A stretch of DNA of 56,956 nucleotides from Bacteroidota bacterium (GTDB lineage: Bacteria > Bacteroidota > Bacteroidia > UKL13-3): NCBI GenBank assembly GCA_947464275.1, contig CANHVU010000023.1, positions 1-56,956 of the forward strand, in the 5' to 3' direction. Below are positions 1 through 56,956 of the stretch, one piece after another (position 1 is the stretch's first letter; every line of letters starts with the position of its first letter). Made by a program: the position numbers and the translations under genes. The notes under the pieces are model-generated. The model did not search any database. It had not been told where the DNA came from and worked only from the letters and a program-made list of their open reading frames with translations.

Positions 1-921
1 GGAAATTTAATAATAAAAAATCAAAATGGTGTTATTGCTATAGATCCATTTTTTTCAAATAATAGTGGCATTAAAACTGCTTTAGGTAAAATTAAATTTA
101 ACCAAAACTATTTCAATAAAGGAACCAATTTTATAAATAGGTTTAATATAGACTATAAAGATATAAATAGTATTTTTATTTCACATTCTCATTACGACCA
201 CCTACTAGATTTGGCTTATTTATTAGAAAAGGGACTAGTAAATAAAAACATTAATATTTTTGGTGATAATTCAACAAGAACCATCGTAAAAAATTTTATT
301 GTGAATTATACTTTTAATAATGCTGATAGTTTTGTCTTTAAAAATGAAGTAAATCCGAAATGGATTAATATTAAACCCAATATGCGGATGTTAATCATAC
401 CATCAAGTCATGCGCCACACCTCGGGAAAATACATTTAATGAGGGGTCATTCTGATAGTAATTATTTTAACAATTTTATTAACTCTACTCAAAAATTAAA
501 TGCCAATCAATTTAAAGAAGGTAATACTTATGCATTTATTTTAGACATTATGCAAAGTGACACTATAGCTTTTAGAACTTTAATAAAGGGTGCCGGTTGT
601 GAAATAAATAATGGTGAAGTTAGCAAGGAAATTTTAAAAGAACATTCAATTGATTTAGCCATTTTGCAAATTGCATCAGCTAATTTTACCGACTGCTATC
701 CTCAAAATTTATTGAACCAAATAAAACCAAAGAAAGTAATTTTAACTCATTGGGAAGATTTTTTTAAACCTTATGCACCTGAAAAAATAAAGACTGTTAG
801 AGCCACAAATTTCAACTATTTTTTATCCCAAGTTAGGAAAACAAATATTTGGTCAAATACAGAGTTGAAAGATGTTTTTTACATGGGAAAACCTGGAACC
901 ATGTTTAATGTAAATTATTAA
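1..921 (+). CDS. Metallo-beta-lactamase-fold hydrolase, 5' end outside window
   Basis: The reading frame is open from base 1, so this is the C-terminal part of a larger protein; an apparent TTG start at 211 is only an internal codon. The metal-binding signature HSHYDH is encoded at 184-201, just upstream of that false start, and fits the HxHxDH motif of the metallo-beta-lactamase superfamily. Further downstream, an ILTHWEDFF segment near the C-terminus provides another conserved histidine, as in many MBL-fold hydrolases. The substrate cannot be inferred. Its stop codon overlaps by 4 bp the stop codon of the convergent apaG gene. Fold assignment is fairly secure; the biological role is unknown. 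Confidence 0.8.
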   Translation, partial: GNLIIKNQNGVIAIDPFFSNNSGIKTALGKIKFNQNYFNKGTNFINRFNIDYKDINSIFISHSHYDHLLDLAYLLEKGLVNKNINIFGDNSTRTIVKNFIVNYTFNNADSFVFKNEVNPKWINIKPNMRMLIIPSSHAPHLGKIHLMRGHSDSNYFNNFINSTQKLNANQFKEGNTYAFILDIMQSDTIAFRTLIKGAGCEINNGEVSKEILKEHSIDLAILQIASANFTDCYPQNLLNQIKPKKVILTHWEDFFKPYAPEKIKTVRATNFNYFLSQVRKTNIWSNTELKDVFYMGKPGTMFNVNY

Positions 922-1304
922 TTGTTTTTATAAGGCACTATTAATTGAAATTCTGGAATATTAACTATGAATTCTTTCTCATCAATTTGTCGTTGCATGA
1001 TATAAAAACCACTCATTTTACCAAATTCACTAATTAAGGCACAACCAGAAACATAGGTGTATTTTTCGTTTGGCTCTAAGATAGGTTGCTCTCCTACTAC
1101 ACCCTCACCATCAACTTCACTTAAACCTTCATAAGAATCTATTATATTCCAATGTCTGCGAAGTAGTTTTATTGTATATTCGCTTTTGTTCTCAATAACT
1201 ATTCTGTATGCAAACATATGATTTCCATGCGTGTTATTAACCTTATCATTTTGATAATAGGTTTCAACACTTATTTTAACATCATTTGAAATTGCTACTG
1301 GCAT
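918..1304 (-). CDS. apaG: ApaG-domain protein
   Basis: A 128-residue protein made of a single ApaG (DUF525) domain, an immunoglobulin-like beta fold. Recognisable family features are the MFAYRIVIEN strand, the LLRRHWNI segment, the GEGVVGEQPILEPNEKYTY core and the SGFYIMQ strand. In Proteobacteria ApaG is linked to magnesium/cobalt homeostasis and to diadenosine tetraphosphate metabolism, but its biochemical activity is not settled and need not be the same here. Length is usual for the family. It converges with the metallo-beta-lactamase gene with a 4-bp overlap of stop codons and is followed on its 5' side by an unrelated outer-membrane gene about 60 bp away. Confidence 0.9.
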   Translation of the reverse strand: MPVAISNDVKISVETYYQNDKVNNTHGNHMFAYRIVIENKSEYTIKLLRRHWNIIDSYEGLSEVDGEGVVGEQPILEPNEKYTYVSGCALISEFGKMSGFYIMQRQIDEKEFIVNIPEFQLIVPYKNN

Positions 1305-1366
1305 AGTTACAATATTAACTAAATATTCTAATATTTGTTTTTATCAAATTGTAAAAAAATAGCATT

Positions 1367-3025
1367 TTAAAAAGTAAGGGTTACCCCTCCCATACCATTA
1401 AAGCCATAAACATCATAGTTAGCAAAACGCATATATCTGGCAGCAGCCATATTATTAAAGTTTAAAAATACAGACACATTCTTGGTATATCTATAATCAA
1501 TACCCAAATTCAAGTCAACAAACGGATTTAGTTTGACTTCACTCATATTATCCTTATTTCCAGAGGTAGGATTTGTAACTCCACCTGTTCTTTGTCCTAT
1601 AAAGAATATATCTCCACGAAGCATAAACTTATCGCCAATATTATAACTGGTATTTAACTTTATTTCGGTACTTGGACGACTATAAGCAAATTGAAGTTTG
1701 CTCATGCTATAATTATAGGCTTTTGCAATTAATGCAAGTCTCCATTTTTCTCCAATTTGGTAACTTAAGTCTGCAGTAAATGTACTTAATGTAATTTTAC
1801 CTTCATCGTAAATAATTTTTTGCAAACTGCTACTATCTTGCACATAAAACAGCATGTTTTCAATATTGGCAATTGATGCATGTAAAGAATAATTTAATCC
1901 TTTAGCAATATGTCCTTTTAAACCAACATACATTTCAAATAAATTATTGGTATTTTTAAAATTGTAATTGCGTACAAAAGGATTTTCTGCATTGATGCTT
2001 CTAAAAGTATTGATACTATAATTTCCAGTAACACCTCCTAATACAGTTAAAACTTTAGGAACAACATGGTATGCAGCTTCGCCAAATGGATAAAAATGGC
2101 TATTGTTTTTAGACTCAATACTGTCAGAAAAATAAGTAAAATTAAAACCCGCTTTTAAATAATAGTTTTCATCTTCTAAGTTAATACGTGGGTTAAAAAT
2201 AAAAGCTGTTCGCTGCAATGTATTGGAGTTTTTTATATAGCTGATGCTATTAATTCCAGTGTAAAGTGTAAAAGGAATATCACTAATGGTTTTACCTAAA
2301 TTGCCAGCTATTTTAAAATTGTGCTCTACTAAATCAAAGTTATTACTTTGATAATAATAGTTTACATCAAATTTATACTTAAGTGAAATTGTATCGCTCT
2401 TTAAACTCTCCAAAGAAATATTTAAATCAAACAGGTTGTAAATATTTTTCAAAGTATCTTCTTTAGCACTATTTACTGTTGGTAAAAAACCATAATTATA
2501 AACCACATTTCTATGGTATAATGCAGATACGCTTAAGATAGAATTATTAAAGAACCGCTTGCTATGTCCAGCCAATGTATTATTACTGAAATTGTTAAAC
2601 TCCCTATCACCATTGCTAGATAAATGTTTAAAAAACACACCATTATTCCATGTTTTATTGCGCATACTATTTACGTATACTTCGGCTAATGGTGTAGCAT
2701 AATTTCCAAATCCTAGCCTAAAATAATTATTGCGCAATTTGGGAAGTAAAGCATTACCCAAACTAATTGGTTTTATGGTATAAATTGTTGGATTAGTTTC
2801 TGTATTTAAATCAGGAACTTTATACGTAAAAGTAGGCTTAACACTTTGTGGTTGTTCTGGATTAGGATTAACAGGTATTTTTATTGATTCAGATAAGGTT
2901 GGTACATATTTAATATTTACCGTTAATCCATCATCGAGTGAGTCTTGCTCAGTTTTTTGGGCTATTGACGTCAAAGCAACGCCATTCAAAATCAAAAATG
3001 TTATATAAAATTTAATATTTTTCAT
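1367..3025 (-). CDS. Outer-membrane beta-barrel protein paired with TPR protein
   Basis: A 552-residue protein with an N-terminal Sec signal peptide (MKNIKFYITFLILNGVALTS, cleaved near SIA|QKT), a proline-rich periplasmic linker (residues about 35-90) and a long run of alternating-residue amphipathic strands ending in an aromatic residue (GGVTLTF), the usual outer-membrane barrel ending. No canonical plug domain or TonB box is clear, so it is not called a TonB-dependent receptor. It starts 39 bp after the TPR gene on the same strand, and the two probably form an operon and may act together in the envelope. Exact transport or assembly function cannot be read from the sequence. Confidence 0.75.
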   Translation of the reverse strand: MKNIKFYITFLILNGVALTSIAQKTEQDSLDDGLTVNIKYVPTLSESIKIPVNPNPEQPQSVKPTFTYKVPDLNTETNPTIYTIKPISLGNALLPKLRNNYFRLGFGNYATPLAEVYVNSMRNKTWNNGVFFKHLSSNGDREFNNFSNNTLAGHSKRFFNNSILSVSALYHRNVVYNYGFLPTVNSAKEDTLKNIYNLFDLNISLESLKSDTISLKYKFDVNYYYQSNNFDLVEHNFKIAGNLGKTISDIPFTLYTGINSISYIKNSNTLQRTAFIFNPRINLEDENYYLKAGFNFTYFSDSIESKNNSHFYPFGEAAYHVVPKVLTVLGGVTGNYSINTFRSINAENPFVRNYNFKNTNNLFEMYVGLKGHIAKGLNYSLHASIANIENMLFYVQDSSSLQKIIYDEGKITLSTFTADLSYQIGEKWRLALIAKAYNYSMSKLQFAYSRPSTEIKLNTSYNIGDKFMLRGDIFFIGQRTGGVTNPTSGNKDNMSEVKLNPFVDLNLGIDYRYTKNVSVFLNFNNMAAARYMRFANYDVYGFNGMGGVTLTF

Positions 3026-3064
3026 ACTTAGTTATGCTTTAAAAAATTAATGACTTTTCAGAAA

Positions 3065-6000
3065 TTAGTCGCGGCTTTTTATCCTTTCATCCACTTTCTT
3101 TTTCTGTTCTAATTTTCCTTTAGCTTCGTCTTCTTCTATTTTCTTCAACTTTTCTAAAGCAATAATTTTCAAATCATCTTTACTGTATTCATCTATAATA
3201 CTTTGTAAAGTAGCTTTGGCTTGGAAATAATCTTTTTGAGCTACATAATTATCGGCTAATAAAATAAAAGCTTTAGCCACCCAATATTCATAATTTCCAA
3301 AATTATCGTTTAATTCAAAAATGGTTTTGATACTTGTTTTATAATCTTTTCTCAAATACTGAATTAATGCAATATTGTAATTAGCTTCTGCGCCTATGGC
3401 TTTTTCTTTGTTTTCTTTTAGCAAATATTGGAAATCGGCCCAAGCACTATCAGGCTTATTACGGCCCATATAAAATCTTGCTATGTTTAACTTTGCATCA
3501 GATAAACCTTCCTTGGTAGCAATTCCAGAATTAACATATCTAAATGAAACTTGAGTAGCAGTATCCATTTTATTCATAATCATAGCTGCACGTAACTGAC
3601 CTAATAATGATAATTGTAAATTATCTTTATTACCAGCTATACGTTCCAATGCAGCATAATATTCAAATGCTTTTTCATAATTTTTACGTAAATAATAAAT
3701 TACTGCAGTTTGACGAGTACTACGTTCAGTAAAATCACTTCTAATGGCATTGGCAGTATATTCATAGCCAATCAAAGCATCATCATAAGCTTTTAAAGCA
3801 TTATCACTTTCAGCTTTGTAATAATAGGCTTTAGCTGTAAAATAGCCACCAGCAAATCGATTTAAATAATTTCCAAAACCTTTACTAGCTTTTGTAAAAT
3901 CGCGAGTAGCACTTGTGAAATCTTTTTTACTAAAATATTCTACAGCCGCTTTATAATTGTTAAACGCTGATTGGTATGTTAAAGAATCTTGCGATGAGGC
4001 TGACTCAATAATATTGGGTAAACTTTTAATAAAATCAAAATAGGTGTCGCTTTCTCCTTTACTTACTAAAATATTTTTCAATACCACTAAACCTTGACGA
4101 GCTTCATCAGAATTAGTATAATTAGTTGATAATATTTTCATCGTTGCAATTGCATCTTCATCTTTGGCTAAGTTAAATAATGTAAGTCCTTTATTTAAAT
4201 ATGCCTTACGTATAAATGTACTTCTAGGATAATTATCAATGATATTGTTAAATCCCTTTAAGGCATCTTGTAGATTGCCACTTTTAAGTTGTTCATCTGC
4301 TCTTTCAAATAATGCATCATCAATAAAAATAGATTTAGGAAATCGCTCAATTAATAGTCCTAATGTATTAATTTTATCATTCGATTTTTTTATTACACCT
4401 TGAATCATTGCCTTTTGAAACAAACAATAATCACTTCCATTTAAATCTTTATTTACAACCAAACTGTAATATTCAATTGATTTGGCATAACTACCTTCAG
4501 CAAAATAACAATCAGCAGTGCGAGTAACGGCATCGGTGTATATATCAGGATTTGACATTTTCACATCTAATTCAGCGTACTTTTTAAAACTTTCAATAGC
4601 ATTCTTATAATCATTTGCTTTAAGATATGCATATCCTAAACTGTAAAAAGAAGTAGTATAAAAACGAGTTATTTTTAATTCTTCAACTTGCTGTGCTTTC
4701 TTAAATTGAGTTGTGGCTCCATTAAAATCATTTTCTTTATATGCAATTTCTGCTATCCAAAAATGACTTAAACCAATCATTTGTAAATTGTATTTTCCAC
4801 CAGCTATTACTTTAGAAAAGTATTCTGCAGCCATTTTATAATCGTTTTGCAAATACAATTCTTCGGCTCTGTAGTAGTATATTTTTTGTAAATTATTTAA
4901 ATCTTTATCGTCCTTATCATCAATACTTTCAAGTATTTTTATAGCTTCTTTATAGTTTTTACTTGTAAGCAATAAATTACTAATTAAACTTTTAGCCTCT
5001 GTAATATAAAGTGATTTGGGGTATGTTTCAATGAATGAAGTTAAACTAGTTAAAGCATTGCTATTAGTGGAAATTTCATAACTTAATTTTGCATTATTAA
5101 ATAGTGCCTCTTCGTTTAATTTAGTAATAAAACCCAAATTTAAGCACTTACTAAATGCGGTTCTAGCATTATTTTTTTTATCAACTGCCAAATAACTTTC
5201 AGCTAATTGAAAAAAAGAATATTGAGTTAAAGTATCCTTTTCCTCGGTAACTTTTAAAAAGTTTTCAATAGCTTTATCATATTGTTTATTTACTTTATAC
5301 GAATAAGCTAATCTATAAAAATCATTACGTGAAGGAACTGCTGGAGCTTCATTTATGTATTTAATTAAATATGGCAATGCCTTGTCATAATTTTTTTGAA
5401 TATAGTGTGATTGACCTAGCATACCTGCCACATCAATAGCAACATCTTTATTAGTAATTGTATCACAATATTTAATTACTTGGCTGTAATCTTTTTTGGC
5501 AAAATAAATTTGAGCTACATATACATTACTTAGTGGACCAAAGGTTTTATTGTTTTTTACTCTTCCAAAATGTTCTAATGCTTCATCATAATTGGCCTGA
5601 CGATAGCAGACATAACCATAATAATAATTGACAGCTTCGTAATATTTTGTTTTTGGGTCTTTAATTCTTTTAAATGCATTCTGTGACTCATCAAAATTTT
5701 CGGTTTTAAAATTACAAAATCCTTTTATGAAATAATACTCCAATTGCTGGTTATCATCTAAATATTCAACATCAAAATCAGTCAACGAAGCAGCTGATTT
5801 TTTATAATCTTTATTTCTATAGTAATGGCGAGCTAATTGGTATTTTGCTAAAACGGCTTTGTCGTACTGCGGATAATTTTTTATAATGGTTGAGAGCAAT
5901 TTTGGGGCATCATTATTGGCTAATTCCATAGCGCAAGTAGCTGCATAATATTTTGCGTTTACTACATAAACTTCATCTTTGCTTTTATCGGCAAACATGT

Positions 6001-6184
6001 TGAAGTGTTTTTGAGCCGCAGCATATTTTTCTTTATCAAAAAGCTCTATTGCGCGCTGATAAATTCTGGACTCATCTTCGTAAATAGCCGTTTTTTGGGC
6101 TAATGCACTGTTTTGCAAAAACAAAATCAATGCAAATGCACTATATTTTAAATATTTTATTAAAGCTAAATTGCTCTGTAGCAT
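3065..6184 (-). CDS. Large periplasmic tetratricopeptide-repeat protein
   Basis: 1039 residues: a signal peptide (hydrophobic segment around residues 13-28, cleavage near ALA|QKT) followed almost entirely by TPR helices. Repeated signatures such as YDEALEHFGRV, YDKAIENFLKV, YKNAIESFKKYAEL and YEKAFEYYAAL show canonical 34-residue units spread over the whole length. The C-terminus is a short lysine/glutamate-rich coil. TPR scaffolds of this size in Bacteroidota are typically secreted or envelope adaptors. The adjacent downstream outer-membrane barrel gene on the same strand suggests a two-protein envelope complex, possibly a TPR periplasmic partner bound to the barrel. No enzymatic motif is visible. 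Confidence 0.85.
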   Translation of the reverse strand: MLQSNLALIKYLKYSAFALILFLQNSALAQKTAIYEDESRIYQRAIELFDKEKYAAAQKHFNMFADKSKDEVYVVNAKYYAATCAMELANNDAPKLLSTIIKNYPQYDKAVLAKYQLARHYYRNKDYKKSAASLTDFDVEYLDDNQQLEYYFIKGFCNFKTENFDESQNAFKRIKDPKTKYYEAVNYYYGYVCYRQANYDEALEHFGRVKNNKTFGPLSNVYVAQIYFAKKDYSQVIKYCDTITNKDVAIDVAGMLGQSHYIQKNYDKALPYLIKYINEAPAVPSRNDFYRLAYSYKVNKQYDKAIENFLKVTEEKDTLTQYSFFQLAESYLAVDKKNNARTAFSKCLNLGFITKLNEEALFNNAKLSYEISTNSNALTSLTSFIETYPKSLYITEAKSLISNLLLTSKNYKEAIKILESIDDKDDKDLNNLQKIYYYRAEELYLQNDYKMAAEYFSKVIAGGKYNLQMIGLSHFWIAEIAYKENDFNGATTQFKKAQQVEELKITRFYTTSFYSLGYAYLKANDYKNAIESFKKYAELDVKMSNPDIYTDAVTRTADCYFAEGSYAKSIEYYSLVVNKDLNGSDYCLFQKAMIQGVIKKSNDKINTLGLLIERFPKSIFIDDALFERADEQLKSGNLQDALKGFNNIIDNYPRSTFIRKAYLNKGLTLFNLAKDEDAIATMKILSTNYTNSDEARQGLVVLKNILVSKGESDTYFDFIKSLPNIIESASSQDSLTYQSAFNNYKAAVEYFSKKDFTSATRDFTKASKGFGNYLNRFAGGYFTAKAYYYKAESDNALKAYDDALIGYEYTANAIRSDFTERSTRQTAVIYYLRKNYEKAFEYYAALERIAGNKDNLQLSLLGQLRAAMIMNKMDTATQVSFRYVNSGIATKEGLSDAKLNIARFYMGRNKPDSAWADFQYLLKENKEKAIGAEANYNIALIQYLRKDYKTSIKTIFELNDNFGNYEYWVAKAFILLADNYVAQKDYFQAKATLQSIIDEYSKDDLKIIALEKLKKIEEDEAKGKLEQKKKVDERIKSRD

Positions 6185-6218
6185 AAATTTATAAATTTTT
6201 AGGTAGTAAAATAAAAGT

Positions 6219-6226
6219 CAAATGTA
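6219..6226 (-). promoter_or_regulatory. Candidate -7 box upstream of the TPR gene
   Basis: On the minus strand the sequence TACATTTG matches the Bacteroidota -7 consensus TAnnTTTG, 35-42 bp upstream of the TPR start codon. A TTG lies upstream, but the spacing is about 16 bp rather than the usual 19, so only the -7 element is called. Confidence 0.35.
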
Positions 6227-6297
6227 AATTGCTTTTATTATTCAATAATCACATTGATTTGGATAGTGTATAGTTTGCTATGCAAATAATTATTTAT

Positions 6298-6340
6298 AAT
6301 AAAAAAGCGCTGCTATTTATAACGTAAATAGCAGCGCTTT
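6298..6340 (-). terminator. Rho-independent terminator after the AsmA-like gene
   Basis: A perfect 16-bp inverted repeat (6304-6319 with 6325-6340, five-base loop) contains the GC-rich core AGCGCTGCTATTTA. Read on the minus strand it is followed by TTTTTTATTA, as in an intrinsic terminator. It lies 45 bp past the stop of the AsmA-like gene and separates it from the TPR/barrel operon. Confidence 0.85.
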
Positions 6341-6384
6341 CATCTAAAAAAATTGCACTTGTTTTTACAATTCCATATTTAGAT

Positions 6385-9057
6385 CTAATTACCAAACAAG
6401 CCTTTGAGTTTCTTTTTAGCTTCTTCTTCCAATTTGTTTTTGGCTTTATCAACCTCCGCTTTAGCTTTTGCTTCAGCTTCTTTTTTTAACCTATCGGCTT
6501 CAGCCTTGGCTTTATTTTCTAATTCTTTTTTCTGTTTTTCAATTTCGGCTTTAGCTTGTTCTTCCAATTCTTTTTTCTTTTTATTTAATTCATCGGAAAG
6601 TTGATTTTTTAAACTGCTAGCCTCATTTTTAACAATATCACTCAAGTTGGTAGTTACAGTAGGTTTAGTAAAAGTACCACCAAGTTTTAAACCAATATTT
6701 ACCATTTCATTTAACTTAACATTGGTTCCACTTTTTTGATTTAATTGAGCCAATACACCATCAAAAGCGGAATTGGCGCTTCCTAAATCTTTACGTGGAA
6801 TAGCTATAGTACCTAAATAAGCTATTGTTTGATCTAAACCAGTTGAACCACTCAAATTTAAAGTTTGTCCACCTAATTTAACATTAAATGGCTTGGTATT
6901 AACTCTACCTCCAACAACCTCATATTTGATAGCAACATTTTTAAATTCAGCTTTTTTCCATTCATCACGTTTAAACACATCCGCAACTTTATTAAATGCT
7001 TCAATATTTGTAACCGAAGCATTGTTAAGTTGTAAATCGCCAGCAATGTATGTTTTTTCATAAATAGGCATCATTTTACTATCTAATTCTGTAGTGAACT
7101 TAGATATTGAAGTGTTAAAAATACCCGTCATTTTTTCGGCAATTGGAGCTATTTTTTGAACAGTATTGAATGTTTTAAATGCTGTTGGTATATCTAAATT
7201 TTTAATTCCAAAAGCCATTTCTACTGTTGGTTTTTTAGGATTGGTAGTTTCGTAATAACCGTCCATTGTCATGCTGCTACCCAGCATATTTAAAGCTACC
7301 TTACTAAAAGTAAGTTTTTGATTAGCTACTTTTACCATTCCATTAAAATTGGTAATATTATAATTGGTGTAAAGTAATTTAGCTATTGAACTTGTTAAAG
7401 TAAAATCAATATTTCTAGGAATTTCAACAACGGCCATTCCACTTGTATCAGCTCCTGCAGATGAGGCAGCAGTTGAAGTATCAGTGCTATTTGATAAAAA
7501 CTGATTGGCATCCATCATATTACTTTTAAAATTTAAGTTTCCAACCAAAGTACCTTTACCAAAAAAGTATGGGAAAAAGTTGCTTAAATCACCATTCATT
7601 TGCATATCGCTGTTACCAATTTTGGCATCAAAATTTGAAAGTGTAACCGTTTTAGGATTAAAAGCCAAAGTAGCATTACTTAAATTCATACCTTGAGGTA
7701 ATTCAACTGATTTATAGTTAATACCACTAACAGCAATGGTTCCACTAGCATTGAAGTTTTCGTAGTTTTTATTTTCAATATCACTAATTTTACCTTTAGC
7801 TGCAAAATCAGAAGTTAATAAACCTGAAAGTGTGGTACCTGCTGGCATTGGCACTATTTTTACTACATTATCCAAATTCAATTTACCTTTTAAATGAGCA
7901 TCAATAAATGGATCTTTCATTGGATTTTCTGCTAATAATTTAGCATCAAATGGATCGCCTTGTAATTCGAAATGCATTTTTGCTAAGTTAATTTTTGTAT
8001 GGTCTAATTTACCATCAGGATTGGTTACATGGAAATCAATAGCAACATTTTCGACTGGAGCAGGCAATGCCGGATACTTAAACCAACCTTGCTCAACCAT
8101 TAAGTTAAAAGCAAATGCGGGCAATTGTTTATCGTTAAAAGTTCCTTTTGCAAAACCATCAAAAGCCAATTTACCTTTTGATTGAATATCTTTAAATGAT
8201 GAACTATAAATAGCAGGAATTAAAGATAAGAAATCTTTAAAATCGTTTTTCTTAGCAGCATATTTTATATCCATATTTATATCATTACCAGCCATTTGTA
8301 CAAAACCATCCATTTTAAAAATCAATTCGTTCAATCCAAACTCATTGTCTTTAAAAGTATATTTACTTTCTTTTTGGTTAGCTTCAATTTCGGCTTTAAA
8401 AGTAGTATGAACCTTACTTAAGTAGCTAACATTAGCCATGTCATAAGTCAATTTAGCTATGTCTAAATCATGTTTCATACTGAAAATATCTTGGTTAAAA
8501 TCACCATTTAAGGTATAATTCATTCCATCTATTTCACTACTCATGTTTCCAACTTTATCGTTGTAACTGATGTAAGCATTTTCTATTTCAAGTTTTTTTA
8601 ACAGAACATCAAATTTGGCTGGTTCGCTAGTAGTTTCGGTTTTTGTAGTATCGGCCGATGGTTTAGCAATATCCCAGTTGGCTTTACCATTACTCAATAC
8701 AATGGCATGAATGCGAGGTTGATTTAAATAAACATTTCTGATTTTTATTTGCCCACCATTTATAACGCTCATCAAATCAAGCGAAACTTCTAATTTATTG
8801 ATAGCTAATAATGTATCAAACTCAAATTCTTCAATACCAACTACCTCAATATTTTTCATAGTTAATGTAAAATCAGGGAACGATTTTAAAATGCTAAAAC
8901 CAATATCATCGCTAAACTTAACTTTGGCATTGATATTTTTATTAGCTTCTTCGGTTACTATTCCTACAATTTTACTTTTAAAAACGAAAGGAAGTGCTAT
9001 TGCAGTTATTAATAATAACCCAATTACAATTGCAACAATTTTTACTATTTTTTTCAT
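6385..9057 (-). CDS. AsmA-like inner-membrane protein with coiled-coil tail
   Basis: 890 residues from the chosen start at 9057 (MKKIVKIVAIVIG), which begins directly at the membrane anchor; an upstream in-frame ATG at 9099 would add 14 residues with no signal function. One N-terminal transmembrane helix is followed by a long beta-rich region typical of AsmA/TamB-type bridge proteins (VKFSDDIGFSILKSFPDFTL, LDLMSVINGGQIKIRNVYL). AsmA relatives are implicated in lipid transport to or homeostasis of the outer membrane. The C-terminal 90 residues are a Lys/Glu/Ala heptad coiled coil (many KAEAD and KKELEE units), an unusual addition that could contact a partner or peptidoglycan. It has its own terminator and probably its own promoter. 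Confidence 0.85.
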   Translation of the reverse strand: MKKIVKIVAIVIGLLLITAIALPFVFKSKIVGIVTEEANKNINAKVKFSDDIGFSILKSFPDFTLTMKNIEVVGIEEFEFDTLLAINKLEVSLDLMSVINGGQIKIRNVYLNQPRIHAIVLSNGKANWDIAKPSADTTKTETTSEPAKFDVLLKKLEIENAYISYNDKVGNMSSEIDGMNYTLNGDFNQDIFSMKHDLDIAKLTYDMANVSYLSKVHTTFKAEIEANQKESKYTFKDNEFGLNELIFKMDGFVQMAGNDINMDIKYAAKKNDFKDFLSLIPAIYSSSFKDIQSKGKLAFDGFAKGTFNDKQLPAFAFNLMVEQGWFKYPALPAPVENVAIDFHVTNPDGKLDHTKINLAKMHFELQGDPFDAKLLAENPMKDPFIDAHLKGKLNLDNVVKIVPMPAGTTLSGLLTSDFAAKGKISDIENKNYENFNASGTIAVSGINYKSVELPQGMNLSNATLAFNPKTVTLSNFDAKIGNSDMQMNGDLSNFFPYFFGKGTLVGNLNFKSNMMDANQFLSNSTDTSTAASSAGADTSGMAVVEIPRNIDFTLTSSIAKLLYTNYNITNFNGMVKVANQKLTFSKVALNMLGSSMTMDGYYETTNPKKPTVEMAFGIKNLDIPTAFKTFNTVQKIAPIAEKMTGIFNTSISKFTTELDSKMMPIYEKTYIAGDLQLNNASVTNIEAFNKVADVFKRDEWKKAEFKNVAIKYEVVGGRVNTKPFNVKLGGQTLNLSGSTGLDQTIAYLGTIAIPRKDLGSANSAFDGVLAQLNQKSGTNVKLNEMVNIGLKLGGTFTKPTVTTNLSDIVKNEASSLKNQLSDELNKKKKELEEQAKAEIEKQKKELENKAKAEADRLKKEAEAKAKAEVDKAKNKLEEEAKKKLKGLFGN

Positions 9058-9148
9058 ATTGAATACTTTCAACTTTTTACTTGGCGAAAATAATGCCAAT
9101 TAATCAATTTTTAAAGTTAATATGTTAAATATGTAATATGTTATAAAA

Positions 9149-11413
9149 CTACTTAAGTATATAGCGAAATCCTGCAAAAATTCTGATGCCTTGCAATGGT
9201 GCATAATTATAACTTGGGTCAAAAGTATAACCATTTGGGTTATTAATATTTGTTTGTTTATCAAATGGGTCAAACGGGCGCATAATAGGGTTTTGCGGCA
9301 CAAAATTGAGTAAGTTTTTAGCTCCACCATAAAGTGAAACATTGTTTTTAAACACTTTGGTTAATTGCAAATTTAGCAAGGCAAACCATGGCGACTCAGC
9401 CGGACGAAAATCGTTTGGTAAAACAGGTAATAGCATTGGGCTAGTTAAAGTCCCGGTTAAATCTATGGTTATGTTTTGTTTTTTAAAATGATAGTTAGTG
9501 CCATAGTTGACTGTTAAAGGCGGTGTTTGAATTTGTCCTTTTTTTGTTTCAATACCTAAACTGTCTTTATTCATAGTAAATACATCTACCAAAGTAAAGC
9601 CTAAATTAGCCTTGAAACCATTACTAAAATTAGCATCTAAACTAAAATTAACACCTCTGTTTATGGCGTAGCCATTTAAATTATTGAATATTATTTGATT
9701 GGCGTTAGTTAAATAATCTGGAACAATACGATTGGTAAAATAGGTGTAAAACAAGTTTAGGTCTAAGTTAATAAACCCATTTTTAACACTCATGTTTTTT
9801 ACATAATTAGCCGATACATTCCATGATTGTTCAGGCTTTAACTCGCTTAAAATTACTACTTGCCTTGCACCAGTTAAAGCCGCATGTTCCTCGCTAAACA
9901 GATTTACAACTCTATAACCATTGCCCAAACTTAACCTAAATGAGTTACTAATATTAGGCGAAAATTTATAGTTAAATCGTGGTGAAAAAATATGACCATG
10001 AACAGAGTTAATATCGTATCGTAAGCCTAAAAGCATTTTATTCTTTATATTTATTTTATAATCATCTTGAATAAAAAAACCAGGTAAATAAGTAATACTC
10101 GGGCTGTTTGATGAATCAATATTTTGAGTAACAGCGGTATTGTCGTCATAAAAAGTATAACGAAGCGCTGCTCCAACCAATAAATTATGTTTTTCGGCAA
10201 TTAACTTATCATAGGTAATTTGATTAAAACCAATTACTTGCTTAGCCATATAAGCTGTTTTACCATAAACCGAATTTTGGTCATGTATATTAAACGAGCT
10301 GTTTAAAACTAGTTTATCTTTAAAATAAGGTAATTGGTAATTGCCTAATAACTCTAATCTTTTAGTACAAATACTTTCGCCATATACGCTATCACCACCT
10401 CTAAATGCTGTTGTCCATTGGGTTTGTCCGCCCCATCTATCTTCGTAAAAAATCCTTGCTGCAATATTGGCAATTCTATTTTGCTTGCGTTCAAAATTGG
10501 TTTTATTAAAAATAGAAATACGTTTTTGCAAAGTAACATCTGTAAAACCATCGTTGTTATTATCCCAAATTTTATCAAAATAAAAAGCATTGGCACTCAA
10601 TAACGACTGTACTTTAGGATTGATTTTCAATTTATAAGCTATATCTAAATTGTTTTCTAAATAACTAGTAGTATTAAAATCTACACTTAAACGTGGTGCT
10701 TTATTGGCATTTTTAGTAATGATATTGATTAAACCACCAACTGCTTCAGAACCATATAAAGTAGAAGCTGGACCACGCTGAATTTCAACTCGTTCAATAA
10801 TTGAATTTGGAATTCCCATTAAGCCATAAACTGTAGAAAGGGCAGAAACTATTGGCATGCCATCAATCATTACCATGGTATATGGGCCTTCCATGCCATT
10901 GATATGAATATCGCCCGTATTGCATACATTACAATTCAGTTGAGGCCTAACACCATTGACCATTCCAATGGCTTCAAAAATATTGGGTGTAGGATTTTGT
11001 TGAAATAATTTAGGCGAAATAACTTCCACAGAAACAGTGCTTTCTTTTTTACTTATTTCTTTTAAAGTTCCGCTTACCACTAAATCGCTCAATGTATTTT
11101 CGTATTCAATTACTTCAATTATTAAATCTCTATTTTTATAATTAGAAGCAATAATTTTTAGTTGTTTTGGATAATAACCAAGTGCTTTAATAGTTAATAA
11201 AAAAGTATCTTTAGATAAATTTTTGAAAATAAATTTACCATCTTGATTGGTTTGAACAGCTTGTTTCAGTTCCTTAATGCTAACCACAGCAAAAAACACA
11301 GGCTTTTTACCATACATCACTTTTCCCTCAAAATCAGTATTTTGAGCATTTATTTGGCAGGAAAAAATAGATATTATAATGCTTAACAAGTAAAAATAGA
11401 TATATCTTTTCAT
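9149..11413 (-). CDS. TonB-dependent receptor with carboxypeptidase-like N-domain
   Basis: 754 residues. A signal peptide (cleavage near CQINA|QNT) is followed by a CarboxypepD_reg-like domain (residues about 25-105), a plug domain containing IERVEIQRGPASTLYGSEAVGG, and a 22-strand-type barrel ending in FAGFRYILK. The plug has a CNVC pair in QLNCNVCNTGDIHINGMEG, a possible metal or disulfide site. TonB-dependent receptors import chelated metals or other large nutrients across the outer membrane. The divergent DtxR/MntR-type regulator and the palindrome overlapping this promoter point to an iron- or manganese-linked substrate; that is inference from context. No lipoprotein or transporter gene accompanies it. 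Confidence 0.9.
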   Translation of the reverse strand: MKRYIYFYLLSIIISIFSCQINAQNTDFEGKVMYGKKPVFFAVVSIKELKQAVQTNQDGKFIFKNLSKDTFLLTIKALGYYPKQLKIIASNYKNRDLIIEVIEYENTLSDLVVSGTLKEISKKESTVSVEVISPKLFQQNPTPNIFEAIGMVNGVRPQLNCNVCNTGDIHINGMEGPYTMVMIDGMPIVSALSTVYGLMGIPNSIIERVEIQRGPASTLYGSEAVGGLINIITKNANKAPRLSVDFNTTSYLENNLDIAYKLKINPKVQSLLSANAFYFDKIWDNNNDGFTDVTLQKRISIFNKTNFERKQNRIANIAARIFYEDRWGGQTQWTTAFRGGDSVYGESICTKRLELLGNYQLPYFKDKLVLNSSFNIHDQNSVYGKTAYMAKQVIGFNQITYDKLIAEKHNLLVGAALRYTFYDDNTAVTQNIDSSNSPSITYLPGFFIQDDYKINIKNKMLLGLRYDINSVHGHIFSPRFNYKFSPNISNSFRLSLGNGYRVVNLFSEEHAALTGARQVVILSELKPEQSWNVSANYVKNMSVKNGFINLDLNLFYTYFTNRIVPDYLTNANQIIFNNLNGYAINRGVNFSLDANFSNGFKANLGFTLVDVFTMNKDSLGIETKKGQIQTPPLTVNYGTNYHFKKQNITIDLTGTLTSPMLLPVLPNDFRPAESPWFALLNLQLTKVFKNNVSLYGGAKNLLNFVPQNPIMRPFDPFDKQTNINNPNGYTFDPSYNYAPLQGIRIFAGFRYILK

Positions 11414-11427
11414 TTTTATTAGGTTGA

Positions 11428-11458
11428 CAAATATAATTTGTTAGACTTATCTAACAAA
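11428..11458 (-). promoter_or_regulatory. Promoter of the TonB-dependent receptor gene
   Basis: On the minus strand TTTG (11455-11458) and TATATTTG (11428-11435) are separated by exactly 19 bp, matching the Bacteroidota -33/-7 consensus (TTTG-N19-TAnnTTTG). It lies 15-45 bp upstream of the receptor start codon and is overlapped by the palindromic operator. Confidence 0.7.
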
Positions 11459-11460
11459 TT
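11435..11460. promoter_or_regulatory. Palindromic operator, probable DtxR/MntR-family binding site
   Basis: Perfect 11-bp arms (AATTTGTTAGA / TCTAACAAATT) around a 4-bp centre lie between the divergent receptor and regulator genes. The palindrome covers the -33 element and spacer of the receptor promoter, so a bound repressor would block RNA polymerase. The TTAG...CTAA core resembles iron/manganese boxes of DtxR-family proteins. Binding by the adjacent regulator is inferred from position. Confidence 0.7.
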
Positions 11461-11480
11461 TATTTTATAAATATTAATAT

Positions 11481-11488
11481 TACTTTTG
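11481..11488 (+). promoter_or_regulatory. -7 box of the DtxR-family gene, near-leaderless
   Basis: TACTTTTG matches TAnnTTTG and ends only 4 bp before the ATG at 11493, so transcription would begin at or within a few bases of the start codon. No clear -33 TTTG is found at the expected distance. Confidence 0.5.
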
Positions 11489-11492
11489 ACAA

Positions 11493-12140
11493 ATGCGAAC
11501 TTTAGCAGAAGAGAATTATTTAAAAGCCATATATAATTTAAGCCAGCACGAAAGTGGTGCAACGGCTAGTAAGCTTTCTGAAAAATTAAATGTAAAGCTG
11601 CCTACCATCAATAGTATGGTTAATAAATTAGCCGAAAAAGAATTAGTAGAATACCAAAAATACAAAGGGTTTATATTAACTGCTAAAGGACAAAAATATG
11701 CGCTGGAGGTAATTAGAAAACACCGACTAACTGAGTTATTCTTGGTAAAAATTATGGGTTTTGGTTGGGAGGAAGTACATGATATAGCCGAAGAAGTGGA
11801 ACATATTAAAAGTCCTGCATTTTTCGAAAAAATGGATTTAATATTAAGCAATCCAAAGTTTGACCCACACGGAACCCCAATACCTGATAAAGAAGGAAAA
11901 TTACCTAAAAATACGTTGAAACAACTTTCGAGTATTGAAGTCGGTAAAACCATTACTTTTGTGGCCGTTAGCGATTCATCCACCGACTTTTTAAGCTATT
12001 TAAGCAGGGTAGGTTTAACACTCTATTCCACCATACAGATAATTGACAGAGAAGTTTTTGACGGATTATTGAAAATAAAAACCAATAAACAAACGATAAC
12101 TTTAAGTGGCCAAGTGGCAGATAAAATTTTAGTAGAGTAA
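11493..12140 (+). CDS. DtxR/MntR-family metal-dependent transcriptional regulator
   Basis: 215 residues: an N-terminal winged helix (1-65, with KLSEKLNVKLPTINSMVNKL), a metal-binding/dimerisation domain (66-140) and a C-terminal FeoA/SH3-like domain. Metal ligands are visible as H77, E81, H96, E100, E103 and H104. Glu at 100, where iron-sensing DtxR has Cys102, resembles manganese-sensing MntR (E99), but position 8 is Asn and 11 is Lys where MntR has D8 and E11. The sensed metal, Mn or Fe, is therefore uncertain. The family represses uptake genes when metal is replete; the divergent TonB-dependent receptor and intervening palindrome fit that role and possible self-regulation. Confidence 0.92.
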   Translation: MRTLAEENYLKAIYNLSQHESGATASKLSEKLNVKLPTINSMVNKLAEKELVEYQKYKGFILTAKGQKYALEVIRKHRLTELFLVKIMGFGWEEVHDIAEEVEHIKSPAFFEKMDLILSNPKFDPHGTPIPDKEGKLPKNTLKQLSSIEVGKTITFVAVSDSSTDFLSYLSRVGLTLYSTIQIIDREVFDGLLKIKTNKQTITLSGQVADKILVE

Positions 12141-12141
12141 C

Positions 12142-13554
12142 TTATTTTTTTCTTAAGTCTCTTTCTGGTAGACCTTTTAGTGCATTTTCTGAATCAGTTG
12201 GAATGAGTAAATTCCAATAATCAAACTCTGCCTTAGCGTCTTTCTCTAAAAAAATTTTGAAATAAGCCTCTTTACTCATGCTATCATAATGAATTAGCCC
12301 TTTTTCATATTGAAAAGATTGAAAAATATTTAGGTAAATTAAAAAACTAAATACCAAAGTTAATGGGGCAATAAACCATTTACTTCTATTCAATATTGTA
12401 TTTATAAGTTCAGCCATTGGAATAGCTAATAAAGGGAAAGAATCAATCATTGGACGCTGACCAAAACTACCGCCATACCACCAGCACCACCAACAACTCA
12501 TAATGTATAAATTTAATGGTATAAAAGTTATCAATGTTAATCGCCATAATTTAAGTTGTTTGAAACAAAATAATATTCCAAAATAGGATAGCATAATTAA
12601 AGGTGTGTATATAAAAAGGCCTTTTCTAAATCCAAATAAAATTTCAAAAATATGAGGATTATTCCAAAAAAAGGATTCACCTGCGTAGGAAAAATAGAGA
12701 TATGAACCTACTTGCATTTTCCAATAAATCATTTGAGGAACCCAAACCATGATTGCAAAAAATAGTATAGTGATAACTTGTAGGAAATGATTTAAAAAAA
12801 ATGAGAACCGCATTTTTAATTCTGACAAATTATTTACCCCATAAAAAACTAAAGCAAGTCCAATTATGGCATTAGTAGGCCTAACCAATGCTATTAATCC
12901 TAGTACCAATCCCAAAAAAAGGGTTGTTAGTATTTGAGTTTGTTTAAACCAATACACTACCAAATTTAAGAATAATGCAAATAAGAAAAATGAATACACA
13001 TGACTCATTAACAAATCATTGTTAGACGCATAATTATAAAAATTTGTTCCAATACCCATAACAATAATCACTATACTAACCACATATTTATTATAATAAT
13101 TAGATAGCAATTTTTGCAATAACCAAAGTCCTAACATCGCATAAAATAATGTTGAAATAACTAGCCCGATTTTATAGGGAAGGCTATAACCATCTGCAGG
13201 AAAAGTTTGATTATTTATTGCAAAATAATGAGCACCGAAAAAAAAAGGACTGTAAAGAATTGACAACCCCATGGTCATTTTAAAATACCTTTTTCCATCA
13301 GGAGCTACTAAATGCCAATAAATATTTGGAGGTATTTTTTTATATTTATTTAAAAAAGTAAGTGTTACATCATTTTCTATAAAATAAGCTGGTAAATAAC
13401 TGTAATATTGAATTACGTCATTTTGAATAATTTCATTTTGGTACCTTTTGTTGTTAATAATGTTAAATAAAAAAAAACCTAAACATAAAGCCAATGCCAA
13501 TGATTTAACATTCAAATTTGTTTTATTAAATATCATCTTATTTTTCAAAAGCAT
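12142..13554 (-). CDS. Multi-pass membrane protein, GT-C glycosyltransferase-like
   Basis: 470 residues with about ten hydrophobic helices. An acidic residue in the first external loop (QNDVIQYYSYLP) and a long N-terminal loop resemble the layout of GT-C (family 39/DUF2029-type) glycosyltransferases that use lipid-linked sugars; a WWYGGSFGQRP motif near residue 375 is the most distinctive segment. No specific substrate can be named. It starts 9 bp after the riboflavin synthase stop and is probably co-transcribed with it, though the functions look unrelated. An alternative ATG six codons later (13536) is equally plausible. Could also be a transporter-like membrane protein. Confidence 0.6.
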   Translation of the reverse strand: MLLKNKMIFNKTNLNVKSLALALCLGFFLFNIINNKRYQNEIIQNDVIQYYSYLPAYFIENDVTLTFLNKYKKIPPNIYWHLVAPDGKRYFKMTMGLSILYSPFFFGAHYFAINNQTFPADGYSLPYKIGLVISTLFYAMLGLWLLQKLLSNYYNKYVVSIVIIVMGIGTNFYNYASNNDLLMSHVYSFFLFALFLNLVVYWFKQTQILTTLFLGLVLGLIALVRPTNAIIGLALVFYGVNNLSELKMRFSFFLNHFLQVITILFFAIMVWVPQMIYWKMQVGSYLYFSYAGESFFWNNPHIFEILFGFRKGLFIYTPLIMLSYFGILFCFKQLKLWRLTLITFIPLNLYIMSCWWCWWYGGSFGQRPMIDSFPLLAIPMAELINTILNRSKWFIAPLTLVFSFLIYLNIFQSFQYEKGLIHYDSMSKEAYFKIFLEKDAKAEFDYWNLLIPTDSENALKGLPERDLRKK

Positions 13555-13563
13555 ACTTTATTA

Positions 13564-14154
13564 TTAGACAATAATACCGTTCATTTTATTGATATACTTT
13601 CCAATGATATCGAACTCAATATTTACTTCATCACCTTCTTTAAACTGATGAAAAACAGTATGTTCAAAAGTGTATGGAATAATGGTTACACTAAACCAAT
13701 CTTCACGGGCATTAACAACAGTTAAACTTACACCATTTATACATACTGAGCCTTTATTTACCAATAAGTTCTGTTGTTTGGGATTTATTTTGAAAAAAAA
13801 GTTCCAGCTACCATTTTTATCTTCAACTTTTGAGCAAATGGCTGTATCGTCAACATGGCCTTGAACTATATGACCATCAAACCTACCATTTGCTGGCATG
13901 CAACGCTCAACGTTTACCTTCTCTCCTACTTTTAAATGCTTTAAATTGGTTTTTTGCAAAGTTTCATCTACAGCTGTAACTCTGTATACAGAATGGTTAA
14001 TTTCAACCACCGTTAAGCAAACTCCATTATGAGCCACACTTTGATCCACCTTTAACTCGTTGGTAATTGGGCTATGAAAATAAAAATCTATATTGGTGTT
14101 AACTACTCGTTTTTCAACTAAAGTAGCCATGGTTTCTATAATTCCAGTAAACAT
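13564..14154 (-). CDS. ribE: Riboflavin synthase, alpha chain
   Basis: 196 residues, begins MFTGIIE as most riboflavin synthases do, and consists of two homologous lumazine-binding domains (about 1-95 and 96-190) recognisable by paired HNGVCLTV and INGVSLTV motifs and GHIVQGHVD between them. It converts two 6,7-dimethyl-8-ribityllumazine molecules to riboflavin and a pyrimidinedione, the last step of riboflavin synthesis, in the cytosol as a homotrimer. Length is normal. The divergent asparaginase gene starts 86 bp away; no FMN riboswitch is seen upstream. Downstream it is close-linked to a membrane protein gene. Confidence 0.95.
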   Translation of the reverse strand: MFTGIIETMATLVEKRVVNTNIDFYFHSPITNELKVDQSVAHNGVCLTVVEINHSVYRVTAVDETLQKTNLKHLKVGEKVNVERCMPANGRFDGHIVQGHVDDTAICSKVEDKNGSWNFFFKINPKQQNLLVNKGSVCINGVSLTVVNAREDWFSVTIIPYTFEHTVFHQFKEGDEVNIEFDIIGKYINKMNGIIV

Positions 14155-14240
14155 ATTATGTATAAAAAGTGTACAAACATAAGCAGTTTATTTTTTGTAA
14201 TTGTATATTTTTTATTTGCTTGCGCCCTTAAATAAAAATT

Positions 14241-15260
14241 ATGCAAAACCCTATTTTAGTTGAAGTATATAGAGCCAATGTATTAGAGAGTTTTCACCGT
14301 GGAGTTATTTGTGTGGTAAATGAAAACAATGAAGTAATATTTAGTAAAGGCAATGTGGAGCAGGTTTGTTACCCAAGGTCTGCTATGAAATTTATTCAAG
14401 TTTTACCATTAATAGCTTTGGGAGGAATTGAAAAATTTGGTTTTACTTTAGAAGAAATTGCGGTTATGTGTGGCTCGCATAATGCGGAACAAGAGCATAT
14501 AAAAACAGTTGAAAGTATTTTAGCTAAAATTGGTTTAAACCGCAATGATTTATTTTGTGGACCACAATACCCTAGCTCAAAAAGTGAAGCCAATGCCTTA
14601 ATTAAACAAGATAAAAAGCCAGAACATATTCATAATAATTGCAGCGGCAAACATGCAGGCATGTTGGCTTTATGCCAATTAATAAATGCCCCAATTACTG
14701 ATTATATCAATCCGAATCATCCAATTCAGCAATTGATTTTAGAATATGTAGAAAAAATATATGAGTACCCACGAGCTAAAATGGTTACAGCATTGGATGG
14801 TTGCTCTGCTCCTATTTATTCTATTCCAGTAATTAATCAAGCAATTGGGTTTAAAAATTTAGTTAGTAATAACTACGATGAAAAGTTAGCCAATGCATGT
14901 AAAATAATGATAGAGGCTGTTGGAAAATATCCATTTATGGTGGCGGGTTCTAAGCGTTATTGTACCGATATGATGCAAATTACAGCACCAAAAATAATTG
15001 GAAAAACAGGTGCAGAAGGTATATTTTGCATGAGTTTACCTGAGCAAAAATTAGGTGTTTGTATAAAAATAGATGATGGAAAAATGTTACCACAATACAA
15101 TGTAGCACAAGCATTTGTAGAAGCAATAGGTTTATTTAATCAAGATACTTTAAAACCGTTACACCATTATTTACAGGAAAACTTAACCAACTTTAACAAA
15201 TTTACTGTTGGAGAAATTAAAGCGATAGATGGTTTATTTAATGGCTTGAAAATTGGTTAA
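14241..15260 (+). CDS. L-asparaginase, ReAV (Rhizobium etli AnsA) type
   Basis: 339 residues of the asparaginase II family PF06089, unrelated to the classical EcAI/EcAII fold. The catalytic pair is visible as S47 and K50 in YPRSAMKF; the zinc-site segments NNCSGKHAG and DGCSAP match the cysteines and lysine that bind zinc in the Rhizobium etli enzyme. It hydrolyses L-asparagine to aspartate and ammonia in the cytosol. It has no signal peptide. Divergent from ribE with an 86-bp shared upstream region. The next gene, pabB, is separated by about 150 bp holding a short peptide frame, so operon structure is doubtful. Confidence 0.88.
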   Translation: MQNPILVEVYRANVLESFHRGVICVVNENNEVIFSKGNVEQVCYPRSAMKFIQVLPLIALGGIEKFGFTLEEIAVMCGSHNAEQEHIKTVESILAKIGLNRNDLFCGPQYPSSKSEANALIKQDKKPEHIHNNCSGKHAGMLALCQLINAPITDYINPNHPIQQLILEYVEKIYEYPRAKMVTALDGCSAPIYSIPVINQAIGFKNLVSNNYDEKLANACKIMIEAVGKYPFMVAGSKRYCTDMMQITAPKIIGKTGAEGIFCMSLPEQKLGVCIKIDDGKMLPQYNVAQAFVEAIGLFNQDTLKPLHHYLQENLTNFNKFTVGEIKAIDGLFNGLKIG

Positions 15261-15267
15261 TTAATGT

Positions 15268-15330
15268 ATGAAAGGCATTAGTTTTGTTATCAATGATAAA
15301 AATGAAAGCATAGTTTTAGATTGTTGGTGA
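15268..15330 (+). pseudogene. 20-codon frame, possible remnant of a small gene
   Basis: An ATG-initiated frame of 20 codons (MKGISFVINDKNESIVLD then CW and stop) lies between the asparaginase and pabB. The first 18 residues look like the beginning of small Bacteroidota antitoxin-like or unknown proteins, but the frame then ends. It could be a decayed gene start or chance; no product is claimed. Confidence 0.2.
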
Positions 15331-15409
15331 CGCTTTGCTAAAACACCAACAATGGCGAAAATAAATAAACTTGTAAAGTTAAAACCAGACCATTTTTCTT
15401 AATAAGAAT

Positions 15410-16687
15410 TTGAATACCAAAGAATTGAACCATATAAAACAAAAAGCTATTGATTGGGCAAACCAATCAGAAGTGTGTTTGCTGCTTGATAACAATGAAA
15501 GTATCAATGCTTTTGGTGTGCATGATGCTGAGTTTATAATGGCTGTTGGTGTAAAATATAGTATTACTGGAGATAACCAAAACGACTTTGAAAAACTAAA
15601 AGCTTTTAAACTAACTCATACCAATGACTATATTTTCGGGTATTTAACGTACGATTTAAAAAATCAAATAGAAAAACTACAATCCAATCATGCTGATGGA
15701 ATACAATTCCCAAGTTTGTATTTTTTCGTGCCTGAACATTTATTAATTATTGACAAAAACCACCAAATTATATTTAAAAGCAATCAGTTTAATAGTTTTG
15801 AAGAATGGTTGCAAACAAGTGATAATAGAAAAAATACAGAGACAAGTAATCAAAAAATTTGCACTTTAAAACAGCGAATTAGTAAAGAAAACTATTTAGA
15901 AAATATTGAAAAAATAAAGAATCATATTTTAGAGGGAGATGTATATGAGCTAAACTATTGCATGGAGTTTTTTGATAACAACGCCAATATAAATCCGACA
16001 GAAATTTACCAAAAACTAAAAGCTAAATCGCCTGTACCATTTGGCGCTTATTTAAAATATTTTGACCAATACCTCATTTGTGCCAGCCCTGAAAGATTTA
16101 TATGCAAAAAAAATAACCAACTAATTTCTCAACCTATAAAAGGAACTGTAAAACGTAATTTATTAAATGAAGAAAAAGACAATGAATTGAAGGCATCGTT
16201 GTTAAACTCAGAAAAAGAACGTGCTGAAAATTTGATGATTGTTGATTTGGTAAGAAATGATTTAGCCCATTCGTCAAAAACTGGAAGTATAAAAGTAGAT
16301 GAGCTTTTTGGCATTTATTCGTTTCAGCAGGTTCATCAAATGATATCAACAGTTTCGAGCACCATTAAAGATGAAGTGAACCCAATTGATGCAATTAAAA
16401 ACGCCTTTCCTATGGGCAGCATGACAGGCGCACCCAAAGTAATGGCAATGGAATTAATTGAACAATATGAGCAAACCAAACGTGGCTTATACAGCGGTGC
16501 TGTTGGCTATTTTACTCCTGAAGGCAACTTCGATTTCAATGTAGTTATCCGATCTATTCAATACAATAAAGCCAATAATTACTTAAACATAATGGTTGGT
16601 GGAGCCATTACTTTTGATAGCATTGCTGAGCAAGAATATGAAGAATGCTTGTTAAAAGCCCAAGCTACTATGCAATCGTTGCAATAA
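15410..16687 (+). CDS. pabB: Aminodeoxychorismate synthase component I
   Basis: 425 residues of the chorismate-binding family. Hallmarks are the QPIKGTVKR segment, with the lysine that distinguishes PabB/ADIC-type chemistry, LMIVDLVRNDLA, and the C-terminal GSMTGAPKVMAMELIEQYE...GLYSGAVGYF block. The enzyme transfers an amino group to chorismate to give 4-amino-4-deoxychorismate for folate synthesis, normally with a PabA glutaminase that is not in this window. The start is taken as TTG because the upstream stop is close and the next in-frame ATG would remove the N-terminal domain; the exact start is uncertain. Anthranilate synthase component I is a less likely alternative. Confidence 0.85.
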   Translation: MNTKELNHIKQKAIDWANQSEVCLLLDNNESINAFGVHDAEFIMAVGVKYSITGDNQNDFEKLKAFKLTHTNDYIFGYLTYDLKNQIEKLQSNHADGIQFPSLYFFVPEHLLIIDKNHQIIFKSNQFNSFEEWLQTSDNRKNTETSNQKICTLKQRISKENYLENIEKIKNHILEGDVYELNYCMEFFDNNANINPTEIYQKLKAKSPVPFGAYLKYFDQYLICASPERFICKKNNQLISQPIKGTVKRNLLNEEKDNELKASLLNSEKERAENLMIVDLVRNDLAHSSKTGSIKVDELFGIYSFQQVHQMISTVSSTIKDEVNPIDAIKNAFPMGSMTGAPKVMAMELIEQYEQTKRGLYSGAVGYFTPEGNFDFNVVIRSIQYNKANNYLNIMVGGAITFDSIAEQEYEECLLKAQATMQSLQ

Positions 16688-16729
16688 ATGTTAATTATTG
16701 TTTCTTGTAATTTTATATAATTGCATAGA

Positions 16730-17845
16730 ATGAAACGAATAATTTTTCCAATAATAATTGCTTTACTTTTTACTGTTAGTGCGCATGCACAAAAATTATT
16801 TCCTATTTTACTAAAAGAAAAATGGGGCTACATGAACCAAGAAGGGAAAGTGGTAATTACCCCCAAATACGATATTGCCATGGAGTTTAATGAAGGCCAC
16901 GCAGTAGTGGCTTTAGGGAATATGCCTTGCTTAATTAACATCAATGAAAAGCGAGTAATTGACACTGGTTTATACGAGTTTATTTCAACTTATAATGAAG
17001 GTAGTTGCGCAGTACGCAATTTTAAAAAACGTTGGAGTTATATTAATGGTGCAGGAAAAACTATTTTAAAATTAGATTCATTTATATACGAAGCTAACCC
17101 TTTTCACAATGGTTTAGCGCGCGTTAGTCGCCAAGTTGACGATATTACACAAAAGTTCGGTTTCGATATTTCAACGTTATCATACCGCTTCGCTTATCTT
17201 AAAAATGATGGAACTTATGGAAGTCAATTTAAATACCGCGATGCAGAAGATTTTGATAATGGCATAGCTCGTGTTAAGGAAAACAACATGACCTATTTGA
17301 TTAATAATAAGTTTGAAAAAAAATGCAATGAATTAACTGAAATTGGTAAGTTTAATGAGGGTTTTGCTGTAATTATTGATAATGGCAAATTTGGCTATAT
17401 TAATACCAATGGAGAAATTGCAATTCCCGCTCAGTTTGATTATGCCAGTATGTTTTACAATGGTTTTGCCGAAGTAGAAATAGTAGGAAAATCTTGTTTT
17501 ATAAATACCAAAGGCGAGAAACAATTTGAACCAAAATTTGAAGAAATCAGACCTTATGGTGAAGGTTTTGCTGGATTTAAACAATCAGGTAAATATGGTT
17601 TTATAAACTCCAAAGGAGAAATAATGATGCAAGCTTATTATGATGATGTGGCCTATTTTGTGAATGGTTTATGCCCGGTAAGAAAAGGTCAGAATTGGGG
17701 CGCCATCAATAAAGAAGGCAAATTAGTATTAAAATTAGAATATGATTATGTTGGCCCATTTGAAGATGGTGTATCTGAAATTACATACAGAGGTGTTTCG
17801 CTTTATGCCAACACCAGAGGGAATTTACTTCCTGTTTGGGAATAA
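16730..17845 (+). CDS. Secreted WG-repeat protein
   Basis: 371 residues. The start is the ATG at 16730, which leads directly into a signal peptide (MKRIIFPIIIALLFTV, cleavage near AHA|QKL); a TTG at 16721 would only add MHR. The rest is tandem WG repeats, each about 35-50 residues with the pattern KWGYMNQEGKVVITPKYD, KFGYINTNGEIAIPAQFD, KYGFINSKGEIMMQAYYD and QNWGAINKEGK. WG repeats form extracytoplasmic beta structures of unknown function. It is followed after 14 bp by the giant repeat protein on the same strand, so the two extracytoplasmic repeat proteins are probably co-transcribed. Confidence 0.85.
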   Translation: MKRIIFPIIIALLFTVSAHAQKLFPILLKEKWGYMNQEGKVVITPKYDIAMEFNEGHAVVALGNMPCLININEKRVIDTGLYEFISTYNEGSCAVRNFKKRWSYINGAGKTILKLDSFIYEANPFHNGLARVSRQVDDITQKFGFDISTLSYRFAYLKNDGTYGSQFKYRDAEDFDNGIARVKENNMTYLINNKFEKKCNELTEIGKFNEGFAVIIDNGKFGYINTNGEIAIPAQFDYASMFYNGFAEVEIVGKSCFINTKGEKQFEPKFEEIRPYGEGFAGFKQSGKYGFINSKGEIMMQAYYDDVAYFVNGLCPVRKGQNWGAINKEGKLVLKLEYDYVGPFEDGVSEITYRGVSLYANTRGNLLPVWE

Positions 17846-17859
17846 TTAAACATATTATT

Positions 17860-20800
17860 ATGTTTTTAAAAGCTATAAAACCATTTCTGTTATGCTATTT
17901 TATTGTTAATGGTTTACTAGCTAGTGCGCAAACCGACTCATTATTGCAAGCGCAAATGAAGTTTGACCTTGGTTTGGTGCGCGATAAAAACAGGCATTTA
18001 TGGCCTTTGGTTTACAAACATAAAACACAAGATTACAAAGATTTACAACTATTATTTACCATTTACAGAAATTACCAATCGTATAGCAATCCTTCTAAGC
18101 ATAATCATTTATTACCTTTTTATTGGTACGATAGCAACGCTGCCATAAAGGATGTAAGAATTGGCACTTTATTTTATCCTAACTTATTCAGAATAATAAG
18201 CGATACCAGCAATCAAAGTAAATCGTATAGGTTTTTGGAATTAGCTCCTGAAATTAATCTGTTAAACGTTACCAAATCGAAAACAGGCTTACTTACTCAA
18301 AACAACTTTTTCTTTTTTATTTGGGGTAAAAACGATGTACTAAATCAAAAAAGTAACTTTGTTGTTTTTCCAATTTATTGGTATTATAATAATAAATACA
18401 GAACATCTAACACCCTTTTTCCATTATATAAATACGTAAAAATAAAGGATGAGAAGGAGCAAAAATTTACTTTTTACCCTGGATTGTATTTTTACAAAAA
18501 AGAAGATCAAGTTGTTCGTCACTCGCTTGGATTGGTATTTTACACCAAAAAATATAACAAAGGAATAGCTCGAAAAACAGTATTATTTCCAATATTGTTT
18601 AGCAATTTCAATAGTGAATTTAAAAAGTTTACCCTGATACCTTTAGTACATTATGACAAAGTAAAATCCACGAATAAATTAAATTTAGGCATTACCCCTT
18701 TGTTTTGGCACCAAAGAACCAACTATTCAAACCGAAATGTGTTGTTTCCAATTTATTGGCAAAAAAGCGAAACATATTCCAACGATTCATCAAGAAGAAC
18801 ATTTTTAGCGCCCATTTACTACAGTTCGGTAACTACATTATGGAAAAAAAAGTACTTTATACCATTGGTTTGGTTTGATAGAACTTTAAACGACACTTCG
18901 TTAACAGTTATCCCATTGTTTTATAGTAGTAAAAATTATGCAAATAAATACCACACTTTATTGCCGTTTTATTTTTACAAAAACAATTATTTAACCCAAA
19001 CAAAAACAGTTGCTGTAACTCCACTTTATTGGCAAAATAAGGCTGAAAACTACAGTAATTATTGGCTTATTCCTTTTTGGAATAGAGTTAGTTTTATTTC
19101 CAAAACCGACACCTTTTTTAAACAAAACTTTTATCCATTGGTGTATTATAAATCGAATAAATATAATAATCGTTTAACTGTTTTCCCTTTATTTTACCAA
19201 AGTAGAGACAAACAAAATTTAAGAAATAACACCTTTATTTTTCCTAACTACATAAGTGTAAAAGATACACTTAGCAAGTTTATAACCATTTTACCGCTTT
19301 ATTATCACAATAAAACTAAAGAGGCTACAAACCACGCGTTATTGCCTATATGGTTTTATAAAAAAACTTTTGAAGCTCACGATACCACCAAATCGAACTT
19401 GATATTACCCATTTATTATGGTTATAAAAGTAAAAAAGAAAGTACCACACTTTTATTACCAATTTATTATAAGAACAAATGCCATTATCAAATTTGGAAC
19501 GAAAAAACCATTGCCTTGTTCCCCATTTATTTTAGAAACAAAATAGAGAACAGAAGCAACACTTTGGGTATAACACCTTTGTATTGGTCGTATTACAAAA
19601 GTGATAGTACTTTAAAAATATTTGCGAACTACCATACTTTATTTCCTATTTGGTGGCAAAAATCTGTTACCAAAAATAATTTTACAACTAAAAGTAATAC
19701 CATTTTACCTATTTATTTTTCTAAAACAGTAGGCCGTTATAAGCACCAAGTTTTGTTTCCAATTATTTGGAAATACCAAGATACCACATACTTAAATAGT
19801 TATAAAAGTTTAACCATATTTCCGTTTTACCAAAGTTATAAATTGGCAGATAACAGCTATAAACTAAATGCTTACACCCCCTTAGTTTGGAAAGTTAAAA
19901 GTACCAATGAAAAAAAGTTAGTAGTGTTTCCGTTGGTATGGACTAATACCCAAAAACTAACTTATGACACCATAAAAAATACGGTTGTTTTCCCTATATA
20001 TTGGCGAAACATCAGCCGTTTTTATAACAATACTACTTTGTTTCCATTGTATTGGAATTTGAATAATGATAAACGTAAAGCTTTAACCATTTTACCTATT
20101 TATTTTCAAAAGCACAACCTTGTTACACAAACCAAATCTTTGGTTATAGTGCCTATTTATTTCAGTAAAAAAGATTCGAACCAAAGTGCCAAAGTTGTAT
20201 TTCCATTATGGTATTACTTTAAAAATGATTCAGGTCAAAGCAAAACATTATTTCCTTTTTGGTGGTATAAAAATGCAAGTGTAAATGGCTTAAAAACCAA
20301 AAGCAACGATATTATTCCAATTTATTTCTCCAAAACAGAAGGTATTTACAAACACCAAGTTTTGTTTCCTATAGTTTGGAAATACAAAGATTCTACCTAT
20401 AGAAACTTAACCATTTTCCCAATATACCATAGCTATAAATTAGCCGATAATAGCTATAAATTAACCGCTTATACACCTTTGGTTTGGAAAGTAAAAAGTG
20501 CGAATGAAAATAAATTGATATTGTTTCCGGTTGTGTGGAATTTTAAAAATATAACTGCCAACGATACTTTAAAAAACTCCATTTTGTTCCCATTTTATTG
20601 GGATTATAAAAGTAAAAACGAACACAACACCACTATTTTTCCATTGTATTGGAGCTACAAAAATAAGGAGCGCAAGGCTTTAACCATTTTTCCTTTGGTG
20701 TATTTAATTACGAATAGTAAAGATAGCGTTTCAACAAAATATTCTACAGTTTTACCGATTTATTTTAAAACTAAAAACAGCAATTATTCAAACTTAACAG

Positions 20801-23184
20801 TATTGCCATTTTTTTATAAAAAAACCAATTTGTTAACACATACTAAAAGCCTAGTTGTAGCGCCAGTTTATTTTAGCAAAAAAGATTCAAACCAAAGTTA
20901 TCGTGTAGTATTTCCATTATGGTATCAGTTTAAAAACGATTCCATACAAACCAAAACTTTGTTTCCATTTTGGTGGTATAGGAATGCAACTGTTAACGGT
21001 ATAAAAACCAAAAGCAACGATATTATTCCCATTTATTTTTCTAAAACAGAAGGAAATTACAAGCATAAAGTTTGGTTTCCAATTGTTTGGAAATACCAAG
21101 ACACCAATTACAAAAGCTTAACTCTATTTCCACTTTACCAAAACTATAAGCTTACAAATGGTAGTTATCAACTAAAGGCTTATACACCCTTGGTTTGGAA
21201 AACAACTCGTACAAACGGCAATGCTTTAACTGTTTTTCCTTTTTATTTTAGTAAAAAAGATTCGAACCAAAGCTCAAAAGTTTTGTTTCCAGTAGTTTGG
21301 AAATACCAAGACACCAATTATAAAAGCTTAACTGTGTTTCCGCTTTACCAAAACTATAAGCTTGCAGATGGAAGCTATCAACTAAAAGCTTATTCACCTT
21401 TGGTTTGGAAAACAACTCGTACTAATGGCAGTACTTTAACAGTTCTGCCAATTTATTTTAGTAAAAAAGATTCAAACCAAAGTTCAAAAGTTCTTTTTCC
21501 AATAATATGGACTAGCAGAAAATATACTCCAAAAGATACACTTAAAAACTTAGTAGTATTCCCAATTTATTGGAACAATAAAAGCAAAGCCAATAACTTA
21601 ACACGATTAAATGTTTTACCTTTTTACTTTAGTTTAAAAGATAAAAACAAAAATAACCAAGTGGTTTTACCATTATGGTGGAGTTATAAAAACAAATTTG
21701 ATACAACCCAATTTTTTATTCCATTATACTTAAAACACATTGACAATAAAGGAACAAGAACAACAGGCATAACCCCGCTTTATTGGCAAGTTAAAACCAA
21801 AAATTATTCAAGAAATACCTTATTTCCAATTTGGTGGAGCAAAACCAATTTAACCAATAGTACTAAAATACTTTTGCCTTTATGGTATTATAAAACCGAT
21901 ACCAATGGAAGCCATAAAACGGTTGGTATAACTCCTTTGTATTGGTATCATAAAAATAATTCGTATGTAACCAATACCCTTTACCCTATTTGGTTCACCA
22001 CTAAAGATAGTAATTACTATTCCAACTTTTTATTTCCATTGTTTAACTATCAAAAAAAATCAGACTTAGTTAAGCTTCATATTTATCCTTTCATTTATAG
22101 TTCAACTTCGCCTAAACTTAAATATTTCTTGCTATTTCCATTGTATTATAATGAAACAAAAAGAGAACTTGGACAAACCAATAAGTTAACCATGCTTACT
22201 CCTTTGATTTGGATTACTAAAGATTCAAGCCATGATCTAGATTATAGTTGGAGAATTTTACCCCTATTTACTCATAAATATTTTAAAGACGATAACTACA
22301 GCAAGACAAGTAATTCGCTTTTCCCTCTTTATTTTAATGTGGTTAAACGAGATGGTAATACTGTAACAAATAAAGAACATATCTTATTCCCAATAGTTTG
22401 GAGCTTTACATCAACCCATTCAAAATGGTTCACCTTTGTTCCATTAATGCATTATAATAAAAACCAAACAAGTAGAAACTTGGCTATTACTCCCCTATTT
22501 TGGAGTATAAATAATACTAAAAAACAACAAAATTTACTGTGGCCTTTGTATAATTACAATCGTTTTAAAGACAATAGCAATACCCGTTTTAACATAGCCT
22601 ATGTACTTTTTAGGTATCAAAAAACCTATAAGGTAAAAGCTTGGAATATTGCCTGGCCTTTGGTTCAGCGCATTAAAGGTGATAATTATAGTTATTTTCA
22701 TGCTGCGCCTATTGTTTGGTATAAAAAGTCGGATAGCATGAATTATTTATCTATTCAGCCACTGTTTTTTAGCCAAAAAACCAATGAATACAAACGTTTC
22801 CAATTGCTTTGGCAACTGTATAGTTACAGAAAAACATTTAATGTAAAAACTACAAACAGCTTTTTATGGCGCACCTTTTATAACACCAAATACACCAATG
22901 GCGACTACGAAAATCGATTATTATACAAACTGTATGTAAACAATAAAAAAGACAGCAGTACCGAAAAAACTTTATTGCCACTTTACAGCATTGAAAAACA
23001 AAAAAATGGTGATTATTACAAAGGTTATTTTTTAAGCATTTACCAAAAAACCAAAACGCAAATACCTAATAGCAACCACTATTATTTAGAAGAAAAAATA
23101 TTCTGGTTTTTACGTTTACGAAGTAACTTTAACTACCTAAAACAAAAGGGCATTATAACTGATAGAAAATCGTTGGTTCGATAA
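17860..23184 (+). CDS. Giant secreted protein of LFPIYW-type repeats
   Basis: 1774 residues from the ATG at 17860; a TTG at 17836 in the same frame would precede the signal peptide and overlap the WG gene. Signal peptide: MFLKAIKPFLLCYFIVNG, cleavage near ASA|QTD. The mature part is about 85-90 tandem units of 16-21 residues, each with a hydrophobic strand followed by Pro and aromatics (LFPIYW, ILPIYF, ITPLYW, LFPFWW) and then a Lys/Asn/Ser/Asp-rich turn. The spacing suits a beta-solenoid or a very large array of beta-hairpins; which one is not decidable here. Some longer blocks of 200-240 residues recur three times. No enzymatic domain, lipobox or type IX sorting domain is seen. Confidence 0.8.
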   Translation: MFLKAIKPFLLCYFIVNGLLASAQTDSLLQAQMKFDLGLVRDKNRHLWPLVYKHKTQDYKDLQLLFTIYRNYQSYSNPSKHNHLLPFYWYDSNAAIKDVRIGTLFYPNLFRIISDTSNQSKSYRFLELAPEINLLNVTKSKTGLLTQNNFFFFIWGKNDVLNQKSNFVVFPIYWYYNNKYRTSNTLFPLYKYVKIKDEKEQKFTFYPGLYFYKKEDQVVRHSLGLVFYTKKYNKGIARKTVLFPILFSNFNSEFKKFTLIPLVHYDKVKSTNKLNLGITPLFWHQRTNYSNRNVLFPIYWQKSETYSNDSSRRTFLAPIYYSSVTTLWKKKYFIPLVWFDRTLNDTSLTVIPLFYSSKNYANKYHTLLPFYFYKNNYLTQTKTVAVTPLYWQNKAENYSNYWLIPFWNRVSFISKTDTFFKQNFYPLVYYKSNKYNNRLTVFPLFYQSRDKQNLRNNTFIFPNYISVKDTLSKFITILPLYYHNKTKEATNHALLPIWFYKKTFEAHDTTKSNLILPIYYGYKSKKESTTLLLPIYYKNKCHYQIWNEKTIALFPIYFRNKIENRSNTLGITPLYWSYYKSDSTLKIFANYHTLFPIWWQKSVTKNNFTTKSNTILPIYFSKTVGRYKHQVLFPIIWKYQDTTYLNSYKSLTIFPFYQSYKLADNSYKLNAYTPLVWKVKSTNEKKLVVFPLVWTNTQKLTYDTIKNTVVFPIYWRNISRFYNNTTLFPLYWNLNNDKRKALTILPIYFQKHNLVTQTKSLVIVPIYFSKKDSNQSAKVVFPLWYYFKNDSGQSKTLFPFWWYKNASVNGLKTKSNDIIPIYFSKTEGIYKHQVLFPIVWKYKDSTYRNLTIFPIYHSYKLADNSYKLTAYTPLVWKVKSANENKLILFPVVWNFKNITANDTLKNSILFPFYWDYKSKNEHNTTIFPLYWSYKNKERKALTIFPLVYLITNSKDSVSTKYSTVLPIYFKTKNSNYSNLTVLPFFYKKTNLLTHTKSLVVAPVYFSKKDSNQSYRVVFPLWYQFKNDSIQTKTLFPFWWYRNATVNGIKTKSNDIIPIYFSKTEGNYKHKVWFPIVWKYQDTNYKSLTLFPLYQNYKLTNGSYQLKAYTPLVWKTTRTNGNALTVFPFYFSKKDSNQSSKVLFPVVWKYQDTNYKSLTVFPLYQNYKLADGSYQLKAYSPLVWKTTRTNGSTLTVLPIYFSKKDSNQSSKVLFPIIWTSRKYTPKDTLKNLVVFPIYWNNKSKANNLTRLNVLPFYFSLKDKNKNNQVVLPLWWSYKNKFDTTQFFIPLYLKHIDNKGTRTTGITPLYWQVKTKNYSRNTLFPIWWSKTNLTNSTKILLPLWYYKTDTNGSHKTVGITPLYWYHKNNSYVTNTLYPIWFTTKDSNYYSNFLFPLFNYQKKSDLVKLHIYPFIYSSTSPKLKYFLLFPLYYNETKRELGQTNKLTMLTPLIWITKDSSHDLDYSWRILPLFTHKYFKDDNYSKTSNSLFPLYFNVVKRDGNTVTNKEHILFPIVWSFTSTHSKWFTFVPLMHYNKNQTSRNLAITPLFWSINNTKKQQNLLWPLYNYNRFKDNSNTRFNIAYVLFRYQKTYKVKAWNIAWPLVQRIKGDNYSYFHAAPIVWYKKSDSMNYLSIQPLFFSQKTNEYKRFQLLWQLYSYRKTFNVKTTNSFLWRTFYNTKYTNGDYENRLLYKLYVNNKKDSSTEKTLLPLYSIEKQKNGDYYKGYFLSIYQKTKTQIPNSNHYYLEEKIFWFLRLRSNFNYLKQKGIITDRKSLVR
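21067..21486 (+). repeat. 210-bp in-frame tandem duplication inside the giant repeat gene
   Basis: Two adjacent copies (21067-21276 and 21277-21486) are exactly 210 bp apart and encode near-identical 70-residue blocks with four repeat units each (V-FP-VWKYQDTNYKS, LT-FPLYQNYKL, KAY-PLVWKTTRTNG, LT--P-YFSKKDSNQSS). A third copy begins at 21487 and then diverges. Larger related blocks recur at offsets of 609 bp (from about 19690 to 20299) and 711 bp (from 20292 to 21003). The gene has evidently grown by internal duplication. Confidence 0.9.
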
Positions 23185-23285
23185 TTGGTTGATTGGTTGG
23201 AAGGTTTATGAGGTTTAATTGGTTAACCGGTTAATTGTTTAGGAAGTTTAATTGTCTATTGCTTATCGTCTATTGCTTATTGCCA

Positions 23286-23325
23286 TCGGTCGCTGAGCTT
23301 GTCCGAAAGCTTTCGGACGAAGCGC
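23286..23325. repeat. Dispersed GC-rich hairpin repeat
   Basis: The sequence ATCGGTCGCTGAGCTTGTC leads into a perfect 18-bp palindrome (GTCCGAAAGCTTTCGGAC, 23301-23318) and ends GAAGCGC, giving a nested hairpin. The first part matches, at 18 of 19 positions, a sequence inside hsdM at 45564-45590 on the minus strand, so it is a family of dispersed repeats. Confidence 0.7.
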
Positions 23326-23477
23326 TGCTAATTGCTCATTACCCCTTTCCCTCGCAATCATGACGGAGGAATCTCCCTAAATTAACAAGGACCTTTCAAT
23401 TGTTTATTTGGCGATTTTTCTAAGCTTTATTTTTAAAAAACTACCAATTAACCGAAAATGAAATCATTTCAGAACTT

Positions 23478-23600
23478 ATGGAAATCTTAAACGGATACCC
23501 AAACAAGCTTTCAAACAAATTTTCTTCAACTTTACAAATGCTGAATAATACGGTTCACGAATCTGTCAATTCAGTAAGCCATTTTGCCAACTCGGTTTAA
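23478..23600 (+). CDS. Short open frame, possible gene remnant
   Basis: A frame open from 23424 has an ATG at 23478 and ends at 23600, giving 40 residues (MEILNGYPNKLSNKFSSTLQ and onward). The composition is protein-like, with amphipathic helix character, and it lies where a regulator of the efflux operon might be expected. No family is recognised; it may be the tail of a decayed gene. Confidence 0.25.
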   Translation: MEILNGYPNKLSNKFSSTLQMLNNTVHESVNSVSHFANSV

Positions 23601-23658
23601 TTCCAAAACAATACCCTTATACTATAAATAGTTTTGCCTCAGTAATTAATAAAAACTG

Positions 23659-24777
23659 ATGCAAAGTATGAAACAAATTAAAAGTTATTTAGTACCTATT
23701 TTGGTGTTAGCAGGCGTAATCACATTGATTGTTGACACCCTTTCAAAAAACACCAATAAGGCAAACGATGAAATTAAAGCCGAACAAAAAGAAATCCCAT
23801 TTATTGTAAATGCCACCTATGCCAAAAATTCTTTGCATAAAACGATTCTCCATTTTCATGGACAAGTGGAGCCCCGTAACACTTTCACATTATACAGCGA
23901 GGTAGAAGGAAAAGTTATTCAATCTGCCATTATATTGGGTAATAAGGTAAATAAAGGGCAAAACATTTTGAGTATTGATGCCTCTTTGCGTAGTGCCAAT
24001 AAAAATATTTTAGAACAAAATATACGTAAGGCTCAGCTTGATTATGATATTGCAAAAAACAACTTCATTAGGTACAAAAATTTACTTCAAAACGGCAATA
24101 CCTCAACAGCAGAGTACGAAAATGTAAAAGCCCAGTTTGATGCAGCCGAAGTGCAACTAAAAGTTGGAGAACAACAGCTTCAAACAGCAAAAATACAAGT
24201 AAATCAAACCAAAGTTATTGCTCCCTCGTCAGGAGTAATTGTAGAGAAAAAAGTTAATCAAGGAGAGTATGTGCAACCCGGCACTCCCTTAGGAACCTTA
24301 ATTGACAATGTTTTAATAGTAAAATGTTTTGTACCTGATTATGTCTATTTAAAAGCAAAAAAGGGGCAGCAAGTTGAAATATGGGCAGATGCTTTTCCTG
24401 AGAAACCTATACTAGGTACTATTCAAACCCTTGTACCCAACGCCAACGAATCTAAACTATATTTAATCGAAATTTCCTTTTCATCGAAAGATGAATTATT
24501 TGCAGGGAATGGAGTACAAGTAATGTTTCCAAACGATAATAAGTCAACTTCATTGCTCATCCCTCGCACCGCTTTATTGGGCGATTTTAATAACCCTTCA
24601 GTTTACATCATCAATTCTAATAAGCAACCAGAAAAAAAATCAATTGTGCTTGGTAAAGCCATAGAAAACTTTGTAGAAGTAACAAAAGGATTGAAAGAAA
24701 ATGATTTAGTTATTACCAATGGACAAAGCAATATAGAGCCAGGTAAAGTTTTATCCGATTTTAAAATAGTTCAGTAA
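23659..24777 (+). CDS. RND efflux periplasmic adaptor subunit (HlyD/AcrA type)
   Basis: 372 residues, with an N-terminal membrane segment (YLVPILVLAGVITLIVDTL), a lipoyl-like half domain (VEGKVIQSAIILGNKVNKGQ), an alpha-helical hairpin (about 105-165), the second lipoyl half (VIAPSSGVIVEKKVNQGEYV) and beta-barrel and membrane-proximal domains. These are the parts of a membrane-fusion protein that bridges an inner-membrane RND pump and an outer-membrane channel. The next gene, 28 bp downstream, encodes the pump fused to the channel, so this protein is very probably its adaptor. An internal ATG (23668) is an alternative start. Substrate is unknown. Confidence 0.92.
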   Translation: MQSMKQIKSYLVPILVLAGVITLIVDTLSKNTNKANDEIKAEQKEIPFIVNATYAKNSLHKTILHFHGQVEPRNTFTLYSEVEGKVIQSAIILGNKVNKGQNILSIDASLRSANKNILEQNIRKAQLDYDIAKNNFIRYKNLLQNGNTSTAEYENVKAQFDAAEVQLKVGEQQLQTAKIQVNQTKVIAPSSGVIVEKKVNQGEYVQPGTPLGTLIDNVLIVKCFVPDYVYLKAKKGQQVEIWADAFPEKPILGTIQTLVPNANESKLYLIEISFSSKDELFAGNGVQVMFPNDNKSTSLLIPRTALLGDFNNPSVYIINSNKQPEKKSIVLGKAIENFVEVTKGLKENDLVITNGQSNIEPGKVLSDFKIVQ

Positions 24778-24805
24778 ACCCCCACCCTTTAAATTTTTTA
24801 AGAAA

Positions 24806-27800
24806 ATGTCAATCACAGAAATAGCCATAAAGCGTCCGATATTATTTATAGTTCTCTTTTTAATAATTACAGGTTTTGGCATCATGTCATACAAAAACCT
24901 AAAATATGAGTTATTGCCAGATTTGGTTACGCCATTCGTTACTGTTATTACAGAATATCCAGGAGCCTCACCTAAGGAAGTAGAAGATGCTATCACAAAA
25001 AAGGTAGAAGAATCAGTTGCTGGTGTTAGCAAAATAAAACGTGTAAGCTCACAATCTTCAGAGGATCTTTCAGTGGTTACCATTGAATTTACGCCTGATG
25101 TAGATGTAAACCAGGCAGCACAAGAAACCCAAAGAGCAGTTAGTAAGGTAATTCCGGAATTTCCTGCTAATGTAAAACTACCTTCTATTGAAAAATACAA
25201 TGTAAATGATTTGCCTGTATTACGAATTGGAGTTACTAGTAATTTAACAGAAACAGAACTGTTTAAACTAGTAAAAGACGATATAAAAATACGCTTAAAC
25301 CAAGTTAAAAACATTGGGCAAACTAAAATTATTGGAGGAGCAAGCCGAGAAGTAAATGTAGCCGTTATTCCAGAAAAATTGGCTTATTATCAAATATCAA
25401 TTGCAGAAATTACCGAAGCAATAAGAAAGTACAATAGCAATGTTCCTTTGGGTAATGTAAAAGACAATGATTTGGATATTGGACTTAGGTTAAATTTAAA
25501 AGCAGATAATATAGAAGGTTTATCCAATATTCCTATTCGCAGTAATTCAAATACAGGGACAATTTACCTTAAAGACCTCGCACAAATACATGATCAAGCC
25601 AAAGAACCAAGTGTTTTTGCAAGGGTTAATCGTAAAAATTCAATTGGTTTATTTATAACCAAACAAACAGGTTCTAATGCAGTAGAACTTTCAGAAGGGG
25701 TAAGAAATGCTTTGACAGAATTAGAGAAAACCCATGCAAATAAAGATTTAAAATTCATCATTACTCAAGATAGCAGCGAGTTTACAGTTCAGGCAGCTAA
25801 TGCAGTATATAAAGACTTTTTCATTGCTTTATTCTTAGTGGCAATTGTGATGTTGGTTTTTTTACATAGCCTACGTAATGCATTTATCGTAATGCTTGCC
25901 ATACCAACCTCTTTAATGACATCCTTTATTATCATGTATTTTATGGGATATACACTTAACCTAATGACATTACTTGCAATGAGTTTGGTTATTGGAATTT
26001 TGGTGGATGATAGTATTGTGGTGCTTGAAAACATCTATCGCCATTTGGAAATGGGCAAAGACAAGGTAAAAGCATCATTAGATGGAAGAAATGAAATTGG
26101 ATTTGCGGCTCTTTCTATTACACTTGTTGATGTAGTTGTTTTCTTACCTTTATTTTTTATACCTGGCTTGGTAGGGAGTTTAGTAAAACAATTTTCCCTT
26201 GTAATTGTGGTTTCTACTTTAACTAGCTTATTGGTGTCTTTTACACTTACACCAATGATTGCTTCCAGATTTGCTAAGTTAGAAACACCTAACCCCAATA
26301 CCTTTTTTGGAAGAATAAGCCATTTTTTAGAACATTTAATAAAACGACTTACTGATTGGTATGTAGTTAAATTGATGTGGTGTTTAAAACACAAAGCAAT
26401 AACCATATCTGTAACCATTGGTATTTTATTTGGATCGTTTGGATTAATAAGTGGTGGTTTTGTAGGTTCTGAGTTTGCCCCTTCCACCGACAAAGGTGAG
26501 TTATCGCTTTTAATAAACTTACAACCAGGTACCAAACTTTCGGATACCCACGAAGCGGTAAAAGAAATAGAGGAGAAAATAAAAAACTTGCCCGAAATAG
26601 AGCGGGTATTTAGCACTGTGGGTTATCAATCTAGTAGCAATGGAGAAGCATTTAGTCCCAATGCTGCCGCCATAAATGTATCTCTGGTGCCTGCAAGCAA
26701 AAGAACAAAATCATTAAAAGAAATAGGTAGGCAAATTCGCAATACAGCCATGACTGTTCCAAACATAAAAGCACGAGTTTCGCCAGTAGGATTATTAGGA
26801 GCTGATGATTCACCAATTATATTGGTACTAAAAAGCGAAAACAGAGACAGTTTAGTTGCTGCTGCAAATAAACTTTTAGATTATGTTAGAACGATAGAAG
26901 GTACATTTAACAGCCGACTTTCCACTGAATTAGGCAAAGCCGAATTTGAATTGGTGATAGATAAAGAAAAAGCGGCATTACTGGGTGTAAATGTAGAAAA
27001 TATAGGATTTGTTTTACGCAATGCCATAAACGGATTTGAAGATTTAAAGCTTAAAACACCCACAGGAGAAGTAAATATGAAAATTCAGTTTAAAGCTGAA
27101 AATCGTGATGCTACAGATAAAATACCATATTATGCTGTGCAGAACGAGGCGGGTCAATTGGTGTACCTCAATCAATTTACTTCTACCAGACTTATATCTT
27201 CGGCAAGCACACTAGAGCGCAGAAATAAGCAAAGTAGTATTTCTGTTATATCGCAAGTAAGCGGTAAATCGGTAGGAGATGTTGGGGAGGAGATTAGATC
27301 ACATATTGCTAAAGCTTCTATCCCAAATAATGTTATTCTTTCATACGAAGGCGATTTAGAACTACAAGACGATTCGTTTGGAAAATTAGGATTGGCCTTA
27401 CTTACCTCGTTTTTGCTTATTTATCTCATCATGGTATCGCTTTATAACAATTGGAGTTATCCGTTTGTAGTGCTTTTCTCAATTCCAGTCGCTCTTATAG
27501 GTGCTTTATTAGCACTCGCTCTTACCGCAAAAAGTCTTAATGTATTTAGCATTTTTGGATTAATTATGATGATGGGTTTAGTCGCTAAAAATGCCATTTT
27601 ATTGGTTGACAGAACCAATGAAGCGCGAGCAGAGGGCATGAACCTAATAGATGCTATTTTAAATGCAGGGCAAACCAGAATGCGTCCAATTTTAATGACC
27701 ACCTTGGCAATGGTAATTGGAATGATGCCTATAGCATTTGCAAAAGGTGCAGGGGCTGAACTTAATAGTGGAATGGCATGGGTATTAATTGGTGGTTTAT

Positions 27801-29269
27801 CAAGCTCCATGTTTTTAACCCTAGTATTTGTGCCAGTAATATACTATTTGGTTGCTACGGCATTGAAAAAATTTGAAAACAGTAATGACGAAAACAAAAA
27901 GGAAAATGAACCTGAAAGGTCTAATATTCAAAAAGTAATTGGTATTTTAATTATTGGTTTGTTTTCATTCAGTTATACTCAAGCTCAAACAAATCAATTA
28001 AGTTTAGAACAAGCACTTCACTTAGGTTTTACAAATAATGTGAATATTCAAACAGCACAAATTGAACAACTAAAATCAAAATTTCTAAAACAGGAATCAG
28101 CAAGTTACTTGTACCCAAATATTACCGGAGGATTAGGTTACAATAGAAATATAAAACCGCCTGTTTTTTTCTTTCCATCTTTTGATGCAGACCCTAATAC
28201 AGGAGCTTTGATTATCAACGATAAAAAATTGGTACCTGTAAATGCAGCTTCTGATAATGTTTATGATTTACGTACAACTTTTACAATGCCCATCTATAAT
28301 CAAAATATTATTAAGGGCTTACAAATAGCTAAACTAAACGAAAAGTTACAAAATGAAAATTTTAGGCTAACAAAGGTTCAAATTGGCGATGAAATTCAAA
28401 TAGCATACTTTAATACCTTATTGGCCGAAGAGCAAAAAAAAGTGGCTGAGAAATCAATTGCAAGTGCTGAAAGAAATCTCTTATTTATAAAATCACAGTT
28501 TGAACAAGGTTTGGTTAAAGCCAGCGATACACTAACTGTTTATATTAATGTAGAAAGTATGAAAGCAGGTTTATTAAGAACAAAAAATGCCATTAAGCAG
28601 TCTGAAAATCTATTGAAATACCTAATAGGTTTACCCATTGAAACTAGCATACAGCTTACTGACAGTTTATCCTTCAAAGAAATGATGAAAGAAGGAAAAA
28701 ATATAGATTTCATGCTTCGCCCAGAGTTTCGCATCAACATGTTAAATGCTGACATTGCAAAAAAACAAATCTCAATGGAACGCAGTCGATATTTACCCGA
28801 CTTGCAATTTATATCTCAATATCAAATATTAACACAAGCAAATGATTTCCAGTTTAGAGATTATAAATACCCACAAGCATTTTTTGTAGGAATACAATTG
28901 AATGTGCCAATATTTGATGGTTTTAGAACCAACTCAAAAGTTCAGTTTGCAAAGGCTCAATTAAGGCAAACAGAAATTCAACAAACTGATATGAAAAATA
29001 AAATAAACTTAGAAGTTCAAAATGCCATTGATAACCTAAATGAGGCAAAGGCTAATTATGAGCTTCAAAGCAATCTAATTAAATCAACCCAACAAAATTT
29101 AGATTTAGTTACCGACCGTTGGAGGCAAGGTTTGTTGAGATTTATAGAGGTTTCGGAAGCTGAATTGGAATTGATAAAAGCACAAATTACCCAAACAGGT
29201 GCTTTACATCAATATAAGTTGGCACAAATTGCTTACCAGCGTGCATTAGGGAAAAATTCTAATAACTAA
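24806..29269 (+). CDS. RND multidrug-type permease fused to TolC-like outer-membrane channel
   Basis: 1487 residues in one uninterrupted frame. Residues 1-1035 form a complete RND permease: 12 transmembrane helices, two periplasmic loops, the GILVDDSIVVLEN motif with the proton-relay Asp pair, and AKNAILLVDRTNEAR carrying the TM10 lysine. This fits the proton-driven HAE/drug-efflux class rather than heavy-metal CzcA. A charged linker is followed at about 1045-1065 by a hydrophobic signal-like segment (VIGILIIGLFSFSYTQAQ) and then a TolC/OEP domain (about 1068-1487, LSLEQALHLGFTNNVNIQTA onward). Fusing pump and channel in one chain is unusual; the signal-like segment may be cleaved to release the channel. 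Confidence 0.9.
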   Translation: MSITEIAIKRPILFIVLFLIITGFGIMSYKNLKYELLPDLVTPFVTVITEYPGASPKEVEDAITKKVEESVAGVSKIKRVSSQSSEDLSVVTIEFTPDVDVNQAAQETQRAVSKVIPEFPANVKLPSIEKYNVNDLPVLRIGVTSNLTETELFKLVKDDIKIRLNQVKNIGQTKIIGGASREVNVAVIPEKLAYYQISIAEITEAIRKYNSNVPLGNVKDNDLDIGLRLNLKADNIEGLSNIPIRSNSNTGTIYLKDLAQIHDQAKEPSVFARVNRKNSIGLFITKQTGSNAVELSEGVRNALTELEKTHANKDLKFIITQDSSEFTVQAANAVYKDFFIALFLVAIVMLVFLHSLRNAFIVMLAIPTSLMTSFIIMYFMGYTLNLMTLLAMSLVIGILVDDSIVVLENIYRHLEMGKDKVKASLDGRNEIGFAALSITLVDVVVFLPLFFIPGLVGSLVKQFSLVIVVSTLTSLLVSFTLTPMIASRFAKLETPNPNTFFGRISHFLEHLIKRLTDWYVVKLMWCLKHKAITISVTIGILFGSFGLISGGFVGSEFAPSTDKGELSLLINLQPGTKLSDTHEAVKEIEEKIKNLPEIERVFSTVGYQSSSNGEAFSPNAAAINVSLVPASKRTKSLKEIGRQIRNTAMTVPNIKARVSPVGLLGADDSPIILVLKSENRDSLVAAANKLLDYVRTIEGTFNSRLSTELGKAEFELVIDKEKAALLGVNVENIGFVLRNAINGFEDLKLKTPTGEVNMKIQFKAENRDATDKIPYYAVQNEAGQLVYLNQFTSTRLISSASTLERRNKQSSISVISQVSGKSVGDVGEEIRSHIAKASIPNNVILSYEGDLELQDDSFGKLGLALLTSFLLIYLIMVSLYNNWSYPFVVLFSIPVALIGALLALALTAKSLNVFSIFGLIMMMGLVAKNAILLVDRTNEARAEGMNLIDAILNAGQTRMRPILMTTLAMVIGMMPIAFAKGAGAELNSGMAWVLIGGLSSSMFLTLVFVPVIYYLVATALKKFENSNDENKKENEPERSNIQKVIGILIIGLFSFSYTQAQTNQLSLEQALHLGFTNNVNIQTAQIEQLKSKFLKQESASYLYPNITGGLGYNRNIKPPVFFFPSFDADPNTGALIINDKKLVPVNAASDNVYDLRTTFTMPIYNQNIIKGLQIAKLNEKLQNENFRLTKVQIGDEIQIAYFNTLLAEEQKKVAEKSIASAERNLLFIKSQFEQGLVKASDTLTVYINVESMKAGLLRTKNAIKQSENLLKYLIGLPIETSIQLTDSLSFKEMMKEGKNIDFMLRPEFRINMLNADIAKKQISMERSRYLPDLQFISQYQILTQANDFQFRDYKYPQAFFVGIQLNVPIFDGFRTNSKVQFAKAQLRQTEIQQTDMKNKINLEVQNAIDNLNEAKANYELQSNLIKSTQQNLDLVTDRWRQGLLRFIEVSEAELELIKAQITQTGALHQYKLAQIAYQRALGKNSNN

Positions 29270-29275
29270 CAAAAA

Positions 29276-29638
29276 ATGAAAACAATAATTTGTATTTTGC
29301 TCAACATAATTTCTGTTTACTGTTTTGCTCAGAAAGATAAAGTGATTGGTAAATGGAAAACCGAAGATAAAACAATTGTAGAAGTTATTTTGGTTAAACC
29401 CAATGAATATAAGATAAAGCAGATTTCCACACATAACGATGAAGAGCCCTATGATAATGGAAAATTTATTGGTGAATTTACATCAGTTTCTTCAAATGAG
29501 TGGAAGGGAATGTTTTTTGATTCAAAAGAACAAAAGTCTTATCAAGCTAAGTTTGTACTCACAAAAGATGGCAAACTTTCGATATCGGTTAAGTGGGGTT
29601 TATTAAACTATAAAGAAAATTGGGAAAAAGTGAACTAG
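29276..29638 (+). CDS. Small secreted DUF2147-like protein
   Basis: 120 residues with a signal peptide (MKTIICILLNIISVYCF, cleavage near CFA|QKD). The mature part has the VIGKWKTEDKTIVEVI opening, a central GEFTSVSSNEWKGMFFDSKE segment and a C-terminal LSISVKWGLLNYKENWEKV strand, matching the lipocalin-like layout of DUF2147 proteins. Function of that family is unknown. It starts 7 bp after the pump-channel fusion and ends 2 bp before the histidine kinase, so it belongs to the efflux/two-component operon and may be an envelope sensor or accessory subunit. Confidence 0.65.
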   Translation: MKTIICILLNIISVYCFAQKDKVIGKWKTEDKTIVEVILVKPNEYKIKQISTHNDEEPYDNGKFIGEFTSVSSNEWKGMFFDSKEQKSYQAKFVLTKDGKLSISVKWGLLNYKENWEKVN

Positions 29639-29640
29639 CA

Positions 29641-30714
29641 ATGAAAGATGTTAAAAATTTAAGTAGGTATATCAAATATAGATTATATGGATACCCACTA
29701 GTGGCCGTACTATTATATTTATTATTCGTATTGATAAACCCCTTAGAAGGTTTTTTTGAATCGTATGATAACTACCAAGTAGAAGACTACTTTAATGAAA
29801 TAGGTTATTTAATGCTTTTTACTTTTTTTTCTATTGAAACAGGAATTGGCACTACGCGCTTATTAGATAAATTTATTAAGTGGGAAAATAAACCAATACC
29901 AAGAATAATATTACAGCTTTTAGTTCAAATATTGGCGTTAATAATTTTATTTATGGTTATTGCCCAAATTGCCATGTATTTTACTCCTAGCTTTATTTCT
30001 CAGCAAGAAGAATTGCTAGTGAGGCAGGCTATTGTATTAGGTGTTTTAGTTTCCATAATAGTAACAGCATTTTTTACGGCCGAACATTTTTTATTGAGTT
30101 GGAATGATGCAAAGTTAAAGGCTACCTTGTTGGAAAAAAAAGCCTTGGAAGCTGAATTAGCAGCATTGAGAACACAAATAGATCCACATTTTTTATTCAA
30201 TAATTTTAGTACACTAACTGCACTTATTGAAGACGATAAAGAAACTGCCATCAATTATTTGGAAAGGCTTACCAGTGTTTATCGCTATTTACTTACGCAT
30301 AGAAACAAATCATTAGCCACGGTTTTTGACGAATCGCTTTTTGCACATGCATACATCTATTTATACCAAGTAAGATATGGGAAAAACTTCAGTGTAGTAA
30401 TAGATATACATCCAGATTCTTTGCAAAAAAGAATTCCACCATTAACACTTCAATTACTGATTGAAAATGCTGTAAAACATAATACCATATCGGCAAGCGA
30501 ACCATTAGCAATTAAAGTATTTCAGTTAGATAATCAATCCTTGATTATAGAAAACAACCTTAATGCCAAAACTATTAAAGAAGAAAGCACAGGTTTAGGA
30601 TTAGAAAATATAAACCAACGATATAAACTTTTAGGTTTTGAGAATGGGATTATGGTAAACAATACCCAACAAACTTTTCAAGTAATTATTCCACTAATAA
30701 AAAATGAAAATTAA
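29641..30714 (+). CDS. LytS/YehU-type sensor histidine kinase
   Basis: 357 residues from the ATG at 29641; an in-frame TTG 21 bp upstream overlaps the previous gene. Four membrane helices in the first 150 residues are followed by a coiled segment and the His_kinase domain (PF06580) with the phosphoacceptor in LRTQIDPHFLFNNF (histidine near residue 183). The HATPase part has LLIENAVKHN (N-box) and STGLGLENINQRYKLLG (G-box). Such kinases phosphorylate LytTR-type regulators. The partner starts inside the last 11 bp of this gene. Location behind efflux genes suggests it senses an envelope or drug signal for that operon. Confidence 0.92.
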   Translation: MKDVKNLSRYIKYRLYGYPLVAVLLYLLFVLINPLEGFFESYDNYQVEDYFNEIGYLMLFTFFSIETGIGTTRLLDKFIKWENKPIPRIILQLLVQILALIILFMVIAQIAMYFTPSFISQQEELLVRQAIVLGVLVSIIVTAFFTAEHFLLSWNDAKLKATLLEKKALEAELAALRTQIDPHFLFNNFSTLTALIEDDKETAINYLERLTSVYRYLLTHRNKSLATVFDESLFAHAYIYLYQVRYGKNFSVVIDIHPDSLQKRIPPLTLQLLIENAVKHNTISASEPLAIKVFQLDNQSLIIENNLNAKTIKEESTGLGLENINQRYKLLGFENGIMVNNTQQTFQVIIPLIKNEN

Positions 30715-31465
30715 CTGCTTAATTATAGAAGATGAGATTCCTAATGCCAACCGATTAGAAAAATTATTAGGACAAACAGATTTTGAAGTTACTGTATTGG
30801 AAAAAATTGCTACCATAAAGGACGCGGTAATATGGCTCAAGAACAATCCAAAACCCGACCTGTTATTATTAGACATTCGCCTTTCTGACGGCATTAGTTT
30901 CGAAATATTTAAACAAATAGAAATTGATATACCCATCATATTTACTACCGCTTACGATGAGTATGCCATTCAAGCTTTTAAAGTAAATAGTATTGACTAT
31001 CTTTTAAAACCCATTGTATTGGCTGAATTAAATACAGCCCTTCATAAATTAGAAAAGAACAAACTTACAAAGCCTGAAAACGACTTAAGCCATATATTAA
31101 CCAAGCTTAAAGTAAATGAGCCAACTTACAGAAATCGGTTTTTGATAACCTTTAGAGAGCAGTTTATTCCCATTGACATTAACCAAGTAGCGTATTTTCA
31201 TTCCCAAAACAAAATTACTTATCTCATCACGCATAAAAATGAGCATTACATTATTGATTTAACTATGGAACGATTAGAAGAAGAACTTGACCCCAAGCAG
31301 TTTTTCCGTGCATCCCGCCAATTAATCATAAAGCAAGAAAGTATTCACAAAATCAGCAGTCATTTTAACGGGAAAGTTAAATTGGATTTATCACCTGCCT
31401 TGGATGCTGAAGTTGTATTAAGTAGGGAAAAATCATCAGCACTAAAAGAATGGTTGAATAATTAA
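30704..31465 (+). CDS. LytTR-family response regulator
   Basis: 253 residues. The receiver domain (1-120) has the acidic pocket E9/D10, phosphoacceptor D57 in LLLLDIRLSDG, the FTTAYDEYA switch region and lysine in DYLLKP. A LytTR DNA-binding domain (about 150-250) follows, with FIPIDINQVAYFHSQNKITYL and FRASRQLIIKQESI motifs. It overlaps the kinase gene by 11 bp, so translation is coupled. LytTR proteins bind pairs of short direct repeats; likely targets include the efflux operon, but no binding repeat was identified with confidence. Confidence 0.95.
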   Translation: MKINCLIIEDEIPNANRLEKLLGQTDFEVTVLEKIATIKDAVIWLKNNPKPDLLLLDIRLSDGISFEIFKQIEIDIPIIFTTAYDEYAIQAFKVNSIDYLLKPIVLAELNTALHKLEKNKLTKPENDLSHILTKLKVNEPTYRNRFLITFREQFIPIDINQVAYFHSQNKITYLITHKNEHYIIDLTMERLEEELDPKQFFRASRQLIIKQESIHKISSHFNGKVKLDLSPALDAEVVLSREKSSALKEWLNN

Positions 31466-31953
31466 TTTATATAAAGATTAGGTACAAATAATAATTTAAT
31501 TTTTAAAACCAAATTGCCATTTTACTTACAAAAAAAAATACTTTTTTATTACATATTTTATTCTCACTGCAAGTCTAAAGGGTGTTTTAGCGAAGCAGCA
31601 CCAAAAAGAAATAAGTATCGCCCCTATGGGGCTTTGGGTTGGTGGTGAGTTCCTTTTTGTTACAATAGTTTCGCTCCTATGGAGCTTTGTGTATTTAGTT
31701 TGCAGTACTTAGTTCTTAGTACTTAGTTTTTCACTCCTTGAGTGATTTGGTTGTAGTTATGTTAATCATCTTAATCATCTAAATCAAATAAATCATAATT
31801 TAGACAATGGACTTGTTAGCTTGAAATTGCTTCTCTAGGAACGCAATGACGTTCACTAAAGCTTAAGTTAAAATATAGTTTTAGAAATAAATGAACAAGT
31901 GTCGCCTTAACTAACTGGTTTTTTAAGTAAATAAAAAGTTACTTTTGCTGCTC
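31466..31953. other. Noncoding interval rich in dispersed short repeats
   Basis: 488 bp with no supported gene. It contains two diverged copies of a small hairpin element (TCGCCCCTATGGGGCTTTG at about 31618 and TCGCTCCTATGGAGCTTTG at about 31669), duplicated AGTACTTAGTT sequence (about 31703-31728), TTAATCATC repeats (about 31762-31780) and a degenerate GAAATTGCTTC...CGCAATGACG dispersed sequence (31823-31852). The mnmE promoter is at its right end. Confidence 0.6.
31940..31947 (+). promoter_or_regulatory. -7 box of mnmE
   Basis: TACTTTTG matches TAnnTTTG and ends 6 bp before the ATG at 31954, so the mRNA leader would be absent or only a few bases long. The -33 element is not clear. Confidence 0.5.
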
Positions 31954-33372
31954 ATGAGTAATTATTTAAGAAGCGATTTAAACGATACCATTTGTGCATT
32001 GGCAACTCCCGAAGGTATTGGTGCTATTGGTGTTATCAGAATAAGTGGTAGTAATGCCATTGAGTTGGTTAATCAAGTTTTTAAAGGTAAAAACTTAACA
32101 CAACAAGCATCGCATACTGCTCATTTTGGTAGAATTATAGAAAACAGTAATCCCGAAAACATAAAGGTAATTGATGAGGTATTGGCTACTATTTTTGTAG
32201 CGCCAAAATCGTACACAGGCGAAAATACGGTAGAAATTAGCTGCCATGGTTCAGCTTATATTCAACAACAAATACTACAAACACTTATCAAACAAGGTGC
32301 TCGTTCGGCTAAACCTGGCGAGTTTACCATGCGTGCATTTTTAAATAAAAAATTGGATTTAACGCAAGCCGAAGCAGTAGCCGATTTAATTGCGAGTAAT
32401 AGCGAAGCAAGCCACCAAACAGCCATGACCCAAATGCGAGGTGGATTTTCGAGCCAAATTTTAGATTTAAGAGAACGTTTGGTAAATTTTGCTTCGTTAA
32501 TTGAGTTAGAATTAGATTTTGGCGAAGAAGATGTGGAGTTTGCTAGTAGGCCACAATTAAAAGATTTGGTTCAAAATATTTTAAACTTGGTGCAATCGCT
32601 ATTGCAATCGTTTAAGTATGGCAATGCCATTAAAAATGGAATTCCTACGGTAATAGTAGGTAAACCAAATGCTGGAAAATCTACATTGCTGAATGCCTTG
32701 ATAAATGATGAAAGAGCCATTGTAAGTTCCATAGCCGGCACTACCCGCGATACCATTGAAGAAACTTTTATTATTGATGGTATATTATTTAGATTGATTG
32801 ATACCGCAGGTATTAGAAAAAACACCAACGATGCCATAGAAACCATTGGTATAGAACGTACTTTTGAAAGTATAAACAAAGCTAGTATTGTCATTTATTT
32901 ATTTGATGCCAGCACCACCACTAGTGCTGAGTTAGAAACTGAATTAAACGCTTTGGTAAAAAACCAAGCAGTAATTATTCCGGTAGCTAATAAAATAGAT
33001 TTACTAAACGAAGCCAATAAAACTCAAATTATAGATTCGTTTAACAATATAAACAGCATTTACAAACCGCTTTATGTAAGCACCTTACAAAAGGAAAATT
33101 TAGCTCAATTAAACCAAAAGCTAATTGATATAGTGCGAGGTGATGAAGTAAAAAATGATGTAATTATCACCAATATGCGCCATTACGAAGCTTTGTTAAA
33201 TACATCGAATGCACTGCAAGATGTTTTAACGGGAATGGATTTGCAACAAACTGGCGATTTATTAGCGTTTGATATTAGAAAAGCAATTTTCCATTTAGGC
33301 GAAATAGTAGGCGATATAACAACAGACGATTTACTAGAAAATATTTTCAGTAAGTTCTGTATCGGAAAATAA
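31954..33372 (+). CDS. mnmE: tRNA uridine-5-carboxymethylaminomethyl(34) synthesis GTPase MnmE
   Basis: 472 residues from the ATG at 31954 (MSNYLRSDLNDTICALATP); an in-frame TTG three codons earlier is unlikely because it overlaps the -7 box. The N-terminal formyl-tetrahydrofolate-binding domain is followed by helices and an inserted G domain with GKPNAGKSTLLNAL (G1), DTAG (G3) and NKID (G4), and the protein ends in the invariant FCIGK. With MnmG it modifies U34 in the wobble position of tRNAs that read two-codon boxes. A strong terminator follows and the accessory island begins right after it. Confidence 0.97.
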   Translation: MSNYLRSDLNDTICALATPEGIGAIGVIRISGSNAIELVNQVFKGKNLTQQASHTAHFGRIIENSNPENIKVIDEVLATIFVAPKSYTGENTVEISCHGSAYIQQQILQTLIKQGARSAKPGEFTMRAFLNKKLDLTQAEAVADLIASNSEASHQTAMTQMRGGFSSQILDLRERLVNFASLIELELDFGEEDVEFASRPQLKDLVQNILNLVQSLLQSFKYGNAIKNGIPTVIVGKPNAGKSTLLNALINDERAIVSSIAGTTRDTIEETFIIDGILFRLIDTAGIRKNTNDAIETIGIERTFESINKASIVIYLFDASTTTSAELETELNALVKNQAVIIPVANKIDLLNEANKTQIIDSFNNINSIYKPLYVSTLQKENLAQLNQKLIDIVRGDEVKNDVIITNMRHYEALLNTSNALQDVLTGMDLQQTGDLLAFDIRKAIFHLGEIVGDITTDDLLENIFSKFCIGK

Positions 33373-33416
33373 CAGCCCAAAATAAACAATTTTGAACCTT
33401 ATAACAAAACAAAGCT

Positions 33417-33442
33417 AAGCCCTTATAAATAGGGCTTTTTTT
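33417..33442 (+). terminator. Rho-independent terminator downstream of mnmE
   Basis: A stem AAGCCCT (33417-33423) with AGGGCTT (33431-33437) and a 7-base loop is followed by a T-run, 45 bp after the mnmE stop. This is also the natural left boundary of the accessory island. Confidence 0.8.
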
Positions 33443-33494
33443 ATGTGTTTGCTATTTGGTTGTTAATATTTGGTATTTGGTTTATCATGACTAA

Positions 33495-33595
33495 TTTGTA
33501 CCTTCGTTGTACCTTGAAAGGAATTAAGGAACAATTTTGTACCTCAATTCTTTTTTTTGGTTTACATAGTTTACACTTTTACACACTTTATTACA
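33495..33595. promoter_or_regulatory. Short direct-repeat cluster upstream of the HTH and integrase genes
   Basis: Three copies of the decamer TTTGTACCTT or close variants (33495-33504, 33506-33515, 33536-33545) are followed by TTACA-containing repeats (33562, 33571, 33579, 33591). Such clusters beside a tyrosine recombinase could be integrase arm sites or operators for the HTH gene. GTTTACA also recurs in the repeat units at 36.7-37.0 kb. Confidence 0.4.
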
Positions 33596-33607
33596 AGTAT
33601 AAATAAA

Positions 33608-34165
33608 ATGAGTTCAAATATTAAGATACAAAAAATCTGTATGCTTTGTGGGATTGAGTTTACAGCAAAAACAACTGTTACTCAATATTGCAGCAGTAAT
33701 TGTGGCAAGCGTGCTTACAAATTACGAAATAGAACAGCAAAAATTGAAGCAACGAACAATGAAACAAAAGCTATAAAAGCCAAACCAATTGAACTACTAA
33801 AAGAAAGGGAATTTTTAACAGTTACACAGGTTTCAAAATTAATTGGCTGCTCTCGCCAAAACATTTACAAAATGATAAATTCAGGTAAACTCAAAGCAAC
33901 TAACATACTAGAAAAGAAAACCATTATTAAACGTTCAGATATTGATATGCTTTTTGAACCACATGAGCCAACTATTATTCAAACAATTACTGAGACTATT
34001 CAAATTAATATTTCGGATTGTTACACATTAACTGATGTCCAAAATAAATTTGGAGTTTCTGAAAAGGCATTGCTTCAAATCATAACAAGAAACAATATAC
34101 CAAAAATAAAAAATGGATGGTATTCATACGTTCCTAAAACATTAATTGATAAACTATTTAATTAA
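33608..34165 (+). CDS. Zinc-finger plus HTH (excisionase-like) DNA-binding protein
   Basis: 185 residues from the ATG at 33608; an earlier in-frame TTG-type start at 33557 lies in promoter-like sequence. Residues 8-32 contain CMLCGIEF...YCSSNCGKRAY, a short zinc-binding finger, and residues 64-110 form a MerR/Xis-type helix-turn-helix (FLTVTQVSKLIGCSRQNIYK, then GKLKA). A second HTH-like segment lies near the C-terminus. In Bacteroidota mobile elements a protein of this kind commonly precedes the integrase and probably controls excision direction. It ends 19 bp before the integrase start, implying co-transcription. Confidence 0.75.
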   Translation: MSSNIKIQKICMLCGIEFTAKTTVTQYCSSNCGKRAYKLRNRTAKIEATNNETKAIKAKPIELLKEREFLTVTQVSKLIGCSRQNIYKMINSGKLKATNILEKKTIIKRSDIDMLFEPHEPTIIQTITETIQINISDCYTLTDVQNKFGVSEKALLQIITRNNIPKIKNGWYSYVPKTLIDKLFN

Positions 34166-34184
34166 ACACCAAAGCATAAAAACA

Positions 34185-35348
34185 ATGGCTATAAAAGTAA
34201 AGTTAAGAAAAAAGGCAATTTCAGGGAACAGGCAAAGCCTGTATTTAGATTTTTACCCAGCTATTCCGCACCCCGAAACAAGCAAACCCACACGAAGGGA
34301 ATTTATAGGGTTATATCTTTTTGATAAGGCGAAGAGTCCACTTGATAAGCAGCATAACAAAGATACTTTACAGATTGCAGAACAGATAAGGCAGAAAAGG
34401 GAAAACCATTTTAACAAGCCTGAAATTTACACTGGGTATGAAAAGGAACAACTAAAGATTAAGGAAAGGGGCGAACATAATTTTGTTGCCTATTTCAAAA
34501 GCCTTGTTGACAAACGCAAAGCTAGCAACCACGATAACTGGGTTTCGGCTTACAAATACCTCAATATTTTTACTGGGGGTAATAATGATAATAACACAAT
34601 TGGGAATCTGAAGTTTGCCGACCTCAACGAAAAGTTTTGTAATGATTTCAAAGATTATTTGCTCAATATAAAAAGCAATAAGAGAAGCAAAACAACCCTT
34701 GCCCAAAATTCAGCCGTTTCCTATTTCAATAAGCTAAAGGCAACTTTAAAGCAAGCCTATAAAGACGGGCATTTAAACACCGACCTGAATGCGAAAATTG
34801 CATGTATTGAAACACAGGAAACAATAAAACAAACCCTAACCATTGAGGAACTGAACAAACTTGCAAAAGCTGAATGTAATTACCCATTACTGAAAAATTA
34901 TGTTTTGTTTTCAGCCCTTACAGGTATGGCGCATAAGGAAATGCAAAACCTTAACTGGGGTCAAGTTGAGGTGTCGGAATCGTTCGGAATAAGGATTAAA
35001 ATGATAAGACAGAAAACGGACAAACCTTACAATATCAATATTTCTGAACAGGCTTACAGCTTAATGGGTGAACGTAAAGAACCAGCCGACAAAGTATTTG
35101 AGGGTATAAACAACCGTGATAGATTTATTTTTTTCCCTTTATGGCTTGCTGAAGTTGGAATAAAAAAGCATATGACCTTTCACGATTTAAGACATACGTA
35201 CGGCTGTTTGCAAATTGATTTGGGAACAGATATTTACACCTTACAAGGCAATATGGGACACGCAACCCCTCGACAAAGTATGATGTATGGAAAAATAAGC
35301 GACCAAAGAAAACGAGCAGCAGCTGACAAAATACAATTAGATTTTTAA
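34185..35348 (+). CDS. Tyrosine recombinase / integrase (IntDOT-like)
   Basis: 387 residues from the ATG at 34185. An N-terminal arm-binding region, a SAM-like core-binding domain (about 95-190, FVAYFKSLVDKRKASNHDNW) and a catalytic domain are present. Catalytic residues seen are HDLRHTY (His and Arg II), GHAT (His) and MMYGKI (nucleophile Tyr), plus a lysine in RQKTDK. The box-I position normally carrying Arg reads TGMAHKEMQNL, so Arg I is missing; loss of Arg I is known from IntDOT of the conjugative transposon CTnDOT. It should integrate and excise the surrounding element. The attachment site was not identified. Confidence 0.9.
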   Translation: MAIKVKLRKKAISGNRQSLYLDFYPAIPHPETSKPTRREFIGLYLFDKAKSPLDKQHNKDTLQIAEQIRQKRENHFNKPEIYTGYEKEQLKIKERGEHNFVAYFKSLVDKRKASNHDNWVSAYKYLNIFTGGNNDNNTIGNLKFADLNEKFCNDFKDYLLNIKSNKRSKTTLAQNSAVSYFNKLKATLKQAYKDGHLNTDLNAKIACIETQETIKQTLTIEELNKLAKAECNYPLLKNYVLFSALTGMAHKEMQNLNWGQVEVSESFGIRIKMIRQKTDKPYNINISEQAYSLMGERKEPADKVFEGINNRDRFIFFPLWLAEVGIKKHMTFHDLRHTYGCLQIDLGTDIYTLQGNMGHATPRQSMMYGKISDQRKRAAADKIQLDF

Positions 35349-36079
35349 ATATTTTTGCGCTCAAATTTTAGCTTTTAACACTAGTATTTTACAAGTATTT
35401 TCAACCGATAAAAGCAACTAGATAACCATTTTAAGTAACTGTAAAATAAAATTGTGCGCATGTTTAAACTTAACCTTGCGCCAATTCATGCTCACAAACA
35501 AAAAAGAAAAATAGCCGAAAAAACCTTCAAATTACCGACAGTACATTATTTTATACTTCGATTCACTAGAATTTTAGCTTTAAAGGATAAATGTTTTGAG
35601 TTTCCTATTTAAACATCACATTGGAACATTTATTATTTCCAGAAGGGAAAATTCTGTAAATGGCTATTTTACTTGGGAAATATAATTAAAAGAAGCAATT
35701 GAAAATTATGAACATTCAAAAAAATCAATGCTCCTAATGGGGTATTGAAAACTGTAAACTTAATAAAAGCAGTAAAAACAACAGTAATTCAAATGGCTAA
35801 GATTGATTTTACAAATACTAAGGAATTAGTGACGCTGCATTGAAAAAAAGAATAGAGCTTACAAATTTTGCAAACAAGAATGCATGATTTGGAGAATATT
35901 TAGTGCGCTCACTTGGTGTTTTTAGATTTAAAGGTGAAGCAATAAAAAACTCCCTGATTTTGAAACAGGGAGTTCAACTCCACCTAATTATTCTAAAATG
36001 GTTAAAAACACCAAACTGCAAATCCCTAGGCTCATAATTTTGGCTATACTTTGCCGTGTAAATTATAATAAAACATAAT
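35349..36079. other. Interval without intact genes, traces of decayed coding sequence
   Basis: 731 bp. Short protein-like stretches interrupted by stops and frame changes run from about 35590 to 35945 (for example LIKAVKTTVIQMAKIDF and GEYLVRSLGVFRFKGEA on the plus strand), suggesting a degraded gene of unknown identity. GCGCA-containing words at 35456 and 35490 recall the repeats at 36.8-39.1 kb. The right end holds the terminator of the lipoprotein gene. Confidence 0.35.
35943..35974 (-). terminator. Rho-independent terminator of the lipoprotein gene
   Basis: Perfect 9-bp stem (AACTCCCTG at 35948-35956, CAGGGAGTT at 35966-35974) followed on the minus strand by TTTTTTATT. It lies about 105 bp past the stop of the lipoprotein gene. 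Confidence 0.8.
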
Positions 36080-36547
36080 TTATTTTTTTCTAAAGGTTAG
36101 TTTTGCGTATGAGGATTCTCCAGAATTAACTGCATCTTCCTTATAATTTAACACAAAAGAAGTTTCACCTATTTCTTCTATACACGTTTTCTGATAATTT
36201 TTTTCATCAGAGGAGATGAGGACTAGATATAATTTGTTATTCGTATTCTGAAGACTGAATGTTCCATTTGACGGTTTATCTTGTCCCATTGTGTCTTTTC
36301 CGATAGTTGTGTAAGTTAAATCAGTTCTCATAGTTATTAACATAGTAGTATCTATAAATGGAGTAAATAATAACTTATCGTCTGCAACGTTTAGAATTTT
36401 AGCATTACTAGGTACCCAAGTGCCAAACAAGCGAGAAATGTTAGAAGCTTGAGCTTGAGGAGAAGCAGGTGTTTCTTCTTTTTTACAAGAAACATAAAAT
36501 ACACTACATATTGTGTAAATTAGAATAAAACGCATAGATATTTTCAT
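36080..36547 (-). CDS. Small lipocalin-like lipoprotein
   Basis: 155 residues with a lipoprotein signal: hydrophobic segment MRFILIYTICSVFYVSC with the lipid-modified cysteine followed by KKEE. The mature domain begins LFGTWVPSNAKI and continues as short beta-strands (LTYTTIGKD, GTFSLQN, KLYLVLIS, FVLNYKED, AKLTFRKK), the pattern of small lipocalin-like Bacteroidota lipoproteins of unknown function. An internal ATG at 36535 is an equally good start. It stands alone on the minus strand between the integrase and the repeat zone, with its own terminator. Confidence 0.7.
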   Translation of the reverse strand: MKISMRFILIYTICSVFYVSCKKEETPASPQAQASNISRLFGTWVPSNAKILNVADDKLLFTPFIDTTMLITMRTDLTYTTIGKDTMGQDKPSNGTFSLQNTNNKLYLVLISSDEKNYQKTCIEEIGETSFVLNYKEDAVNSGESSYAKLTFRKK

Positions 36548-36680
36548 TTTTTTTATAATTAGTCCTTTTCGAAAATACTCATTGATTGATAATTATTTTA
36601 ACATCAAATAAATAAATGAAATATAGTAACACACATTTATAATATAACTCAGATGTACGTATTTGATTAGATTTATGACT

Positions 36681-37015
36681 CGTACTAAAAAAAGTTTACA
36701 TATTATTAATTAATACTGCAATAGGTTTACAGTTGATTTTTATTCATAAAACTAGTTTACAATAATTTATAATACATGTTTTACGCTTTTTGTGTAAACC
36801 TATTTTAGGGCAAGGGTGTTTGCGCATGATTTGCGCAATATTGCGCACTGCGCAACTCATGCGCAACATTGATTTGAATCGTACTAAAAAAAGCTTACAT
36901 ATTATTTAGTTAATACGGTAATAGCTTTACAGTTTATTTTTACTCCTAAAATTAGTTTACATTGATACTAATTACATGTTTTACACCTTAATGTGTAATC
37001 CTATTTAGGACAAGG
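36681..37015. repeat. Two diverged 135-bp direct repeats with internal GTTTACA words
   Basis: Copy 1 (36681-36815) and copy 2 (36880-37015) both start CGTACTAAAAAAAG, carry three GTTTACA-type words at similar positions, then ACATGTTTTAC, a GTGTAA word, CCTATTT and end in CAAGG. A third partial copy of the right end is at 37768-37801 and an inverted copy of the left end at about 38495-38559. A TTGCGCA cluster fills the gap between copies 1 and 2. Confidence 0.75.
36820..36866. repeat. TTGCGCA cluster 1
   Basis: Five copies of TTGCGCA or its complement in 47 bp (36820, 36831, 36841 direct; 36849, 36860 inverted), forming TTGCGCACTGCGCAA-type palindromes. A near-copy is at 38570-38616. Confidence 0.8.
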
Positions 37016-37204
37016 CAATATTTAGTTACTTTTTGAATAATATTTAGTTACTACCTATTGAATATTTAGCTGCATTAAATAGTAACTAAATATTCAATAA
37101 AACTTTAACGGAAGCTCTTATACTTGCGATTGTTGCGAATTATTCCTCGTCCAAAGTTTCCATTGTTAAGGTTTATTATGTATTTAAGTGCATTTGTACT
37201 CATA

Positions 37205-37235
37205 CTTGTAAAAATTATTTATTTATTTACTTTTG
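37205..37235 (+). promoter_or_regulatory. Promoter of predicted small RNA
   Basis: TTG (37206-37208) and TACTTTTG (37228-37235) are separated by 19 bp, an excellent match to the Bacteroidota -33/-7 pattern. No open reading frame follows; a strong terminator does. Confidence 0.65.
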
Positions 37236-37240
37236 TAGCG

Positions 37241-37304
37241 GTCATCTACGGAAGACCCCCACGCTAAGCTATGTAAGGTTTTGCCTTACATAGCTTTTCT
37301 ATTT
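37241..37304 (+). ncRNA. Predicted small RNA of about 64 nt
   Basis: It begins about 6 nt after a consensus promoter and ends at an intrinsic terminator whose perfect 13-bp stem (37266-37278 with 37284-37296, loop TTTTG) is followed by TTTCTATTTT. The 5' half contains GGAAGACCCCCACGC, which is unpaired in the terminator fold and could be a target-recognition or protein-binding segment. No coding frame is present. Its place within the repeat zone suggests a control RNA of the mobile element, but a conserved Bacteroidota RNA family is also possible. Transcription start is estimated from spacing. Confidence 0.55.
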
Positions 37305-37411
37305 TATTGACAATATCTCTCTATCATTATTGTTGCGAATTGTTGCGAATCTTGAGAATCGCCTACTTAGCTAATATAAATTGTAACTAAATATTCAATA
37401 AAATTAACTGC

Positions 37412-37468
37412 TTGCGCAGAGACTTGCGCACCTTGCGCATGGTGGAATTTGTTGCGAATTGTTGCGAA
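37412..37468. repeat. TTGCGCA/TTGCGAA cluster 2
   Basis: TTGCGCA at 37412, 37424 and 37433 and TTGCGAA at 37452 and 37462. It contains the 18-mer TTGCGCACCTTGCGCATG beginning at 37424, whose core recurs at 37674, 38817 and 39027. Confidence 0.8.
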
Positions 37469-37661
37469 TTTTAAGCCTAAAGTATCATGTAAGATACCAA
37501 ATATGAAGCAATATCCAACTTCACCAAGCCTATTTTATCGGAATAGCTACTTTTTAACAAATAATATCACTTAATTAGCTACCATAATTCAATATTTAGT
37601 TACTATTTATTGAATATTTAGCTACAATATTTAGTAACTAAATAATTTAAAATGATATTGT

Positions 37662-37699
37662 TTGCGCATATAGTTGCGCACCTTGCGCATTGTTGCGCA
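37662..37699. repeat. TTGCGCA cluster 3
   Basis: Four TTGCGCA words at 37662, 37674, 37683 and 37693, spaced 12, 9 and 10 bp, just upstream of the orphan gene at 37888. Confidence 0.8.
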
Positions 37700-37887
37700 T
37701 GTGAAATTGAACTATCACATATTTATTAGTCAAACCCCAATCACATGGCACAATCAACAGTACATTATTACATTTTTTATGTAAAGCTATTTTAGAACAA
37801 GTCAAAGTTTAATTATGAAGAATTAATTTACACACAATTTGAGCTAATATTGAAAAAATATTAATTGACACTGTATAATATTCAATA

Positions 37888-38463
37888 ATGGGAACAAGCT
37901 TATATTTAATTACCAACTCTAAACTAACAGGTAATGAAACTCAAAAAGATTGGGACAGCATTTTGGATGCTTTGAAAAAACTGAATTTAGAAAAATGCTC
38001 CTATATAAATGAGAATAAAGAAATAATTAAGGAAACAGGCGAATGGTATTATCAAATTTTAGATGAAGAGGAAATGCCTTATAATATTTGTTTTGAAGGA
38101 CCATTTAATTATTGGCCTGATTTGTATGGAAATATTGGTATAATTAGCACTATCTATAGATATAGTCTTTTATACAAAATCTATTCTTATGATTGGTTTG
38201 AAACGTTCAGAAAAGATTTATTCAATATTGTTAAAATTATGGGTGGAACAGAAGTGATATACTTAGCCGATAATGGCTGCGATAAACTGGCTACCTACCT
38301 AGAATGTATGGCTTGGGAGAACATGCCTTACAAGGAAATTAAACAAAAAATGATAGAACAGTTTGGACAACCAATTACCGAATATTCCAAATTAAATGTT
38401 GAAGCTTTAAGTTACGAAAGTATTAAAGAATTTTTTTTAGATGATTTTGCTGATTTAAAATAA
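37888..38463 (+). CDS. Conserved protein of unknown function in the repeat zone
   Basis: 191 residues, acidic, no signal peptide or membrane segment. Distinctive parts are MGTSLYLITNSKL at the start, an aromatic FEGPFNYWPDLYGNIG block near residue 70, and GGTEVIYLADNGCDKLATYL near residue 130, followed by MAWENMPYKEIKQKM. The same pattern appears in uncharacterised Bacteroidota proteins as far as I recall, but no function is known to me. It is the only protein gene inside the inverted-repeat-bounded segment, preceded and followed by TTGCGCA clusters. It could be a cargo gene or a protein acting on those repeats; there is no recognisable DNA-binding motif. Confidence 0.6.
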   Translation: MGTSLYLITNSKLTGNETQKDWDSILDALKKLNLEKCSYINENKEIIKETGEWYYQILDEEEMPYNICFEGPFNYWPDLYGNIGIISTIYRYSLLYKIYSYDWFETFRKDLFNIVKIMGGTEVIYLADNGCDKLATYLECMAWENMPYKEIKQKMIEQFGQPITEYSKLNVEALSYESIKEFFLDDFADLK

Positions 38464-38569
38464 AAAATATCAATGTAATCTAGTTTTAGGAATAAAAACC
38501 AACTGTAAATCCATTACAGGAATAGTTAAACAATAAGTAAACTTTTTTTAGTACGAGTCATTAGACTGT

Positions 38570-38616
38570 TTGCGCATGGTGTTACGCATTTTGCGCAGTG
38601 CGCAACTCATGCGCAA
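38570..38616. repeat. TTGCGCA cluster 4
   Basis: Near-copy of cluster 1 in the same orientation: TTGCGCA at 38570 and 38591, inverted copies at 38599 and 38610, one degenerate word between. It adjoins the right inverted repeat. Confidence 0.8.
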
Positions 38617-38804
38617 AACATTATATTTCAGTCTGGTAGAAATGGTAAGGCACTATCATTTAATAATAAACTTCACCCAATAGTTAGAATGTTTAACTAC
38701 CTGTAACCAATTAATAATAATTATCTATATAGCTCATTAAACAATAACTTTGAATTTACAATCTGCTTTAAATAGTAACTAAAAATTCAATAAAATAATA
38801 CTGT

Positions 38805-38832
38805 TTGCGCACATAGTTGCGCACCTTGCGCA
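38805..38832. repeat. TTGCGCA cluster 5
   Basis: Words at 38805, 38817 and 38826 with the same 12 and 9 bp spacing as clusters 2 and 3, followed by AAGCCTAAAATATC as in the sequence after cluster 2. Confidence 0.8.
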
Positions 38833-39016
38833 TTCAAAGCCTAAAATATCTGGTATAACGTAAGATATGGAACAATATCCAGCTGTAACTAGCTATTTTA
38901 TTTCCATGCTTGTTTTTAACAATGTAAATACAGTTTTTAGCTAATAACAATTGATTTTTTAGCATCATTTTTAGCTTCTTTTTTAGGTGCTAAAAAATAC
39001 ACCTTATTTACACCGT

Positions 39017-39065
39017 TTGCTCATAGTTGCGCACCTTGCGCATTATTGCGAATAATTGTTGCGCA
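39017..39065. repeat. TTGCGCA cluster 6
   Basis: Words at 39017 (one mismatch), 39027, 39036, 39046 (TTGCGAA) and 39059. Followed by AATATGGAACTTTATCCAAC, similar to the sequence after clusters 2 and 5. Confidence 0.8.
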
Positions 39066-39177
39066 CTAAAGGCCTCTATTATTATATAAAACAACAAATA
39101 TGGAACTTTATCCAACTTCAACTAACTATTTTATTGGCATACGTACTTTATAACAATTAATCAGGTGGTAATACCTC

Positions 39178-39318
39178 GATATTTAGTTACTTTATTAATA
39201 ATACTTAGTCACTATTTATTGAATAGTTAGCTGCAATAGTTAGTTGCTAACTATTCGTTTTTTTAGTAACTAACTATTGAATATTTAGCTGGTTTAATGC
39301 AGCTAAATATTCAATTTA
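39178..39318. repeat. AT-rich inverted-repeat array before hsdR 3' end
   Basis: Alternating TATTTAGTTAC / GTAACTAAATA and ATTGAATA / TATTCAAT words. Similar arms are at 37057-37098 (13-bp perfect stem) and 37591-37645. It could fold on both strands and could terminate hsdR transcription. Confidence 0.6.
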
Positions 39319-39331
39319 TTATTTTAGCTTT

Positions 39332-41800
39332 TTATGCAACTCTTTCTTCGTATAAATACTTTTGGAACTCAATAAACAACTTGCTTATATCTCCAACGTT
39401 ACCAAGAACCTCTTTAGCATCCTCTAACGATTGATATTTGTTGGTAAGGAGTATTGGTAGTTTTTCTTGGTCAAGTTCTTCTACGCCTGTTTCAACATAT
39501 TTGCTTAGTACAAATTCTATAAACTCTTTTTGTTTGTTATCCAGCAATGCAAAAATGGTAGCTTGTGAAGCTGCTACTCGCTGTTCTCTGGTTAATGAGT
39601 TGTAGTTTCCATTAAACACATATTCCAACACATCAAATAAATCGCTCTTTTCCATATTAACCAATGATTGAACTATCAACAAATCACTTTTAGGAAAACC
39701 AACTTCTTCTAATTTTTCTAATAATACTTTTCTCGTCATTGGGTTGCTCCAAAGTGTTCTTAGTTCTTCTTCGCTTTTAAATAAATTTGGCAATGCTCCA
39801 AATAGGTTATTTAAAAATTCCTCGGCTGAAATAGGCTTACCTTCAGCACTCCAAAACGAAGTGGCAATCATTGATTGTATTTCTCGCTCTTTGCCATCAC
39901 GCAATTTTATCTTAATCTTTTGCCTTTTATTGCAACTACAATTAAATTCACCACAAATCTCACAAGGTTCTTTAGGCGCTTTTTCACACACACAAGGAGT
40001 TTGACCACAAACTTTGCAAGGTTGCCCTGGTGTTCTTGGTTCGCCTTCTGTATCTGGCTCTAATGGTTCGCCATCCCACTCTGGGTCTGCAAAATGATGG
40101 TAGGCATCTACATAATCGTAAATAGTAAAAAACTCTTTACCATCAAATAACCTTGTTCCTCTACCTACAATTTGCTTAAACTCTATCATAGAATTGACTG
40201 GGCGCATCAAAACAATGTTCCTAATGTTCCTTGCATCAACTCCAGTAGATAATTTTTGCGAAGTGGTTAAAATGGTTGGTATTGTTTTTTCGTTGTCTTG
40301 AAATGTCTTTAAAAAGGTTTCTCCAATATCACCATCATTGGCAGTAACTCGCACACAATAATCCGGATTGGTACTTTTTTTATATTGGTTTACCAAATCT
40401 CGAACAGCAGCAGCGTGGTCTTGCGTGGCACAAAAAATAATGGCTTTTTCTTTTTGATTGGCTTCGTCCATATAAATTTGAACTCGTTTTGCCTCTCTTG
40501 CCTTTATTTCAATAATGCGGTTAAAATCACTTTCTTTATAAGTTTTACCTTCCTCTATTTCTCCTTCTATTATTTGGTCATCGCTAGTATAAATATAATC
40601 ATCCAACGTAGTCTTAATACGTTTTACTTTAAATGGTGTTAAAAAACCATCGTTTATACCTTCTTTCAATGAATATACATAAACAGGCTCCCCAAAGTAT
40701 TTGTAAGTATCTACATTGTCTTTGCGCTTAGGTGTTGCAGTTAAACCTAATTGAACAGCTGGAGAAAAATATTCTAAAATTCCTCTCCAATTTCCTTCAT
40801 CATTTGCTCCACCTCGGTGGCACTCGTCTATGATAATGAAATCAAAATAGTCTTTTGGGTATTGTCCAAAATTATAATCCTTTGTTTGATTATCAATATC
40901 TGGTTCTGCCGCTATAGCAAGGGGCGGTTCTTCGGCACTAATAGGTTTTACTACTTTTGTGCTTACACTCATAAAGCTTTGAAATATGGTAAAGAAAATA
41001 CTTCCGTTAGTTGGTACGTTTCCTTTTTTCTTTATTTCGCTTGGCTTAATTCGCACCAAAGCATCTTCAGGGAAAGCAGAGAATGAGTTGAAGGCTTGGT
41101 CGGCTAATATATTTCTATCTGCTAAAAATAAAATACGAGGTCTGCGACTACCATCACGTTTTAAATTCCAACGTGTTTGAAATAACTTCCAAGCAATTTG
41201 AAAGGCAATAGCCGTTTTTCCTGTTCCTGTAGCAAGGGTTAATAAAATACGTTCTTTGCCATTGGCTATGGCTTCAATGGTATTACGAACTGCTATTTCT
41301 TGATAATAGCGCAATTGCCAAGTACCACTTTTATCTTCAAATGGAACATCGGCAAATTTTAAACGCCATTCGTTTATTGGGTTGGAAACAGTAACTGCTT
41401 GTGTGTTGTTTCCTGTATAGGTTTTATTCCAAAGTTCTTCAGGGGTAAGGTAATTTTCTACCAATCCTTCGGCACCTGTTTTCATACAAATACTATAAAT
41501 TTCTTTTCCGTTGGTAGAGTACGTAGTTTCTAATTTAAGTTTATCGGCATATTGTTTGGCTTGTGCCACACCTTCGCCCACACCTAAATCATCGCTTTTG
41601 GCTTCTACTACAGCTAGTTTAATGCCTTTGTAAACCAATACATAATCAGCAATTATTTTTTTAGACCTAACACCGCCAGTTTGTATTTTACCAGCGGTAA
41701 TATTGTATTCACGAAGGATTTTTGAACCTTCAATAACGCCCCAACCACAAGCCTTTAGTTTGGGGTCTATGAGTTCTGCTCTTGTTTCAGCTTCGTTCAT
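39332..41800 (-). CDS. hsdR: Type I restriction enzyme, R subunit (EcoEI-like)
   Basis: 822 residues. The N-terminal nuclease domain shows a PD-(D/E)xK pattern (D52, E66, K68 in VVEAKSDD). The SF2 translocase follows, with LATGTGKTAIAFQIAWKLF (Walker A), IIIDECHRGG (DEAH-type box) and LGLTATPKRKDN. A cysteine cluster with four CxC/CxxC-type pairs (about residues 592-622) probably binds zinc, and the C-terminus resembles the EcoEI R C-terminal domain that contacts the methylase. With HsdM and HsdS it cleaves unmodified DNA away from the recognition site after ATP-driven translocation. It is the last gene of the minus-strand operon, 133 bp from the small wHTH gene. Confidence 0.95.
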   Translation of the reverse strand: MNEAETRAELIDPKLKACGWGVIEGSKILREYNITAGKIQTGGVRSKKIIADYVLVYKGIKLAVVEAKSDDLGVGEGVAQAKQYADKLKLETTYSTNGKEIYSICMKTGAEGLVENYLTPEELWNKTYTGNNTQAVTVSNPINEWRLKFADVPFEDKSGTWQLRYYQEIAVRNTIEAIANGKERILLTLATGTGKTAIAFQIAWKLFQTRWNLKRDGSRRPRILFLADRNILADQAFNSFSAFPEDALVRIKPSEIKKKGNVPTNGSIFFTIFQSFMSVSTKVVKPISAEEPPLAIAAEPDIDNQTKDYNFGQYPKDYFDFIIIDECHRGGANDEGNWRGILEYFSPAVQLGLTATPKRKDNVDTYKYFGEPVYVYSLKEGINDGFLTPFKVKRIKTTLDDYIYTSDDQIIEGEIEEGKTYKESDFNRIIEIKAREAKRVQIYMDEANQKEKAIIFCATQDHAAAVRDLVNQYKKSTNPDYCVRVTANDGDIGETFLKTFQDNEKTIPTILTTSQKLSTGVDARNIRNIVLMRPVNSMIEFKQIVGRGTRLFDGKEFFTIYDYVDAYHHFADPEWDGEPLEPDTEGEPRTPGQPCKVCGQTPCVCEKAPKEPCEICGEFNCSCNKRQKIKIKLRDGKEREIQSMIATSFWSAEGKPISAEEFLNNLFGALPNLFKSEEELRTLWSNPMTRKVLLEKLEEVGFPKSDLLIVQSLVNMEKSDLFDVLEYVFNGNYNSLTREQRVAASQATIFALLDNKQKEFIEFVLSKYVETGVEELDQEKLPILLTNKYQSLEDAKEVLGNVGDISKLFIEFQKYLYEERVA

Positions 41801-41933
41801 TTTTTATCGTTTTTACTTTAAAATTAAATAACTATCAAATAAAAAATATTTTACCATAACGGTGTTTAACTAGCATATTTTCTTGACTGAATGTGTTTTT
41901 ATAAAGCATCTTATAAAGTATTTATTCGTTTTC

Positions 41934-42143
41934 TTACAGGTTTTGCTTTATAAAATATTTAATCCACTTCCGTTCGCCTTCTAATGCAAAAACACCATTT
42001 TCAATCATTGCTTTTAGCAACCGTTTTACTTTATATTGGTTGATTTCTAATCCAATACTTTGATGAATTTCACTAAATCCACTTTGGGGGTAAGCAATTA
42101 TGTCCTTAAAAATTAGATCTACTCTTGTTTCTTCTTCGTTCAT
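41934..42143 (-). CDS. Small winged-helix-like protein with an HsdR-like N-terminus
   Basis: 69 residues from the ATG at 42143, one base after the Doc stop codon, so translation is probably coupled. The first ten residues (MNEEETRVDL) mirror the start of HsdR (MNEAETRAEL); the rest (AYPQSGFSEIHQSIGL...VKRLLKAMIENGVF...RKWIKYF) looks like a winged helix-turn-helix. It could be a regulator of the operon or a leftover where the inserted genes were joined to the hsdR start. No catalytic motif. Confidence 0.5.
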   Translation of the reverse strand: MNEEETRVDLIFKDIIAYPQSGFSEIHQSIGLEINQYKVKRLLKAMIENGVFALEGERKWIKYFIKQNL

Positions 42144-42144
42144 T

Positions 42145-42633
42145 TCAATATAAATCTTTATAAAATTCAAAGCCTATATTTAGCTGCTCCTTAGCATCGT
42201 TTACCTCATTAAGAACGTGAATTATTTTCAATTTCAACTCTTCATTATATTCTGCTTCGTTTAGTATTGATGTTATAATTTCTTGTAATAACTCCTTTTC
42301 AATAATATTATCGGCAACAGTTACAGCAATGTTTTCCATTTCAATAATGAATTTATTTACAAATACATCTAAACCGTTTACTTCTAAAAAGAAAGCGCCC
42401 ATTGCTATTGATGTTCTTTTATTTCCATCGTTAAAAGCATGAAACTTATTGAATGAAAAAACAAGATGTGTTAGCTTTTCTTCAAATGTAGGGTAGTAAT
42501 CATCATTTTGAATATGTGTTAAAGGACTTTCTAAATTTCCATAGGTTTTAACTCCCTCAATTCCACCTGAAATTTCGATGATTTTATCATGGATTTTGAT
42601 GGCGTAATCTACAGTAAAATAATTGTACACCAC
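42145..42633 (-). CDS. Doc-type (death-on-curing) Fic-family toxin
   Basis: 162 residues. The motif HAFNDGNKRTS near residue 65 fits the Doc subgroup HxFxxGNKR, where Lys replaces the Gly-Arg of AMPylating Fic proteins. Bacteriophage P1 Doc phosphorylates EF-Tu and stops translation, so kinase activity is the family expectation. A C-terminal extension beyond the usual 125 residues has no recognised role. The start is GTG, 2 bp after the stop of the HTH gene, and a second GTG follows at once. Position inside a type I RM operon suggests a guard of that locus or a passenger toxin-antitoxin pair. Confidence 0.85.
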   Translation of the reverse strand: MVYNYFTVDYAIKIHDKIIEISGGIEGVKTYGNLESPLTHIQNDDYYPTFEEKLTHLVFSFNKFHAFNDGNKRTSIAMGAFFLEVNGLDVFVNKFIIEMENIAVTVADNIIEKELLQEIITSILNEAEYNEELKLKIIHVLNEVNDAKEQLNIGFEFYKDLY

Positions 42634-42635
42634 TG

Positions 42636-43754
42636 TTACCTATCTTTTAATCTGTTAAAAACATCCTTATTATCTTCAAGTCGCTTTTCTAAGTCCATAC
42701 TTCTATCGCCCAAAAACTTTTCATAATCTTCTGAACTTACTTCATTTACATATTCTTTCAATTTCTCATGCAAAGCATCTCTAAAAGCCAAATCACGGCT
42801 AGCCATTAAACTTCTTGCTTTTTCACGTAACGGAACTAAAGTTGCCTCAGTAATTTGCTCGTAGGTTGCAAACAATGAATGAGCTTCTGAAAGACTCAAT
42901 TTTCGTCCAAGTTTTTCAGATTCAATTCTCAAATAATTAGCATATCCATTCTCGTATCCAGCTATTAAGTCCAATACTTCTGAATACATTGTGCTACGCA
43001 CACTTTCCTTGGTGTTGAGTTTTAAAATTTGTCGGTATTCTTTTGCGTCTTCCTTAAAAATACTTTTGTAAATCTTATCTGTTAATTGCCCATATTTGAA
43101 TTTATTCTTAACAATGTAATAATCTAACGCATTGGTAAATTCCTGTCTATAGTTAAATTCTCGTATAGCGCTAGGTAAAAATTCTTCTTCTCGTTGATTG
43201 ATGTATTTTGTTTTACCTCCTAACTTTTTGTTGAGCACATCAATTACAATGTCTAAAATTGCAGAGCGCAGTTTTTGCGCTTTTTCAGAGCCAGTTAGCA
43301 GCATGCCTACATTAAGAAAAGCTTTGTATGTAAATGTTCCAAGTATGGATGTTTTGCCCAAGCTATCTATTTCGTTTTCATATAATTGAATGATGGTGGC
43401 GACAATTATGTCGTTACCATCATTGATGTCTCCGATATGAATGTCGGAGACATCAATCTTTTCTTTTGCAATTTTCAGATAATCAGATATTTCATCTTTG
43501 AATTGACGAAGTTTACTACCGACCAAAACCTCATAACCACTTTGTTCTAATTCTGTTTTATGGTTTTCGAGAATACGGTCAATCGTTCTACTGTCAACCT
43601 CAAAATAGTTGGCAACCTGCTGCTTAGTAAATCGGTATTTACCTTCGAACTTAATTCCATAAAAACCTACTTGCTCATACAGCTCTTGTATGGCAAAATT
43701 ATTATTTAAAATATTTTTCCGATCGAGACTCGAATTTGTTAAATCTTTGCTCAT
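42636..43754 (-). CDS. HTH DNA-binding protein, likely antitoxin/partner of Doc
   Basis: 372 residues. Residues 35-80 form a helix-turn-helix-like domain (KYRFTKQQVANYFEVDSRTI, then ILENHKTELEQSGYEV); the central region is helical, with no enzymatic motif, and the C-terminus is charged coil. Proteins of this type are often annotated as RhuM-like or simply DNA-binding and are found beside Fic/Doc genes. Because it lies directly upstream of and nearly overlaps the Doc gene, an antitoxin or repressor role is likely but unproven. Its ATG overlaps the TGA of an hsdS tail remnant, as if the pair had been moved in together with part of another RM operon. Confidence 0.6.
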   Translation of the reverse strand: MSKDLTNSSLDRKNILNNNFAIQELYEQVGFYGIKFEGKYRFTKQQVANYFEVDSRTIDRILENHKTELEQSGYEVLVGSKLRQFKDEISDYLKIAKEKIDVSDIHIGDINDGNDIIVATIIQLYENEIDSLGKTSILGTFTYKAFLNVGMLLTGSEKAQKLRSAILDIVIDVLNKKLGGKTKYINQREEEFLPSAIREFNYRQEFTNALDYYIVKNKFKYGQLTDKIYKSIFKEDAKEYRQILKLNTKESVRSTMYSEVLDLIAGYENGYANYLRIESEKLGRKLSLSEAHSLFATYEQITEATLVPLREKARSLMASRDLAFRDALHEKLKEYVNEVSSEDYEKFLGDRSMDLEKRLEDNKDVFNRLKDR

Positions 43755-43890
43755 GATTTGATAATTTTTTCTGTTTTCAACTCCCCACTAAATGCCTTTT
43801 GCAAAATACTCTTTTTCAATTCTTCCAAATCATTTATTTTTTGCAGATAAATGGCCTCTAATATTTTGTTTAGGCTAATAAAACCTCAAT
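43751..43890 (-). pseudogene. Truncated duplicate of the hsdS 3' end
   Basis: The frame reads LEAIYLQKINDLEELKKSIL then QKAFSGEL and ends in a different tail (KTEKIIKS). It is nearly identical to the last residues of the intact HsdS. At DNA level 43776-43864 matches 44259-44347 with 5 mismatches in 89 bp, in direct orientation. Its stop overlaps the ATG of the HTH gene (ATGA). Upstream is a stop, so only the C-terminal coil survives. Confidence 0.85.
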
Positions 43891-43911
43891 TTTTTAAACG
43901 AAGATTAGTTA

Positions 43912-43935
43912 TGCTTTTGTTTCTGCTTCGTTCAT
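43912..43935 (-). pseudogene. Remnant of an hsdR-type gene start
   Basis: ATG at 43935 begins MNEAETKA followed at once by a stop. The first six codons equal the start of HsdR and resemble the small gene at 42143. It marks an abandoned hsdR or HsdR-like start downstream of hsdS. Confidence 0.55.
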
Positions 43936-43964
43936 ATTTTATTGGCTTTCCAATCAAATACTAA

Positions 43965-44216
43965 TTACAGCTTTTTCTTATCTTTGATTAATTCTCTTGC
44001 AATTTTGCAAACCTCAAATTTTTCTAATTTAATACAATCTTCCTCAATTATTTCTAATGCTTCTGGGTTAAGTTGGTTTAAAATGCTTTTTATCTGTAAA
44101 TATGGTAGGTTTGCTATTGGTTCAATATCCTCAATTATTTTATCTATCAAATATCTATCAATTCTGGCAGCAAATTGTTCACCTGATTCATTACTGCGCC
44201 TTTCAAAAGTTTTCAT
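43965..44216 (-). CDS. Small helical protein of unknown function, hsdS-linked
   Basis: 83 residues, charged and predicted all-alpha (GEQFAARIDRYLIDKIIEDI, IEEDCIKLEKFEVCKIAREL). No recognised family. It begins 23 bp after the hsdS stop and ends before the remnant hsdR start, so it sits between the specificity gene and the inserted HTH/Doc pair. Composition and length fit a real small gene, perhaps a regulator of the RM operon, but that is a guess. Confidence 0.5.
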   Translation of the reverse strand: MKTFERRSNESGEQFAARIDRYLIDKIIEDIEPIANLPYLQIKSILNQLNPEALEIIEEDCIKLEKFEVCKIARELIKDKKKL

Positions 44217-44239
44217 AATTCTAATTTTTTTTTCAATTA

Positions 44240-45427
44240 TTAAATAACAGCATTTAAATTCAACTCCCCACTAAATGCCTTTTGCAAAATACTTTTTTTC
44301 AACTCTTCTAAATCATTTATTTTTTGCAGATAAATGGCTTCTAATTTCTTTGTTTCGGCTGATAACGCATCAAGTTTTTGAACGATTTTGTTTTGTTCTT
44401 TTAATGGCGGAATATTAATTTTAAAATCCAAAACAGCATTCATATTTGCTCTCGGCAAAGTTGCGCCAGTCCATGTTGCATTTATTTTTTTCATTGTTTC
44501 AGCAGCGATTAACCATCTAAATAAAAATCCTCTATCCAAAACACTCTTCTTTGGTTTTATAGGAAAAATTTCGGTTGAACAATGTCCTTCAAAATCTGGT
44601 AACAAAACTTTGTTTAGATAAGGACGTAGCCTTCCGTATAGTACATGGTCATTATTGAAATAAAAAGTTAAACTCTTCATACTTCTTGGTTCAAATGGTC
44701 CAATAAAAATCCCAGTGTTAGATTGAATATCTTCAAGCCCAACATAAGGCAAGTCATCTCTTTTATTTGAATTTTTATCATACTCACAGACCTCCCCCAA
44801 TGTTTTCTCTTCCCAACCATCAACTTTATTTTCAAAAACTCCTTGCAAATAACTTTCAAAAAGTTCTTTGGCGTTTTTGAGGTTTTGTTCGGCATTGGTT
44901 TTTGCCTTGGCTATGGTAGCAAAGGCTTCATCTAATATGGCTACGATGCGTTGTTGCTCTGGAAGGGGTGGTAGTGGGATTTCAATATCTTTCGCCCTGC
45001 TTATTGTTAAAGTACCAACCGTAGCACCCATTGAACCATCCATAACTTGAGCCAATATAGAGTCTGCTTTAAAGGCATATTCAATATATCGGGAATTAAC
45101 CTTACCTGAGTTTTCAAACCATAAAACAGATGCATCTTTGAAATAGAATTTATCAGAATCTTTAACTAAATAACATTGTCCTAAAGTTCCAACGGCAGAA
45201 ACAATAATATCGCCAGTCTTTGGGGCTCCTTTTTCTTTAGTAAATTGCTCATATAACTCTTCGCTAATAAATAATTCATTTTCTACTATTCCATCTTTTG
45301 CAAGTTTAACAACTTCTCTAGCTCTATAAAATGGAATACCACTAGACTTCCAATCTGCTTGATGAACTCTACGACTTGATTTAACATCAAATAATTGAGA
45401 CAACTTTTTTATCTCCCAACCTTTCAT
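44240..45427 (-). CDS. hsdS: Type I restriction-modification specificity subunit
   Basis: 395 residues with the two-fold layout of HsdS: target-recognition domain 1 (about 1-140), a conserved coil starting IPLPPLPEQQRIVAILDEAF, domain 2 (about 205-330), and a second coil starting INIPPLKEQNKIVQKLDAL. The two domains each read one half of a bipartite sequence, which cannot be predicted here. The start ATG overlaps the hsdM stop (ATGA), coupling translation. An 89-bp direct copy of its 3' end lies 483 bp downstream, evidence of duplication or recombination at this gene. Confidence 0.95.
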   Translation of the reverse strand: MKGWEIKKLSQLFDVKSSRRVHQADWKSSGIPFYRAREVVKLAKDGIVENELFISEELYEQFTKEKGAPKTGDIIVSAVGTLGQCYLVKDSDKFYFKDASVLWFENSGKVNSRYIEYAFKADSILAQVMDGSMGATVGTLTISRAKDIEIPLPPLPEQQRIVAILDEAFATIAKAKTNAEQNLKNAKELFESYLQGVFENKVDGWEEKTLGEVCEYDKNSNKRDDLPYVGLEDIQSNTGIFIGPFEPRSMKSLTFYFNNDHVLYGRLRPYLNKVLLPDFEGHCSTEIFPIKPKKSVLDRGFLFRWLIAAETMKKINATWTGATLPRANMNAVLDFKINIPPLKEQNKIVQKLDALSAETKKLEAIYLQKINDLEELKKSILQKAFSGELNLNAVI

Positions 45428-46884
45428 ATCAGTTCTAAAATTGAGTTTAAAATATCGGCACTTTCTTCGTCCAAGGCTTTCATTTCTTCTAATATTTGTT
45501 GCGGTTGGCGCAAAGCAGCTTCTTCTTTTTTGTTAGGGTTTTTAGCGCTTAGGTCGTAAGTAGAATTGGCTTCGACAAGCTCAGCCACCGATACACTCCA
45601 AGAGTTTTCGCTATCTGCTTTTGTTTTTTGTAATGCTACAAAATCGGCTAAATCTTTTTCGTTTAGTGCATTGGTCTTACCTAAGTTTCTATCTAAGTTC
45701 AATTGGTAAAACCAAACCTTTTTGGTAGCACTTCCTTTTTCAAAAAACAATACCACTGTTTTTACTCCCGCTCCTGTAAAGGTTCCGCCTGGTAAATCTA
45801 AAACGGTATGTAGGTTACAACTTTCTAATAACTGCTTGCGCAATGCCACAGATGCGTTATCTGTATTGCTTAAAAAGGTGTTTTTAATTACCACAGCAGC
45901 TTTACCACCCGCCTTTAGTATTTTAATAAAATGTTGTAAAAATAAAGAAGCAGTTTCTCCCGTTTTAATAGGAAAGTTTTGTTGTACTTCTGCTCGTTCT
46001 TTACCACCAAACGGAGGGTTAGCCAATACAATGTCATATCGGTCTTTTTCTTGTATGTCGGCTAAGTTTTCGGCAAGTGTATTGGTATGTATAATGTTGG
46101 GTGCTTCTATGCCATGAAATATCATATTCATGGTACCAATAATATATGCCAACGATTTTTTTTCTTTACCGTAAAAGGTATGTTTTTGTAAGGTGGTTAC
46201 ATCAGTTGTGGTTAGTTTTTTACTGTTTTGTAAATAAGTAAATGCCTCGCACAAAAAACCAGCACTACCTACCGCACCATCGTATATTTTGTTGCCAATT
46301 TCGGGAGCTACTACTTTTACAATAGTAGTAATCAAGGGTCTAGGCGTGTAGTATTCGCCACCATTGCGCCCTGCATTACCCATATTCTGAATTTTAGATT
46401 CATACAAATGGCTCATTTCGTGCTTTTCGGCATGTGTTCTAAAACGCAATTCATCAATTCGGTTAATTACTTCGCGTAAGTTATAACCGCTTTGTATGCG
46501 GTTTTTTAGTTCGCTAAATATTTCCCCTATTTTATATTCAATGGTATCCGCACTCTCGGCTTCTGCCTTAAACTTTTTAAGGTAAGGGAATAACTTTATG
46601 TTTACAAAATCGGCAAGGTCATCTCCAGTTAAAGCTTTGTGGTGGTCTAGTTTTCCATCCTTGTCTTTAGGAGCAGCCCACACATGCCATTGGTATTCAT
46701 TATCAAGTAGTGGTTTATAAACTTTACCTGTTAGTTCAGCAGCGGTGGCTTTATCATTTTCTAAATCAGCTAAATATTTTAAAAACAATACCCATGATGT
46801 TTGCTCTACGTAATCTAATTCACTTCCACAACCAGCATCTTTATGCAGTATATCATCTATATTTTTAAAAGTTTGTTCAAACAT
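45424..46884 (-). CDS. hsdM: Type I restriction-modification methyltransferase subunit
   Basis: 486 residues. An N-terminal helical domain (FEQTFKNIDDILHKDAGCGS) precedes the N6-adenine methyltransferase core with GAVGSAGFLCEAF (motif I region, SAM binding) and ANPPFGGKER (catalytic motif IV). It methylates adenines in the sequence chosen by HsdS and, with HsdR, forms the restriction complex. A dispersed repeat (45564-45590) is inserted in frame near residue 435 and encodes SVAELVEAN, apparently tolerated. First gene of the RM operon; its upstream 145 bp hold no clear consensus promoter. Confidence 0.95.
   Translation of the reverse strand: MFEQTFKNIDDILHKDAGCGSELDYVEQTSWVLFLKYLADLENDKATAAELTGKVYKPLLDNEYQWHVWAAPKDKDGKLDHHKALTGDDLADFVNIKLFPYLKKFKAEAESADTIEYKIGEIFSELKNRIQSGYNLREVINRIDELRFRTHAEKHEMSHLYESKIQNMGNAGRNGGEYYTPRPLITTIVKVVAPEIGNKIYDGAVGSAGFLCEAFTYLQNSKKLTTTDVTTLQKHTFYGKEKKSLAYIIGTMNMIFHGIEAPNIIHTNTLAENLADIQEKDRYDIVLANPPFGGKERAEVQQNFPIKTGETASLFLQHFIKILKAGGKAAVVIKNTFLSNTDNASVALRKQLLESCNLHTVLDLPGGTFTGAGVKTVVLFFEKGSATKKVWFYQLNLDRNLGKTNALNEKDLADFVALQKTKADSENSWSVSVAELVEANSTYDLSAKNPNKKEEAALRQPQQILEEMKALDEESADILNSILELI
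45564..45590 (-). repeat. Dispersed repeat inserted in frame within hsdM
   Basis: On the minus strand ATCGGTGGCTGAGCTTGTC followed by GAAGCC matches the intergenic hairpin repeat at 23286 at 18 of 19 positions. It is translated as SVAELVEA in HsdM. Confidence 0.7.
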
Positions 46885-47029
46885 TAATTTTCCTTTTTGT
46901 CAGTTGGTAAAGGTAATAATTTGGTTGAAAGTTTAAATATGAAGTTGGAGTATAAATTTGGTGGATTTGGGTAACATAATGGACATTTTTTAAAATTTAT
47001 TTTTTAGTTGCAAAATTTTATCAAACTGG

Positions 47030-47617
47030 TTATTTATTTAATAAGGTTTTTAAAACTTCATTTCTGTAATTCTCTTGGCTAATGTGGTAACTATAATGCT
47101 TTACCTTTTTAATTGTGTATTTCTGACGAAAATGTTTATTTAGTATATTAAATGTTACTTTTCCAAAAGCAATAATCAATGGGTTAGCGCATCTTAAGTC
47201 TTCAATTTCCTTTTCGAATTTCTTTACGTTCTCTAATTCAAATTCTTGGTTGTTATTAAGAAACTGTAAAACATTTCCCGATGTTTTTTCTTCAAAGTCC
47301 TTTATTATATCAGTCATATATGCGCCATAAAACTCAGTATCTCGAAACGCATATCTTATTTTATAATCTTGTCCTTGAGGTCTATAGTCATGAAAGTTTA
47401 CAAATGCTTTTTTTTCAATAGTCCTTGAGAAATTTAGCCCGACCATAATTACATTTGGATTAAGGGTCTCGAGTAAATTTGGGTTCTTGTTAAAATCAAA
47501 AATACTCATGTCGCCTATGTTCGATTTTGCTTTTATATCTTCATTTGCCCAAATTGCCCAACTTGCATATTCACCGTATTTCGCCTCTATTTCTTTGTAA
47601 TGTTCTTTTGTTATCAT
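47030..47617 (-). CDS. Uracil-DNA-glycosylase-superfamily-like protein
   Basis: 195 residues from the ATG at 47617 (MITKEHYKEIEAKYGEYASW); a longer frame to 47710 lies in sequence that looks like leader. Visible blocks are VIMVGLNFSR (like the GxNP motif A of UDG-fold enzymes), NFHDYRP, GAYMTDIIKDF, LIIAFGKVTFNIL and a late HYSYH at the place of the family's HPS motif. The catalytic Asp/Asn cannot be fixed. It follows the ATPase-methyltransferase gene by 116 bp on the same strand, suggesting a two-gene unit. A base-excision or nucleotide-recognition role is inferred from fold resemblance only. Confidence 0.5.
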   Translation of the reverse strand: MITKEHYKEIEAKYGEYASWAIWANEDIKAKSNIGDMSIFDFNKNPNLLETLNPNVIMVGLNFSRTIEKKAFVNFHDYRPQGQDYKIRYAFRDTEFYGAYMTDIIKDFEEKTSGNVLQFLNNNQEFELENVKKFEKEIEDLRCANPLIIAFGKVTFNILNKHFRQKYTIKKVKHYSYHISQENYRNEVLKTLLNK

Positions 47618-47733
47618 ATCTATTTTTTTATAATGATTAATTGCTAAATGAAATTTGTGAAGTAAAATGCTAAAACTGTCTGCCTCAACTAAAATTGAAA
47701 CGAAATACAAAAGCTCATTTAAACATAAAATTG

Positions 47734-49860
47734 TTAATTTCTTTTGGATGCTATTAGCAGTTTCTTTTTTTCTTGCATTTGTTCATTTAATTTTTTTTGT
47801 GCAAATTTTGAGTTGATATGCAATTGTGAAAGAAATGCTGATAGTCGTCCTTTTTTATTACTAATAACTTCATTGTCTGTATTAATGCGAAGTTGATAAA
47901 TTTTGTCTAGGGTATTTTTTTCCACGTTTTGCATGGTCAACAAAACGTCTCCAATAGTTATATGCCTAAGGTTACTTTTAGGTATTAATATACAAGTTAT
48001 GTTCTCATTTTTGTCTTTATATTTCAGCTGAGCAGGTTTATTGTCTAAACCAAACAAAACTTTCAATTCGTTTTCATCCAATAACAAGAAACCAGTTGAA
48101 CCAATTAGCTCTCCTTTTCTGAGACTTTTGGCTTCAATAATTATTAAGTTACCATCGTCTTTTAATGAATCAATAATTCGATTAATTGCTGGAACCCATT
48201 CATTAATATCAATTTCGTGCAATACGTTACATAAGACTACAAAATCAAAGGACTTTTCTGTTAATTCAGCATAAGATCCAACAATTTTGGAAATTCCTTT
48301 TGCTTTTAAATCAATATGTAATTCAACATTAGGTTCTAATGCTGAATATTCTATAGCATTTCTAAATTTTTTATCACGATTTGCCTGCTCATAGAGGCGA
48401 CCTTTCCCTGCACCGAAATCAAGTAAAAGGGATTTTTTATTGTCTTCTTTTGCATTTATTATTTCTTTTAAAGACTGAATTTGTGGGTCATTTTCTTTCG
48501 CAACTTCAATCACATCCGGATTTGTAAAACACTCAATCATAAATTGCACATAAGTCCAATCATAAATTGAATTCAAAAATTCATTTAACTTCAAAACTCT
48601 TTCTTCAATTTTCATTAATTCCGCCAATGCCTCACGTTGAATTGTATTTGAAGGGTGCTTTATTAGTCCATCTTTAACCATGAATACTTCATCGTAGTTT
48701 AAATGAGAGAGAATATTTAAAGAGTGTGTTGCAATGTACAGTTGCCCATTATCTTCAATAATATTTTTAATTCCATTAATTAAGTCTATCTCAGCGTCTG
48801 GATGAAGATGTAACTCTGGCTCGTCAATGATTAATATACTGTCTCTAAGCCTTATGCTTTTATTTTGAGACATTAAAAAGAACATTAAAACATAAGCAAA
48901 GAGTGTTTTTTCTCCATCAGAAAATTCTGTATAATTAAATTCTCTTTTGTTTATTTTCCAAATACCTGCTTGTAAACTTTTAACACCATTATCAGTGACG
49001 CTCCTTTCTACATTTTTTATTTCCCACTCGAGTGTTTTACCAAAAATATTTTCAAAAATCTCTTTTAATGCTACAAACCTTTCATAAGATTTTCTCTTGT
49101 TGAATTTTTCAACGTCACCAAGACAATCTATCCAATCGGATACAAGCTGATGAGGCAACTTCCTTAAAAATCGTAATGAACTTTTATAAATACTTCCTAA
49201 TTCATTGTAAACTAATTGTTCAGTCACACTCTCTACTAATTGTTCAAATGAATTTACTTCCTCATCATTGTCCAAAACAACATCTTGCAATTGTCTTATT
49301 TGAGTATAGTTTACGCGTTTTACGTAATTGCTATGAAGTTCAGAAATTAATGGACGAATTTCGTCAATTATTAATTTTATGTTTTGATAAGGAGATTGTT
49401 GCTGTATTGGTAATTGCTGCCTTTGATTATTTAAACCGTTTTTGATTATAGTTAAATTATCATCTGATTGATTAATTACCTTAATGGAATGTTCCATTTG
49501 TGAAATTTCTCTTCTCAATCGTTGCCGTTTTGACCTTAATTCTGTATCTGCTGGATTAACCTTAATTAACAAATCTATCTCCTCCATCTCAATTATCATT
49601 ATTGCCAATTCCTTATTTGGTTCGAGTTTCATAATTGCTTGCCTAATCTTAATAGGTAGATTTGTAATGTTACCCTTGATAATGTTATTAAGGGTAATAA
49701 TGGATGAAATATTTGCTTCAATAAAATTTAAAATTCTTGATTTACCTGAACCATTTTTCCCAACAAGTGCAACAACTTTATCTAAGCGCGATAAGTTAAT
49801 TTCTTGAAGTCCGACTGTTGATGTTTGACTATATTCTAGTTTTACTTTGTTAATTCTCAT
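47734..49860 (-). CDS. AAA/ABC-type ATPase fused to SAM-methyltransferase-like domain
   Basis: 708 residues. An N-terminal ABC/SMC-like ATPase has Walker A GKNGSGKS (34-41), an inserted coiled coil (about 95-200), the signature FSDGEKTLFAY (about 313), Walker B ILIIDEPELHLHPD (about 340) and the H-loop YIATHS. Residues about 470-610 form a class-I methyltransferase-like fold: LLLDFGAGKGRL (motif I), YSALEPN (acidic strand 2), and FDFVVLCNVLHEIDINEW. A short helical C-terminus follows. ATPases of this kind (OLD, AbiEii-partner and related groups) are common in phage defence; fusion to a methyltransferase-like domain is unusual to me. It lies beside the RM operon and a glycosylase-like gene. 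Confidence 0.8.
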   Translation of the reverse strand: MRINKVKLEYSQTSTVGLQEINLSRLDKVVALVGKNGSGKSRILNFIEANISSIITLNNIIKGNITNLPIKIRQAIMKLEPNKELAIMIIEMEEIDLLIKVNPADTELRSKRQRLRREISQMEHSIKVINQSDDNLTIIKNGLNNQRQQLPIQQQSPYQNIKLIIDEIRPLISELHSNYVKRVNYTQIRQLQDVVLDNDEEVNSFEQLVESVTEQLVYNELGSIYKSSLRFLRKLPHQLVSDWIDCLGDVEKFNKRKSYERFVALKEIFENIFGKTLEWEIKNVERSVTDNGVKSLQAGIWKINKREFNYTEFSDGEKTLFAYVLMFFLMSQNKSIRLRDSILIIDEPELHLHPDAEIDLINGIKNIIEDNGQLYIATHSLNILSHLNYDEVFMVKDGLIKHPSNTIQREALAELMKIEERVLKLNEFLNSIYDWTYVQFMIECFTNPDVIEVAKENDPQIQSLKEIINAKEDNKKSLLLDFGAGKGRLYEQANRDKKFRNAIEYSALEPNVELHIDLKAKGISKIVGSYAELTEKSFDFVVLCNVLHEIDINEWVPAINRIIDSLKDDGNLIIIEAKSLRKGELIGSTGFLLLDENELKVLFGLDNKPAQLKYKDKNENITCILIPKSNLRHITIGDVLLTMQNVEKNTLDKIYQLRINTDNEVISNKKGRLSAFLSQLHINSKFAQKKLNEQMQEKKKLLIASKRN

Positions 49861-50605
49861 TGCTTTACTCTTTATATATTTGTTTCTAATTTACAATTTG
49901 TTGTCAATAATATATACTATTTTAGACTGACCACTAACTAACTATAACAAGGAGTTTTCACCTAAAAACTTTCCCAAATAGCTAATTGTGCTATTTTGAA
50001 TAAACTTTAAATTATTTTTCCTTCTCACAAACTTATCCATTACCCACATTAAACCAAATTAATTATACAAATGGTGGTAAACAAAAAAAATCCCTTCAAA
50101 TAACTTTGCTTGAGAGGATTTATAGTGTTATGTTATGCTTTGTTTAAACTGGTTTCTAGTTCCGATATTTTGCCTTTTTCTATAGTATTATGTAATTTTG
50201 AGGTTAGTTGGCCTATTAATTAAAACCAAAAGGCGCAATAAAAAATAGTTTACACAAAACCTAGTGTTGATTACAAGAGAAAATATAGAAAAGGCCATAT
50301 CCGCAATCGTATAAGCACTAAAAAGGATGCTATGAAAATTAAAAATTGTTCAAGGTATTATTACCAAACTAGAGGTAAATACAGTTGTAAAAAATAATAT
50401 ATAGTTCCATAAACTTTTTCGCAAGCCTGCGAAACATAAATTAATAAATCATTTACATTTTTTAGGATGCTAAGTTGGTCTAGTAAAATAAAAAGCGAAG
50501 TTGAAACTGATTGGAAAAACTCAAATTTCATTTAATTTGCAATTGCTGTAATATAAAAAAAGATAAATTCAGTTTGATAATTTAATTGAAAAAATATAAA
50601 ATAAT
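49861..50605. other. Interval without intact genes
   Basis: 745 bp. It holds one terminator-like hairpin (50086-50121) and a K/R/Y-rich open stretch without a proper start (about 50236-50397, containing KYRKGHIRNRISTKK and SRYYYQTRGKYSC), possibly a gene remnant. Otherwise AT-rich with no clear signal. Confidence 0.5.
50083..50121 (-). terminator. Terminator-like hairpin without a nearby upstream gene
   Basis: Arms AAATCCCTTCAA (50088-50099) and TTGAGAGGATTT (50110-50121) pair at 10 of 12 positions. On the minus strand a run of eight T follows. No intact minus-strand gene feeds it, so it may be left from a deleted gene. Confidence 0.5.
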
Positions 50606-51670
50606 ATGCCACATAAATACGATTTAACAATTTTAAATTGCGCACACTCTATTTATAATTTATTTGAAGCTGAAATTGATATCCTCAAGCCTAATTCATA
50701 TAAACTTAAACAAAGACTACGTGAATATGTTAACGGAAACCTATATCCAACTAAAAAAATTGAAATAACATCATTTAGTTATTATTCAAAACTTCAAAAT
50801 TATTACCAGCTAAAGTTAAATGGAGTTGATTTTGAAAATTTAAATTTAAAATCAAAATTCTCCTATGCCGAAATTGAAAAAATTGAAGAATTAATATTGA
50901 ATAGTGGTTTAGGCGCAGATAATATTACTCTCGAAGAGCTTTTTAAACAATTATTTGACCATTATTTTTTAGCCTTCATCACTGTAATTATTAAAAATGA
51001 AATTGAAAACCCTATTTATGATAAAAACAGAATACTACTATTAGAGTTCCAGAAAAAGATTAACAGTATAAATGAAATTGCTTTTATAGAAAATACAGAA
51101 CTATATTTTACTTTTTTAATTCTTTTGATGTCTGATTATGGTGTGTTATATATTGAAGATATACTGAATCATCATTTGAATAAAACTGCTAACAAAAATG
51201 ATTTTGTAAAAAGTTTAACAAAACACATAATACTTATACCAGAACCATTACAAGATGATAAAATTTTGAATCAAATAAATTTATGGGTAAAATCTAATCA
51301 AGATAGCGATGGTACAGTAAAACCCAAAAGCGAATTGCTAACCTTTGAAAACAACTTTGATAATATTAAACCAACTGATATTTACAAACACTTTAAAGCT
51401 GGTTTAGTTGAGAAAAAATATTTAACCGAACAGCAATTGAATATGTATTTGAAAGCCGCATTTGAATTGAAAACAATACCTGAAACACTTTTTAAAATCA
51501 AAGATGCTCCTAACAAGGCAACTATTGAAGCCGTATTTTACACATACTATAAAAATGTGGCTGGTAAAATTCACGGCAGGCAAAACCAATATGCAGCACT
51601 GTTAGGTGATTATTTTGAGGGTTACAAAACCTCCACAGTAAGCACTAATTTTAGCAAGTCAGTTTACTAA
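50606..51670 (+). CDS. Conserved mobile-element protein of unknown function
   Basis: 354 residues, soluble and mostly helical. The C-terminal quarter (DIYKHFKAGLVEKKYLTEQQ, then LNMYLKAAFEL...TIEAVFYTYYKNVAGKIHGR) resembles, from memory, a domain in proteins that precede excisionase/RepA genes in Bacteroidota elements; similarity to the RteC regulator is possible but not convincing. No catalytic motif is seen. It is the first gene of the plus-strand replication module and its stop codon lies inside the first unit of the ACTAA repeat array. A regulatory role is a guess. Confidence 0.6.
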   Translation: MPHKYDLTILNCAHSIYNLFEAEIDILKPNSYKLKQRLREYVNGNLYPTKKIEITSFSYYSKLQNYYQLKLNGVDFENLNLKSKFSYAEIEKIEELILNSGLGADNITLEELFKQLFDHYFLAFITVIIKNEIENPIYDKNRILLLEFQKKINSINEIAFIENTELYFTFLILLMSDYGVLYIEDILNHHLNKTANKNDFVKSLTKHIILIPEPLQDDKILNQINLWVKSNQDSDGTVKPKSELLTFENNFDNIKPTDIYKHFKAGLVEKKYLTEQQLNMYLKAAFELKTIPETLFKIKDAPNKATIEAVFYTYYKNVAGKIHGRQNQYAALLGDYFEGYKTSTVSTNFSKSVY

Positions 51671-51721
51671 TTTACTACTAATTTATTACTAATATTACTA
51701 AATCCATACTAACATTACTAA
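51663..51721. repeat. Helically phased TTACTAA iteron array
   Basis: Six ACTAA cores begin at 51666, 51677, 51688, 51697, 51708 and 51717, spaced 11, 11, 9, 11 and 9 bp; most are preceded by TT or AT. They lie on one face of the helix upstream of the HTH-repA-primase genes, fitting binding sites for a cooperative protein. Confidence 0.65.
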
Positions 51722-51785
51722 CCTCTTTATGAGGGTTTAAAATCAATTTTCCTTTGTTAAAAGTTTTAAAAAAAACACTAATAAA

Positions 51786-52139
51786 ATGGAAAATTTAAAA
51801 GAGGGTTTAACCCTAGAAACATTACCTAAAGCCTTTACGCTCCTTTCAAATGAAGTAAGCGAAATAAAAAGGCTATTACTTGAAAGGAGTAACGAACAAC
51901 CAACCGAAACCGACCGTTGGTTTGACCTCAACGAACTTTGCCAGTACCACCCCGACAAGCCCAGCAAACCTACAGTTTACGGCTGGGTAAACGCTGGTAC
52001 TATTCCTGTACACAAAGGTTGTAAAAAGTTGAGGTTTCTAAAATCGGAAATTGATAACTGGTTAAGGCAAGGCAGAAAAAAGACGTTGTCAGAAACAGCC
52101 AGCGAAGCAGAAAAGTATTGTAAAACTAAAAAGTGGTAA
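51786..52139 (+). CDS. Excisionase-like helix-turn-helix protein
   Basis: 117 residues. After a short coil (LLSNEVSEIKRLLLE) residues 45-95 form a MerR/Xis-type HTH: WFDLNELCQYHPDKPSKPTV followed by YGWVNAGTIPVHKGCKKLRF and LKSEIDNWL. Such proteins occur just upstream of RepA-like ATPases in Bacteroidota mobilizable elements and may control excision or replication. The RepA-like gene starts 3 bp after its stop. The phased TTACTAA array immediately upstream is a candidate binding site. Confidence 0.8.
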   Translation: MENLKEGLTLETLPKAFTLLSNEVSEIKRLLLERSNEQPTETDRWFDLNELCQYHPDKPSKPTVYGWVNAGTIPVHKGCKKLRFLKSEIDNWLRQGRKKTLSETASEAEKYCKTKKW

Positions 52140-52142
52140 GCT

Positions 52143-53273
52143 ATGCAGGAACATAACAACACCCCTAATAAGTTAAGCACTAAAGATGAGAATAAAGATA
52201 CAAATTTAAACACCATTACACCAACGTATGAGTTTGATAAATACGGTATCGGGGTTGAGGATATTAAAACCGAAGCCAAACAACTGTTAAAGATAGGCAA
52301 TGAAGCCAAAGAAAGTAAAGGACTGTTCACAGTAAAAACAGCCAGCCGTTGGATAGAACAAGCTAAAACTCGACCTACTCCCCAAATGCTTTTTGGCGAA
52401 CTTTGGTTTGAGGGTGAATTATGTATTTTGTTTGCCGACACCAATTTAGGTAAGTCAATTTTAGCCGTGCAAATTGGTAACAGCATAAGCAAAGGCGAAC
52501 AAATACATGGCTTTAAATTGGAAACTCCAAAGCAACCGATTTTGTATTTTGATTTTGAGTTAAGCGACAAACAATTTGAAAATAGATATTCAATAAATTT
52601 TGATCAACATTACCACTTTGATGAAAACTTTATAAGAGTTGAAATAAACCCAGATGCTGAAATACCCGAAGCCCAAACCTTTGAGGATTTCTTAAATCAT
52701 TCATTGGAACTAAGTATTATTGAAACTGGGGCAAAGGTTTTAATCATTGACAACCTTACTTATCTCAAAAATGAAACTGAAAAGGCTAAAGATGCTTTGC
52801 CATTAATGAAACATTTGAAAGCCTTAAAAAACAAATACGGACTTTCTATTCTAGCACTTGCACACACACCAAAAAGGGATTTATCAAAACCTATCACCCG
52901 AAATGATTTATCGGGAAGCAAAGCTTTAATGAATTTTTGTGATAGTTCCTTTTCAATCGGTGAAAGCCACAGCGACAAAAATTTAAGATATATCAAACAA
53001 ATAAAAGAGCGATTTACTGAAAAAATTTACGATGCTGAAAATGTTTGTGTTTGTCAAATTGATAAGCCCCATAATTTCCTATTGTTTGAGTTTGTCAATT
53101 TTGGAAAGGAATTTGAACACCTTAAACAGCACACTGAAAGGGATAAAGAAGACCTAAACGAAAAGGTACGAGAACTAAAACAGCAAGGGCGAAGCCTACG
53201 TGAAATAGGGGCTGAACTTGGAATTTCTCATATGAAAGTAAGTAGAATTTTAAAGGACTGTAACACCCTGTAA
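52143..53273 (+). CDS. RepA-like RecA-fold ATPase / replicative helicase
   Basis: 376 residues. A RecA-fold ATPase of the AAA_25/RepA type: Walker A in LFADTNLGKSILAVQIGN (about 95-112), an acidic DFELSD stretch, and Walker B VLIIDNLTYL near residue 200, then LALAHTPKR. The last 45 residues are a separate HTH (KVRELKQQGRSLREIGAELG, HMKVSRIL). RepA of plasmid RSF1010 is a hexameric helicase for origin opening; an analogous role is likely. The C-terminal HTH may direct it to specific DNA. The final codons overlap the CTGTTAC iteron array. Confidence 0.85.
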   Translation: MQEHNNTPNKLSTKDENKDTNLNTITPTYEFDKYGIGVEDIKTEAKQLLKIGNEAKESKGLFTVKTASRWIEQAKTRPTPQMLFGELWFEGELCILFADTNLGKSILAVQIGNSISKGEQIHGFKLETPKQPILYFDFELSDKQFENRYSINFDQHYHFDENFIRVEINPDAEIPEAQTFEDFLNHSLELSIIETGAKVLIIDNLTYLKNETEKAKDALPLMKHLKALKNKYGLSILALAHTPKRDLSKPITRNDLSGSKALMNFCDSSFSIGESHSDKNLRYIKQIKERFTEKIYDAENVCVCQIDKPHNFLLFEFVNFGKEFEHLKQHTERDKEDLNEKVRELKQQGRSLREIGAELGISHMKVSRILKDCNTL

Positions 53274-53311
53274 CCACTGTAATAGCCTGTTACGGTTGTT
53301 ACACCTGTTAC
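53258..53311. repeat. Six phased CTGTAAC/CTGTTAC iterons between repA and primase
   Basis: Cores at 53258, 53268, 53277, 53287, 53296 and 53305 are spaced 10, 9, 10, 9 and 9 bp. The first two read CTGTAAC, the third CTGTAAT, the fourth and sixth CTGTTAC, the fifth TTGTTAC. The two end words are mutual complements. The array covers the last five codons and stop of the RepA-like gene and ends 16 bp before the next ATG. It is a candidate replication origin or autoregulatory site. Confidence 0.75.
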
Positions 53312-53327
53312 AGAATAAATAATAAAA

Positions 53328-54614
53328 ATGAATAATTACAGATACACTTTAGAACCATACAAGGGAATGAATACCCGTTACCGTTGCGAACATTGTCAAC
53401 ATAAGGATAAAAAGTTTTCGCGTTACATTGATATAGAAACAGGCAAACACTTACACCCCACCGTTGGCAGATGCGAAAGGTCAGACAGTTGTGGCATTCA
53501 TTACACCCCGAAACAATATTTTCAGGATAACAATATTTCATTTGATAAACACCTGCCTAAGCCCTACAAGCCCCGACCTGTTTCACATCAACTAAAGCCA
53601 GTTTCATTTATTCCAGTGAAGGTATTCAAAGCAAGCCTGAACCCTACAGCGTTTGAAACGAACCACTTTGTAAAGTTCCTTATTAATTTGTTCGGGGTTG
53701 AGGTTGCCAACCAACTGGTAAGCCGTTATTTTATTGCCACTTCAAAACATTGGAACGGTGCAACTGTATTTTGGCAAATAGATACACAGGGCAAAGTAAG
53801 AACTGGTAAAATAATGCTTTACAACCACACCACAGGCAAAAGAGTAAAGAACCTTGAATTGCCAGTTTATTGGGTGCATAAAGCCCTTAAACAGGCTGAA
53901 TTTGGGTTAAAGCAATGTTTGTTTGGTGAACACTTATTAATTGATAAAACTAAACCTGTTGCCATAGTTGAAAGCGAAAAAACGGCTGTAATTGCAAGCG
54001 TTTATTTACCCCAATTTATTTGGGTTGCAGTTGGCAGCCTTACCAATCTGAACGCTGAAAAATGCAGCATACTAAAGGGGCGAACTGTTACATTATTTCC
54101 AGACCTTAACGGATTTGATAAATGGAACAGTAAAGCAAAGGAACTTGGACACATTACAAATTTTATAGTTTCAGACTTATTGGAGAGCAAAGCCACCGAT
54201 TTAGAAAAGCAGCAAGGTTTTGATTTAGCTGATTACTTAATAAAATTTGATTTGGCCAACTTTTTTAAAAATGAAACTGAACCAGTAGCAAGTGAACCAA
54301 TAGTAATTGAAACAATAGCTGTTCAACTAAAAGCAATTGATACACCGCCACCATTTAAGGAAACAGCCAAAACAGATTGGAGCAATGAAATAATTGAACT
54401 AGAAGCATATTTTAAAAATTCAAAATTACCAACCGAACCAATAAAAATAAACCAATGCCAAACGATAACCAATGTGCATAAATTCATTGATAGACATTTA
54501 AATACACTCAAAACCAATAATGGCAAACCAACATTTGAACCTTATTTAAACCGATTACAACAACTAAAAGAACTAATAAACATTTGGCAGCCTTGCGCTT
54601 TTGCAGGCTACTGA
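53328..54614 (+). CDS. Toprim/DUF6371-like primase protein
   Basis: 428 residues. The N-terminus has a zinc-binding region (YRCEHCQHKDKKF, then GRCERSDSCGIHYTP). The middle domain (FWQIDTQGKVRTGKIMLYN) and a Toprim-like domain (PVAIVESEKTAVIASVYLP...WVAVGSLTNLN...TVTLFPDLNGFDKW) with the expected Glu and Asp follow, as in the primases of Bacteroidota mobile elements. It would prime replication started by the RepA-like protein encoded 54 bp upstream. The C-terminal 100 residues look like a flexible addition. No relaxase follows, so the element, if mobilizable, lacks that gene in this window. Confidence 0.8.
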   Translation: MNNYRYTLEPYKGMNTRYRCEHCQHKDKKFSRYIDIETGKHLHPTVGRCERSDSCGIHYTPKQYFQDNNISFDKHLPKPYKPRPVSHQLKPVSFIPVKVFKASLNPTAFETNHFVKFLINLFGVEVANQLVSRYFIATSKHWNGATVFWQIDTQGKVRTGKIMLYNHTTGKRVKNLELPVYWVHKALKQAEFGLKQCLFGEHLLIDKTKPVAIVESEKTAVIASVYLPQFIWVAVGSLTNLNAEKCSILKGRTVTLFPDLNGFDKWNSKAKELGHITNFIVSDLLESKATDLEKQQGFDLADYLIKFDLANFFKNETEPVASEPIVIETIAVQLKAIDTPPPFKETAKTDWSNEIIELEAYFKNSKLPTEPIKINQCQTITNVHKFIDRHLNTLKTNNGKPTFEPYLNRLQQLKELINIWQPCAFAGY

Positions 54615-54699
54615 AAGTTAATTTGTCTTACTAAAATAAAAATAAATGCGAAACGAAATATTCAATTCAGTAAGTTAATGGTATTAGAGCAAGACCGAT

Positions 54700-54707
54700 G
54701 TTATGTG
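54700..54707 (-). repeat. attC-like R box after the AbiTii gene
   Basis: CACATAAC on the minus strand, 8 bp after the AbiTii stop, identical to the box after the putAbiC gene. No matching GTTRRRY end was found further along, so the site would be incomplete. Confidence 0.35.
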
Positions 54708-54715
54708 TAGGCGTT

Positions 54716-55600
54716 TTATATCAATTGACCTATAAACTCTATAATGGCAGGTATATTGTCGGTGAGACCTTTACTAGCAACAGATGCTGTCACTGTCCCG
54801 AGCCATTTTAAAACTCGTTGTTTAAGTTCAGAGGACTCCTTTGGTGTTTTAGAAACGATTTCTTTCAACTGAATAATGTCGTTACTATCAACCCCAAGTT
54901 TTTCAAGTTTTGAATAATCAATATTATTAATGTTATTAATATTTCCACTTTGGTCTACATTATTCCCTGCTGCAATATTCAAAGGATTATTGTCACCATA
55001 AATATTTGTAGTGATAATATTACTTACCTTTTCTTTGTTTTCTTTAGTCATGGTGAATTCATTGTCTAGATTAGGAAATTGTGAATGAAGTTCTAGTAGG
55101 ATGTCCAAAAGTTTTTGCTTAGTCTGTTGAACAATATTAATAAATTCAATCTTTTTAACTTCGCGACCAGCTCTAATAATTTGATTTCCATCTAAACTTT
55201 CTACGAGCCACTTCGATAAAAGTGCTACTTGATTTGGGTTGAAGTCAACAAGTCCTTTAGTGTCTAAAAGCATACCAATATTTTCTTCTATACTTGCAAT
55301 ACTTTGGCTTACTTCAAGTGTGCTCATCATTTCAGCCATTTTTGGATCTGCGTCATTAAATGCAACAGGTATTTGGTTCTGTCTTCCGAAATAGTCGGAT
55401 AGAGTTACCTTGACAACGCAATGGAGTCTTCTATATTGAGGTAGGTTATTGTTTCCAGATGGATAGCCTTCGTTTTCAAGCTTTATCCAGTTCTGAAAAT
55501 TAACATCCCCAATTTTATGAGCAATAATTTTTGCTCTGGTCAAAGCCTGTGTCAAATTGATATTATCAAATGATATGTCGGTGATTAGTTGTTTTATCAT
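54716..55600 (-). CDS. AbiTii-domain abortive-infection-like protein
   Basis: 294 residues. The N-terminal 90 residues match the AbiTii pattern: LTQALTRAKIIAHKIGDVNF, WIKLENEGYPSGNN and LPQYRRL. The middle is variable, with an asparagine-rich strip (NNVDQSGNINNINNIDYSKL) that resembles low-complexity beta-solenoid or linker segments of some bacterial effectors, and the C-terminus is a helical amphipathic region. AbiTii proteins are associated with phage abortive infection; mechanism is unknown. It lies between attC-like sequences on the same strand, as a cassette gene would. Confidence 0.75.
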   Translation of the reverse strand: MIKQLITDISFDNINLTQALTRAKIIAHKIGDVNFQNWIKLENEGYPSGNNNLPQYRRLHCVVKVTLSDYFGRQNQIPVAFNDADPKMAEMMSTLEVSQSIASIEENIGMLLDTKGLVDFNPNQVALLSKWLVESLDGNQIIRAGREVKKIEFINIVQQTKQKLLDILLELHSQFPNLDNEFTMTKENKEKVSNIITTNIYGDNNPLNIAAGNNVDQSGNINNINNIDYSKLEKLGVDSNDIIQLKEIVSKTPKESSELKQRVLKWLGTVTASVASKGLTDNIPAIIEFIGQLI

Positions 55601-55671
55601 GAGTCTTTACGTTTACAAATAACGATTTTCATGAATTGCGCTGGCTGCGATACCGAAGCACAGAACTGGAA

Positions 55672-55756
55672 ACCTAACACAAAATTAGAAGAAAAATTTG
55701 AACTTACATACAAATTTACTCTGAACCAGCAGTTAGCACAAACAAGCTGTTATGTG
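55672..55756 (-). repeat. attC-like recombination site between defence genes
   Basis: On the minus strand CACATAAC (55749-55756) and, 71 bp on, GTTAGGT (55672-55678) match the R-box pattern RYYYAAC...GTTRRRY with one deviation. Inside, AAATTTG (55694-55700) and CAAATTT (55711-55717) form a hairpin. The 85-bp length is within the attC range. L boxes are not clear. Confidence 0.4.
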
Positions 55757-55770
55757 GTCGGCTCTACTTT

Positions 55771-56508
55771 CTATTCAAAGGCCTTGTTGTCAAATAATTT
55801 TTTATGTGCTGGCTTAATCATTTCCGTTTCGTCAATTCCGTTTAATAGTCCGTATTTTGTTACTAATGCCTTGAAACCTTTACCTTTTTTGAAAAGACAA
55901 TTATACATTAATAATTGAATTTCAGGCGTTGAAAGCTGTGCTCTTACTAATTTAGAATAATGGTTTTTATCAATTTCTTTACTGTCATCTATGTATTTGA
56001 TTAGATAATAAAGATTTCTGAAGTAGAAGCCAAATTTCATCCCTTCCCTTTTATACAACTTTGAGAAAGCATTGTCAATTTTTTGTTCTTCATCTAGGTG
56101 CGGATTTAGTTGCTCAACTTCATTTAAATATGTTTTCAAATATTTGTCGTACAAAAATTCAAATGCTTGTCTACCTTCTTTAAATTTTGTTTTCTTAATG
56201 TCATAAGGGATTATTACATTATTGCATATGTTGTGATGAAATTCAATATGCTTGATAATTCGATTTTCTGTTTCTGCTTTATAATTCTCTGAATTTTGAT
56301 TTGCAATTGAAAGTAAAACGCCAACAAAAGCAAGTAGTCCTAATAAAGGACCTATTACACCACCAATATATTGTCCAAAATTTGACCATTCAATTGATTT
56401 GTTGGACAAGCCAAAACCAACAAAAATAGGATATAATACAGTAAGTAATAGGCAAATAAAAATAAGTACCCCTGAAGCCCAGTAATAGTATTTCATATTA
56501 GTATTCAT
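55771..56508 (-). CDS. Putative phage abortive infection membrane protein (putAbiC-like)
   Basis: 245 residues from the ATG at 56508. Other ATGs at 56523 and 56496 are possible; the last would put the start one base after the upstream stop. Two N-terminal membrane helices (YYWASGVLIFICLLLTVLYP and WSNFGQYIGGVIGPLLGLLA) are followed by a cytoplasmic helical domain with FGFYFRNLYYLIKYIDDS and YSKLVRAQLSTPEIQLLMYN, the conserved blocks of the putAbiC family. Family members are linked to abortive infection by similarity; activity is not established. It is translationally coupled to the zinc-ribbon gene and followed by an attC-like site. Confidence 0.75.
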   Translation of the reverse strand: MNTNMKYYYWASGVLIFICLLLTVLYPIFVGFGLSNKSIEWSNFGQYIGGVIGPLLGLLAFVGVLLSIANQNSENYKAETENRIIKHIEFHHNICNNVIIPYDIKKTKFKEGRQAFEFLYDKYLKTYLNEVEQLNPHLDEEQKIDNAFSKLYKREGMKFGFYFRNLYYLIKYIDDSKEIDKNHYSKLVRAQLSTPEIQLLMYNCLFKKGKGFKALVTKYGLLNGIDETEMIKPAHKKLFDNKAFE

Positions 56509-56800
56509 AGTCGTCAATTTCATTGTTTGTTAAAAATGATTGATAGTCTGGTTCTTCAAGAACTACACAACCTTCTTCTTTGTATTCCTTGTAGTTTAAA
56601 GTCATTGTTGGATATTCCCAAAAATGAAATTCCGCTATAATTTGGTTTTTACAATTATCGCAATCAAATTCCAATTTACCTTCATATTCATTTTCCGTCC
56701 CCATTTGTCTATTTGAGTCAGAAGCAATACATTCATACTCCAAATAATTGTCTTGGAATTCGTGAATTTTGTCGCAGTTGTTACATTTGAGTCTTATCAT
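56498..56800 (-). CDS. Small zinc-ribbon protein upstream of putAbiC-like gene
   Basis: 100 residues, acidic, with CNNC near residue 7 and CDNC near residue 47, a spaced pair of CxxC motifs that should bind one zinc ion. No enzymatic domain. Its stop lies inside the alternative starts of the next gene, so the two are co-translated and may form one defence unit. A GTTATGC word on the same strand 25 bp upstream could be the left end of a gene cassette. Confidence 0.65.
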   Translation of the reverse strand: MIRLKCNNCDKIHEFQDNYLEYECIASDSNRQMGTENEYEGKLEFDCDNCKNQIIAEFHFWEYPTMTLNYKEYKEEGCVVLEEPDYQSFLTNNEIDDYEY

Positions 56801-56825
56801 TTATTGTCGTTTTATTTAAGCTACT

Positions 56826-56832
56826 GCATAAC
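56826..56832 (-). repeat. GTTATGC, possible cassette left boundary
   Basis: On the minus strand GTTATGC has the form of an attC right-hand R box and lies 25 bp upstream of the zinc-ribbon start, the usual distance from a cassette end to its first gene. A further CATAAC is at the window edge (56951-56956). Confidence 0.3.
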
Positions 56833-56956
56833 GTCAGAGTGTGAAAAAACTATTCACAAACTGGATGTAAACATGCGGATAAAAGCATGAAAAACAAAGT
56901 AAAAAAAATTGTTTTTTTGAGTAGTAAAATTAATGAAATACATTACTCCTCATAAC

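Follow-up and report, generated by a model that had tools for sequence, protein, structure and literature searches.

One gene in the window (the whole 56,956-nucleotide stretch of DNA that was analysed) encodes a protein, P0001, in which a PtuA-like ATPase is joined to a SAM-dependent methyltransferase. We propose, with a probability of about 0.5, that this gene forms an accessory system by itself, whose role is most likely anti-phage and in which a PtuA-type sensor ATPase would switch on a methyltransferase effector. P0001 is the core of this system and probably the whole of it. The gene and its parts are given below, with conservation counted over a 44-row alignment of the family.

47734 to 49860, minus strand: ATPase-methyltransferase fusion gene P0001, 708 aa, a single unbroken ORF
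48601 to 49860, minus strand: ATPase domain, residues 1-420, PtuA-like, ABC/OLD-type with a helical insert (AAA_21, E 9.7e-18)
49738 to 49761, minus strand: Walker A GKNGSGKS, residues 34-41 (K40 in 44/44)
48907 to 48921, minus strand: ABC signature SDGEK, residues 314-318 (S314 and G316 in 44/44)
48799 to 48837, minus strand: Walker B ILIIDEPELHLHP, residues 342-354 (D346 in 44/44, E347 in 43/44)
48724 to 48726, minus strand: H379 in IATHS, after the final ATPase strand (44/44)
47965 to 48564, minus strand: class I SAM methyltransferase domain, about residues 433-632 (Pfam and the CurJ C-MT fold)
48397 to 48429, minus strand: methyltransferase motif I LLLDFGAGKGR, residues 478-488 (G485 and R488 in 44/44, D481 and G483 in 42/44)
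48211 to 48234, minus strand: motif IV LCNVLHEI, residues 543-550 (V546, H548 and E549 in 44/44)
48133 to 48135, minus strand: E576, at the end of the strand after motif IV (44/44)
47737 to 47964, minus strand: C-terminal helical tail, residues 633-708 (N683 in 44/44)

The two halves had been described as one protein in the sequence-only reading, and this holds, as the ORF is uninterrupted and Pfam matches both halves (AAA_21 and AAA_15 at E 1e-17; Methyltransf_23, 11 and 12 at E 1e-6 to 2e-5). The motifs named there, GKNGSGKS, FSDGEKT, DEPELHLHPD, LLLDFGAGKGRL and VLCNVLHEI, are all present in P0001, and their key residues are kept in the relatives. Invariant in all 44 rows are K40, S314, G316, D346, H379, G485, R488, V546, H548, E549, W555, E576, G583, E584 and N683. 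With the motif residues so conserved, the fusion is far beyond chance. By analogy with ABC ATPases, we take H379 to be the switch-type histidine.

The same architecture is found at 47 or more non-redundant loci, comprising the window, 6 further genomes, 37 genome-contig loci and 3 viral contigs. Two of the 47 (L049 and L066) are open to the contig start, with the Walker B part and the methyltransferase present; the 44-row alignment omits these two and also L073, which carries a TPR-like extension. On genome contigs, patterns drawn from the methyltransferase half recovered at least 53 loci, of which 40 (L035-L074) are fusions, and 3 of these duplicate genomes already counted, leaving 37. The loci L075-L087 matched solely inside the methyltransferase half and were excluded from the fusion count (L075-L077 were inspected). 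It should be mentioned that a first scan of genome contigs with P0001 as the single query found no relative, nor did a viral scan with an initial two-row alignment. By record labels, the family extends over several bacterial phyla, about seven or eight. Its spread is patchy. Within the class, the fusion is present in 6 of 395 genomes (nine matched, but three solely over the ATPase), and it is carried by 2/10 genomes of the window's genus and 1/23 of one other genus. The fusion had no match among 72,556 plasmid records, searched with three members at E limits of 1e-10 and 1e-8, or among 50,697 phage records, searched with one member at an E limit of 1e-5. Many mobile defence genes, unlike the fusion in these scans, do occur in plasmids and phages, which weighs against a defence role. 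The fusion appears to be a widespread, single-gene and undescribed family.

The closest solved fold to the ATPase half is PtuA (8ee4_D, Z 16.1, rmsd 4.9, 272 residues aligned), followed by further PtuA folds (9nnb_D, Z 15.9; 9e90_A, Z 15.8), the PtuA proteins being those of Septu and of the retrons Ec78 and Ec83. The likeness to PtuA ranks first but is not exclusive, because the head of SMC3 also aligns at Z 14.1. The top PADLOC matches of the ATPase are AriA (E 4e-20) and PtuA (E 1e-19), with GajA and Old weaker. The best 25 of the 70 PADLOC matches are confined to about the first 455 residues and leave the methyltransferase domain uncovered. An assignment of the ATPase half to a phage-defence type, PtuA/AriA-like, is therefore supported. 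Pfam found no nuclease family in the ATPase half of the 6 members scanned.

A conserved motif I, a Rossmann-like fold and matches to the Pfam families identify the C-terminal half as a class I SAM methyltransferase; it is of the small-molecule type. Its closest fold is the CurJ C-MT domain (5thy_B, Z 15.9, rmsd 3.5, 184 aligned), followed by PsoF, DszA and many others; the comparison with many class I SAM methyltransferases gives Z 14 to 16. Sequence-profile neighbours, from a 43-row alignment in which the G421 member was also left out, are mostly unnamed SAM-dependent methyltransferases and then AprA MT2, CurJ, DisA and PsoF. The fold is common to the polyketide synthase (PKS) C-methyltransferases CurJ, AprA MT2, PsoF and DisA, whereas P0001 is fused to an ATPase and lies outside any PKS. 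Motif IV of P0001 aligns with AprA MT2 at its VLH, as does a Glu of the following strand. For AmxMT1, a Glu is reported four residues past the His (H304-E308, PMC9821293); this spacing is not kept in P0001, which has I552 at that position.

The nature of this half bears on a different use of the fusion, in which the methyltransferase would protect or regulate: it would mark self, on nucleic acid or on P0001 itself, beside a damaging ATPase, or silence the ATPase in an antitoxin-like manner. Self is protected by methylation in R-M and BREX, which provides a precedent, and invariant residues occur in both halves of P0001. Against this, the DNA-methyltransferase motif [SDN]PP[FYW] is absent after strand 4, where LCNVLHEI stands, Pfam finds no target-recognition domain in P0001, and no nuclease family that would do the damage was found in the ATPase half of the 6 members scanned. 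We consider such a role improbable.

The sequence-only reading knew of no described system with this composition, and we found none either. No match spans both halves among the best 25 of 70 PADLOC matches and the best 25 of 50 NCBIfam matches, and the literature searched, which stops short of the comprehensive 2020 ABC-ATPase classification, describes no such ATPase-methyltransferase fusion. P0001 shares its ATPase fold, Walker A, signature and Walker B with Septu (PtuA-PtuB) and the PtuAB of type I-A retrons, but Septu has the HNH nuclease PtuB, and P0001 has a fused SAM methyltransferase in the place of the effector. PtuB was not found beside P0001, which is flanked by a small gene with no family match, HsdM and a 354-aa gene without a Pfam match; at the other fusion loci its presence was judged by neighbour recurrence alone, no family being shared by more than two of the 47. 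In a Septu system, defence is reported to be lost when Walker A or B of PtuA or the HNH motif of PtuB is mutated (PMC13096335), so both the PtuA ATPase and a separate effector are required there. For the type I-A retron, no Rfam match at gathering scores was found in positions 33300-56956 and no reverse transcriptase in 10 scanned element genes; some retron RNAs are absent from Rfam. OLD and Gabija GajA carry a C-terminal TOPRIM where P0001 has the methyltransferase instead, and Pfam detected no TOPRIM in P0001 or in 5 further members. PARIS shares the AriA-type ATPase with P0001, and its TOPRIM protein AriB, fused or adjacent, had no Pfam match in P0001 or the flanking genes of the window. 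ATPase-effector fusions as such are known, as OLD and the single-gene AriAB (PMC10568477). The ptuXYZ loci combine a DUF262 nuclease, a PtuA-like ATPase and a PIN-BECR protein (PMC11980606). They likewise pair a PtuA-like ATPase with an effector other than PtuB, but as three separate genes with RNase- or nuclease-type effectors, whereas P0001 is one fused gene; the main text of that paper nowhere mentions a methyltransferase by that word.

In the mechanism that we propose, the PtuA-like ABC ATPase would probably oligomerise like PtuA and its half of the protein would sense an infection signal. Binding or hydrolysis of ATP may then license the fused methyltransferase, which would stand in place of the HNH nuclease PtuB or the OLD TOPRIM nuclease of the related systems. 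The predicted outcome is SAM-dependent modification of a host or phage target. Judging by the usual motif, this target would not be DNA bases; it may be a small molecule, lipid, tRNA or protein, whose methylation could stop growth or phage production. To our knowledge, the PtuA-, OLD- and AriA-type ATPases with known effectors control nucleases. We suggest only tentatively that the fusion is the first defence family in which a PtuA/OLD-type ATPase gates a toxic or antiviral methyltransferase effector, acting on a non-DNA target by the usual motif, within one polypeptide. If true, control of a methyltransferase by a widespread relative of these ATPases would extend bacterial immunity by a new effector chemistry and would point to the ATPase as a general switch; the single-gene layout makes testing easy.

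In the window, the fusion is cargo, together with a type I R-M system, of an integrase-bearing element downstream of an mnmE-like gene that ends at 33372.

34146 to 35348, plus strand: tyrosine integrase, close to the element's left end (Phage_integrase, E 2.7e-11; Phage_int_SAM_5)
39332 to 41800, minus strand: HsdR-like gene, type I R-M (ResIII, EcoEI_R_C, HSDR_N)
44240 to 45427, minus strand: HsdS, type I R-M (Methylase_S, E 1.5e-34)
45424 to 46884, minus strand: HsdM, type I R-M, same element (N6_Mtase, E 5e-61)
47030 to 47617, minus strand: small gene, 195 aa, possibly UDG-like, start set by relatives, judged to lie outside the system
51786 to 54614, plus strand: HTH_17, AAA_25 and DUF6371 genes by Pfam, with presumed excisionase- or replication-type roles

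The adjoining type I R-M was correctly recognised from the sequence, with HsdM, HsdS and an HsdR-like protein identified by Pfam. The Abi genes also reported nearby were not recovered: a Pfam scan of 10 element genes gave no Abi family and one Fic gene. The 354-aa neighbour (50606-51667) and a 372-aa gene (42636-43754) had no Pfam match. In the search for attR, only the left copy and weak, chance-like matches were obtained, and the right end of the element was not found. After the mnmE-like gene, two close relatives carry either a different integrase element or no such element.

The small gene had been read as a partner of the fusion, in a two-gene defence system in which a UDG-like protein would excise modified bases. 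It does lie downstream of P0001 on the same strand and in the same element, with no intervening gene. The ORF was listed as 47030-47710 from a TTG; relatives start at the ATG at 47617, and the two genes are therefore 116 bp apart. The evidence for its supposed UDG fold is weak. UDG-superfamily enzymes make up 34 of the 50 Foldseek matches listed, all at E 0.24 or worse and from a model with a pLDDT of 51; no UDG was matched in the PDB by sequence profile, and Pfam, PADLOC and NCBIfam gave no match at E up to 1. The pairing itself was rejected on co-occurrence, the genes being rarely adjacent elsewhere: the small gene adjoins the fusion at 1/47 fusion loci, and the fusion was found at 0/7 loci of small-gene relatives (flanks are short in some). 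Relatives of the small gene, found on plasmids, on phage contigs and in one genome, have neighbours of other kinds. Moreover, in the nearest fusion relative (67% identity), the gene 2 bp downstream is another one, unrelated to the small gene. We consider the two-gene system very improbable; the small gene most likely stands beside the fusion by coincidence, and the UDG-like gene is removed from the claim of a defence system. With no conserved partner and another downstream gene in the 67% relative, the system is probably a single gene. A 150-aa gene of the relative G006 received no Pfam name.

Whether the family serves defence at all was weighed on its neighbours. PADLOC families were assigned to 11 of 150 neighbours and 4 of 111 random ORFs of carrier genomes, a non-significant difference (p 0.28; a rough test on hand-estimated counts). 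The neighbour set used 150 of 166 proteins, after removal of 15 that exceeded 750 aa and of a single doubtful ORF, and the control set 111 of 127 ORFs, after removal of 16 above that length. As for profile families, 275 came from neighbours and 21 from controls, these families being redundant and the per-protein excess non-significant. This result is compatible with a non-defence accessory gene, an ATP-regulated methyltransferase that would spread horizontally and, in response to stress, modify a metabolite, lipid or RNA. Such a role would also agree with the likeness of the methyltransferase half to small-molecule enzymes and with the many loci whose surroundings, as judged by eye, are housekeeping-type genes and at which no partner recurs. 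The purpose of the methyltransferase could likewise be a non-toxic one. We regard it as unlikely, though less so than the protective role above: PtuA/AriA-type ATPases are known from defence, and the family is patchily distributed and, in the window, carried by an integrase element beside R-M. An anti-phage function of the fusion is the probable one, in our estimate. At 8 or more of the 47 loci, defence-type genes stand no more than two genes away from the fusion, and at one locus it lies directly between HsdS and the Gabija genes GajA-GajB.

The fusion is encoded by an uninterrupted ORF of 708 residues on the minus strand (47734-49860). In Pfam, residues 25-384 match AAA_21 (E 9.7e-18) and AAA_15, and residues 469-576 match Methyltransf_23, _11 and _12 (E 1e-6 to 2e-5). 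The structure predicted from an input of 44 family members has a mean pLDDT of 87; with a pTM of 0.59, it is uncertain how the two halves are placed relative to each other. Fold comparison covered the 1000 PDB chains ranked top by Foldseek. The best match for the ATPase half is PtuA (8ee4_D; Z 16.1, rmsd 4.9, 272 residues aligned), and PtuA of the retrons Ec78 and Ec83 also matches. The human SMC3 head comes next at Z 14.1; the likeness to PtuA is therefore the best, yet not exclusive. Matches of the methyltransferase half include the CurJ C-methyltransferase (Z 15.9, rmsd 3.5, 184 residues aligned) and many small-molecule methyltransferases. Since matches within Z 1 count as ties, the fold names no substrate.

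When a profile built from C-terminal-half sequences was compared to the PDB, the best matches were SAM-dependent methyltransferases without names; AprA MT2, CurJ, DisA and PsoF were also matched. The five printed alignments place a histidine opposite H548 and a glutamate of the next strand opposite E576. According to PMC9821293, a His-Glu dyad serves PKS C-methyltransferases, the pair in AmxMT1 being H304-E308. The glutamate candidates of the fusion are spaced differently from that pair, making a common mechanism a lead only.

Among the best 25 PADLOC and NCBIfam matches per protein, nearly all lie within the ATPase half and none spans both halves. Within the same set, the methyltransferase half has weak matches to mad2 in PADLOC (E 5e-05) and CpaM in NCBIfam (E 7.8e-05, 22 bits vs a cut-off of 180). 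The literature searched gave no published description of an ATPase-methyltransferase fusion. On these grounds the fusion is called a defence-type ATPase carrying a new effector domain.

A relative with 67% identity is found in one other genome of the window's genus (G006), and wider searches gave five further genomes with relatives. A scan of GTDB contigs, queried with patterns taken from the methyltransferase half, returned at least 53 loci, including 40 fusions (three of them already known), and a scan of viral contigs returned 3 fusion loci. The family totals at least 47 non-redundant loci, window included; two of these are cut by contig ends, leaving only the ATPase end and the methyltransferase visible. 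By record titles, the members come from Bacteroidota, Pseudomonadota, Campylobacterota, Myxococcota, Planctomycetota, Verrucomicrobia, Fibrobacter and one Defluviitaleaceae (Firmicutes), many being metagenome bins with possibly wrong taxon labels. In a quick tree, a group of 15 sequences (9 named Bacteroidota and 6 without a group name, the window among the latter) separates from a mixed group of 29. The alignment of 44 sequences shows invariant residues in the ATPase (Walker A lysine, signature S and G, Walker B aspartate, H379) and beyond it (G485, R488, H548, E549, W555, G570, E576, G583, E584, G590 and N683), indicating that residues of both presumed catalytic centres are preserved over great distances. 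Searches for the fusion gave matches in 9 of 395 genomes for the class (6 fusions and 3 matches in the ATPase range only), in 2 of 395 for the phylum and in 1 of 23 for one genus. In the Defluviitaleaceae bin (L073:7317-9785), the fusion continues at its C-terminus into a long stretch of repeats, TPR-like by eye, which is perhaps a sensor extension.

In the window, the fusion is carried by an element of which the following features are relevant:

31945-33372, gene preceding the element, which we take to be mnmE-like
34146-35348, tyrosine integrase, start of the element
47030-47617, minus strand, small gene downstream of the fusion

Besides the integrase, the element carries type I R-M genes (HsdR-like, HsdS and HsdM), a Fic gene, the small gene and the fusion, and genes of the HTH_17, AAA_25 and DUF6371 families. 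Its right end was not found in the window. Two close relatives, G003 and G004, have mnmE-like proteins 99% identical to that of the window. Both lack the fusion: the protein search that gave full-length matches in the window's genome and in G006 gave none in these two, and a search at DNA level was negative as well (0 of 2). In G003, an aminotransferase-like gene (by eye) follows the mnmE-like gene, with no adjoining integrase gene. In G004, a related element follows, with an 87% DNA match over 2.4 kb into the integrase gene and other genes than the window's beyond it. The differing content after the mnmE-like gene marks the fusion as variable cargo. The mnmE-like gene thus has a variable integration site at its 3' end (window 33372-56956, and loci L141 and L142).

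At least 8 of the 47 loci have defence-type genes within two genes of the fusion, a lower bound and no rate, as the neighbours scanned were picked by eye:

window: type I R-M
L031, L071: SIR2
L037: DNA methyltransferase and PDDEXK_4
L051: TIR
L056: HsdS and PDC-S49
L061: DUF2326 ABC-3C-type gene
L065: HsdS with Gabija GajA and GajB

The neighbours scanned at L036 and L048, likewise picked by eye, gave no match. At L065 (126-6259, a rumen bin), the fusion is flanked by the type I HsdS-like gene and gajA-gajB, with gajA beginning 2 bases past its final base. A 268-aa gene between SIR2 and the fusion at L031 (10647-11450) has a CxxC...HN pattern, HNH-nuclease-like by eye, and no Pfam match at 0.01. 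Single family neighbours match the PADLOC candidates PDC-S13 (E 4e-133) and PDC-S02 (E 6e-131). At L039, the fusion apparently lies within a cell-wall/division cluster, flanked by murG-like and murC-like genes by eye. Upstream of the fusion in G006 are low-complexity repeat arrays, partly masked (L029:6335-7520).

Considering the ATPase type, the patchy distribution, the carriage on an element beside R-M and the loci with defence neighbours, we put the chance that the fusion is a defence gene at roughly two in three. This reading is weakened by a rough protein-level comparison, in which defence genes among fusion neighbours were not significantly enriched over random ORFs of the carrier genomes (p 0.28), and by the housekeeping-type genes that, by eye, surround many family members. 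In Septu, the ATPase and the nuclease are both required, as judged from Walker and HNH mutants in PMC13096335; in retron-Eco7, PMC11555353 describes PtuAB as toxic and as depleting tRNA-Tyr. By analogy, the ATPase half could gate the methyltransferase half, which would methylate a metabolite, lipid, tRNA or protein. Judging from sequence and model, such a target is more likely than R-M-like marking, because the methyltransferase half is without a DNA-base motif, Pfam finds no target-recognition domain in the fusion, and the likeness is to small-molecule enzymes.

The sequence-only reading had proposed the small downstream gene as a partner of the fusion. Its listed ORF has 226 aa from a TTG; relatives begin where the window has an ATG at 47617, and from that start the protein has 195 aa. 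It may be UDG-like: although its model is poor (pLDDT 51), UDG-superfamily enzymes make up 34 of the 50 Foldseek matches listed for it, none with E <0.24. A protein search of ORFs around the 47 fusions, reaching at most 9 kb per side and less where contigs or loci end, found the gene at the window only. No fusion lies near its relatives at 7 other loci (4 plasmids, 2 phage contigs and 1 genome), where some flanks are short. Rare adjacency elsewhere, which the sequence-only reading itself had named as refuting it, is thus what these flanks show (1 of 47 and 0 of 7 loci), and a conserved partnership is abandoned. When 405 neighbour ORFs were compared all against all, no neighbour family occurred at more than two loci. 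In the nearest relative, a 150-aa gene (L029:9870-10319), found around the 47 fusions at G006 only, begins 2 bp past the fusion stop; it has a GID...ELQIK stretch, PD-(D/E)XK nuclease-like by eye, and no Pfam match at 0.01. On a phage contig (L115:4001-5830), a 418-aa gene, nuclease-like by eye, begins 3 bp past a relative of the small gene, and the pair is flanked by duplicated small lipoprotein-like genes.
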